A stretch of DNA of 43,070 bases from a virus. The DNA is taken from the IMG/VR virus record IMGVR_UViG_3300042691_043604, positions 1 through 43,070 of that record. One strand, written 5' to 3'. Each line of letters begins with the position of its first letter. The first letter of the stretch is position 1. Shown here piece after piece: positions 1 to 43,070 of the stretch. The notes under the pieces are model-generated. The model worked only from the letters and a program-made list of their open reading frames with translations. It was not told the DNA's origin and searched no databases. Both the position numbers and the translations under genes were made by a program.

Positions 1-781
1 TTATAATTGTTCCATTATCAGAATTGGCACCTTGGACGCCATTTGATCGAGCAACGATTGTGACGGTGTCACTTGGGTACGCAGTATACGGACTGGAACT
101 CGCTGTCAAACTCACAATAGTTTGATTAAGTGTGGTCAAATCATAATATCCAATAGACGTGTCATTGGTGTTTTGTGTCTGACCTGATCCTGTTCGCCCA
201 CCATTGGTTAGAGATCTGAATGCAGTTACACCTCCAGCGGCAGTAGCCATGGTAATTAAGCCAGCGCCGCGCCCTGTTGCTCCAGTATTTGTACCAGCAC
301 CAATAATTAAATTTAATTGACCGCCACTGTTAAAAAAATACCTTGCGGCATCTCCTGAAGAAAAAGTAGCTGTACGTGTAATTGTTAGTGTTTGTGCTGC
401 TGCGCCTGTTACATTAAGAACTGAATTAGTAGTTGTTCCGGTAGTAGTTGTACCTTGTGTAGCAAAATTTAGTCTGTTTGTGTAACTGGTATTAATATTT
501 GTAGCAAGTGTAGACAGATGATTTATTCTATCTCCGGAGACAACGGCAGAAATACCAGAACCTGATCCGCTTTGATGTGTTAATGCACTGTTCAAAGTAT
601 TAATCAAGCTTGCCCATTGCGTAGCTGTTACAGTATTTCCAGCCGCTACAGCAGATATCGCAGTCTGGCCATAACCAGCATTACCTGAACCAGTAGACCA
701 AACGGTGTTAAGTTGGTTTGACCCGTTTATAAAGTTGTTATAGTCTGCTGCTTCAATCAGACCTGACTGTGCGTATGCCAT
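1..781 (-). CDS. Virion structural protein, partial (3' end outside window)
   Basis: The gene starts at ATG 781 on the minus strand and is still open at base 1, giving about 260 residues without a stop. I translated it by hand: it begins MAYAQSGLIEAADYN and continues with a Thr/Ser/Gly/Ala/Asn-rich, beta-looking sequence with few charged residues, as in phage fibre or decoration proteins. An AGGAA ribosome-binding site lies 7 bases upstream. It follows the 549-aa fibre gene with a 13-base gap in the same transcription direction, so it belongs to the late structural operon. I do not recognise a named family; fibre, fibre-associated or other tail-tip protein are the likely options from position and composition. 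The C-terminus is not in the window. Confidence 0.7.
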   Translation of the reverse strand, partial: MAYAQSGLIEAADYNNFINGSNQLNTVWSTGSGNAGYGQTAISAVAAGNTVTATQWASLINTLNSALTHQSGSGSGISAVVSGDRINHLSTLATNINTSYTNRLNFATQGTTTTGTTTNSVLNVTGAAAQTLTITRTATFSSGDAARYFFNSGGQLNLIIGAGTNTGATGRGAGLITMATAAGGVTAFRSLTNGGRTGSGQTQNTNDTSIGYYDLTTLNQTIVSLTASSSPYTAYPSDTVTIVARSNGVQGANSDNGTII

Positions 782-794
782 GTTTTAATTCCTA

Positions 795-2444
795 TTAACT
801 ATTTAACTTAACGATAGCCTCAATAGTTCCTTCGGCTGCATCAAATTTATCTTCTAAACTCCTGCCAATTACGTTAAATGCTGAAATTTCATTCTTTGCA
901 CCAGCACGAGCTAATCCGTTTCCTGCCGCAACCAGTCTGTCACCTTTTTTAACTTTTCCAATTACACGCACAGGCACTCTGCCATTTACTGCTACTGGAG
1001 GATGACTGATATCATCTCCAGCTGCACCATTCATTAGATAAGCTGCTCTTGTGCTAATAACACCAAACACGTCTTCACTTAATTCTTCGTCTGCTGCTGT
1101 AATTTCTTTAACACCGCCAAGTGCAACTACAGTCCCGGCTGGATAAGGTTGGTCACTGCTGAATCTTTCTGCTAAGTCAGCGTATTTAGCTTGCACCGAA
1201 ACTCCATAGAAAGTATTAAACCACATACCAGTACTTCCAAGATTTACTGTGGTATTGGATGTAGGTAAAATTGTGTCTGAAACATAAACTGTAGCAAGAT
1301 TAGCTCTGGTAGTGTTAACATTAGCAGCAAAAACATTACCAATCAAACTTGATTGTAAGAAAATGTTGCTCCATCTGTTGGTTGTATTACCAAGCGTGTA
1401 AAAAACATTCGAAGTAGGATTGATATTGGCTGCAAACGTACTTGTACCAACACCACCGCCCAGGATAGTATCAACATAATCCTTGGTAGTTAAAGTAAAA
1501 CCGTTTGACGATGCTGTAGGGCTGGCTGTGGCTTCTGGCAAACCTGATATAGCATTGCCTTTAAGAAAGTTTGTTTGTGCTCCTGCTTTTTTTATACTTA
1601 AATGAAAATCTTTGTTATTAGTTACATTCCTAAGTGTAACTTCACCACTTGTAACCAAGGCTTCAAAATCACTTGCAACACCAACCTTAATTCCGGTGTC
1701 ATTGGTAACTGTCAAGGCGCCATTCAACGTACCGCTGACGTCGTTTCTTAAAAACGAACTACCTGGCACACTTGGGAATCCAACACTAACATAAAGGTTA
1801 TTGGCCACGTCTGCAGTGCCCTGGAACGCTTGGTTGGTAATATTAGTTGCCAAATTTAGTCCGGTCTTGACAGTTGCAAATCCGGTCACTGCTGTAGAAA
1901 AAGTTGGCTCTTTGCTCCAAATACCTACCAAAATGTTATCAATATAAAATTTTAATACTACATAGGTAGCAGATGGGCTGGTTGCAACAATAGTGTCTGG
2001 CACTGCACCAGTATTACCAGTTGCGCTGGTAGTTAAAGGACCTACTGCGGTCCATGTGGTTCCGTTGTAAACTTTTAACTGTACATTAGAGGTATCCCAC
2101 CATTGTTCGCCCACAATTGGATTGTTAGGCTGACTTGACCCGGAAGTCATTGTTGCCATAGTTTTCCATGCACTTGCTGCTGTACCTTTAGTAGCTGATG
2201 TGTTTACTTTCAAATACTTACCGGCAGTATCCCACCATAGTTGTCCTGGCAACGGCGCAGTTGGAGCTGCACCATTTGCAAAGTTTTCAACTAAACGAAT
2301 CATGTTTTCGTTTAGGAAAGTACCATATCCTGGGTAATTTTTACCAACAAGGGTTAAACTTGAGCTAACTTGATCAATGGTGCCATCAGGTAGTCCTCCT
2401 GTAATTAATTGCCCACCATTTGATAATGTAATATTGTATGCCAT
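795..2444 (-). CDS. Tail fibre-like protein with C-terminal peptidase-G2/intramolecular-chaperone-like domain
   Basis: 549 aa. Residues about 1-95 form a module (SLTLVG, then NENMIRLVENFA, then GQLWWDT) also present at the N-terminus of the 369-aa fibre encoded at 6214-7323. A second WWDT unit follows at about 105-136. The middle is Thr/Asn/Val-rich beta sequence. From about residue 418 the sequence changes to KYADLAERFSSDQPYPAGTV and an Asp/Glu-rich tail (about 130 aa), which I recognise as the YADLAE-type C-terminal domain of phage fibres related to the self-cleaving peptidase G2 / intramolecular chaperone of neck appendage proteins. In those families the domain helps trimer assembly and may be cleaved off; cleavage here is inference. 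A GGAG site sits 9 bases before the ATG and a late-promoter-like box lies at 2466-2473. Likely a trimeric receptor-binding or baseplate-attached fibre. Confidence 0.8.
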   Translation of the reverse strand: MAYNITLSNGGQLITGGLPDGTIDQVSSSLTLVGKNYPGYGTFLNENMIRLVENFANGAAPTAPLPGQLWWDTAGKYLKVNTSATKGTAASAWKTMATMTSGSSQPNNPIVGEQWWDTSNVQLKVYNGTTWTAVGPLTTSATGNTGAVPDTIVATSPSATYVVLKFYIDNILVGIWSKEPTFSTAVTGFATVKTGLNLATNITNQAFQGTADVANNLYVSVGFPSVPGSSFLRNDVSGTLNGALTVTNDTGIKVGVASDFEALVTSGEVTLRNVTNNKDFHLSIKKAGAQTNFLKGNAISGLPEATASPTASSNGFTLTTKDYVDTILGGGVGTSTFAANINPTSNVFYTLGNTTNRWSNIFLQSSLIGNVFAANVNTTRANLATVYVSDTILPTSNTTVNLGSTGMWFNTFYGVSVQAKYADLAERFSSDQPYPAGTVVALGGVKEITAADEELSEDVFGVISTRAAYLMNGAAGDDISHPPVAVNGRVPVRVIGKVKKGDRLVAAGNGLARAGAKNEISAFNVIGRSLEDKFDAAEGTIEAIVKLNS

Positions 2445-2465
2445 TTAAGTATTCTCCGACTCTGT

Positions 2466-2473
2466 TATTTATG
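2466..2473 (-). promoter_or_regulatory. Putative T4-type late promoter box
   Basis: On the minus strand these bases read CATAAATA, 7 of 8 matches to the T4 late consensus TATAAATA. The box lies in the 35-base gap between the 134-aa gene and the 549-aa fibre gene, about 21 bases upstream of the fibre ATG with a GGAG site in between. Late promoters of T4 need only this box, recognised by gp55, whose gene is at 34157-35029. The AT-rich background makes chance matches possible, so the position in a rare intergenic gap is the main support. Confidence 0.5.
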
Positions 2474-2479
2474 ACGTTT

Positions 2480-2884
2480 TTATAAGCGAAATTCTTGTTC
2501 TAATGTGTCCAGCATAGTGAAGATACCCTCAATTGCAGACGCTTTATCGTTATTCTTCAAGGATACAACTATACCCTTGACAAAATCATTGTAGTTTTTG
2601 ACCCAAAAAGATCGATCGTAAACAAATTTAGCATGCTTAACTAATTTTTCCGATCTTACGTAGTATTCTATGATCTTTTCTTCACGCGAATCCGACCTTA
2701 GATTTTGCAGCAGAAGCACATCGTTATCATCATGTGGATCATCATTTAGTAAAATACTGTTGTAAATCAAACAGTTGTCAATTCTGCTCAACATGGTTGT
2801 CCTGCAATGATCACTATCTCCGTTTGCGTCACAAACCGGACAAGATTCTCTGTTACGTAGATATTCTTCTAAACTTATTCCCAT
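2480..2884 (-). CDS. Small acidic hypothetical protein with CxxC...HC motif
   Basis: 134 aa, not recognised. Near the N-terminus it has C15-P-V-C18 followed by H26-C27, a spacing that could hold a zinc ion. Next comes an Asp/Asn-rich stretch (LLNDDPHDDNDV) and a predicted mostly helical C-terminal half. No membrane segment or signal peptide is visible. It sits between the 1107-aa adhesin (3-base gap) and the 549-aa fibre in the same direction, so it is co-transcribed with tail-tip genes. A fibre assembly chaperone or a small virion component would fit the location, but nothing in the sequence proves either. A GGGAA sequence about 8 bases upstream can serve as ribosome-binding site. Confidence 0.7.
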   Translation of the reverse strand: MGISLEEYLRNRESCPVCDANGDSDHCRTTMLSRIDNCLIYNSILLNDDPHDDNDVLLLQNLRSDSREEKIIEYYVRSEKLVKHAKFVYDRSFWVKNYNDFVKGIVVSLKNNDKASAIEGIFTMLDTLEQEFRL

Positions 2885-2887
2885 TTT

Positions 2888-5800
2888 TTATTTTCCCAAA
2901 AGTTTTCCAACTTTTCTAACAATTTTGTCTACAGTAGATATACCAGTTACTGCACCTAACAGCACTGTGGTAGTACCCCAAATCAATGCTGTTTTTGCCC
3001 ACATAGGAAGTTGTTTGCCTCGTCCAAATTTTGAAATAGTTCTGCAGAGTGGTAATCCTATGTTCATTACAAATCTTCCGGCTGGATTTGATTTTGTATA
3101 GCCGTCGGCATTCATCCTGTAGGCCATTTCTTCGGCCCATGGTCGAGCTATTACATCTAAATAATGTGCAACAATTTTTGTTTGTAAGTCTTTGCGTTTC
3201 TGTTCGTCCCTTATCCAAGGAAACACTATTTTTCTAAAGGTTGAGCTGCCACCACCTTCTAATAAATCAACAACTGGACCTGCCCAACGCAAATATCCAT
3301 TGTAGGCATCAGGATCTTGGTCCCGTAACATTATACCGAACGCTTGATCGGCTTTGTTCATGGCATGGTCAAAATATCCCAATTCTGCCAACTTTTGACA
3401 AATGATCTTACATCCGCCGCCACCAGAGCCGCCAGGACCTGGAGGTAATCCGGTTCTTTGTAATTTACCGTAATTGCCAAATTCTTGTTGAAATCTCAAG
3501 GTGGTAAGATTGCCAGCAGAATTGGTAGTTCTCCATTGACCGTTAATTTTAACAAAAATTTCATCAACATATCTCCAATCACCTGCCACTTTGACTGCTG
3601 CTTCGCTTATTGACCGCCAATTTCCATTAACTTTTATTGTAGACAGTCCAGTAGGATAGATTTCAAGCGCCACAGCACCATTTGCACCTTCGCTACCTTG
3701 TTTACCACCTTTGGCAAAAGGTGATGCATAATATCTTAAGTTACTACCTGGGGGATCTGTTCCTACATTATCACGGGTGTCCCAATAAACCTTGTCAGCT
3801 GAATCACTTATACTTACAGCAAAACCTTTGTTTAGAGGCGAATTATATAAATTAAATTTAATTTGTTTTACACCTTTTCCAAAGTTTAAACTGATAGGTG
3901 TAGGAGTAGCTGTGCTATTTTGTGTTACTGTTGTTATTAGAACATCGTCAATGTAAACTTCTAAGGTGCCGGTTGCAGCCGCTCGTAGTTTGTATTCTCC
4001 AGAATACACTGTTTCGAATTGTCTTGTAACAGTTCCTGCACCTTGTCCCGCATCAGTAAACCACATGCCGTAGTCATTGAGAAATCGACTCCAACTTGCA
4101 TTGCTAACCGGAGATAGTTCGCCATCTGACCCTACTCGTTGATCCTGTCTCCATCTGACAAGCACTGCACCAGCTGTCCCTTCGCCACCAATTGAAGATT
4201 GTAATTGTTGTGGCCTGGTTTGATCATCGGGATTGGCTGCAAACACGTTAGGTTTAGCTGCGCCGGCACCTGCACTTCCGCATCCTAAACTTGATCCTCT
4301 GTTGGTCTGAGTAACTGCATTTTGTCCCAGTGTCTGTCCGGCACCAGGGCCTCCACCAGCAGTGCCTGTTGTATTTGTTGATGTTGGTGTTGCTCCTGAA
4401 GCGCCAGTACTTGATGATCCTCCGGATCCTAATAAAGTTGTTACAGTCCCGCCTAATCCACTATGTGTAATATTGCCCGCTTGACCGCCTTGTAATTTTA
4501 ACAGATATGTGTCTGTTACTGTATCTCTAATAGAGGTAAAGCCGCCCGCAACAGCCGGTATAAGAGTCAAATTAGCATCAGTAATAGTTCCTGCTGTGTA
4601 TGGCGTTAACTGTGTAACACCTCCTTGTCCACCAGCACCAATGCAAATTTCATAAAGTCTACCAGGTACTACAGAAATGGTTCTATTAGTTGCAATTGCT
4701 CCTTGCCCACCACCAGCACCTCCTTGTGTTAAATTTCCGCTTCCGCCGCCTCCTCCGCCGCCGGTTGCAGAAACTAAAGTGATTGAGGTTACACCACTTG
4801 GTGCAACAAAGCTTACATTACCGGCGGTATGTTTAAACAATTGATTAAATGGGTAGTTACCTCCCGATTGCCCACCAAAAGTGCTGGAATCACCTCCGCG
4901 AACAGTTCCGCCTGCGCCGCCGCCCCAGCCACCGCCGCCTCCACCACCGCCGCCTCCGTCTCCGGTTACACCTTGTCCGCGCTGACCTGCTGTGATATTA
5001 TAATTTGGATGATTTGAATTATCTACATTTTGTAATTCTAAGGCGGAGACCCCAGCATAAATCTGTGCAATATCTGGATATGCTGTCGCTCCGTTTCTGA
5101 TTTTGTACAAAGTTGCATTGTTACCATCATTTCCTGCGCCGCCGCCGCCGGCTCCACCGCCGGCGACTGCAACCACATTACCATTGACTATAATCAGCGA
5201 AGCTCCGCCTCCGCCTCCGCCTCCACCCGATGATCCGCCTGGGCCTGCAGGGTGTCCGTCGGCGCCACTGAAACTTGGAAAGCCAGGCAAATTTAACCTA
5301 CTTGCACCTCCAATACCGCCGGCAGCACTTCCTGCACTGCTACTACCTCCAGTTCCGCCATCGCCTACTACTACTTCGATCTGATCCCCGACCTTGACAC
5401 TGAATTGTGTTTTGTGAAATTGACCAGGGGCTCCAAGGCCGCCAAGACTGCCTGCATCGTTACCGCCACCACCACCGCCAGCACCCCAGAGGTAGGCCAC
5501 TATATCGGCATTGATAGGAGATGTAAGACTGTATCTACCGCAGGTTTGTGTGTATTCTGATACCACTGCTGTGCTTCTTGTATCCCAAACAACATTACTT
5601 TCTGCATCAGTTATATTCATAGCAAAGCCAGCTGGTCCACCGGCTTGTGCTACCTCCATCCTAATTTGATTTATACCTTGAGCTAAAGTTATTTTTGTAG
5701 GTACCGGAAGCGTTGCAAAATTTGTGGTCACATGACCCCAGTAACCCCAATAATAACCACCATAACCGTACCAGGGCCAATACCAGCCGCCATACCATCC

Positions 5801-6211
5801 ATTATAGTATGGACCCACTGCACCAAAACCATCAGTCCAGCCATTTGGATAGTAAGTTCCGTTATAATAATTTCGATTATAGTAAGGACCGTACCACCCA
5901 CCCCACCACCACCAATGATGGTATTCCAAAGTTTGCGTAGTACCGCCTACTTTGAGATCGTTAATAAAAACTTCACCTAAATTATCTGCACTTGAATTTA
6001 CAAAGTAATCGCCTGTGTAGGGAGCGTCAAAAATTCTATATATTGTAAATTTTTGCCTTGTTCCGGAGGTAGTTGGCCAAACTGCATATTGATTAAGAAA
6101 TGTATTCCATCTTGAATCAGTTCTTGGATACAGGACAGCTGGACTTTGCACTGGATTCCCGCTGGGTCCAGAAATTCCAAATATATTTACAATTGGTTGT
6201 CTTTCTGCCAT
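2888..6211 (-). CDS. Large glycine-rich adhesin / tail fibre with duplicated beta-sandwich domain
   Basis: 1107 aa. Residues about 33-212 and 700-815 are two diverged copies of one domain; both share a W-x-x-FLN/FLNDY start, a G-[FA]-A-[VM] strand and a V-x-WDTR end. Copy 1 carries a 64-residue Trp/Tyr/Gly-rich insert at 97-160. Between the copies lie two glycine-rich domains (about 233-450 and 466-695) with polyglycine runs and VGDGGTGG / IGAGGQGG motifs, like the Gly-rich domains of phage adhesins such as T2-type gp38. At about 855-893 a short unit VK[VI]xGxWR occurs three times. The last ~180 residues are helical and include a hydrophobic stretch near the end (ALIWGTTTVLLGAVTGI). Likely a receptor-binding protein of the tail tip. 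No strong Shine-Dalgarno is visible; the ATG lies 2 bases past the stop of the upstream fibre gene. Confidence 0.8.
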   Translation of the reverse strand: MAERQPIVNIFGISGPSGNPVQSPAVLYPRTDSRWNTFLNQYAVWPTTSGTRQKFTIYRIFDAPYTGDYFVNSSADNLGEVFINDLKVGGTTQTLEYHHWWWWGGWYGPYYNRNYYNGTYYPNGWTDGFGAVGPYYNGWYGGWYWPWYGYGGYYWGYWGHVTTNFATLPVPTKITLAQGINQIRMEVAQAGGPAGFAMNITDAESNVVWDTRSTAVVSEYTQTCGRYSLTSPINADIVAYLWGAGGGGGGNDAGSLGGLGAPGQFHKTQFSVKVGDQIEVVVGDGGTGGSSSAGSAAGGIGGASRLNLPGFPSFSGADGHPAGPGGSSGGGGGGGGASLIIVNGNVVAVAGGGAGGGGAGNDGNNATLYKIRNGATAYPDIAQIYAGVSALELQNVDNSNHPNYNITAGQRGQGVTGDGGGGGGGGGGWGGGAGGTVRGGDSSTFGGQSGGNYPFNQLFKHTAGNVSFVAPSGVTSITLVSATGGGGGGGSGNLTQGGAGGGQGAIATNRTISVVPGRLYEICIGAGGQGGVTQLTPYTAGTITDANLTLIPAVAGGFTSIRDTVTDTYLLKLQGGQAGNITHSGLGGTVTTLLGSGGSSSTGASGATPTSTNTTGTAGGGPGAGQTLGQNAVTQTNRGSSLGCGSAGAGAAKPNVFAANPDDQTRPQQLQSSIGGEGTAGAVLVRWRQDQRVGSDGELSPVSNASWSRFLNDYGMWFTDAGQGAGTVTRQFETVYSGEYKLRAAATGTLEVYIDDVLITTVTQNSTATPTPISLNFGKGVKQIKFNLYNSPLNKGFAVSISDSADKVYWDTRDNVGTDPPGSNLRYYASPFAKGGKQGSEGANGAVALEIYPTGLSTIKVNGNWRSISEAAVKVAGDWRYVDEIFVKINGQWRTTNSAGNLTTLRFQQEFGNYGKLQRTGLPPGPGGSGGGGCKIICQKLAELGYFDHAMNKADQAFGIMLRDQDPDAYNGYLRWAGPVVDLLEGGGSSTFRKIVFPWIRDEQKRKDLQTKIVAHYLDVIARPWAEEMAYRMNADGYTKSNPAGRFVMNIGLPLCRTISKFGRGKQLPMWAKTALIWGTTTVLLGAVTGISTVDKIVRKVGKLLGK
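4735..5240 (-). repeat. Clustered GGN-codon (polyglycine) tracts inside the adhesin gene
   Basis: On the plus strand this region shows repeated cc(g/t/a)-type triplets, for example around 4741-4765, 4911-4965, 5140-5165 and 5205-5230. They encode runs of 6 to 10 glycines in the 1107-aa adhesin. The tracts are imperfect at the third codon position, so they are low-complexity coding sequence and not perfect microsatellites. They stand out as locally G/C-rich in an otherwise AT-rich genome. Confidence 0.75.
5732..5923 (-). other. Segment encoding a Trp/Tyr/Gly-rich insert in the adhesin
   Basis: Codes for residues 97-160 of the 1107-aa adhesin. By hand count, 12 Trp, 17 Tyr and 1 Phe occur in 64 residues, with most of the rest Gly, Asn and Pro. 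It interrupts domain copy 1 between the strand ending VFINDLKVGGTTQ and the strand starting PTKITLAQGINQ. The second copy of the domain has only a short loop (about 10 residues) at that place, so the segment is an insertion in a loop. An exposed aromatic loop could bind sugars or a surface polymer; that is inference. Confidence 0.75.
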
Positions 6212-6213
6212 AA

Positions 6214-7323
6214 TTAGGTATACTTAAACCAGATATCTCCGTCATTACCAAGTGTGTTGACTGGATCAGCGGTACTAACAAATTTTCTACTTCCGTCCCA
6301 GAACACTGATCTGGTCATAACATATTGTGTAGTGGCAACTTGAGTGTTGTTTGCCCCAAATGTAGGAGTAGGAGCGACTACATTTCCTGTGAATGTTGGG
6401 CTGTCTTTGTCGGCTTTAAGATTTATATTTGCCACTAATGCAGCGGATTGAGCCAAGTTGACTGAATTGATTTTGTCATTTAATGAAATTATATTAGCAT
6501 TGGCTGATGATACGTTTGCATTTAGCACTGTCACATTTGCCAACATGGCATTTTCTACTGCCACTGTTTGTGCCTGAGCGGCTGCAATATTTCCAGCAAG
6601 TGTGTCAACATTTCCTGTAATTGCAACATATGTGTCAAGATTTATTTGATCTACTCTATTGTTAGTTGCCCTTAGAGATATTTGCACATTTGCCGCGGTT
6701 AAATTTGCTCGAAGTTGATTTTCTTCGCTAATTCTTTGCACCAAATTGGCATTAATGACCGCTACATTCGATGATATAGCAGAAGTCGCGTAAAATCGTA
6801 AATTTTGTATTTCGCTATCTACATAAACTTTTGTAGGAATTCCAAAATTACTTGTTGCATTAGCCAACACTGTAATTAAACCACTACTGCCATTGATGTT
6901 TAATACATTTGTACTAACACCGTTTACGTTGGCAAATAAGCTTATGTTACCATTGTTGTACTGATTGTTTATAACTACATTACCAGTTAAATCTTTTATC
7001 TGAAAATCGTTTGGCCCTATATTGAGATTGCCTGTTAGATCTACATTGCCTACTATTTCGCTGCCAACTGTGATCCATTGGTCCCCAGTATATACTTTAA
7101 TATTGTTTACATTAGTATCATACCATAACTGACCTGTAGTGGGAAACGGTGGACTGTTGTCAAAAGCAAAATTTTCTAACAAGCGTACAAAGTTTTCGTT
7201 GGTTTGGTCGCCGTAATTTTGCACTAATCTTCCGAACAGGGTCAAGCTTGTGCTGGTAGTATCTTTGGTTCCATCTAATACAACAATAGTTGTACCATCT
7301 GTTTTTGTTACAAAATATGACAT
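6214..7323 (-). CDS. Tail fibre protein with coiled-coil stalk
   Basis: 369 aa. The N-terminal ~85 residues share the SLTLFG / NENFVRLLENFA / GQLWYDT module with the 549-aa fibre, suggesting a common attachment or folding unit. A middle region from about 180 to 300 is rich in Ala, Asn, Val and Leu with heptad-like spacing, typical of a trimeric coiled-coil or beta-helical stalk. Near the end is the fibre motif SPTFTGNVVAPTP followed by ATTQYV, seen in many phage tail fibres, then a short tail with GDIWFKYT. An AGGAT site lies upstream of the ATG. The 3-4 base gaps to both neighbours place it in the tail-fibre operon. Probable short fibre or connector; the partner proteins are not known. Confidence 0.8.
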   Translation of the reverse strand: MSYFVTKTDGTTIVVLDGTKDTTSTSLTLFGRLVQNYGDQTNENFVRLLENFAFDNSPPFPTTGQLWYDTNVNNIKVYTGDQWITVGSEIVGNVDLTGNLNIGPNDFQIKDLTGNVVINNQYNNGNISLFANVNGVSTNVLNINGSSGLITVLANATSNFGIPTKVYVDSEIQNLRFYATSAISSNVAVINANLVQRISEENQLRANLTAANVQISLRATNNRVDQINLDTYVAITGNVDTLAGNIAAAQAQTVAVENAMLANVTVLNANVSSANANIISLNDKINSVNLAQSAALVANINLKADKDSPTFTGNVVAPTPTFGANNTQVATTQYVMTRSVFWDGSRKFVSTADPVNTLGNDGDIWFKYT

Positions 7324-7327
7324 AGTG

Positions 7328-8029
7328 TTATCCTAAACTACTTAAATTGGTTAAAGTTTGAATTCTAACAGTGTAATCAATCTGTATTAATCTATTTAGA
7401 CTTTTTTGTACAGGATGGAAAACCACGTGTGTTAACAATTTGCCTGTTGTGGTCAAACCAGAGGTCCCATCCAGGCTGCGTGCTTTCAATCCTAACTCAT
7501 CAAATGTATAAGTATCATCTAATCGTGTAGAATTGTCAAATGCGCTTTGTCCTGTAGGTTCTCCATAGTCCAACAAACAACTAATTACTAAATCAGAATA
7601 AATTCTTCCAGGTACATGACGCACTTCAATTTTGTTTCGTGTTGGATCTGTATTAAGTGCGCTGGTATTGTCTACAATTTTTGCAAAGGTAGGATTGTAC
7701 AAATTACTATTGCTGGTATTAACATTTGATGGCAAATAGTTGATTACTCCAGTAGGATCAATGCTGGTACCACCATTACCAAAATGCATTTCATAGATAT
7801 AACTTTGCCCTTTGTTTGCAAGAGTATAAGCTATTGCTTCGCTTATGTTTTCGTAATGAATAGCGTTACGTTTGTTTACATATACTTCGCCAGATTCTGG
7901 ATCAAAAATTTTGATGTGCCCTTGCACATGCACTCCATTTGTTTCGTCAGGTTTTTTATTGGTTTCCATAAATTCATTCTCAGTAACGTCTGTGTTATCC
8001 ATTTTAGTATTTAGCTGTGGTATTATCAT
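7328..8029 (-). CDS. Virion structural protein (baseplate/tail, conserved type)
   Basis: 233 aa. The ATG overlaps the stop of the giant gene in an ATGA (4 bases), which supports this start over an internal ATG at 8002 that lacks a ribosome-binding site. After a charged N-terminal tail comes HIKIFDPESGEVYVNKRNAI, then ISEAIAYTLANKG and HFGNGG, and a C-terminal part with DLVISCLLDYGEP. I associate this type with structural proteins of T4-like marine phages but cannot give a T4 number. It occupies the place of gene 8 in the T4 order 6-7-8; homology to gp8 is not evident by eye and it is shorter (T4 gp8 is 334 aa). Most likely a baseplate-periphery or fibre-attachment protein. Confidence 0.7.
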   Translation of the reverse strand: MIIPQLNTKMDNTDVTENEFMETNKKPDETNGVHVQGHIKIFDPESGEVYVNKRNAIHYENISEAIAYTLANKGQSYIYEMHFGNGGTSIDPTGVINYLPSNVNTSNSNLYNPTFAKIVDNTSALNTDPTRNKIEVRHVPGRIYSDLVISCLLDYGEPTGQSAFDNSTRLDDTYTFDELGLKARSLDGTSGLTTTGKLLTHVVFHPVQKSLNRLIQIDYTVRIQTLTNLSSLG

Positions 8030-11000
8030 GGTGTATAACTTGGTTCCTCTCTAATAAACTGAGCAGCGAGCGCGGTGCTGCCCTCTAATCCCACTCCAGT
8101 GTTAAGTGGTATCCATAGATTGCTTTGAGTAATTGTTTCATTTACCAAAGTAACATTACCATTTGCATCTACCTGCCCTAAGATTTCCATGGCTCTAACA
8201 TTGGCTACAGTGCCAAGATACGTGTTGTTTAACTGATTAAAAATAGTTAGCACATTTGAGCCAATAGTTAAATTACCCGTCACAAAATGCACTGCAACTG
8301 TGTTTGAAGAAACCACATTGCCGAGCAATCTTACATTGGCTGTGTTACCAGATTGTACAAGATAATTTCCAATATTTGCTGTGATTGGGCTACCTAATGT
8401 GATTCTCCAGGTCACGTTGGCTGTGGTATTGTAATTGCCAGTAACAGTGGCAAATTTTGGCGCCGAATCTGGTAACACTTGTACCAAGCTTGTGTCAACA
8501 ACTTTAGAGTTAGCTAAGTGCAAAGTTGCTGCACCTGTGCCATCAACTCCTCTACGCAGTTGAGAAAGAGTGTTTACAAAAACCTGTCTCACACTGCTGT
8601 TACTGATATATGACGTAGAGTTGGCATATACATTACCTAACACCAAATATGTGTTGCTGTTGTAAGCAATTAAACTGTCAATGCTGTAGAATGTGTTAGC
8701 AGTCCAAGAACTGGCTGCTGCTATTTTTGCACTATCATACTTTTGATAGTAATGGATCAATTCACCGTTAATAAATATTTCGCCTGGTATCCCTGAAGCT
8801 GCTCCAGGATCTGGCAGTACCGTTACATCGCCTACAAAAATATCATGATCAGCTACTCCCAAATTCGCGCTCAACATCGTGGTAGCATTGGCGCTGATTC
8901 TATAAAATTCAATGTTACCGCGCATGGGTTTGAATTCTCTAAATCCGTATGTAGCTGTGTTGGAGCTATTGTTAGTAAATGTTCTTATTTCTAATGCATC
9001 ATATATTCGTCCAGGAATCAATTCTTCTGGTGCGTGACTGTGATAGCCATCAACGTAGCTTCCGCCCACGATATTGATATCTTCAGGTCTGGTACCAAGC
9101 GCAGTGTCTTTGTAAAAACTTGCAATATTGGAATCTAATAGATTGTCAATAGTAAGATTGGTTATCTTGACATTGGCTGTGCCTCCTGTGATAATTTCTG
9201 ATATACCAGCTGTACCAGCCACACCGTTGATTTGTATTGTGTTCGCCGACACTGTAAATCCTGTTACACTGTGTATGATTTGAATAACATTGGCATCAGC
9301 ATAGTCATGTAAAATAAATGCGTTTGCAGTAGTGTTTGACTGTGTAATGTAGTCGCCTGCCTGAACATTCGTTACATTTGAACTTAATGTAATGGTGTAT
9401 ATGGTTTCGATTGGAGGACCCGATAACATCATTTCTGTGTGATCAACACTAATAACCTTGAAATCGGCGTCGTTTTTAAAGTCAAAGTTGTATTGCCCTC
9501 TTATACGAATTGTATCATCTAATTCAAATCCGTTTTCAAGAAAATCTACGGCTTGTATATTGGCGCTGGTAATTTTCATTCCGGTATAATTAAATCCAAT
9601 AATGTTACTTGTGAAAGTAAAACTATTAGCATCAAATCTTTTTCCTTGAATTTCGTTGCCCGGAAATCCTACACCGAACATCAACTGTTCCAAGTCTTTA
9701 CCTGGTCTTCCAACTTCCGGGAAATAGTAGGCTGATATTCTATCAGCCGCATTTAATAATATATTTCCACTATCTACTTTGTTATATCTTGTAAAATCAA
9801 AAATTGATTGTGAACTTATATTAGCATTAGTTGCAAGGTATGCTTCATTGTTGTAATAAATGAGATTTCCACTGGTAATATAGACATTAGAGTCAATGGG
9901 AATAATACCATCAGAATTAAAATTGTACTGTCTAATTTCGTCTGTGCCGGAGTCTGACACATAAATTTTTGTACCATCATAACTTACAAACATGCCTGTA
10001 GGGGTGTTTGTTTCAAGGTTAAAACTGTTAGTAAATACGGCAGTTGAAACGTCCCAATTGGTGGTTAGATTGTATTCATTTATACTATCACTTTGTTGTC
10101 CAATAACATATAGTCGTGAACCATCTGTTTTAAATCTAATGGCAGTTGGAAAATTATCCTTTGGCGCTATTGACAATGATTTACCAGAATAGTTGGCAGT
10201 GGATATTTCCCACGGTACTGTCATTGTGTATTGATATACTGTATCATTTAGTGTGCCTAAAATATACAAATTCAGTCCATCTTGACTTAATTCTATTGCA
10301 CGAGGGCTTGATTCTTCACTGCTTATATCCAATGAAGACACAACCGATGCGGTATTAACCATCCAGGATGTGGCCAAACGATACTGATAAATTGAGTCAG
10401 TGTTTGTACCAATGGTGAACATTTCTGTTCCGTCATCCTTTATGAATAAGCCTTGTACATTTGTATCTTGTGGAGCTAAATTGGCTGCGCCAATATTTGC
10501 TGCTGTAGAAACATCCCATGGGATGTTTAAACTGTATTGATAAATCCTATCTGTACTATTTCCAACGATGTACATAGCTGTGCCGTCGCCTTTAAAAAAT
10601 ACTTCAGTCACATCGTTGTCTTGTGAGGTTATCACGGTAGATTCTACATAACGTAATCTATCTAAATTCCATGCATTTGCTTTGTTACCATCAACCACTA
10701 TAGTTGATTGATATGCAGTATTGGGTTGCCATTCAACTATGTTACTTGAATAAGCTATCCTATCAAATTTTAAACTTGTTGAGATTCCGCGTACGGTATT
10801 ATAACTGCCGTCCTGATTATATTCATTATGCAGTAAAGGATATGCTGTGGCGCCTTCACCGACACCATTGATAAAAACTGTAGGTATGCTGGTGTACCCC
10901 GATCCAGAATTCGTGACAAAGATTCCTGTTAGTTGACCTGTAGTTGAATTTATAGTGGTAATAGCAGCAGCACCTGTTCCGCCGCCGCCAACTATTTCAA

Positions 11001-14000
11001 CATTAGGTGGTAGAATATAATTCTGCCCAACATTGCCTAATAGATACCCAGATACTTTGAATTTATAATTTTCTGCGTAAGTGTTATAAATTGGAACACT
11101 TTCAAATAGGGCTGCATCTGACGATTTGGTCACGTCCGGCGATCTAAAAGTTTCCTCCGATTTAAAATATCTTGCTGGCAAATCAAAGTCCGCCCAATTA
11201 CCAGTGACCTCATCTATTTTACTGTACTGAGGAACAAATTCCTTAATAATTGTTCTATAAGGTTTAACTTCTTTAATATAATCCTCGTAAAAACTTTGAT
11301 TGTCTCTTATATAATTAGGTAGTTGTTCCAAGGTACGTAAACTGTGATATACATCAATGAAACTGCTTTTAAAAATCCAGTCTGGATTTTTTTGTTCTCC
11401 AATTATAAAGTTAACTATCGAGAAAAACAAAGTATTGAATTCTATAGCCAAACTATTGATAAGAATTTCTTTGTACACACTGTCAAAAATTTGTCCAACT
11501 TCTTTGGCCGCCACTGGATCAAAATCAACTATATCAAACACCGTTGAATCAAATCCTGCTCCATATTTTATTTCATACAGAGTGTCTTTGAATTGTACTG
11601 ATGCATTTTGCGCTGCAATCAAAGTCAAACTCAAATCGGCTTCTACATTAAAGATTAACCAATTGCCTATTCCATCATCTAAAATTTTTACATAATCATT
11701 TGGTATTAAATTTAGCGACAAAATCTGACCATAAGTGTCAACTACGTATTTTATTTCTTTACCGGTTTCGTATTGTTCGCTGTACCAATCTATTTTGCTC
11801 CACCATATAGATGTTTTATAACTCTGAATAATGTCTAACTCGAACTTTTTTGTGTTGCCGTTAAACTTGTAAAGTGTCCATCTTCCATCAAATCTGGCAT
11901 CATTCCTAATTAAAATTGTGTATCCGTCTGCAAATGCATCAACATCTAAATATTCAATTTCAGTAAACGAGCCGGCTTCGGCATCATATCCTGAAGGGAC
12001 AACATCTTCGGAATATAAAGTAGCCGGGTTTGAAATTAATAAAACAGGATTTTTTTCAAAAATTCTATTCAACTGCAAAACAAAATTCTTTAATGCTGAT
12101 AATCTGTTTACAAAGATTCCCTGTCTTGGCCTTATTAATAAACCAATACTGTTCTCAAGAGGCAGTTTTGGGTCAGGTACAATTTTACCTGAATCATCAA
12201 AACCCACAAGACTATCTTTCATTTTGTTAAGAATACGTGCAGGTATTTTTTCGTTTGGATTTCCTTGCTGTATCAATTGATATTCGTTATGTATAAGATT
12301 TGTATTCCTTGAAACAGCGGTGTCAACATGTAATACCACGTCGTTAGCTATTAAATTATTAGAAATATTGTACAAGGCCAAGCTATTCTGCGACAACGCA
12401 GCCATGTATGGAATATTTTGATCTTTTGGATTACTAATATATTTTTCCAAAGATTGAATACTTAGAGATCTCTTAGATTGTAATACATCTACAGAAGTTT
12501 TATTTCCCACCCAATAGTAATACTTTTGTGATATGATTCCAGTTGACGGATCTACTATAGTTACGCTTGTATAAGCCGAATTGTCTGGATACTTAGGGAT
12601 ACCGTCTTGTCCAGAATTAGTATACTGACTTGGTAGGAAATTGCTTTCTACCCATTCGTAAATTTTGACTTGACTACCAGGAAAAAGAGATCCCCAATTT
12701 TTTTCTCTATACTGCAATGGGCCTTGCTCATATTCGATAAAACTTGACTGACTGGTGTCAAACCATGTCTTCCCAACGTGACGCGACGACCAATAAAAAT
12801 TACTATTTTGAATTTGATTGGTTCCTTGTGCCACGTTATACGCAGCAGGATCAAATTCTTCTTTGTAGTCCAATTCTTGGTCTACTATTCCTAACAATTT
12901 TCCTTTGGCTGGATCGTAAATATCGAAGAATGAAATAATTTGTTGCTGTTTTTTATTATAGATAAAAGCAGAATTGATTGTGGCCGGGTCAACTTGTTTT
13001 TCCTTGTATCTTATTAAATCCCAACCGCCTGTGTTGTTTTCGTTATAGTAAGCATAGATACTTCCTCCACCAGATACAATATTATAGTCGTTGGTAACGC
13101 CGGCTACAAGTGTGCCATTGTAGATACTGGTACTGGCACCAAAATTAAATCCGGTATCTAAGTCGGGTCCTACAAGTTTTTGAGTATAGGCAAAAATTGC
13201 TGGATTGTCTTGCGATTCAAAAGGATTTTCCATCAAATCATATATGTAGACTGCCCCTGAATCTTTGGCTAATGCAACAAAGGTTGTGCTATTACTATCA
13301 AATGTTGTTAATGTGAACGAAGTGTCAAATGTGGTTGGCACAGAAATGTCGGCACCGTCGCTGGTCACCGCCAACATTCCCGACACTTGTGACAAAGCTA
13401 ATGCTGTACCAAATCTTTCTCCGTTCAAATTTGGATGCTTAATTGTTTGAGCAGCGGTATAAATTTCTATGCCTAAATCGTATATAACAGTTCCTACACC
13501 CATCTTTATGTCAAGTTTATTGTTAGCTACTGCACTATCACTTGTGATTTTTATTTTATTGTTGAAATTTTCAGCTTGTACGCCTGGAATACTGGCTGCA
13601 TTAATAAGCGATATTACACTTGCTAAAGTTGTTCCGGCCACTGTAAGTGTTCGGTCATTGATAACAAAAGTATCACCGGGCACTACAGTAGGATTTTCAA
13701 TTGTTCCTGTCACAATCCCATAAACTCTACCGTTGTTTACATAACGAGTAACCAATCCTTCACTGTAATGCTGTTCGGCATAGTAAGGACTTGCTACATA
13801 AACATTGCACCCGGTGTTGCATACTGCCACCGCACTACCAAATTTTTGTCCTATGATGCCACTTATTGACGGGTACAAATCTTGGGTAGGTTGAAAATTA
13901 TTTGTTTCGACTCTTATTTTTTGGCCTATCACAGGTGTAGCAAATGGAGGAAACTGTATAGCACTGCTGCCAATCAAATAGTAATCAGTTCCTTGTACTA

Positions 14001-17000
14001 ATTCTTGATTATTAAATGTAACTCTAAAAACATCCGCAACTGGCTGCGGCAAATTGAAAGTTCCAGAAACTCCGTCGGTGGTAAATTCTGCTATTGTTCT
14101 ATGATAAACATTTACTTTACCGTTGTTGTCAATATCAAAATTCGTATCCAAGTTTGATCCTACTACTATCACAGACCCGTCCTTGTTGGTCACAACAGAC
14201 GTACCAAAGTTAGCGCCTGGAGTTGAGCCCGATATAGTGCCTATCAATTTATAAAACTTTGATCTTCTAATTAAATCAATGCGTTCAAAATTTACTGGGG
14301 CAGCAACGAAACTAATGTTGTCTACTGGTCCATTATTTGATACAGTTATTGTTAAATTGTTTGCAGGTGCAGAGCCACCAAGGCTACTACCCAATATTGT
14401 TAATGTATCGCCATTGGCGTAACCAGATCCGCCGTTGATTCTTGATACTGAATAGGCGCCAGAATTGCTATTAATAACAGTAAATGTGGCGCCAGATCCT
14501 GTACCACCTGTAGCTGCTAAGTTATTGTAAGTTAGTGTTCCGGCACCAGTAGCACCGGTACCTACGGTTGTAAAGTCTATAACGGCATTGGCAGCGGTTG
14601 TTAAAGTATAGTCCACTGTAGGAATATATTCAGCCGATCGCAGTGTAGCAAAAACTACAACATCACTCCTGCTATCTACTGCTGAGGTGAGAGTAAAATC
14701 TGTAGCACTACCAGTGCCTACTATGCTTTGAGCACCTTCTGTTCTTGTTACGAGTGCATAACAAAGCACTTTATCTGCCCCAGGAGAACCAATGTACATA
14801 TAACTGCCGTCGTGACTCATTGCAATTGCACTGCCAAAATAATCTGTAGCTACACCTGTGTCGTCGGTAATAATCTGAATTAAAACTCCATTGTCATACA
14901 TGTACACGTAGCCTGTTCCAGACTGACTATCTGGAGCTCCTACAGCAAAGTATCCATTGCCATTGGCAACCACTTTGCCGTAGCTATCTAATCCTGTGCT
15001 GTTGCCCCAGAAAAATGAACTTGGTGCCCATGAGTTATTACCGGCACGAACAAAAATAGCTGCTCTGCCTGTTCCTGAGTTTGGGGCACCAGCATACAAA
15101 AGTGTTCCTGTGCTTGGATCCAGACTTACTGCCTGTCCAAAATTATCATTACCGCTCATCTTACTTGGATCTAATTCTACTTTGTTGATAAACTTCCAAG
15201 GACTTGTTTTGTTATATACTCCCCAATTTTGTTCGGCGTCTAAGTTGTTAACCCATATTTTATCGTTTTCTACCCAACCCTGAACTGGTCTCACAGACTC
15301 AACATCGCTGGGTACATTTATTTTAGTTGAAGTAAGTTGAAATAATATTCCCGAACCCCCTACTGCTTGTTCGTCTTTTATTTTTTGTAAATTTTGATAC
15401 ATGGTAATAGTAAATCTATTTGTATCTACTACGCTAATAACTTTGTAAACTCCATCATACCTCGAATCAAAATTCTTAATTACGATCAGATCAGATTCTG
15501 ACAAGCCATGATCTCTATCAAAATAAACTTCTACAGTATCATCAATAATATATCTCAATGCAAATAGCGATCCTTCGATTAAACTGGCTCTATACACGTT
15601 CCAATTTTTTGTAAAGTCTCTTGCTACCCAAATCTTGTATCCTATACCAATGTTATTAACAATGGTTGTTAAAGTTTCATAATCTTCTATGTCAAAGATA
15701 GTGGCATCAATATCGTCAAGATTTACGAATCCTGCCACCGGTAAAGACTTATAGACCTTGGGTTGACTATTGGTTTCTGCTGCAAAAAGTTTGGCCGCGT
15801 ATTCGCCAGCAGACTTAAAAATATCACTTTGATCAAATGCAACGACGTCTGGTTCTTTGACAACTGTGTCATCTACAAATTGTAAAGCAGTAGGGTTACT
15901 ACTAAATGCAGATTCATTTAATTCAATTTCTATAAATTTATTAACGTCAGTAGCACCATATTCGCCTATCCTTACTGCCCAGTTTTCATAAAAATTAACT
16001 TGAGTTTCAAGATTGTTAAAGTTAGCGCCTTTTAGAGCATTTATAGCATTTACTGTACCTTTTTGCTTTATCAACCCTTGGTAAAATTTACTCTGTGTGG
16101 TTGCGTCAATACCAAGATTATTAAAGTATTGTCTATTTCTAAATCCAATTAATCCATTGCTGAATAATTGAGAATCCTCGGCAATTGGTTGGTTATCTAT
16201 GTCGTAAAAATTCACCCCTTGCTGAGCATTTGTTGCAAAATTGTTGATAACTCCAGATCTTAATTCTGATGATGATATCAATTTCCATAAGTTGGTTTGG
16301 AATTGGTCTGAAGCAGTAACATTTTGTGTGGCTGTGTAAAATCTAAATTTGTATTTGACTATAGACCCTTTTAAATAATCCTGCCCAGGTAACCATTCAT
16401 CCACTTTATCGCTGCTGTAGATAAAACCTGGCAATTCTAAACTGCCGTTCCACCCACTGGTTTTTGCGCCTACCAACTTCAATCTATATTGTCTATTACC
16501 CAGTTCTGGTACGTATAGAATATCATTGAAAACCGTGATATTGTCTAAAATTAAAAGATGTTCAAATTGAACCAAATTTAATTCAGCGAAGCCGATAGTT
16601 TGATTTGCATTTGATTTAAATGTAAATGTGTTGCTACTTCTATAAGCAGTAAAATTATTTTTGATGATTGGTTTGAAATTGACGTCTAACACCCTACTCG
16701 AATAAGGAGTATTTTTAATCTCGTCCACAACCGACGATTCGTCAAAAACTTTCAGTTCAGTGCTTACCGGACTCAACACAATTATATTACCCGATTTCCA
16801 TCCTTGTGTGCTCCAGTGTAAAAACTCTTTAGCACTTAAAATCCAGTCTTTTTGTTCTTTTAAGTCATTGTCTCTATCAACAAAAATAAATCCTTGAGCC
16901 AACAAATATCTTTGGTAACTTACTAAAAAATCAACAACTTGTTGCCGTGAATTAAATTCAAAACCATACGGCACAGTGTACTTGGCATTTTTAAAATCTT

Positions 17001-20000
17001 TATAGATGATGCCGCGTTCTTTCCCAGCTGTGATACTATATGCATTATTATTCACTTGGCTCGGAATAATAAAAAAATAAGGATTTGTTAAATCAAAACC
17101 ACTTACTGTATACCCGCCTGGACTTTTTTCTACAATAACTGCACTGTAGGTAATTTTATTAACCGGACTTCCTTTGTAAAGCTCTATTCTATAATTTTCC
17201 TCCGGTACAACCACACTGTCGTTAATGCTGCTGGGACTGCTTTGTTCAGCCAATAATTCAATAAATCGTTTGTCGGTGTATCCGGCCATTTTGTATGCCA
17301 GCTGTACGTCAAGCTCACTTAAATTTTCTTTAATTTGTGCAGCAGCATCTCCTATGCCCAAATTTTTAACGTAATCTCTTATCCAGTTTAAGTAACCGGC
17401 ATTGCGTTCAATAGTGCCGTTGTTATCATAGCCTTGAATCAAGAGTGCAGTAGGAGTAATGTGTTGCCCTGTGGCTGAAATTTCAAATTGACCAGTGATT
17501 GGATTTCTAATATAATTTTGAGTATTTGCCAACAAAGAAAAATACTTTGCTGGCTTGGCCAATGCCAATGCCATTTGTATAGCGTAAGGGAATTCACTGC
17601 TTCTACGCCATGCAGCTTCAACAGGACCAATATCCCCAACAGCGTAGCTGGTATTTGCTTTTGTGCTATCAAAATCGGCTATTAAACCAAATTGTTGCCC
17701 AGTTACCGTGTTGTAACCTCCTATTTCTGTAGGTGGTCGCAAATTACCATTTTCGTCTACTGGTATCATAAACGACAAATTAGGACGTTGATATCTTGAA
17801 TCAAATCCAATTCTTGGACCATCATGAATGTAACCTAAACTAAGGTCGCTCCATAAAATACTATTTCCTCCAGTGTATGGAGCAGGGCCATATCTATCTT
17901 CCCAGTAGCTTGGCTTTTCGCTGAATCCCAACATTTCCCACGGGTGTGTATGCGGTCTATCAGTATCGTAAAAATATTTGAAGATACTACGCCACGACCC
18001 AGGCGAGCTTTCGCCATTAACTGCATCAATAAATTTTTTATAATTCCACGTGAAAGGATCGGATGCCACAAAATAATCATTAGTGGTATAATCAACCCTA
18101 TTAGTGCCAATCCAAGATAAAAATCCTTGACTTAGAATTTGATTAAATTCTCCAAGCGAATAATCAGTTACTCTAAACTTACCCGGCAAATAGTCGTACA
18201 AATTAAAAATATTTGTATCATAGACTACCTTGATATTGTTGTAGATACGACGTTCTAATTCTAAGATAAGTTGGTCTCTAAAATCACCAAAAGCAGGCAT
18301 GATACTGCCGTCATGTCCTTGAATAACGTCAATTGGTTGTCTATAAGTGTCGTCGGTATAAATTTCAGGATAGTATTTGGGATACATGCCCATCTTAGTC
18401 GGAGTCTCGGGCACAAAACAACCATCGGTATTATTGTATTCAACAATATCGATTCTGTCTCCGTACAATAAACCAAAACTTTCTGTTATTTCTACTGCCG
18501 GTCGATCTTGTCTCAAGAAATAATCTCTATCTTTGATTAGAAGAGTTTTTTGCTCAATATTGTTTATAGTTCTTGTTAAATAAACTAACACAGATTTGTT
18601 ACTAATAACTGTGTCAACAAAAATTTTGTTAATTTCATAGGTCTTAATATCAGGATCTAACACAGTGTACGTAGGAATAATAACTCGTTCATTAGGTCCA
18701 TATGGCAGCATGTCGCTATAAAACCACGGAAAACTATCATTTTTAACTGCGTTTATAGTCAACATTATTTGATCAACACTACCAGGAATATCATCTCTAT
18801 CTAATTCTAAATTGCCTGCTAATTCAATGAATTTAATTTTAAATTTTGAATATTCTCTATTGGCCAACTTAATGGAATCAACGAAATTCATTGTTGGGTG
18901 ATTAAGAAATAGTCCAGCATATACCACCGGCGCACTATGCTGTAATACACTACCTCCTTGATTTACATATTGAATATCTCTTAAATTACTATTACCAGGC
19001 ACTGATCCTTGAACATTTAGACTGTTGTTTTTTAACGTGATTAAATGGTTTCGTAATTGCCCTAATGTTAATGTAGTTAAATTACTATTCAATCCGTTTA
19101 CGTCAAGATTGAGTGGTACTTCGTAGTAAGCTTTATTTGATGTAAAATTTTTGTTGAAGATACTAATGAAAATAATATCGTCTTTTTTAATTAAATCAGG
19201 ACTTACCAAAATTGCATACTGATCCACTACCTTAGTTAAAACAAAACTACCTATGTTTAAAATTTGATTATTGACAGTAATTTTGATGTTCGGATTAATT
19301 ACGCTGCTATCGGGCGGATTGTCGATTGGAAACAAATTGGTCTCACCATCATACGTAAATTGATAGTTTTGGTATTGTTTAGAAAAATCTCTATTGATTG
19401 TCCAGATATTCTGTCGCTGATTTATTTCTGAACTTAGATTTTTTTGTAAATACCCAGAATTAACTTCAATTGTTTCAACTGCCCCGTTGGCCAACAGATA
19501 GGTAAATGTGTCCGAATCAAAATTATTGTCAAATTGAATATCACCTTGACTTACAAAGTTTTTATAACTTAACGGAAATCCTATCACAGGATCAGCGGAT
19601 CCTGTACCTTTTTGGTACGAAAATATTTTTGTGCCTTTGAACGTTGTTCCTGAATAAGTTAAGTTATCCCCAAAACTTATTCCGTTGTCATTGATAATGT
19701 CAAATAATGGTTCCTGGCTGTATTCTGTTTTGGTTTGTGACGCAGTCCACAAAGATCCATTGTAGTGCCATTGTTTGCCCCCGTTGGTTCCAGATAATAC
19801 CACTACAGTGTTTCTTTCTACAATGTTGGTATCATCAGTTTCCTGTATATAAGCTTTATAAATCACAGAAGGTGGGAATTCCGTGGTCGCTTCAATTGTG
19901 AAATTATAAATTTTATTACGCACATCATTGTTGATATCATTGCTAAAGATCACTCTATCGCCATGTGTAAGAGTCAAGTTACCTATCGTTAGTGTAGTCT

Positions 20001-22218
20001 CATCTACACAAATTACTCCTTGTACTTGTGTAAATGCATTTTGTATAGTGGTGTCTAAGATATCAACAGGTTGTTTTGCTTCTGCACCAAAATTGAATAA
20101 TTGCAAACTGTCATTGAATTCAATAATAGGCCTGCTTGCTCTTGAATTTTGATTGTAAATTGCAATACGGCCGTTATACTCTGCCGTTTTTTCAATCACA
20201 TCCATGTGGAACCATCTATTGGCTCGACTCCATGGATTTCTATCAAGACTTGAACGCTTTATTGTGATGTAGTCTGGTAAAACTGGTTGTAGATATGCAT
20301 TTAATAATGCTTCGCTTCCGGAACCGCCTTCCAGTTTAACTGGGTTTTGTGGTAAAATAGAATAAGTGCCTCTATCTTTGATAAAGAAATCTTTTATTGG
20401 GCCAGATGTGGGAGGGGCTATAGTTACAGTTGGAGGGGATGTGTAGTTGAGGCCTGCAGCATCAATTATAATATTTGTAACAACTCCATTGCTTATAACT
20501 GCATGAGCAAATGCACTGGGATTTCCTGTTGGGGCCGAATCAATAGTTACTGCAGGTGCTGATAGATATCCTGATCCACCATTTACAATTGTTATGTTGT
20601 TTACTACCCCGGTTGTTGAATTTATCGAGGCAATAGCTGTGGCAGTGTCTAAAACTATGTCTTTCACAACCACAGTTGCATCCGCAGTACCTGTTCCTCC
20701 AGTAAAATTTAATCTATCTCCAATGACATAATCTTGACCTGCTTCGAGCACAGTACTGCTGTTAATTGATTCAATTGATACCAAGTCAGATTCTGGTATC
20801 AGCACTATAGCAGATCCTACACCTTCTACGTAGTAATTAGTATTCTGCCATTGAGCCAATGCACTGCTATCAAACTTGACTTTTAAACCGTTGGTGAATG
20901 TTATACCGTTTGGACTTTTATACTCAGTTCTTCCTATTATATCAACCAGTGGATCAATCACACTGTCTGTAGGTGCTACTAAGTTAATAAGGCCACTTGC
21001 ATCATCATTTTCGCCACTCTGATAAAATAAAAAATCTTGGGGAGCAGTGATAAACGGCACCAACGTCAACAAATTCAATCTACTATAAAATTCTCTACCT
21101 GCGTAAGTTTGACCACCCTTGATTTTGACTTTGTGCTCGTTTGCAACTTGCAATTTAGGAAACAACACAATGCGTTCTACGTTGTCTTGATCTCTTTCAA
21201 TTTTAATTGTGAAGATGCCTGTTCTTTGCGAAAAAGGTATCAACTTGTTTTCATCAAAATATACTATACCATCTTCTATTCTTGCACTATCGTTCCAAAA
21301 AGTATCATCGATGTACTCTACATTAGTGAACACCACCGAGGCATTATCAAGATATCGAACTGGTCCGTCAATTCCTCCCAAGCTGGAAATTAATTCTTCT
21401 GGATTGGCACCTAACAGTTGGTGAAAACCAAGCGTGGTGGCATAATCAACTGTGTCAACTAATGGCATTGATGTCCACTGACTTTGCGCCGACGATGAAG
21501 GTACTGTGAATCTTATTGTACCTACATCTGCTCCGTTATTGGTAACACCTAACACTTGTCTGGTTGTTAAGTTCAGAAAACTCGGATCTAACCCGTTCGC
21601 ACCAGGTCTGCTCTGAATAAAAAATTCATTTCCTGGTTCATTTATTACAAAGTCATATGTACCGCCTCGTGCCAATGTCAAAGTTGGATTGGGAGTTTCG
21701 CCGTACTCGCTAAATTTATAGATACCTTGAACACTGTCATACGTTACAGTAAACGATTGCTGTAGTTTTACTCCATTTGCAGTGACAGTTACAGGATCTG
21801 GACCGTTTGGTAGCCAATAATATTGACTAAAATTAACAAATTTGTCAAGATCAATTTTAGGATCATACGTGTAATATTCATTATCAAACAGTCTATTATG
21901 ATTGTCTACCAACCCTCCATGATACCTCAACTTGTTGATTAAATCAATATAAGTAGTAGCAAATTCAATTTCGCCGGTGACACTATTCTTGATAATTAGA
22001 GAAGGTTCCAGCTGATAGTTTTGTCTTTCTTTGTTGTTTTCTAAAATATAACTGTCATTAATTTTATACGATGGAGCCAGTTTTCTACCAATATAGCCAT
22101 TAATTTTTTTCAGCGAGGGTTCATTTACCAACTGGTCCAGCGTGGCATTAAGAAATTTTTTATTTGTTTCAGTCTGAAAAATTTCAGGTAAAAATTGATG
22201 TGTTTTAATAACAGCCAT
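8026..22218 (-). CDS. Giant virion structural protein (baseplate/tail tip, gp7 position)
   Basis: 4730 aa (about 0.5 MDa), one third of the window in one reading frame. The N-terminus reads HQFLPEIFQTETNKKFLNATL, a start I associate with giant structural proteins of marine T4-like phages. Visible modules: GSGY-type beta repeats near residues 549, 580, 2600 and 3770; a tryptophan-rich, conserved-looking region at about 1400-1660; seven FG-GAP-like blades at about 2350-3060; five blade-like repeats at about 3868-4104; and a beta-rich C-terminus. It directly follows gp6 (11-base gap), the place of gp7 in T4 (1032 aa), so a gp7-like wedge role with large added domains is possible but unproven. 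An AGGAA site precedes the ATG. No signal peptide. The frame is intact throughout, which argues for selection. Host-surface contact through the propellers is inference. Confidence 0.85.
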   Translation of the reverse strand: MAVIKTHQFLPEIFQTETNKKFLNATLDQLVNEPSLKKINGYIGRKLAPSYKINDSYILENNKERQNYQLEPSLIIKNSVTGEIEFATTYIDLINKLRYHGGLVDNHNRLFDNEYYTYDPKIDLDKFVNFSQYYWLPNGPDPVTVTANGVKLQQSFTVTYDSVQGIYKFSEYGETPNPTLTLARGGTYDFVINEPGNEFFIQSRPGANGLDPSFLNLTTRQVLGVTNNGADVGTIRFTVPSSSAQSQWTSMPLVDTVDYATTLGFHQLLGANPEELISSLGGIDGPVRYLDNASVVFTNVEYIDDTFWNDSARIEDGIVYFDENKLIPFSQRTGIFTIKIERDQDNVERIVLFPKLQVANEHKVKIKGGQTYAGREFYSRLNLLTLVPFITAPQDFLFYQSGENDDASGLINLVAPTDSVIDPLVDIIGRTEYKSPNGITFTNGLKVKFDSSALAQWQNTNYYVEGVGSAIVLIPESDLVSIESINSSTVLEAGQDYVIGDRLNFTGGTGTADATVVVKDIVLDTATAIASINSTTGVVNNITIVNGGSGYLSAPAVTIDSAPTGNPSAFAHAVISNGVVTNIIIDAAGLNYTSPPTVTIAPPTSGPIKDFFIKDRGTYSILPQNPVKLEGGSGSEALLNAYLQPVLPDYITIKRSSLDRNPWSRANRWFHMDVIEKTAEYNGRIAIYNQNSRASRPIIEFNDSLQLFNFGAEAKQPVDILDTTIQNAFTQVQGVICVDETTLTIGNLTLTHGDRVIFSNDINNDVRNKIYNFTIEATTEFPPSVIYKAYIQETDDTNIVERNTVVVLSGTNGGKQWHYNGSLWTASQTKTEYSQEPLFDIINDNGISFGDNLTYSGTTFKGTKIFSYQKGTGSADPVIGFPLSYKNFVSQGDIQFDNNFDSDTFTYLLANGAVETIEVNSGYLQKNLSSEINQRQNIWTINRDFSKQYQNYQFTYDGETNLFPIDNPPDSSVINPNIKITVNNQILNIGSFVLTKVVDQYAILVSPDLIKKDDIIFISIFNKNFTSNKAYYEVPLNLDVNGLNSNLTTLTLGQLRNHLITLKNNSLNVQGSVPGNSNLRDIQYVNQGGSVLQHSAPVVYAGLFLNHPTMNFVDSIKLANREYSKFKIKFIELAGNLELDRDDIPGSVDQIMLTINAVKNDSFPWFYSDMLPYGPNERVIIPTYTVLDPDIKTYEINKIFVDTVISNKSVLVYLTRTINNIEQKTLLIKDRDYFLRQDRPAVEITESFGLLYGDRIDIVEYNNTDGCFVPETPTKMGMYPKYYPEIYTDDTYRQPIDVIQGHDGSIMPAFGDFRDQLILELERRIYNNIKVVYDTNIFNLYDYLPGKFRVTDYSLGEFNQILSQGFLSWIGTNRVDYTTNDYFVASDPFTWNYKKFIDAVNGESSPGSWRSIFKYFYDTDRPHTHPWEMLGFSEKPSYWEDRYGPAPYTGGNSILWSDLSLGYIHDGPRIGFDSRYQRPNLSFMIPVDENGNLRPPTEIGGYNTVTGQQFGLIADFDSTKANTSYAVGDIGPVEAAWRRSSEFPYAIQMALALAKPAKYFSLLANTQNYIRNPITGQFEISATGQHITPTALLIQGYDNNGTIERNAGYLNWIRDYVKNLGIGDAAAQIKENLSELDVQLAYKMAGYTDKRFIELLAEQSSPSSINDSVVVPEENYRIELYKGSPVNKITYSAVIVEKSPGGYTVSGFDLTNPYFFIIPSQVNNNAYSITAGKERGIIYKDFKNAKYTVPYGFEFNSRQQVVDFLVSYQRYLLAQGFIFVDRDNDLKEQKDWILSAKEFLHWSTQGWKSGNIIVLSPVSTELKVFDESSVVDEIKNTPYSSRVLDVNFKPIIKNNFTAYRSSNTFTFKSNANQTIGFAELNLVQFEHLLILDNITVFNDILYVPELGNRQYRLKLVGAKTSGWNGSLELPGFIYSSDKVDEWLPGQDYLKGSIVKYKFRFYTATQNVTASDQFQTNLWKLISSSELRSGVINNFATNAQQGVNFYDIDNQPIAEDSQLFSNGLIGFRNRQYFNNLGIDATTQSKFYQGLIKQKGTVNAINALKGANFNNLETQVNFYENWAVRIGEYGATDVNKFIEIELNESAFSSNPTALQFVDDTVVKEPDVVAFDQSDIFKSAGEYAAKLFAAETNSQPKVYKSLPVAGFVNLDDIDATIFDIEDYETLTTIVNNIGIGYKIWVARDFTKNWNVYRASLIEGSLFALRYIIDDTVEVYFDRDHGLSESDLIVIKNFDSRYDGVYKVISVVDTNRFTITMYQNLQKIKDEQAVGGSGILFQLTSTKINVPSDVESVRPVQGWVENDKIWVNNLDAEQNWGVYNKTSPWKFINKVELDPSKMSGNDNFGQAVSLDPSTGTLLYAGAPNSGTGRAAIFVRAGNNSWAPSSFFWGNSTGLDSYGKVVANGNGYFAVGAPDSQSGTGYVYMYDNGVLIQIITDDTGVATDYFGSAIAMSHDGSYMYIGSPGADKVLCYALVTRTEGAQSIVGTGSATDFTLTSAVDSRSDVVVFATLRSAEYIPTVDYTLTTAANAVIDFTTVGTGATGAGTLTYNNLAATGGTGSGATFTVINSNSGAYSVSRINGGSGYANGDTLTILGSSLGGSAPANNLTITVSNNGPVDNISFVAAPVNFERIDLIRRSKFYKLIGTISGSTPGANFGTSVVTNKDGSVIVVGSNLDTNFDIDNNGKVNVYHRTIAEFTTDGVSGTFNLPQPVADVFRVTFNNQELVQGTDYYLIGSSAIQFPPFATPVIGQKIRVETNNFQPTQDLYPSISGIIGQKFGSAVAVCNTGCNVYVASPYYAEQHYSEGLVTRYVNNGRVYGIVTGTIENPTVVPGDTFVINDRTLTVAGTTLASVISLINAASIPGVQAENFNNKIKITSDSAVANNKLDIKMGVGTVIYDLGIEIYTAAQTIKHPNLNGERFGTALALSQVSGMLAVTSDGADISVPTTFDTSFTLTTFDSNSTTFVALAKDSGAVYIYDLMENPFESQDNPAIFAYTQKLVGPDLDTGFNFGASTSIYNGTLVAGVTNDYNIVSGGGSIYAYYNENNTGGWDLIRYKEKQVDPATINSAFIYNKKQQQIISFFDIYDPAKGKLLGIVDQELDYKEEFDPAAYNVAQGTNQIQNSNFYWSSRHVGKTWFDTSQSSFIEYEQGPLQYREKNWGSLFPGSQVKIYEWVESNFLPSQYTNSGQDGIPKYPDNSAYTSVTIVDPSTGIISQKYYYWVGNKTSVDVLQSKRSLSIQSLEKYISNPKDQNIPYMAALSQNSLALYNISNNLIANDVVLHVDTAVSRNTNLIHNEYQLIQQGNPNEKIPARILNKMKDSLVGFDDSGKIVPDPKLPLENSIGLLIRPRQGIFVNRLSALKNFVLQLNRIFEKNPVLLISNPATLYSEDVVPSGYDAEAGSFTEIEYLDVDAFADGYTILIRNDARFDGRWTLYKFNGNTKKFELDIIQSYKTSIWWSKIDWYSEQYETGKEIKYVVDTYGQILSLNLIPNDYVKILDDGIGNWLIFNVEADLSLTLIAAQNASVQFKDTLYEIKYGAGFDSTVFDIVDFDPVAAKEVGQIFDSVYKEILINSLAIEFNTLFFSIVNFIIGEQKNPDWIFKSSFIDVYHSLRTLEQLPNYIRDNQSFYEDYIKEVKPYRTIIKEFVPQYSKIDEVTGNWADFDLPARYFKSEETFRSPDVTKSSDAALFESVPIYNTYAENYKFKVSGYLLGNVGQNYILPPNVEIVGGGGTGAAAITTINSTTGQLTGIFVTNSGSGYTSIPTVFINGVGEGATAYPLLHNEYNQDGSYNTVRGISTSLKFDRIAYSSNIVEWQPNTAYQSTIVVDGNKANAWNLDRLRYVESTVITSQDNDVTEVFFKGDGTAMYIVGNSTDRIYQYSLNIPWDVSTAANIGAANLAPQDTNVQGLFIKDDGTEMFTIGTNTDSIYQYRLATSWMVNTASVVSSLDISSEESSPRAIELSQDGLNLYILGTLNDTVYQYTMTVPWEISTANYSGKSLSIAPKDNFPTAIRFKTDGSRLYVIGQQSDSINEYNLTTNWDVSTAVFTNSFNLETNTPTGMFVSYDGTKIYVSDSGTDEIRQYNFNSDGIIPIDSNVYITSGNLIYYNNEAYLATNANISSQSIFDFTRYNKVDSGNILLNAADRISAYYFPEVGRPGKDLEQLMFGVGFPGNEIQGKRFDANSFTFTSNIIGFNYTGMKITSANIQAVDFLENGFELDDTIRIRGQYNFDFKNDADFKVISVDHTEMMLSGPPIETIYTITLSSNVTNVQAGDYITQSNTTANAFILHDYADANVIQIIHSVTGFTVSANTIQINGVAGTAGISEIITGGTANVKITNLTIDNLLDSNIASFYKDTALGTRPEDINIVGGSYVDGYHSHAPEELIPGRIYDALEIRTFTNNSSNTATYGFREFKPMRGNIEFYRISANATTMLSANLGVADHDIFVGDVTVLPDPGAASGIPGEIFINGELIHYYQKYDSAKIAAASSWTANTFYSIDSLIAYNSNTYLVLGNVYANSTSYISNSSVRQVFVNTLSQLRRGVDGTGAATLHLANSKVVDTSLVQVLPDSAPKFATVTGNYNTTANVTWRITLGSPITANIGNYLVQSGNTANVRLLGNVVSSNTVAVHFVTGNLTIGSNVLTIFNQLNNTYLGTVANVRAMEILGQVDANGNVTLVNETITQSNLWIPLNTGVGLEGSTALAAQFIREEPSYTP
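9905..10615 (-). repeat. Five tandem blade-like repeats in the giant protein
   Basis: Codes for residues about 3868-4104. Each unit of about 48 residues has the pattern F-x-x-DGT-x-[LM]Y-x-x-G-x-x-x-D-x-[IV]-x-[QE]Y followed by W-[DEM]-[VI]-[SN]TA in units 1-4; the fifth is shorter and lacks the WDVSTA end. The pattern resembles NHL/WD-like beta-propeller blades. A flanking strand from elsewhere in the protein could complete a six-bladed ring; that is inference. Confidence 0.75.
13040..15165 (-). repeat. Seven FG-GAP-like repeats in the giant protein
   Basis: Codes for residues about 2350-3060. Seven units start with a FG or YG motif: NDNFGQAV, LDSYGKVV, TDYFGSAI, GANFGTSV, GQKFGSAV, GERFGTAL and GFNFGAST. 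Most are followed by a (V/I)GAP/GSP-like turn and a Y-x-Y strand. Blade 4 contains a DIDNNGKV loop like the calcium-binding loops of FG-GAP repeats. Long insertions of about 80 to 180 residues separate units 3-4, 4-5 and 5-6. Seven such repeats build the integrin-alpha-type beta-propeller in known families. Confidence 0.75.
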
Positions 22219-22229
22219 TCTTGTTCCTA

Positions 22230-25200
22230 TTAGATGTTAATTTGTCCTGCTGTAATTGCACTAATAATTTGTACATTGTCAACGGTCGCTGCACTTACCA
22301 AAATTTCATTTGGCTCGGCATTTATCTGATACAATGATCCAAATCCACTTAGCTGAGCTGCTGGTACTATTATTACACTGCTAACATTAGGACTTAATGC
22401 TGTGTGTAAATATGCACTTAATTCACTGAAATAAAATGTTTCGCCAAAATCCCAATTGGCAATATCAAAATAAGTGTTAATTGCTGCTATCACCTGACTT
22501 TTAATATCGTTATCACTTAAATTAACATTTGGATTTTTAATTACCTTGAAGGTGGCACGCAAAGAATCAATAGCCTTGTTTCCAAAAAGTGGTTTGAACA
22601 CAGCAGGATTGTAGATAATGCTGTCACTTATGGTTTTTAAATTTTCAATTGAGCCAAATTCTGTTTGTAGCTCTACACTGGTTGGCGGAACAGGTTCTTG
22701 CAATCTATTGCTGGTATCAGTAATAAATGCATAGTACTGATCACTGTAAGTTCTTGTTAGAATGTAAAAATCTATTAGATTGTTGGGACTTGGATCTATT
22801 CTGCGATTGTTAGGCGCATTATGCGTGTACTGGAACATAATATCCTGTCTACCTATTCTGGCTATATAGTTTGTAATTAACGTGACCGATGAGCCAGTTG
22901 ACTCATAAAATTTGTCTTCGCTGGTGGCATAAAAAACAGTATCAACAGGATACAATGTAATATTTGTGAGTATAGTTGATTCATCTGGATATATAGACAC
23001 AATCAAATTTTGATCAACCGGATCATACTTGGCAAAATTGAACTCGTCGATGGTTTCAACAAAAAATACGTACTTGTGTTCAGGATTGGTTTCTGGATCT
23101 ACCAAGATGTCAAACAAATCAGGATTATCAGGCACCTCGTCTAAATTATCATCAGGAAAAGTAATTAAAATTTTTCTATTATCTTCAAATCCATCAACTT
23201 CTACAACACGGTCGGCCACACGATATGTTTGACTATAATACAAACTGTTTGCAGAATCTGGTAAGGTATTTGTACGTAGTACTTTTATTTCATCTAATTT
23301 TGTAGTTGCTGTTCTACTGTCATAAACCTTGACATCAGGATCGTAGTAAAATCTTGTTTCACGTTCGCTTTGGAAAAAGTAATTTAAACCACGACTTGTG
23401 ACCGAGTATGCTTGATTCACAAAAACAAATTTTAAATACCAACTGTTGTCCAATCCCAGACCCGAAGTGTTACCAGTATTGGTCAAATCAAATTCGCCTG
23501 TTCCTATGTTTGCCTCATCAATCGTGGTCCAAATTTTGTTTGTGATATCGTATCTCAACGCAAAGGTTTTATAACTTAACACGTTGTTGATAATTTCTGT
23601 TATTAAAGATGATGGCCAGGCATTTGCAAATACCGGAATCACTTGACTTATTTCTGCCCCAGTTGGCACTACAACACTAAGTGTTGCGTTGCCTATACCC
23701 GGAGTTGGATAAGATATAACGCTTGCCCATAATTCAGTACGTTGAAATTCTGTTTCGGGAGTTCCTGTTTGCAATTGATTTTGAGCATCAAAATACTTGC
23801 CAGTTGGAGCAAGAAATTTGATTAAAGCTCCTTGAGTAATGTAAATGTAACTGGATGCATTAAAGGTACCAATACTACGTCCGCCACTGTTCAAAGATTG
23901 TGTCCAAGTGCCAGTAGGTGTATATCTGGTGGCTGTTTTATAGTACAAATGCTTGGTAGACAAGCGAGAGATAAGAGGGGTAATTACATTTCTTACAATA
24001 AAGTTTACTTCACTGCTGCTGGTAAATTGAAAGGTTTCAATTTCAACTGTGGGCTCTGAGTAAATTATTCCGTCCTGTGCAAATATATTTGTGCTCGAAT
24101 ATTTGCCGGTGGCATCTACCACGTCAAGATATCTGCTTACTCCAGAGCTTGATCGATTGACTGCTTTAACTTTTAAAATATTGCCAAAAGTGGTAAAGGG
24201 AAGGGTATTATAATCTTCCCCGGTGACCATTCTGTTTTGGGTGTAGTATTGTTGTGGCGCTTTGATGCGTATGTCCTCGAGAGTCTCTCTGGCCGACGCA
24301 TTTGTCACTGTATACTCTAAACTTGCACGCACTGAAAAAGTTTCTGCTCTGCCGGTTCTTCCACGGTAAGGAATAGTGATTGTGACTGCACTCATTTCTT
24401 CCGGAGTAATTTTGTAAGTTTGATTGTTGCTTACCCGATAATAAATTCTAAAGTTTCCAATTGGTATATTGGTAAATGCACCATCGCCGAATACCAAGTC
24501 AACTTGATCATTGGCTCTGGTGCTTATGCTGTAGAGATTTCTATCTTCTGTATTGTTGTAAATCACATTAATGCCGTTCACAGCAGGCACTTGAGTCCAT
24601 AACGTGGTTGGTGTGCCAGCAGCATTCAGCGAGTACAGCCAAACGTCTGAGTTGTTAATGTTGTCAAAATTAATATTAACTATACGATTGGGTAAACTTT
24701 CAGTAATAGAGAAATCAAGGCTTCTCAGGTCTCCTTGTTTAAAATAAAAAAAGTATCCGGTATTGTTTGACCCATTGCCTTGATTATCGTTTTTATATAA
24801 AAAATTAAAAACACCGCTTGGTGCTGGGGGTTTCTCGTATATGTAAGCATAATTTGCGGATGTTGGACTTACTATTTCAAATGGATAGGTTACTCCTGCA
24901 ATACTTGCCGAGTAGGGTTGTACTGGTATGACTCCATTCAACAAATCTATAGAATACTCGTCGGTTTTTACTCCACTTAGCGTTTTGGTCGCACCAGGTT
25001 TTCCAATTGCTTGAGTGCCCACAAGCACAGCGTTAAGAATTGCTGTAAACTGCTCTAACCAATTTTCGTTGGTATTGTCATTCCAGTTAACTATCAAGTT
25101 ACTTAAATTTGTTCCAGTGCTGTCATAGATGATTTCAGATGTACTGACATTTTGAAATTTTAAAAAACCTGCTGCAGGTATGCTACGTTTGGGATTATAA

Positions 25201-25514
25201 CTTATCAGCTTGGCTAATTTTAAAATACTGTCGCGACGTTCTGCAGTGTCAAGAAAGTTTTCTCTGGCATTTAAATCTGTTCTAAATGCCAAACTTTGAC
25301 CCAGAAATGCTATGAGATCTATTAAGGCAATGTATTCAGAACTTTCAGTAAAATCATTGAAATCTTCAGGATAATATGTACGCAAATATTCGATCATTGA
25401 CTTGCGTAAGGTTTCAAAGTCAAAGCTTTGGAAATCAGCTTCTCTGAAAGTTTGATAGATTTTAGTCCAATCTTGTTGAACTAATAAACTGGTTTGTCTT
25501 GTGGTAATTGCCAT
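22230..25514 (-). CDS. gp6: Baseplate wedge protein gp6
   Basis: 1094 aa, T4 gp6-type baseplate wedge subunit (baseplate-J related). The N-terminal ~120 residues (YPEDFNDFTESSEYIALIDL, LARENFLDTAERRDS-like, KLAKLISYNPKRS) are the hallmark of gp6 in marine T4-like phages. The region around 330-420 (VDLVFGDGAFTNIPIGNFRIYYR) matches the J-type core with its FGDG motif. The C-terminus contains a wedge-assembly-like segment (INTYFDIANWDFGETFYFSEL). It is longer than T4 gp6 (660 aa), as in cyanophage versions. gp6 joins wedges into the inner baseplate ring with gp25 and gp53, whose genes lie upstream in the same operon. An AGGT site precedes the ATG, and a late-promoter-like box lies at 25535-25542. 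Confidence 0.93.
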   Translation of the reverse strand: MAITTRQTSLLVQQDWTKIYQTFREADFQSFDFETLRKSMIEYLRTYYPEDFNDFTESSEYIALIDLIAFLGQSLAFRTDLNARENFLDTAERRDSILKLAKLISYNPKRSIPAAGFLKFQNVSTSEIIYDSTGTNLSNLIVNWNDNTNENWLEQFTAILNAVLVGTQAIGKPGATKTLSGVKTDEYSIDLLNGVIPVQPYSASIAGVTYPFEIVSPTSANYAYIYEKPPAPSGVFNFLYKNDNQGNGSNNTGYFFYFKQGDLRSLDFSITESLPNRIVNINFDNINNSDVWLYSLNAAGTPTTLWTQVPAVNGINVIYNNTEDRNLYSISTRANDQVDLVFGDGAFTNIPIGNFRIYYRVSNNQTYKITPEEMSAVTITIPYRGRTGRAETFSVRASLEYTVTNASARETLEDIRIKAPQQYYTQNRMVTGEDYNTLPFTTFGNILKVKAVNRSSSGVSRYLDVVDATGKYSSTNIFAQDGIIYSEPTVEIETFQFTSSSEVNFIVRNVITPLISRLSTKHLYYKTATRYTPTGTWTQSLNSGGRSIGTFNASSYIYITQGALIKFLAPTGKYFDAQNQLQTGTPETEFQRTELWASVISYPTPGIGNATLSVVVPTGAEISQVIPVFANAWPSSLITEIINNVLSYKTFALRYDITNKIWTTIDEANIGTGEFDLTNTGNTSGLGLDNSWYLKFVFVNQAYSVTSRGLNYFFQSERETRFYYDPDVKVYDSRTATTKLDEIKVLRTNTLPDSANSLYYSQTYRVADRVVEVDGFEDNRKILITFPDDNLDEVPDNPDLFDILVDPETNPEHKYVFFVETIDEFNFAKYDPVDQNLIVSIYPDESTILTNITLYPVDTVFYATSEDKFYESTGSSVTLITNYIARIGRQDIMFQYTHNAPNNRRIDPSPNNLIDFYILTRTYSDQYYAFITDTSNRLQEPVPPTSVELQTEFGSIENLKTISDSIIYNPAVFKPLFGNKAIDSLRATFKVIKNPNVNLSDNDIKSQVIAAINTYFDIANWDFGETFYFSELSAYLHTALSPNVSSVIIVPAAQLSGFGSLYQINAEPNEILVSAATVDNVQIISAITAGQINI

Positions 25515-25534
25515 ATCTTATACCTATTATTCAA

Positions 25535-25542
25535 TATTTATG
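25535..25542 (-). promoter_or_regulatory. Putative T4-type late promoter box before gp6
   Basis: Reads CATAAATA on the minus strand, 7 of 8 bases of TATAAATA, identical to the box at 2466-2473. It lies in a 48-base gap, one of the longest in the structural block, 21 bases upstream of the gp6 ATG. It could give gp6 and the giant gene an extra late start. A weaker 6-of-8 version (AGTAAATA) lies just before gp25. Confidence 0.5.
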
Positions 25543-25562
25543 GCAATTAAAATATGGTATTT

Positions 25563-25943
25563 TTATGACGCAAGTAGTGTATTGGAATCTGAATTGAATT
25601 CTAACTTTAACTGTTCGCTGTAATTGCCTGGCAAAAATGTTAAATCAATTTGTATTTGTAAACCATGCTCAAATTCGTTAATTAACACGTTATCCACTGC
25701 CAGTCGTGGATCGTACCCCACAATCCTTTTTACATCTTCAACAATAGTTGACTGAACGTCGGCAGTAAGAGGTTCAAACAACATGTTCCAAATTATGCTG
25801 CCAAAATCTGGATTCATGAGCTTTTGACCTTTGCGAATGCCAAAATGATTTATCAAATCTTGTTTGACCAATTCAGCATCAACAATGCGGAATTTTTTTA
25901 TGTTGTTTATAGTGCTGAAGCCTTTGTATCGTGTGTTAGCCAT
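25563..25943 (-). CDS. gp25: Baseplate wedge protein gp25 (GPW/gp25 family)
   Basis: 126 aa, close to T4 gp25 (132 aa). The family pattern is clear: LVKQDLINHFGIRKGQKLMN, PDFGSIIWNMLFEPLT, then TIVEDVKRIVGYDPR and a C-terminal beta hairpin (GLQIQIDLTFLPGNYSEQL). gp25 is the conserved core wedge protein that binds gp6 and helps nucleate the sheath in contractile tails; despite old names it is not a functional lysozyme. It lies between the lysozyme-like gene (17-base gap) and gp6. An AGAG sequence upstream is a moderate ribosome-binding site. Confidence 0.95.
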   Translation of the reverse strand: MANTRYKGFSTINNIKKFRIVDAELVKQDLINHFGIRKGQKLMNPDFGSIIWNMLFEPLTADVQSTIVEDVKRIVGYDPRLAVDNVLINEFEHGLQIQIDLTFLPGNYSEQLKLEFNSDSNTLLAS

Positions 25944-25960
25944 ATTAGTATTTACTCTCG

Positions 25961-27250
25961 TTATGGAAGTGATTCTGTGGAAACATCTGCGTTAAGATTC
26001 TGAATAGCAAATTTGCCTGCTTGATAAAACAAAGCACCCGGACGTCCTTGGCTGTCTTTTTCTTTGCCTTTTTGACGCCACTCTTTTGCCTTGGCAGCTG
26101 GCAGCGAGTTGGCATAATCATCGCCGGTAGCTTTCAATTTGCTTACATCAACTTTGGCTGCGGCTTTCTTAAATTGTGCTGCAGACCCTTGCAGTGCAGG
26201 ATCAAGCGCAGTTTGTACACTTTGTGCAGTGGCAGTAGCAGTGCCAGTAATATTAGGTATTCCGGATAGTGCCTGTGTGTCAACTGCAACCCCACTACTG
26301 GAAACACTAACAGTGGGCAAAGCCGACTGCAAGTTTTGTGCTATAGACGAAACTCCACTTTGAGCAAGTTGCGAAGCTGCCTGTAGTGGCGCTGCTGCGG
26401 TGCTCAACAGTCCGCCCAGGTCACTGGCCAGCCCTGATGCAGCTGATACTAAACTACTTGTGTCAGTACTCATCAATCCTGTTATAGACGATAATCCTTG
26501 TTGTAAAGTAGGATTGGCGTCTTGAAATTGATAAGACACAGCCAGCATACCTGCTACTACTTCTTTTGTGTCATAATCTTTGATTGCCCCCGATTTTATA
26601 CCAGCGGTGTATTGTGCTAACAAAAATTTTTCCATGATGCGGTCTTGCACGTTCACATCAAAAATAAATTCTACTTCCGTGTTTACTCCGTCTTTGCCTG
26701 TATATGCAGCACCATTTGCAAATTTGTATCCGTAATTGATCAGAGTTTTGTTGTGTACTGCATATCTACCAATTCTGGGTGGCACATTGTATGTGCTATC
26801 ATTGTTGGTCTCCATAAAAGCAATCTGTACCATTAAAGCCTTGACATCGCTTTCCCGTAATGTGGGAATATCTTTTTTTACTTTAGGTGTTGGTGCTCCA
26901 ATTGGTGCAGCAGGATCATCGAGCAGACTTCTGGGAGCGCCTTGGCCAAATGCTTGTTTTCTGGCTTCTTCAATTCCAACATTATTAGATTGGCTTTTGG
27001 CCTGTTGTCCAGGTGCGGCACTGGGTGTACCAAGATTGGCAGTAATAGAGCCCACAGCATTGTTGATATTTGCCTGTACACCCGGAGGTAGATTGTTGGT
27101 CAATGTTAAAACTGTAGAAGCATTAACACCGCCTGACTCAAATGCACTAAACATGGCCGATGCTGTGCTTGCTCCTGCTTGTACTTGTGCAGTTGCCTGT
27201 GGATTATTTTGTACAATTTGATTGACCAATTGTGTTACATTAATAGCCAT
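25961..27250 (-). CDS. Tail-associated protein with lysozyme-like segment (candidate tail lysin)
   Basis: 429 aa from ATG 27250 (MAINVTQLV). A longer frame reaching 27352 would overlap gp5 by about 100 bases; the start used here has an AGGAC site and follows the gp5 stop after one base. Residues 1-130 are Ala/Gln/Asn-rich. Residues about 134-250 look like a transglycosylase/lysozyme fold: AFMETNN (E147 a candidate catalytic Glu), IGRYAVHNKTLINYGY, and AGMLAVSYQF, which resembles the AGLLAAAHLGG helix of phage lysozyme-like proteins. Residues 260-370 are Ala/Ser-rich low complexity and the C-terminus is Lys-rich with RPGALFYQAGKFA. It lies between gp5 and gp25, where a tail-tip lysin could ride in the virion. 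Enzyme activity is inferred from motifs only. Confidence 0.65.
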   Translation of the reverse strand: MAINVTQLVNQIVQNNPQATAQVQAGASTASAMFSAFESGGVNASTVLTLTNNLPPGVQANINNAVGSITANLGTPSAAPGQQAKSQSNNVGIEEARKQAFGQGAPRSLLDDPAAPIGAPTPKVKKDIPTLRESDVKALMVQIAFMETNNDSTYNVPPRIGRYAVHNKTLINYGYKFANGAAYTGKDGVNTEVEFIFDVNVQDRIMEKFLLAQYTAGIKSGAIKDYDTKEVVAGMLAVSYQFQDANPTLQQGLSSITGLMSTDTSSLVSAASGLASDLGGLLSTAAAPLQAASQLAQSGVSSIAQNLQSALPTVSVSSSGVAVDTQALSGIPNITGTATATAQSVQTALDPALQGSAAQFKKAAAKVDVSKLKATGDDYANSLPAAKAKEWRQKGKEKDSQGRPGALFYQAGKFAIQNLNADVSTESLP

Positions 27251-27251
27251 A

Positions 27252-28928
27252 TTATTCGTCCTGATTTTGATTGGGTTCGGCCAAGCCACTGCTGAGTTTT
27301 TTCTTGCCAGTTTGCCTTGACCAAGGTTCGTGTGTGGGCGTAAACGGAGCAATGCTGGCCAATCCGCTTTGTGGATCTAATTCCCAACGTTTGGTGTCTG
27401 GATTGAATCTAACATTATCTTGTTGATACAACTGCATGGCCGGATTGATCAATGGTTCTACTGGTGTAGGAGGGATCTTGGGATTTTCTGGCACTTTACC
27501 ATCGGTGTTGACATACACTTGTGCACCACCTTTAAACCATAGTTCTCCTGAAGTAACTTTCCATCCACTGGTTACACCCGAACTGGCATTGGTATTTGAG
27601 CTTATTATAAACTCGCTCTGTGAATTAAAAGTTACATTGCCTTGTGATCTAACATTGGTCCAACGAGACGATGTTATCATGGTATCTTGTGTTTTGATAT
27701 TGAAAAGACCTGCAGTTTCTATGCTGGCATTTAATGCTCTAATATCTATACTGCCGCCGCTGCGTAAACCAACCACACCTGCGTTGATATTGTATAAATC
27801 CTTGGCAGTGATAAGCTGCAAAGCAGTTTGCGATTCAATTGACGCACCTGCATACATTTTTATTGTGGATCCGGCATTAATGTTAACATTACCATCAGCA
27901 TGAAAATTCAAATCCATCTCAGATCGGAGATTTAAACTATCGCCACTGTAGATATTAATACTGCCCTTAGGCGTAAACTCCAACCAGGCAGTGCCTTTGT
28001 TGTTGATTATATATAAAACTTCGTTGGTATCATTGAACAATATCTGATGCCCGCCAGCTGATCTCAATCTTACAAGCTGGCTGTCTCCGTATAAGTCGCC
28101 ATCATCCATTACAAAAGTATGTCCGCCTCGACGTTCTGTTGGACGCCAATCTTGTATCTGTTCACCTTGATTGCCCAATTTAAGAGCATCATCTAACGAT
28201 TCTCTGTCGGGATATTTGTCAGTTATATCTGGAAATCCACGGCCAGGCGTGCTGAAGCCAAACACTCTACTGGGCGATTCTCTGGTGCTTGAACTGGTAA
28301 TTGTTCCTCGATCGGGATCAGTTTCCAAGCCTTGTTGGATAACAATATTTGATTGGTAAGTGTGTAAAACTCTATCCAATTCAAGATAATTTCGTGAAGT
28401 ATTTCGGTCTTCACTTTCTAAATTTACCTCACTGGCTGGCAAGAACACATCGTCGGCTGGTATATCTCGGTCGGCACCAAAAGTTGTGTCGAGTGTGATA
28501 AAAGTAGTGCCTGATGGTCTTGCTATTCCCGGTACCATGTGCGTGGATTCTACATTTTGAACACAAGCGAACCAAAATCCTCTACTGATATCTCCATTTA
28601 CAAAAGTAACCAACACTTGGTTTTCTAAGTCAGGCGGCACTGCCCAAAACCCATATGTTTGAGATTCGGTTCCAAAAGAATTAGGATCATCTACTCCGGG
28701 TTTGCCTACAGTGCTTCCAAAAAACGGACTTGCATAGCTAACAGTAATGTATGGCCCTGTTTCATCGCCTTGTAATTCAGATATCCAGACATCCAATCTG
28801 CCCAGGCGAGTGGGATCAACATTATTTTTGACTATGCCAATATATGGGCCGGGATCAATTTTAATCCCGGGAGTTGCATCCTTGTCGTAATTGGGATTGA
28901 CTTTGTTTGGTTTAATTGAATCTGACAT
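27252..28928 (-). CDS. gp5: Baseplate hub / spike protein gp5
   Basis: 558 aa. Residues about 20-135 form the OB-fold N-domain (GPYIGIVKNNVDPTRLGRLD, GFWAVPPDLENQVLVTFVNG) typical of gp5/VgrG spike proteins. Residues about 265-470 are the C-terminal triple beta-helix: GGHTFVMDDG, then repeating short strands such as GSINIYSGDSLNLRS and GNVNINAGSTIKMYAGASI. T4 gp5 (575 aa) carries a lysozyme domain between these parts; here the linker (about 140-260) shows no lysozyme pattern. The protein should form the central spike that pierces the outer membrane. It follows the 1318-aa hub-like gene with a 1-base gap and carries a GGTAT-type ribosome-binding site. Confidence 0.92.
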   Translation of the reverse strand: MSDSIKPNKVNPNYDKDATPGIKIDPGPYIGIVKNNVDPTRLGRLDVWISELQGDETGPYITVSYASPFFGSTVGKPGVDDPNSFGTESQTYGFWAVPPDLENQVLVTFVNGDISRGFWFACVQNVESTHMVPGIARPSGTTFITLDTTFGADRDIPADDVFLPASEVNLESEDRNTSRNYLELDRVLHTYQSNIVIQQGLETDPDRGTITSSSTRESPSRVFGFSTPGRGFPDITDKYPDRESLDDALKLGNQGEQIQDWRPTERRGGHTFVMDDGDLYGDSQLVRLRSAGGHQILFNDTNEVLYIINNKGTAWLEFTPKGSINIYSGDSLNLRSEMDLNFHADGNVNINAGSTIKMYAGASIESQTALQLITAKDLYNINAGVVGLRSGGSIDIRALNASIETAGLFNIKTQDTMITSSRWTNVRSQGNVTFNSQSEFIISSNTNASSGVTSGWKVTSGELWFKGGAQVYVNTDGKVPENPKIPPTPVEPLINPAMQLYQQDNVRFNPDTKRWELDPQSGLASIAPFTPTHEPWSRQTGKKKLSSGLAEPNQNQDE

Positions 28929-28929
28929 T

Positions 28930-31900
28930 TTATGCTATACCTGTTTTTTTGACTGTTTCTATTCGTGCAGTTTGTGCCTGGAAGAATTCTGTAGTTTCCT
29001 TTTGTAGCCTTGATAACTGGGTTAATAGTTTTAGTTTATCTAAGCCTGTATCGCTACCAACTTCTGTGTTTGTTTTAAAAGTTTTTGTTGCCAATTGAAC
29101 TATTTGATCAGCTTGTGCTTTCAAGGTTGCCTGAAACTCTTGCCTTAAAGCAATTACCTTCTCGGCTTTTTCTTCTACACTCAGCGTGTTATCATTTCTT
29201 ATTCTGGTGATTTCAGCGTTAAACACCGGAATTTGAGCAGCGCGATCTCTCACTAAATCGTTATATTCGGCTTGAAATTCATCAAGGGCCAATCTTGGAT
29301 CTGGAGGCGCCTTTTCTTGGGGCGCTATAGCCGGTGCATCATTGGCATTGCTGGGTGCTGCTGCGGTTGGTTGCGGAGATGTGGCCACTGTGCCTGCGCC
29401 TGCTTGTGTTGCTATTGGATTAGTTGCAGGTTGTGCTGCGGCATTTTTCAAGTCAGCCAACTGAGTTGAATTTACCCCGGTGCTATCAACCAATTGATTT
29501 TGTTGTGACGCTGCTGCTGGAGTTGGTGTAGTGGTCTCGGTGGCGGCCACAGTGGCCTGCAGTTCAACCTTGGGCGAAAGTCGTGGTGTATCGTCGTAGA
29601 ACAAATCGTTTGGCATTTTTACAAGATCAAGTGTTTGTTCAAATTTTCCGCGATTGAAATCGCTTTTTACCTTGAGCACTTTGTAAACACCACTGAATGT
29701 GGAATCAGTCATTTTACCGTTGCTTAATTTTATTTGCTTGTTTGTAATACCAGTTGTGTCATCAATGTCCACTGCACTTTTGACCAAAAGTTGAACAAAA
29801 ACCTGTTCTTGATCAAAAATAATTTGTCCTGTGTCTGGATTGATTGGCACCGTTTCGCTGTTGTTTTCGCCCGATGATTTACTGATAATGGTATTTTGAT
29901 AATCTGGACTCATGGGATTATAGTAAATGTCATCCTGTTTGATGAATGCCGGATCACCGATGATTCTTAACTGCACATTCAACATATCCCCGCCCGGGCG
30001 GGTGTAAATGCTGTCGGCAATATCAGCCACCGCACTGGAATCCGGTTTTGCAGTTCTGTTCATTTGTCCTGCACCTTTGGCATTTACACCCACCGGTTTA
30101 TATGTGGTGGGCAAATCCAAGTTACGTTTAGGGTTGGAATTTTTAGGGTCTACATCTCTTTGTACATTATCCTCGTTTTCCAACGGGTTACTATAGCTTG
30201 CTGCTGTGGCTGTTTTGCTGTCTTGATAGGCAGTGATTGCAGTGAAATACAAACTATCAAAATCAATTTCAATGCTCACTATGTCTTGATTCAATCCTGT
30301 GTAAAGATAATTGTATGCTCTTACAATTTTACTTTTGTTGATTCGTGTTTTAGCAAAATCAGGATGATATGCATTTGCTGTTCGATAAGGCACAATTGAA
30401 TATACTGCGGTTTTACTATAGGCATTGGCACTATCATCAAATCCATTCATGTATATTTGTGGTACAATTTTGTACCAGTCTAAAAATTTGTATTTGTTTA
30501 GCTCTGCTTCGGCTTCGCGTAATTCTCTGAGACGCTGTTCTTTATCTGCAGTATTTTGATTGGGATCATTAAGTAAATCACTTCGGTTGGCAATGATTTC
30601 TCTATTTCGTGCTATGGCTTCTTTGGCATCTTTCACTTGATCGGTAATGTATGCACTGCTTTGCATTATTCTATCAATCAGTTGCACAATGTTTATTCCA
30701 GGATTAATATTAAAACCTTGTTTAGTTTTGCCTTCGGGTAATTTTGCTGTGGCAGTAGTTTTGAAGGCTTGACCAGGTTCGGTCATTGGCATAGTGCGAG
30801 CTTCAGCAAATTTTTCATCAACTATTTTGCTTTTTTGTATTCGTGGGTCTGCAATATTGAAAGCAATCAAAGCTGGTGGTAATTTAAATGTTTTTCCCGA
30901 GCCTGACACCCCACGCATGAACGTGTTAAAGCCTGCTGGATAACTTTTTGTTGTATAGGTATATGTTGCCCTTAATCGATTGCGTTCTTCGGTAAGTTCT
31001 GCTGCTGTTGGTTTAGTACCAGAATTTTTTTCGGTTTGTTCTGCTGCCCATTTACTTAGTTCGCTTTCTACTCGTTCTTCGTTTTGGGCCACTTCAGATG
31101 AGAAAATTTTAGCTATTTCGTTGTTGCTGTCAAAAAATTCTCCAACAGTTCCTGCTTGTACACTCAATGCAACCGGTAAGGAAGCTATAGAATCCGAAAA
31201 AGCAGTATGGTTGTAAGGTACAGCTCTGCATCTATATTCCGTGCCTCCGGTTCCGGGCTTGATTTTCATTTCTATAATTTTTATGGCCACACGTTTTCTA
31301 TCTATTCTAATAGAATTGTTTCGTGACTCAGTCACATTTGATAAAAAATCTACTTCAAGTAGATACGGTTGATCTATGTAATTGGGGCAATTGACCGGAG
31401 GCATCATACACGCACTTTGCAATCTATCTAACAGTGTCATGCCATAAGGTTCTACTATGTTGAATGTAATTTCAATAGCATTACTGGCCTTGGTTTTGGA
31501 GTTTAATCCTACCACCGTGGTCATGCTGAGATTTTCAATAAAAAAATCTTCCATGAAATCTGGATGTCTACCTGTGCGTTTGGCTTTTGCCACATCCTTG
31601 AGCGGCTGTTCTTCAGCAAAGCCACCACCGCTGCTGATAAGAGCAAATTTTGGTTCAAAACTTTTTGGACGTTCTATCATTTCTGTGTAGTCCATGGCTG
31701 ACAGGAGGTACAATGTGATCCTGTAGGTACTACTGGTGTAATCATGCAGTGCATTCTTTTTGGCTTTGGCCAATTTGAGTGACAATTCTTTTTGTTTGTC
31801 ACTGTCTGACTTGCCAGTATCAACTGGTTTACTGCTGCTTGTGGTTCCAATTATGCTGTCTTGTTTGCGTTTTTCTAAATTTTTTCCTGCTTCAACCGAG

Positions 31901-32886
31901 TTGCTTTCGCTGCCTGCTGCCGCGGGAAATGCATTTGGCGGTAATTCATCGGCATTAGCTGCTCTATTTTCGTTATTTCGAATTCTATCTGCTTCCGCTG
32001 TGCTTACAGTAGCAGCAGGTACAATCAATGGGTTGGGATCAGTAGTGGTAGTTGGTTGGTTGTTACCGGCACCCACTTGCGGGGTGAGATTTTCATTTTT
32101 TAACTTGTCTTCGGCTGTTTGTCCGTCGGCTTGATTTTTCGCAGCTTGATTGTCAGTTTGTGCACCGTCGTTGGGTACTTGAGTGCTGCTGGTATTCGGC
32201 CGTATTGTTATTTCTTCGTATTGATTTTGTGGCGGCGGGCCAAGGGCATCACGGTTGGTGGTGACATTGAAATTTTTGCCTTCGGCTTCGGCTGCACGTA
32301 ATGCTTTGTTTTTTTCTCTAAAATTTGCGTTCTCTAAGCCAAGAGATCTTAGATATTCGTTTTTGGCGTCTTGAGTTGCTTTGTCGTCGGCTTTGTAGGC
32401 TTGACTGTTCTTGTCGGTCCAGGCCGACATCTCGGCAGTCATTCGTGTTTCACGTGAGCCGCCGCCGGTAACAGTGGTTGTAACTTCGCCTCTTGTGGCA
32501 GCAGGGCCGGTAGTTTCAGCTTTGTCTTCTTCGTCGCTCCAACCTTTTTTAGCTGCGGCCTTTTCGTCTTCTCTCTTTTTTCGTAATCGCTCTAAGTTTT
32601 TCTCGCGGTCAACTCTGATTTCTTCGTCACGGCGTGCTCGTCGTTCTTCTGCTTCTTGTGTTCGTCTTTGATCTTCTGCTAATCTTGCTTCTTCTTCCTC
32701 TTTGGTTCTGACTTCAATGGTATCGAATGCTTTTGTAACTCGACCTTTGTCATCCAATTGATACAAGCCATACTCTTCTTCGGTAATACCAGCACGATTA
32801 AAGGCGTCGTCTTCGCTGTACCCACCATATATGTACCTGTTTACATCATCAAGTTTTTTTTGACTAAATCTTAGCTCTTTTGGCAA
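28930..32886 (-). CDS. Large baseplate hub-like structural protein (TTG start)
   Basis: 1318 aa. The first in-frame start with a good GGAG site (6-base spacing) is TTG at 32886, one base after the gp53 stop; no nearby ATG exists. Residues 1-130 are highly charged and helical (runs such as RRTQEAEERRARRDEE), 140-380 are Gln/Asn/Thr/Ala-rich and probably disordered. About 380-1130 is the folded core: YRITLYLLSAMDYTEMIERP, MEDFFIENLSMTTVVGLN, and near its end GVYKVLKVKSDFNRGKFEQTLDLVKM, a pattern seen in hub proteins of the gp27/gpD fold. The last ~180 residues are Ala/Pro/Gln-rich then coiled coil. Its place right before gp5 fits the gp5 partner (gp27 role in T4), though it is more than three times the size of gp27 (391 aa). 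Function by position and one motif. Confidence 0.65.
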   Translation of the reverse strand: MPKELRFSQKKLDDVNRYIYGGYSEDDAFNRAGITEEEYGLYQLDDKGRVTKAFDTIEVRTKEEEEARLAEDQRRTQEAEERRARRDEEIRVDREKNLERLRKKREDEKAAAKKGWSDEEDKAETTGPAATRGEVTTTVTGGGSRETRMTAEMSAWTDKNSQAYKADDKATQDAKNEYLRSLGLENANFREKNKALRAAEAEGKNFNVTTNRDALGPPPQNQYEEITIRPNTSSTQVPNDGAQTDNQAAKNQADGQTAEDKLKNENLTPQVGAGNNQPTTTTDPNPLIVPAATVSTAEADRIRNNENRAANADELPPNAFPAAAGSESNSVEAGKNLEKRKQDSIIGTTSSSKPVDTGKSDSDKQKELSLKLAKAKKNALHDYTSSTYRITLYLLSAMDYTEMIERPKSFEPKFALISSGGGFAEEQPLKDVAKAKRTGRHPDFMEDFFIENLSMTTVVGLNSKTKASNAIEITFNIVEPYGMTLLDRLQSACMMPPVNCPNYIDQPYLLEVDFLSNVTESRNNSIRIDRKRVAIKIIEMKIKPGTGGTEYRCRAVPYNHTAFSDSIASLPVALSVQAGTVGEFFDSNNEIAKIFSSEVAQNEERVESELSKWAAEQTEKNSGTKPTAAELTEERNRLRATYTYTTKSYPAGFNTFMRGVSGSGKTFKLPPALIAFNIADPRIQKSKIVDEKFAEARTMPMTEPGQAFKTTATAKLPEGKTKQGFNINPGINIVQLIDRIMQSSAYITDQVKDAKEAIARNREIIANRSDLLNDPNQNTADKEQRLRELREAEAELNKYKFLDWYKIVPQIYMNGFDDSANAYSKTAVYSIVPYRTANAYHPDFAKTRINKSKIVRAYNYLYTGLNQDIVSIEIDFDSLYFTAITAYQDSKTATAASYSNPLENEDNVQRDVDPKNSNPKRNLDLPTTYKPVGVNAKGAGQMNRTAKPDSSAVADIADSIYTRPGGDMLNVQLRIIGDPAFIKQDDIYYNPMSPDYQNTIISKSSGENNSETVPINPDTGQIIFDQEQVFVQLLVKSAVDIDDTTGITNKQIKLSNGKMTDSTFSGVYKVLKVKSDFNRGKFEQTLDLVKMPNDLFYDDTPRLSPKVELQATVAATETTTPTPAAASQQNQLVDSTGVNSTQLADLKNAAAQPATNPIATQAGAGTVATSPQPTAAAPSNANDAPAIAPQEKAPPDPRLALDEFQAEYNDLVRDRAAQIPVFNAEITRIRNDNTLSVEEKAEKVIALRQEFQATLKAQADQIVQLATKTFKTNTEVGSDTGLDKLKLLTQLSRLQKETTEFFQAQTARIETVKKTGIA

Positions 32887-32887
32887 A

Positions 32888-33193
32888 TTATACTCCTAAG
32901 TCTTGTTGGAGTGTGGCCTTTTTGGGAATGTATATTTGTACTCCGGCGCGGAAGTCAAACAAGGGATCTTTGAGCACATTGGGATTACGCACAGCAAATA
33001 CCCACCATAGCGCACTGTCACCGTACAAGTCCGATGCCAGTATATCTGGTCTGAATTCATATACTTTGTCTATCTCATACAGTACGTCATCTTCTTTTTT
33101 GGTTATAGGTCGATTGACCATGACGTCTAAGAAGTTACCAAATGTCCTGGTTTGGGCATACGGACTGCTACTTGAATACGCTACCTTGGCCAT
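32888..33193 (-). CDS. gp53: Baseplate wedge protein gp53
   Basis: 101 aa. The sequence FRPDILASDLYGDSALWWVF followed by AVRNPNVLKDPLFDFRAGVQIYIP is the gp53 signature of marine T4-like phages; the end resembles a LysM-like fold. T4 gp53 is 196 aa, so this is the short form. gp53 binds gp6/gp25 in the baseplate inner ring. The ATG overlaps the stop of the upstream gp48-like gene as TAATG, indicating translational coupling. Confidence 0.9.
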   Translation of the reverse strand: MAKVAYSSSSPYAQTRTFGNFLDVMVNRPITKKEDDVLYEIDKVYEFRPDILASDLYGDSALWWVFAVRNPNVLKDPLFDFRAGVQIYIPKKATLQQDLGV

Positions 33194-34092
33194 TAGAGCA
33201 TTCCTTTGGTAATCATGTCGCCTCTTGCAAATGCAGCAAAATCAAATTCTCTTTGCTTGGTACGACTAAACACCGGCTGCAATGTAATAGAAATTGTGCT
33301 TACCAAAGGAAGTCGTGTTTTTGCAGGTAATTCTGCTGTTTCTGTTGTTATTGTGCCTGCACCAGTTTTGGTGGTAGGCAGTTTTGTTGCGGCGTCAATT
33401 GTGGTTTTTGTGGTGGTCTTGCTTTGATAAGTCATTTCAAGATAATCAACGTCGTTTGGCATGGTGTGTGAAAATTGAGTAAGTAGGCAAGGTACATGGG
33501 GTAAATAATGAGCACCAAATCCATCTAAATACAAGATGGGTGGCGGAGATCCTTGATAAATTCCAGAATTTCCGTAAAACATTTTTGTAGCAGCTCTAAA
33601 GAAATAAAGTACACCCAAAAGATACTGTGCATCAAATTCGTTTTGTACAGAAAATTCACCGTTTATTTGAATTGCCTGCACTTCGCTGGCTTCATAAAAA
33701 TAATTTGTGTAGTTTGAGTGTGTAAGTGGCTGTGATCCATATCTTGCTTGGTACGCCACAGTAACTTGAGGAACGTAAGGAAAAATGACTCCATCTGTAT
33801 CTTTAAGCAAAGACATCACGCCAGGGTTCGGATCTCTATATAATATTTTTGCAGTGGGTGCCACGCTAATTCTAACACGCCATTCTTCGCCAGATCTATC
33901 AAAACCAACGGTGGGTGCTTGGGTCGCAGACATTCCAGCTGTTCGTGCTGTCCCGTCAGCTTGTAATCCGGCTTTCATTAGTCTTGAATCTTTTGGATCT
34001 CCTGAACCCGAAACTGCTGTTGATACTTGTTGGTTGCTGGGTATCGTAGGAGTTGCAAATATTCCCACTTTTGAATCTTCTACTACAGGCAT
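33193..34092 (-). CDS. gp48: Baseplate/tail-tube cap protein, gp48-like
   Basis: 299 aa, first gene of the minus-strand block. Conserved segments: GVIFPYVPQVTVAYQARYGS, LTHSNYTNYFYEASEVQAIQ, and FDAQYLLGVLYFFRAATKMF. They match a protein that in T4-like marine phages is placed as tail-tube cap/baseplate component (gp48 or gp54 equivalent); I cannot decide between the two by eye. It would sit on the hub and start tail-tube polymerisation. The ATG at 34092 has a strong GAGGA site, and a late-promoter-like box lies at 34117-34124. The C-terminal third contains a Thr/Lys-rich low-complexity linker. Confidence 0.6.
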   Translation of the reverse strand: MPVVEDSKVGIFATPTIPSNQQVSTAVSGSGDPKDSRLMKAGLQADGTARTAGMSATQAPTVGFDRSGEEWRVRISVAPTAKILYRDPNPGVMSLLKDTDGVIFPYVPQVTVAYQARYGSQPLTHSNYTNYFYEASEVQAIQINGEFSVQNEFDAQYLLGVLYFFRAATKMFYGNSGIYQGSPPPILYLDGFGAHYLPHVPCLLTQFSHTMPNDVDYLEMTYQSKTTTKTTIDAATKLPTTKTGAGTITTETAELPAKTRLPLVSTISITLQPVFSRTKQREFDFAAFARGDMITKGML

Positions 34093-34116
34093 ATAATTTT
34101 CCTCTTGCTTTTTTAT

Positions 34117-34124
34117 TATTTATT
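34117..34124 (-). promoter_or_regulatory. Putative T4-type late promoter at the divergent junction
   Basis: Minus strand reads AATAAATA, 7 of 8 to TATAAATA, 25 bases upstream of the gp48-like ATG and before its GAGGA site. It lies in the 64-base gap between the two divergent blocks, so it is the natural start of the structural operon. The same gap must hold any promoter for gp55; I see no clear -35/-10 pair for it. The gap also has AAGGA at 34147-34151 as the gp55 ribosome-binding site. Confidence 0.55.
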
Positions 34125-34156
34125 TGCTAAATTAACAGCGTATTTTAAGGAATTTA

Positions 34157-35029
34157 ATGAAACACAACTATCTAAATAACCGTGATATTCTTAAAGAAAT
34201 TCACAAAAGTAAACTTACCTACTGTAGTTTTTCGTTGCCCGAAGATGGTGATTACGATATCATACTACCAAGTATAGACAAAATAAACAAAAAAAACATC
34301 ACAGAAGGACGCAAACTACGAGCAGAACGACTGGCCAGAGCAGCATATGATGCGGCGCAGGCCGTTTCAACTGAAAAATTAAAACTTGAAAATTTTGCTA
34401 TAAAACCCAGCAAGATCGCCGACACAGATGTGGTATTTAGAATAATGACCTGGAGTCATGTTCCGCAAGACACATCTAAAAAGAAAAAAGTCATTGATGA
34501 TGAGGAAAATGTGCTTACTGAGTATGACGATCAGTCGGCAGATTCTGCTCCTGCCAAATATGTCAAATGTAATTTTCCTCCTTTTCAACATTATAAAATT
34601 AACAGCGACGGTAGTACATATTGTGTAGGTAAAAGTCACTGGACAGGTGATTTAGAAAAAGGGCAGTTCTGTAAAGAGCACGGAACAATGACTAAAAAAT
34701 TAGCTCATATGTTTATGAAACTGTGCGAACGTTATGCTACACGTAGCAACTGGCGCGGCTACACTTACAACGATGAAATGCGTAGTCAAGCATTGCTTCA
34801 ACTCTCTCAGATAGGACTACAATTTGATGAAAGCAAATCACAAAATCCTTTTGCTTATTATACTGCTGCTATCACTAATTCCTTTACTCGAGTCCTTAAC
34901 ATCGAAAAGCGGAATCAAAATCTTAGAGATGATATTTTGGAAATGAACGGCCTTACTCCAAGTTATACCAGACAAGGTATGGGATCTTGGGGAGGTAATC
35001 CACAATCTGGCGATTATAGCGACGATTAA
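34157..35029 (+). CDS. gp55: Late transcription sigma factor gp55
   Basis: 290 aa. The C-terminal ~130 residues carry the gp55 signature of marine T4-like phages: LAHMFMKLCERYATRSNWRG, YTYNDEMRSQALLQLSQIGL, and NPFAYYTAAITNSFTRVLN, ending with SYTRQGMGSWGG. This is a reduced sigma-70 region-2-like fold that directs host RNA polymerase to late TATAAATA promoters, in T4 with the sliding clamp and gp33. T4 gp55 is 185 aa, so this protein has an N-terminal extension of about 130 residues. A Cys/His set (CNFPPFQH, YCVGKSHW, FCKEHG) lies in the middle and could bind zinc. AAGGA lies 5 bases before the ATG. It is transcribed divergently from the late genes it should control. Confidence 0.9.
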   Translation: MKHNYLNNRDILKEIHKSKLTYCSFSLPEDGDYDIILPSIDKINKKNITEGRKLRAERLARAAYDAAQAVSTEKLKLENFAIKPSKIADTDVVFRIMTWSHVPQDTSKKKKVIDDEENVLTEYDDQSADSAPAKYVKCNFPPFQHYKINSDGSTYCVGKSHWTGDLEKGQFCKEHGTMTKKLAHMFMKLCERYATRSNWRGYTYNDEMRSQALLQLSQIGLQFDESKSQNPFAYYTAAITNSFTRVLNIEKRNQNLRDDILEMNGLTPSYTRQGMGSWGGNPQSGDYSDD

Positions 35030-35067
35030 GTTTGACTTTACTGTTTAGAAAATAGTAAAATAATACG

Positions 35068-36087
35068 ATGAGTAATCTATTTAAACGAGCAGCAGTCTGC
35101 ACAGATATACACTTTGGACTAAAAAGCAACAGTCAGACACACAATGAAGATTGCTTAAACTTCATAAAATGGTTTACAGCCAAAGCCAAAGAGGAAGGTT
35201 GTGAAACAGCTTTCTTTCTTGGTGACTGGCATAACAATCGTGCCAGTATCAATATTGTTACTCTTAACTATAGCCTTAGAGCTTTGGAGCATTTAAATGA
35301 CAATTTTGGCGCTGTTTATTTTATCCCTGGCAATCACGATCTTTATTATCGTGACCGACGTGATGTCCAAAGTGTTGAATGGGCACGGCACTTGCCTAAC
35401 ATTCATATATGTAACGATTGGTATCATAGCGGCGACGTGGTTATTGCTCCTTGGCTCGTTGGTGATGATTATAAGCGGATTCCTAAGCTGAGTGCCAAGT
35501 ACATGTTTGGACATTTTGAATTACCAACATTCTACATGAATGCAATGGTGCAGATGCCCGATCATGGCGATGTCAAGCGAGAAGACTTTACTGGCATTGA
35601 ACATGTATTCACCGGACACTTCCATAAAAGACAGACACAAAAGAATATTACATACATCGGTAACTGTTTCCCGCACAACTATGCAGACAATCACGACGAT
35701 GAACGTGGCATGATGGTGCTGGAGTGGGGCAACGATCCAGTGTACCATTCCTGGCCCGATCAACCCAGATATCGTGTGTATCAACTAAGCGATGTGCTTA
35801 CTAATACAGATAGACTATTGCACAAGGGCATGCATGTGCGTGTGAATCTTGATGTAGACATTAGTTACGAAGAAGCAACCTTTATTAAAGAAACATTTGT
35901 TAGTACCTACGACCTTAGAGAAATTACACTTATTCCTCAAAAAGTAACAAACGAAGATATTAACTACGATATTACAGGAAACATAATGTTTGAAAGTGTA
36001 GACACTATTGTTACCAATCAGCTTACAAATATACAAAGCGAACAGTACAATGCCAAATTGCTAATGGATATATATAAAAATTTATAA
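35068..36087 (+). CDS. gp47: Recombination endonuclease subunit gp47 (Mre11/SbcD-like)
   Basis: 339 aa, the T4 gp47 length. Calcineurin-like phosphoesterase motifs are all present: D13-x-H15, G52-D-W-H55, G88-N-H-D91, H149 in GHFE, and H184-x-H186 in GHFHKR. With gp46 it forms the Mre11-Rad50-type nuclease that resects double-strand ends for T4 recombination-dependent replication. In this genome the gp46 gene is separated from it by a radical SAM gene. Its stop overlaps the next ATG as TAATG. No good Shine-Dalgarno is seen in the 38-base gap after gp55, which holds nothing else I can identify. Confidence 0.95.
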   Translation: MSNLFKRAAVCTDIHFGLKSNSQTHNEDCLNFIKWFTAKAKEEGCETAFFLGDWHNNRASINIVTLNYSLRALEHLNDNFGAVYFIPGNHDLYYRDRRDVQSVEWARHLPNIHICNDWYHSGDVVIAPWLVGDDYKRIPKLSAKYMFGHFELPTFYMNAMVQMPDHGDVKREDFTGIEHVFTGHFHKRQTQKNITYIGNCFPHNYADNHDDERGMMVLEWGNDPVYHSWPDQPRYRVYQLSDVLTNTDRLLHKGMHVRVNLDVDISYEEATFIKETFVSTYDLREITLIPQKVTNEDINYDITGNIMFESVDTIVTNQLTNIQSEQYNAKLLMDIYKNL

Positions 36088-37625
36088 TGATTAATTTATC
36101 AAAACATTCAGAATATGGTGATCATTGGTTATATGATAGTTTGGAAGGTTTTAAACAAGAAGAAATATCAGCTAATTTTAAATTAAAGGTATTTTACACT
36201 TCAGATAATTTTAACAACAACGACTCAATTGGCTTAACGCTTTGGAAATTTTATGAATATATATCAATTATTGACTTTCCGTGTTTTTTTATTCATTTAT
36301 ATACCAACAAGTCAGATATAAGTAATGATCTAAAATTTTTAAAGAATACGTTCACTCCTAACGATGTAGACATTAACTTACATAGTATTAGCGGGTCTTT
36401 TAATAAAATATTTAAGAATAAAGATTCATTTTGTATTTTACCATGGATAAGTTTACATATTAACGCTCAGGGACTCGTAGGACCTTGCTGTCAATTTAAC
36501 GAACATTATCCTTTAGGAAATGTAAAAAATGATAATTTACTTGACATCGTTAACAGTGCCAAATTAAAAGAAGTTAGAAAACAAATGTTATCTCAGCAGA
36601 GGCCTAACATTTGTAGTAATTGTTGGGTACAGGAAGACAACAATGCTGTTTCTTTGCGTCAAACAAGTAATCAGGTGTTTAGTAAATACCTTCCTTTTAA
36701 AGAAAATACTAATACAGATGGTTCTATAGATAGTTTTAAATTAAAGTACATTGATTTTCGAGCATCTAATATATGTAACATGAAATGTAGAATGTGCGGA
36801 GGCAATTATAGTTCAAAAATAGCACAAGAAGATCTTATACTATATCCAAACATTACAATTAATAAAAATTTTATAGAAAATAAACTAAACAAACAATCAA
36901 TAAAAAATGTTCTTATCTTCATTGAAAACAACATTGACGAATTAGATACTATATATTTTGCTGGCGGCGAACCATTGATAATGTATGAACATTATAAAAT
37001 TTTAGATTTATTACTTGAACATAATAAACATGATTTAGACATTAGTTACAATTCAAATTTATCAACATTAAAATTTAAAAACTACAATTTATTAGATTAT
37101 TGGCAAAAGTTTACAAATATTACCCTACACGCAAGTATTGATTTGATAGGCGATCGGGCTTCTTATGTACGCTCGGGAGTAAATTATGATACCATTGAAA
37201 ACAATTACAACTTAATTAAACACTTAGTTGATTTTAAAATTGATAGCACTTTAACAATTTATAATGCATTTAATTTAATGGACTTACAACAGTATTGGAT
37301 AACAACATACAATATTTCTCCCACGAAATTTAACATAAGATTATCGATGCTGCCCCCGTATGTAATGTCATGCCAAGTATTACCTGATCATTTTAAACAA
37401 CAAGTCACAGAAAAAATAAAAAATCATATAAATTGGTTAGAACAAATAGTTGATAGTAATTCTCTTATACAAAGATGGCACGATGTGTTACAATTTTTAA
37501 ATGCTAAAGATCAAAGTCATTTACTTAAAGAATTTTTTAAATTAAATGACACAAAGGATGCGTATAGAAATGAAAAATTTACTGACATTTTTCCAGAATA
37601 TAAAGACTTAAAAAAATATGTTTAA
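36087..37625 (+). CDS. Radical SAM protein 1 with N-terminal twitch/SPASM-like region
   Basis: 512 aa. A SPASM/twitch-like iron-sulfur region precedes the core: FCILPWISLHINAQGLVGPC with C134-C135, then GNVKNDNLLDIVNSAKLKEV and C176-x-x-C179. The radical SAM cluster motif is C230-x3-C234-x2-C237 (NICNMKCRMCGG), followed by the SAM-contacting GGEP in IYFAGGEPL. This architecture (twitch domain first, then radical SAM) is known from a widespread family of unknown substrate. The first ~100 residues are unlike either domain. The gene overlaps gp47 by 1 base and gp46 by 8 bases. Five sampled 60-base rows average about 26% G+C against about 39% in three gp47 rows, hinting at a different origin. Substrate unknown. 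Confidence 0.85.
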   Translation: MINLSKHSEYGDHWLYDSLEGFKQEEISANFKLKVFYTSDNFNNNDSIGLTLWKFYEYISIIDFPCFFIHLYTNKSDISNDLKFLKNTFTPNDVDINLHSISGSFNKIFKNKDSFCILPWISLHINAQGLVGPCCQFNEHYPLGNVKNDNLLDIVNSAKLKEVRKQMLSQQRPNICSNCWVQEDNNAVSLRQTSNQVFSKYLPFKENTNTDGSIDSFKLKYIDFRASNICNMKCRMCGGNYSSKIAQEDLILYPNITINKNFIENKLNKQSIKNVLIFIENNIDELDTIYFAGGEPLIMYEHYKILDLLLEHNKHDLDISYNSNLSTLKFKNYNLLDYWQKFTNITLHASIDLIGDRASYVRSGVNYDTIENNYNLIKHLVDFKIDSTLTIYNAFNLMDLQQYWITTYNISPTKFNIRLSMLPPYVMSCQVLPDHFKQQVTEKIKNHINWLEQIVDSNSLIQRWHDVLQFLNAKDQSHLLKEFFKLNDTKDAYRNEKFTDIFPEYKDLKKYV

Positions 37626-39387
37626 GATTAAAACACTCGCAGTTAAAAATTTTATGAGCGTGGGCAATGCTACCCAGGCTGTTCAGTTTGATCGCAAGGA
37701 TCTTACTCTTGTATTGGGGCAAAATTTAGATCTTGGCGGAGATGACACGGGAGCAAGAAATGGAACTGGCAAAACAACCATTATCAATGCACTCAGCTAT
37801 GCGCTATATGGTTCAGCTTTAACCAACATTAAAAAAGATAATCTTATCAACAAAACAAATGGTAAGAACATGTTGGTTACCATTGAATTTGAAAAAGATG
37901 GTATTGATTACAAGATTGAACGCGGTCGTAAATCAAACACAATGGCTTTTTATGTAGGCGGACAAGAGCAGCAGATTACAGACGAAAGTCAAGGGGATAG
38001 TAGAGAAACACAAGCAGAGATTGAACGCATGCTGGGTATGAGCCACGACATGTTCAAACATATTGTGGCACTTAATACCTATACCGAGCCTTTCCTTGCA
38101 CTGAAAGCAAACGATCAAAGAGCTATCATTGAGCAGCTACTTGGTATCACTATGCTTAGTGAAAAAGCAGATTCTCTTAAGGAACAATTAAAAGCAACCA
38201 AAGATACCATAACACAAGAAGAATATCGTATTAAAGCAGTTACAGATGCTAACGCTCGAATACAAGAACAAATTGAAGCTACACGCCGTAGACAAACCAT
38301 GTGGCGTACAAAAAACACCAATGACTTGTTAGAACTTGAAAGAGCGTTGAGTGTCATTGGCGATTTGGATATTGATCAAGAACTACGTAATCATGATTTA
38401 CTCAATGAACACAATGAAAAAACAAATAAAATAAGAGAGATATCTCGTTGGCGAATAGCTTGTGAAACTGACCAAGTAAAACTATTAGTACAATTAGACA
38501 AATTAAAAGCAGAAATAGAAAAACTTAAAAAACACGAGTGCTATGCTTGCGGGCAAGCAATACATGATACCAAGCATGAACAGGTCTTAGAAGAAAAACG
38601 AAATACACTTAAAGAAACTTCTTTGCAGTATCTTGCTAATGACGAACAACTACACGCACACATTGAAGCTATTAATCTATTAGGCGAACCGGGATTGATA
38701 CCAAAAGTTTTTTACGACAATAAAGAAGATGCTATTAATCATAAAAATACTGTAGCAAATTTAAAACAACAACTAACAACAAAACAGAACGAGGTAGATC
38801 CGTATGCAGAACAGATTCAAGAAATGGAAACGCAGGCTGTTGAAGAAATTAATTATGACTTAATCAATGAGCTGTCTAATGTTCGCGAGCACCAAGAATT
38901 TTTATTAAAGTTATTAACCAACAAAGACAGTTTTATTCGCAAACGTATCATTGATCAAAATTTAAGTTATCTTAATGCAAGACTCAGCCAATATCTTGAT
39001 CGCATTGGGTTGCCGCATACTGTCAAGTTCCAAAATGATCTTACAGTGAGTATCGAAGAGTTGGGCCGTGAACTTGATTTTGATAATTTGAGTCGAGGAG
39101 AACGTAATAGGCTTATTTTAAGTTTATCATGGGCTTTTAGAGACGTTTGGGAAAGTTTATATCAACCAATCAATCTCTTGTTTATAGACGAAGTAATTGA
39201 TACTGGTATGGACAGTTCAGGTGTAGAAAACAGTTTGGCTATTCTAAAGAAAATGGCCAGAGAAGGTAATCGTAGCGTGTGGTTAGTCAGTCACAAAGAC
39301 GAACTGGCCGGTCGCGTGAACAACGTGCTAAGTGTTGTTAAAGAAAATGGATTTACCAGTTATAATACAGATGTTGATATAAAATAA
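37618..39387 (+). CDS. gp46: Recombination endonuclease subunit gp46 (Rad50/SbcC-like)
   Basis: 589 aa (T4 gp46 is 560). Walker A is GARNGTGKTT at about residues 45-54, the zinc hook is C308-Y-A-C311 (HECYACGQ) between two coiled-coil arms, the ABC signature is NLSRGERNR at about 490, Walker B is NLLFIDE at about 520, and the H-loop is LVSHKDEL. All are needed for an active ATPase, so the protein looks intact. It partners with gp47 in end resection. The ATG lies 8 bases inside the end of the radical SAM gene with no strong Shine-Dalgarno, so it probably depends on translational coupling. The stop overlaps the next ATG as TAATG. Confidence 0.95.
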   Translation: MFKIKTLAVKNFMSVGNATQAVQFDRKDLTLVLGQNLDLGGDDTGARNGTGKTTIINALSYALYGSALTNIKKDNLINKTNGKNMLVTIEFEKDGIDYKIERGRKSNTMAFYVGGQEQQITDESQGDSRETQAEIERMLGMSHDMFKHIVALNTYTEPFLALKANDQRAIIEQLLGITMLSEKADSLKEQLKATKDTITQEEYRIKAVTDANARIQEQIEATRRRQTMWRTKNTNDLLELERALSVIGDLDIDQELRNHDLLNEHNEKTNKIREISRWRIACETDQVKLLVQLDKLKAEIEKLKKHECYACGQAIHDTKHEQVLEEKRNTLKETSLQYLANDEQLHAHIEAINLLGEPGLIPKVFYDNKEDAINHKNTVANLKQQLTTKQNEVDPYAEQIQEMETQAVEEINYDLINELSNVREHQEFLLKLLTNKDSFIRKRIIDQNLSYLNARLSQYLDRIGLPHTVKFQNDLTVSIEELGRELDFDNLSRGERNRLILSLSWAFRDVWESLYQPINLLFIDEVIDTGMDSSGVENSLAILKKMAREGNRSVWLVSHKDELAGRVNNVLSVVKENGFTSYNTDVDIK

Positions 39388-40886
39388 TGTATGCAGTAAT
39401 ATTAACCGTTCCAAGAGTGGCAGCATTACGACCGGCAGCGGCTCCGGCAATTATCAAAAGCTTATTCACAAATTTAAATTTAGAAAGTAAAATACTTGAT
39501 ATAAATTTAGATTACTTTACAGATTTTAAAAACAGTATTGATACCAATTTGTTTGCACAAGTAGATGAATTCTTATTTGTAAAAAATAAAAATTTAAATA
39601 GCGAAGGTCAAGCAGTTCTTGACAGTTTTATTGTTAAATGGATAGACACAGTCATTTCTTATAAACCACAAAAATTATTCATTAGTGTGTTCAGCTGGCA
39701 AGCGCAAAAGTTTACAGAAGAATTTTTAAGAAATTTTAGACAAACTTGTGATATTGAAGTTATAATTGGGGGGCAAGGTTTAATTAGAGAAGAAAACGGA
39801 AGTTACAGTACCAGGCCAGAATTTGCTCATTACCTTAAAAAACAAGGCTTAATAGATCATTGGATACGTGGCGAAGCAGAAACTACCATACCCGAGATTG
39901 TCAAAGGCAACTACAACGTTGCAGGAGTTGACACAGATTTTTTGGCAGAACGCAGTGTAGTACAAGATCATACTTATATGGATTTTTCAGATTTTGATAT
40001 TTTAAAATATCAAAGTGGATATGAAACTGGTGTGTTACCCATGGAAACCAGCAGAGGTTGTGTTCGCCATTGTGTGTTTTGTGACATACCCACAATGGCC
40101 GGAGGTTTTAGATTCAAACGCGGAGACCGCTTGGCTGCAGAAATGATTCATTACTATGAAACTTATGGTGTGCGTAACTATTTTTTCCATGACGCTTTAT
40201 GCAACGGCAGTGTGAGAGATTTTAGACAATTTAATCAGGTACTTGTAGATTACTATGCAAAAAATAACTTGCCCGATCGTTATTTGACTTATAGCAGCCA
40301 TGCAATTGTACACAATAGACAAGCAATGAAACCTATAGATTTTGAGTTAATGGGTCGTGCAGGTGCCGAAACTCTTGTGATTGGCGTAGAGACAGGTAGT
40401 GATCGTGTACGCCAACATATGAAAAAAGGTTATGTTGGTGTTGATCTTGATTACAACATGCAACAGTATAGTGCAAACAAAATGCAGGTATACTTGTTGA
40501 TCATTGTGGGTTTTCCTACTGAAACTGATCAAGATTTCCAAGAAACCTTAGACATGTTAACCAAGTATCAACGATATGTGGCAGACGGGACCATAATTGG
40601 TGTAAATCTTGGTACCACATTGACTATTGAACAAGGTACAGAGATGTACAACAAACCTGATACTCTTAAAATTATTGGCATTGACAACAAACATCCGCAA
40701 GGTACTGAATGGATATGTCAAGACAATCCAGAATTAACCTACAAAAAACGTATCATGCGTAGGATACAGGCACAAGAACATGCTGTCAATTTGGGTTACA
40801 CTTTCTGGAAAGGTGACGATCAAATGAAAATCTTAATGGACAAATATCAAGAACGTTTATCTAAATTGGCCGGAGTAATTCATTGA
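39387..40886 (+). CDS. Radical SAM protein 2 with B12-binding-like N-terminus
   Basis: 499 aa. The N-terminal ~200 residues have alternating strands and helices with KLFISVFSWQAQ, VIIGGQGLI and WIRGEAETTIPEIV, as in the cobalamin-binding domain of BchE-type radical SAM enzymes; the cobalamin-ligating DxHxxG is not evident, so B12 binding is uncertain. The core has C225-x3-C229-x2-C232 (RGCVRHCVFC), then VIGVETGSDRVRQHMKKG and LLIIVGFPTETDQDF, standard for this class. It starts by TAATG overlap with gp46 and ends in a TTGA overlap with the next gene. It could carry out methylation, methylthiolation, cyclisation or another radical reaction; the substrate is not readable. Confidence 0.85.
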   Translation: MYAVILTVPRVAALRPAAAPAIIKSLFTNLNLESKILDINLDYFTDFKNSIDTNLFAQVDEFLFVKNKNLNSEGQAVLDSFIVKWIDTVISYKPQKLFISVFSWQAQKFTEEFLRNFRQTCDIEVIIGGQGLIREENGSYSTRPEFAHYLKKQGLIDHWIRGEAETTIPEIVKGNYNVAGVDTDFLAERSVVQDHTYMDFSDFDILKYQSGYETGVLPMETSRGCVRHCVFCDIPTMAGGFRFKRGDRLAAEMIHYYETYGVRNYFFHDALCNGSVRDFRQFNQVLVDYYAKNNLPDRYLTYSSHAIVHNRQAMKPIDFELMGRAGAETLVIGVETGSDRVRQHMKKGYVGVDLDYNMQQYSANKMQVYLLIIVGFPTETDQDFQETLDMLTKYQRYVADGTIIGVNLGTTLTIEQGTEMYNKPDTLKIIGIDNKHPQGTEWICQDNPELTYKKRIMRRIQAQEHAVNLGYTFWKGDDQMKILMDKYQERLSKLAGVIH

Positions 40887-41398
40887 AATTAGATATCAAT
40901 TTCGTGGTAGAAAGAAGATTGGGTGTACCACAAATAAAAATTATCATTGACGATTACATAACCTTATACAACGGCGACGCACTTGATAATTATGAATTTG
41001 ATATAGATTTAACCAATGGTGGTCATGATTTAAAAATTATTCATTACGATAAAAAACCCGAACATCATGTACATGATCCATATGGTAATATTGTTATAGA
41101 CCGGCATATTGAAATAAAACGTATTGCATTTGATCAAGTTGATTTAGAACAAGAATTATGGGACGGAAAATTTTACCCGGTATACATGCACCGAGCAGAC
41201 AATGAACCGTACTATATTTGTCCTAATTTATACCTTGGTCACAACGGTACCTGGAAGTACGAATTTGTTACTCCGATACTACCGTGGCTGATTGCCAGTA
41301 GAAATCAAGGGCCCAAGTTGGCTAATACGATTTTTCAAACCAACGCCAGCATACTTGAACAAGCCAAGAACTTTTTTAAAGATTTACCTGATGTTTGA
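40883..41398 (+). CDS. Small beta-rich protein, possible carbohydrate-binding module (TTG start)
   Basis: 171 aa. The start is TTG at 40883, overlapping the upstream TGA and preceded by GGAG with 7-base spacing; there is no ATG until far inside. The sequence VPQIKIIIDDYITLYNGDAL, FDIDLTNGGHDLKIIHYDKK and then NIVIDRHIEIKRIAFDQVDL looks like a jelly-roll with the G-x-H-x-L...D-R-x-[IV]-x-[IV] pattern of small calcium-dependent carbohydrate-binding modules (CBM36/60 style). That is a weak, by-eye resemblance. The C-terminal 60 residues (YICPNLYLGHNGTWKYEFVT and a helical tail) are unrecognised. No signal peptide. It lies between two radical SAM genes and probably acts with them. Confidence 0.65.
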   Translation: MKLDINFVVERRLGVPQIKIIIDDYITLYNGDALDNYEFDIDLTNGGHDLKIIHYDKKPEHHVHDPYGNIVIDRHIEIKRIAFDQVDLEQELWDGKFYPVYMHRADNEPYYICPNLYLGHNGTWKYEFVTPILPWLIASRNQGPKLANTIFQTNASILEQAKNFFKDLPDV

Positions 41399-42506
41399 TT
41401 ACAAAAAAATTAAAGAGTACCAATTAGAAATCACGACATACTGTAATGCTGCATGTCCGCAATGTCCTCGAAATATTCAGGGTGGTGCTATAAATCCTCA
41501 CATGCCACTATTACATCTAAGTAGAGAATCAATTGACGTCACTTTTGATGTTGATCTATGCAATCACGTAGAACGTATATTTTTTTGTGGTAGTTATGGC
41601 GATCCTATAATGCACCCGGATTTCTTAGACATTCTACAAGATTTTAGAAATAAAAATCCCACGTTGTGGTTATATATACACACCAACGGCGGGGTGCATG
41701 ATGAAGCTTATTGGCAAGAAATAGCCACAATAATGAATGGGTATGGCCAGATTGATTTTGGCTTCGACGGCTTAGAAGATACTTTACATCTGTACAGACG
41801 TAACGTAAAATATGCTGTTGCTATGCGTAATGCTCGTGCATTTATCAAAGCAGGAGGTAGAGCGCAATGGAATTACATTGTGTTTAAACACAACGAACAT
41901 CAGGTCGAACAGGCAAAATCATTAAGCCAAGACTACGGATTTTTTAATTTCTTGCCAAGAAGGACCGGACGTTTTTATGATCATACCAATGAGTGCGCCT
42001 ATCTAAATTGGCCTGTACATGATCGAGCCGGGCACACTGAATATGTATTAGAAGAACCTGTAAGCGAGCAATGGCGCAACCCAAGTGTACAAAGAATAGC
42101 AGTGATTAAAAAGATGCACGGCAGTTTTAAAGAATATCTAAAAACAACACCAATACGATGCGATGCACTATTAGGTAATAAAGTTGTAATCACAGCCGAA
42201 GGGTTGGTATTGCCTTGCAACTTTTTTGAACACAATCTGTATGATGCAAGATTTTACAGCTTCGCTCGACCTGGAGCCAATCAAGCAAGTTTTACTGCCA
42301 CTGGTAAAGTACAAGTTAAAGAATTTGTCGATCAATATAAAAATGAATTAGATATAAACAAAAAATATCTGTCAGACATTTTTAAAAGTCATTTTTGGCG
42401 CGACTTAGTTGACAGTTGGACAGATAATAATAGAATAATGGAATGTGCTATGACATGTGGCGAAAAGTTTACTAAAGTATGGGATCAAGGAGGATCTATT
42501 AGATGA
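41391..42506 (+). CDS. Radical SAM/SPASM-type protein 3
   Basis: 371 aa from ATG 41391. An upstream TTG at 41292 would extend it by 33 residues but run 107 bases into the previous gene; the ATG gives an 8-base overlap and starts with MFDYKKIKEYQLEITTYCN, the usual distance to the motif. The cluster motif is C18-x3-C22-x2-C25, followed by IFFCGSYGDPIMHPDFLDI, the strand-turn typical of MoaA/PqqE-like enzymes with GDP replacing GGEP. The C-terminal part has further cysteines (RCDALLGNK, LPCNFF, ECAMTCGEK) as in SPASM domains binding extra iron-sulfur clusters. SPASM enzymes often modify peptides or sugars; the substrate here is unknown. The stop overlaps the SDR start as ATGA. Confidence 0.85.
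   Translation: MFDYKKIKEYQLEITTYCNAACPQCPRNIQGGAINPHMPLLHLSRESIDVTFDVDLCNHVERIFFCGSYGDPIMHPDFLDILQDFRNKNPTLWLYIHTNGGVHDEAYWQEIATIMNGYGQIDFGFDGLEDTLHLYRRNVKYAVAMRNARAFIKAGGRAQWNYIVFKHNEHQVEQAKSLSQDYGFFNFLPRRTGRFYDHTNECAYLNWPVHDRAGHTEYVLEEPVSEQWRNPSVQRIAVIKKMHGSFKEYLKTTPIRCDALLGNKVVITAEGLVLPCNFFEHNLYDARFYSFARPGANQASFTATGKVQVKEFVDQYKNELDINKKYLSDIFKSHFWRDLVDSWTDNNRIMECAMTCGEKFTKVWDQGGSIR
42487..42493 (+). promoter_or_regulatory. Strong Shine-Dalgarno for the SDR gene
   Basis: AAGGAGG, a full-strength ribosome-binding sequence, lies 9 bases before ATG 42503, inside the end of the radical SAM 3 gene. The radical SAM genes upstream have weak or no visible sites. The SDR may therefore be translated more strongly than its neighbours. 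Confidence 0.7.
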
Positions 42507-43070
42507 AGATGTTAGTTACAGGTGGTAATAGAGGGCTTGGGCAGTTTTTATGTACTGCATTTGGCGCGGACAGTGTCAGTAGATCATCAGGATTTGATAT
42601 TACCAAAGATGTAGACCAAATTGCAAAGCAAAGTTTGAATTATGATATATTTGTAAACAATGCATTTGATGGTCCTCCTCAAGAATCTTGGGCTAATTTT
42701 GGACAGATACAAGTGCTCGAAGCAGTGTATGACGAATGGAAACAAGCTGGTAAATCAGGGTATATTTTTAATATAGGTAGTGTTGGGGAAAAAAATATTG
42801 TTGCCCGTGAGCCTGGATTTGAAACTTACCGAGTGGCCAAAGCAGCACTGTCACATGCAAGTAAACAATGCACGGCATCATTCAAAGCCAATCATGTACC
42901 ATTTAAAACTACCTTAATTACACTTGATCGCTTGGACACAGATCTTAGTCGTAGTAGAGCAACATGGACAGGAAATGGCATATTATTGGGAGATGTAGCC
43001 ACTTTTATCAAGTATGCCACTGGATTGGTAGCAAATACTTGTATTGAAGAAATAACATTTTATTGTAATT
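42503..43070 (+). CDS. Short-chain dehydrogenase/reductase (SDR), partial (3' end outside window)
   Basis: 189 residues from ATG 42503 to the window edge, translated by hand. It starts MKMLVTGGNRGLGQFL: the TGGNRGLG motif at 6-13 is the SDR NAD(P)-binding TGxxxGxG. NNA follows at 52-54, and the catalytic set is S93 (NIGSVGE), Y109 and K113 (YRVAK). All classical SDR features are present, so an active NAD(P)-dependent oxidoreductase is likely. The protein is compact, with NNA reached at residue 52 where classical SDRs usually have it near 85-90. The ATGA overlap and strong AAGGAGG tie it to radical SAM gene 3. It may act on a sugar, lipid or cofactor intermediate made by the neighbours; that is inference. 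Confidence 0.85.
   Translation, partial: MKMLVTGGNRGLGQFLCTAFGADSVSRSSGFDITKDVDQIAKQSLNYDIFVNNAFDGPPQESWANFGQIQVLEAVYDEWKQAGKSGYIFNIGSVGEKNIVAREPGFETYRVAKAALSHASKQCTASFKANHVPFKTTLITLDRLDTDLSRSRATWTGNGILLGDVATFIKYATGLVANTCIEEITFYCN

Follow-up and report, generated by a model that had tools for sequence, protein, structure and literature searches.

Based on full-length relatives, Pfam matches, and the sequence itself, positions 2888–6211 of the minus strand encode an adhesin-like protein of 1107 residues in the window, that is, the whole stretch of viral DNA analyzed here (43,070 nucleotides, IMG/VR record IMGVR_UViG_3300042691_043604). The protein is composed, in order, of an N-terminal segment of 24 residues, a first PA14-like domain that carries an aromatic insert, two glycine-rich domains, a second PA14-like domain, NG.WR repeats, and a C-terminal domain, and all the features described for it lie on the minus strand. 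The N-terminal segment (6140–6211) is 88% invariant among the full-length relatives and is a candidate for attachment to the neighboring fiber. The two copies of the PA14-like domain span 5564–6139 (copy 1, residues 25–216) and 3767–4126 (copy 2, residues 696–815). The first glycine-rich domain (4847–5563, residues 217–455) was assigned from its sequence and from a Gly_rich_2 match (4.1e-6) in one A3-set member, and the second (4142–4846, residues 456–690) matches Pfam Gly_rich_2 (PF21722) with 37.4 bits and an E-value of 3.5e-9. At 3528–3639 (residues ~859–894), three short repeats of the IKVNGNWR, VKVAGDWR, and VKINGQWR type resemble those of a Vibrio phage KIT04 protein. The C-terminal domain (2891–3421, residues 931–1107) is 52% identical to the C-terminus of protein 28 of Synechococcus phage SynMITS9220M01; that protein also has a glycine-rich region and is otherwise different from the 1107-residue protein. 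The last ~170 residues (CKIICQKL..ELGYF..., seen also at 9001–9513 of L004) include a hydrophobic stretch near the end. No Pfam or PHROG family matched this domain, which appears to be mobile among the C-termini of phage adhesins.

The adhesin-like gene follows, by 2 nt, a gene for a tail-fiber-like protein of 369 residues (6214–7323, minus strand), which has PHROG tail fiber matches and an N-terminus like that of a fiber of Agrobacterium phage Atu_ph07. This protein is the candidate carrier to which the adhesin may be attached. Downstream of the adhesin-like gene, a gene for a 134-residue protein is followed by a gene for a fiber-like protein of 549 residues (795–2444, minus strand) with a Peptidase_G2/intramolecular chaperone domain, assigned by Pfam and PHROG. 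The N-termini of the 549- and 369-residue proteins are homologous, with about 45% identity over ~80 residues, which would fit attachment of both to one virion site. Upstream of the fiber genes lie T4-type baseplate genes and a gene for a virion structural protein of 4730 residues (8026–22218), which has an internal match to a head-closure PHROG. The closest counterparts of the baseplate wedge protein are those of the jumbo phages Atu_ph07, SCTP-2, and GAP32. Moreover, the order of baseplate wedge, giant virion protein, small proteins, and fiber is common to the window and the Atu_ph07 locus, with radical SAM genes nearby. Given this kinship and this gene order, the window most probably comes from a jumbo myophage that carries an additional adhesin module. 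The N-terminus of the Atu_ph07 fiber is 47% identical over 88 residues to the fiber of the window. Atu_ph07 has one such fiber, and in its fiber stretch, no adhesin of the 1107-residue type is annotated or was detected with the core domain profile. The two radical SAM genes of the window lie on the plus strand (36087–37625 and 41292–42506), near late sigma factor and SbcCD-like genes; in Atu_ph07 and Phosso, radical SAM genes are likewise found near the fiber genes.

The aromatic insert occupies 5732–5923 of the minus strand, which corresponds exactly to residues 97–160 of the 1107-residue ORF, with the sequence YHHWWWWGGWYGPYYNRNYYNGTYYPNGWTDGFGAVGPYYNGWYGGWYWPWYGYGGYYWGYWGH. A recount on this ORF bore out the coordinates and the aromatic count that an earlier, sequence-only reading had given: 30 of the 64 residues are aromatic (12 Trp, 17 Tyr, and 1 Phe), and a further 16 are Gly and 3 are His. 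The same reading had described the insert as one of the most biased coding stretches of the window, and it is in fact the extreme. In the other long ORFs, no stretch of 64 residues contains more than 16 aromatic residues, and when all 13,885 residues of the window's long ORFs were shuffled 300 times, the count never rose above 24. The binomial tail for the observed count is 1.3e-13 per position and about 2e-9 after scanning. At the DNA level, no tandem array beyond about two copies was found in the insert, and the sole direct repeat is imperfect and in-frame (18 nt, 75 nt apart).

The insert splits the β-sandwich of copy 1 (residues ~25–216). A profile of the core without the insert detected copy 1 in two halves, one on each side of the insert, and copy 2 as an undivided match, in agreement with the earlier claim that the insert is missing from the second copy of the domain. 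Copy 2 was assigned by this core profile, by AlphaFold, and by Foldseek; its AlphaFold model (pLDDT 70.5) consists of eight strands and one short helix. The top PDB match of this model was 6m8m, the PA14 sugar-binding domain of an RTX adhesin (probability 1.00, TMq 0.51, E 1.9e-3). Next came protective antigen, many complexes of MpPA14 with sugars, and modules of CBM35 and CBM29; E-values in this series ranged from 1.9e-3 to about 2e-2, and probabilities reached 1.00. For neither copy did Foldseek give a match below E 1e-3. The copy 1 model, which includes the insert, is weaker (mean pLDDT 45, with the core mostly at 50–75 and the insert at about 30), and it matched PA14 and related carbohydrate-binding proteins less strongly than that of copy 2. 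Structure prediction had been proposed in the sequence-only reading as a check; structure search supplied a carbohydrate-binding-type (PA14/CBM) fold, but the predicted coordinates of the loop are untrustworthy because its pLDDT is about 30. Additionally, copy 1 is homologous to copy 2 and gave weak matches to cyanophage PA14 proteins. The domain of the window itself did not match Pfam PA14 (PF07691), and the relative L010 scored 16.4 bits, under the gathering score of 24. Since the assignment combines a fold, weak sequence similarity, and a Pfam score under the cut-off, we call the domain PA14-like, by predicted fold and by weak sequence similarity, and not a certified member of PA14.

Relatives were taken from IMG/VR contigs (L002, L007, the partial L008, L010, L012, and L018) and comprise four distinct insert sequences besides that of the window. 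L003, L005, L006, L011, L014, and L027 are on the same contig as L002, and L012, L016, and L030 share the insert of L010; these were not counted as independent. L002 is 87% identical to the window protein, and the full-length relatives of the 1107-residue protein are P0002 (87% identity), L007 (61%), and L010 (66%). Two pattern matches, L009 and L013, have open frames of only 22 and 51 codons and were taken as chance. A pattern scan of genome contigs gave 34 matches and 0 relatives, and an extra scan with full-length alignment gave no further relative. When the full protein was searched against phage GenBank sequences, matches were confined to the C-terminal domain (Synechococcus phage) and the NG.WR repeats (Vibrio phage KIT04), with none at the insert. 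The insert is present in every IMG/VR relative whose sequence reaches that point. The contig IMGVR_UViG_3300047476_001053 (L018 7298 / L031 5298) stops exactly at the first codons of the insert (ERHH); strain variation of the loop may have broken the assembly at this point.

An alignment of homologs had also been proposed as a check on whether the insert varies between strains, with unchanged conservation named as a refutation. The insert varies strongly, from 28 to 64 residues, with lengths of 28, 29, 29, 53, and 64 residues in the five sequences. Aromatic residues account for 47–53% of each of the five forms, and charged residues number 0–2 in each. The first anchor, HHWWWWGGW (5894–5920, residues 98–106), is identical in the window, L002, L007, L008, and L010, and the second anchor, WYGYGGYYWGYWGH (5732–5773, residues 147–160), is semi-conserved. 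Among the relatives, the consensus starts with HHWWWWGGWxG and ends with GYxGYWGxxG.xTT, and the end pattern W.GY.G.WG..G..TT is nearly invariant. Between the anchors lies a center that varies in length and sequence (5774–5887, residues 109–146) and is mostly missing in L007, L008, and L010. Aromatics are also abundant, far beyond chance, in the segments by which the long forms exceed the short ones, at 16 of 36 (P 1.7e-7) and 14 of 25 (P 2.4e-8). The conserved ends suggest, at the level of sequence, a fixed structural or chemical part beside a variable part.

Between the window and L002, the insert carries 11 of the 12 gapped codons of the whole gene; if the five indel events were uniformly placed, the probability of at least four in the insert would be 5e-5. 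Furthermore, pN is 0.231 in the insert versus 0.075 elsewhere in the gene (about threefold), and it stays well under pS (0.716), with synonymous change near saturation. Because the raised pN is accompanied by a pS near saturation, the loop changes fast but under purifying constraint. In the wider family, the second glycine-rich domain and the C-terminus also carry indels or length differences, which makes the loop one variable site among several. L010 (2670–6386, minus strand) has ~170 extra residues inside the second glycine-rich domain that are missing from the other relatives.

PA14 lectins bind sugar via a calcium ion held by an Asp-Asp pair (DcisD) together with a second loop (CBL2; L11 in MpPA14) (PMC6218569, PMC8092209). 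Loops L1–L3 surround the pocket, and in Cea1A, L3 is packed directly against the ligand; the order in Cea1A is DcisD at 191–192, the ligand-touching L3 residues 227 and 230, and then N257 of CBL2 (PMC6218569). In MpPA14, Gln156 and Gly157 of the second loop take part in sugar coordination (PMC8092209). In copy 1 of the phage protein, D76-N77 (5981–5986) lies at the DcisD (CBL1) position when the domain is aligned with PA14 domains of cyanophages, where DD or DN is found in most cases. This pair is Asp-Asn and not the canonical Asp-Asp of PA14 lectins; it is kept in copy 1 of all relatives, and copy 2 is without any such pair. It is followed by the insert at residues 97–160 and then, after the strand GINQIRMEV, by a loop that starts near Q189. 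Within this loop, QAGG (5636–5647, residues 189–192) is the presumed second ligand loop (CBL2/L11), as aligned and by reference to the roles described in PMC8092209 and PMC6218569. At this position, which is located by alignment only, L007, L008, and L010 have Asn, and the window and L002 have Gln. The distance from the loop to CBL2 is similar, with 27 residues in Cea1A versus 29 here. Because the insert aligns between the pair at the DcisD position and the loop at the CBL2 position, it occupies, in terms of this alignment, the segment that holds the specificity loop L3 in PA14 lectins. Copy 1 may use calcium.

Collectively, we favor, with a probability of roughly 0.58, the reading of the insert as an enlarged contact loop of L3 type on a PA14-like lectin domain, which would belong to an accessory tail-fiber adhesin of an Atu_ph07/GAP32-like jumbo myophage. 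The β-sandwich core would hold the loop at the two conserved anchors, HHWWWWGGW and GYxGYWG..G, and the lectin-like frame would display this large loop of aromatic residues and glycines at its sugar-binding end, flanked by the two calcium/sugar loops. The Trp and Tyr side chains could stack against sugar rings or against hydrophobic areas of the host surface, and the glycines would allow the chain to fold around its target. The conserved ends would fix the loop. The variable middle would contact the host surface and, as that target changes, would change with it through in-frame insertions and deletions and through substitutions. An insert of this kind would be exposed, would bind sugar or host polysaccharide, and may affect host range. 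The proposal of the sequence-only reading, that an exposed Trp/Tyr cluster binding polysaccharides or hydrophobic surfaces may determine host range, is partly supported by the variation of the insert, the fold of the domain, and the aligned position.

The main rival to the contact loop is a structural role, which we regard as distinctly less probable. Aromatic–glycine packing would then hold copy 1 on a glycine-rich domain, on the neighboring fiber, or on its own copies, serving assembly and not recognition. Two glycine-rich domains directly downstream of copy 1 are in line with such packing, and the invariance of HHWWWWGGW in five of five sequences goes beyond the need of a pure recognition loop. 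However, an interface partner should constrain the length of the loop, so the range of 28–64 residues and the 11-residue difference between proteins that are 87% identical elsewhere count against this role; moreover, the protein's own second copy of the domain has no such loop. We consider it improbable that the insert is a non-specific sticky patch, which would keep the phage close to cells by binding weakly to hydrophobic surfaces or to many polysaccharides and whose middle would vary without specificity. The composition fits such a patch (half aromatic, with 0–2 charged residues), and the PA14 lectin MpPA14 binds many sugars (PMC8092209), but the fixed ends and the presence of the Asp-Asn pair only in copy 1 suggest an organized site.

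Two mechanisms of variation were also weighed. Neutral low-complexity expansion by replication slippage could be read from the in-frame 18-nt direct repeat and from the repeated GYG/GYW-like motifs; it is nevertheless very improbable, given a lack of tandem DNA arrays, synonymous change that nears saturation while amino-acid change is about threefold lower, and an aromatic share kept at 47–53% in all forms. We give almost no credence to targeted hypervariation by a diversity-generating retroelement. A variable stretch located in a phage adhesin would suit it, but the variation is largely in length, and diversity-generating retroelements are not known to produce length variation. In the window, which is a genome fragment, there is no template copy of the insert (the best other match is 15 nt), and no reverse transcriptase family is among the matches of the window genes scanned.

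The contact loop can be compared with several known systems. PA14 lectins (MpPA14 of Marinomonas primoryensis and the yeast adhesins Flo5/Epa/Cea1) have in common with the phage domain the β-sandwich fold by Foldseek, the adhesin context, and, by alignment, a loop order of Asp-containing loop, variable loop, and second ligand loop. In contrast, the phage domain has Asp-Asn instead of Asp-Asp, a core of only about 120 residues, a W/Y/G loop of 28–64 residues, and no match at the Pfam cut-off. The PA14 proteins of cyanophages (ACG-2014g, Syn33, Syn30, and S-SM2; T4-like phages) share the W..F(L/M)N.YA(V/L) start and an SADN/NADD-type motif, whereas their local identity is only about 28–39% at weak E-values and their loop is short and non-aromatic. 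A further known adhesin, gp38, is a glycine-rich phage protein with hypervariable segments (PMC12892980). In T-even phages, it caps the tip of the fiber whose gene comes directly before its own; here, the gene 2 nt upstream is that of the 369-residue candidate carrier. The gp38 adhesins of T2, S16, and PP01 share with the present protein a glycine-rich scaffold, a gene located right after the tail-fiber gene, and variable segments in a conserved frame; here, however, the variable loop is aromatic and sits on a PA14-like domain, not on a polyglycine sandwich. The gp38-like trait consists of two glycine-rich domains (Gly_rich_2, E 3.5e-9) that contain indels, a likeness at the level of sequence. 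The gp38 family is absent from the Pfam and PHROG matches, and the PDB sequence matches include none that is relevant. Finally, antibody CDR-H3 is likewise a variable loop rich in Tyr, Trp, and Gly with fixed ends on a β-sandwich, which is an analogy only, with no homology. A PDB profile match to the CDR-H3 of an antibody heavy chain (6cw2, E 6e-4) was rejected as compositional.

PA14 adhesins, cyanophage PA14 proteins, and glycine-rich phage adhesins with hypervariable segments are already known. In the open-licence literature, we found no description of a phage PA14-like domain whose L3 segment holds a long, length-variable Trp/Tyr/Gly loop with fixed ends. Searching the same literature for phage adhesin loops rich in aromatic residues or in glycine gave no relevant result, which is weak evidence given that scope. 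A wider proposal, which we offer tentatively and rate as somewhat more apt to be wrong than right, is that a group of environmental jumbo phages has grafted a CDR-like, length-variable, anchored Trp/Tyr/Gly loop onto a PA14 lectin frame and follows the host surface by in-frame length change, not by point change alone. If true, this would provide a compact, testable example of a phage that has made a tunable receptor probe out of a generic sugar-binding fold. The insert would also mark a candidate host-contact site in jumbo phages, and its forms constitute a natural series of loop lengths (28, 29, 53, and 64 residues) on nearly the same frame.
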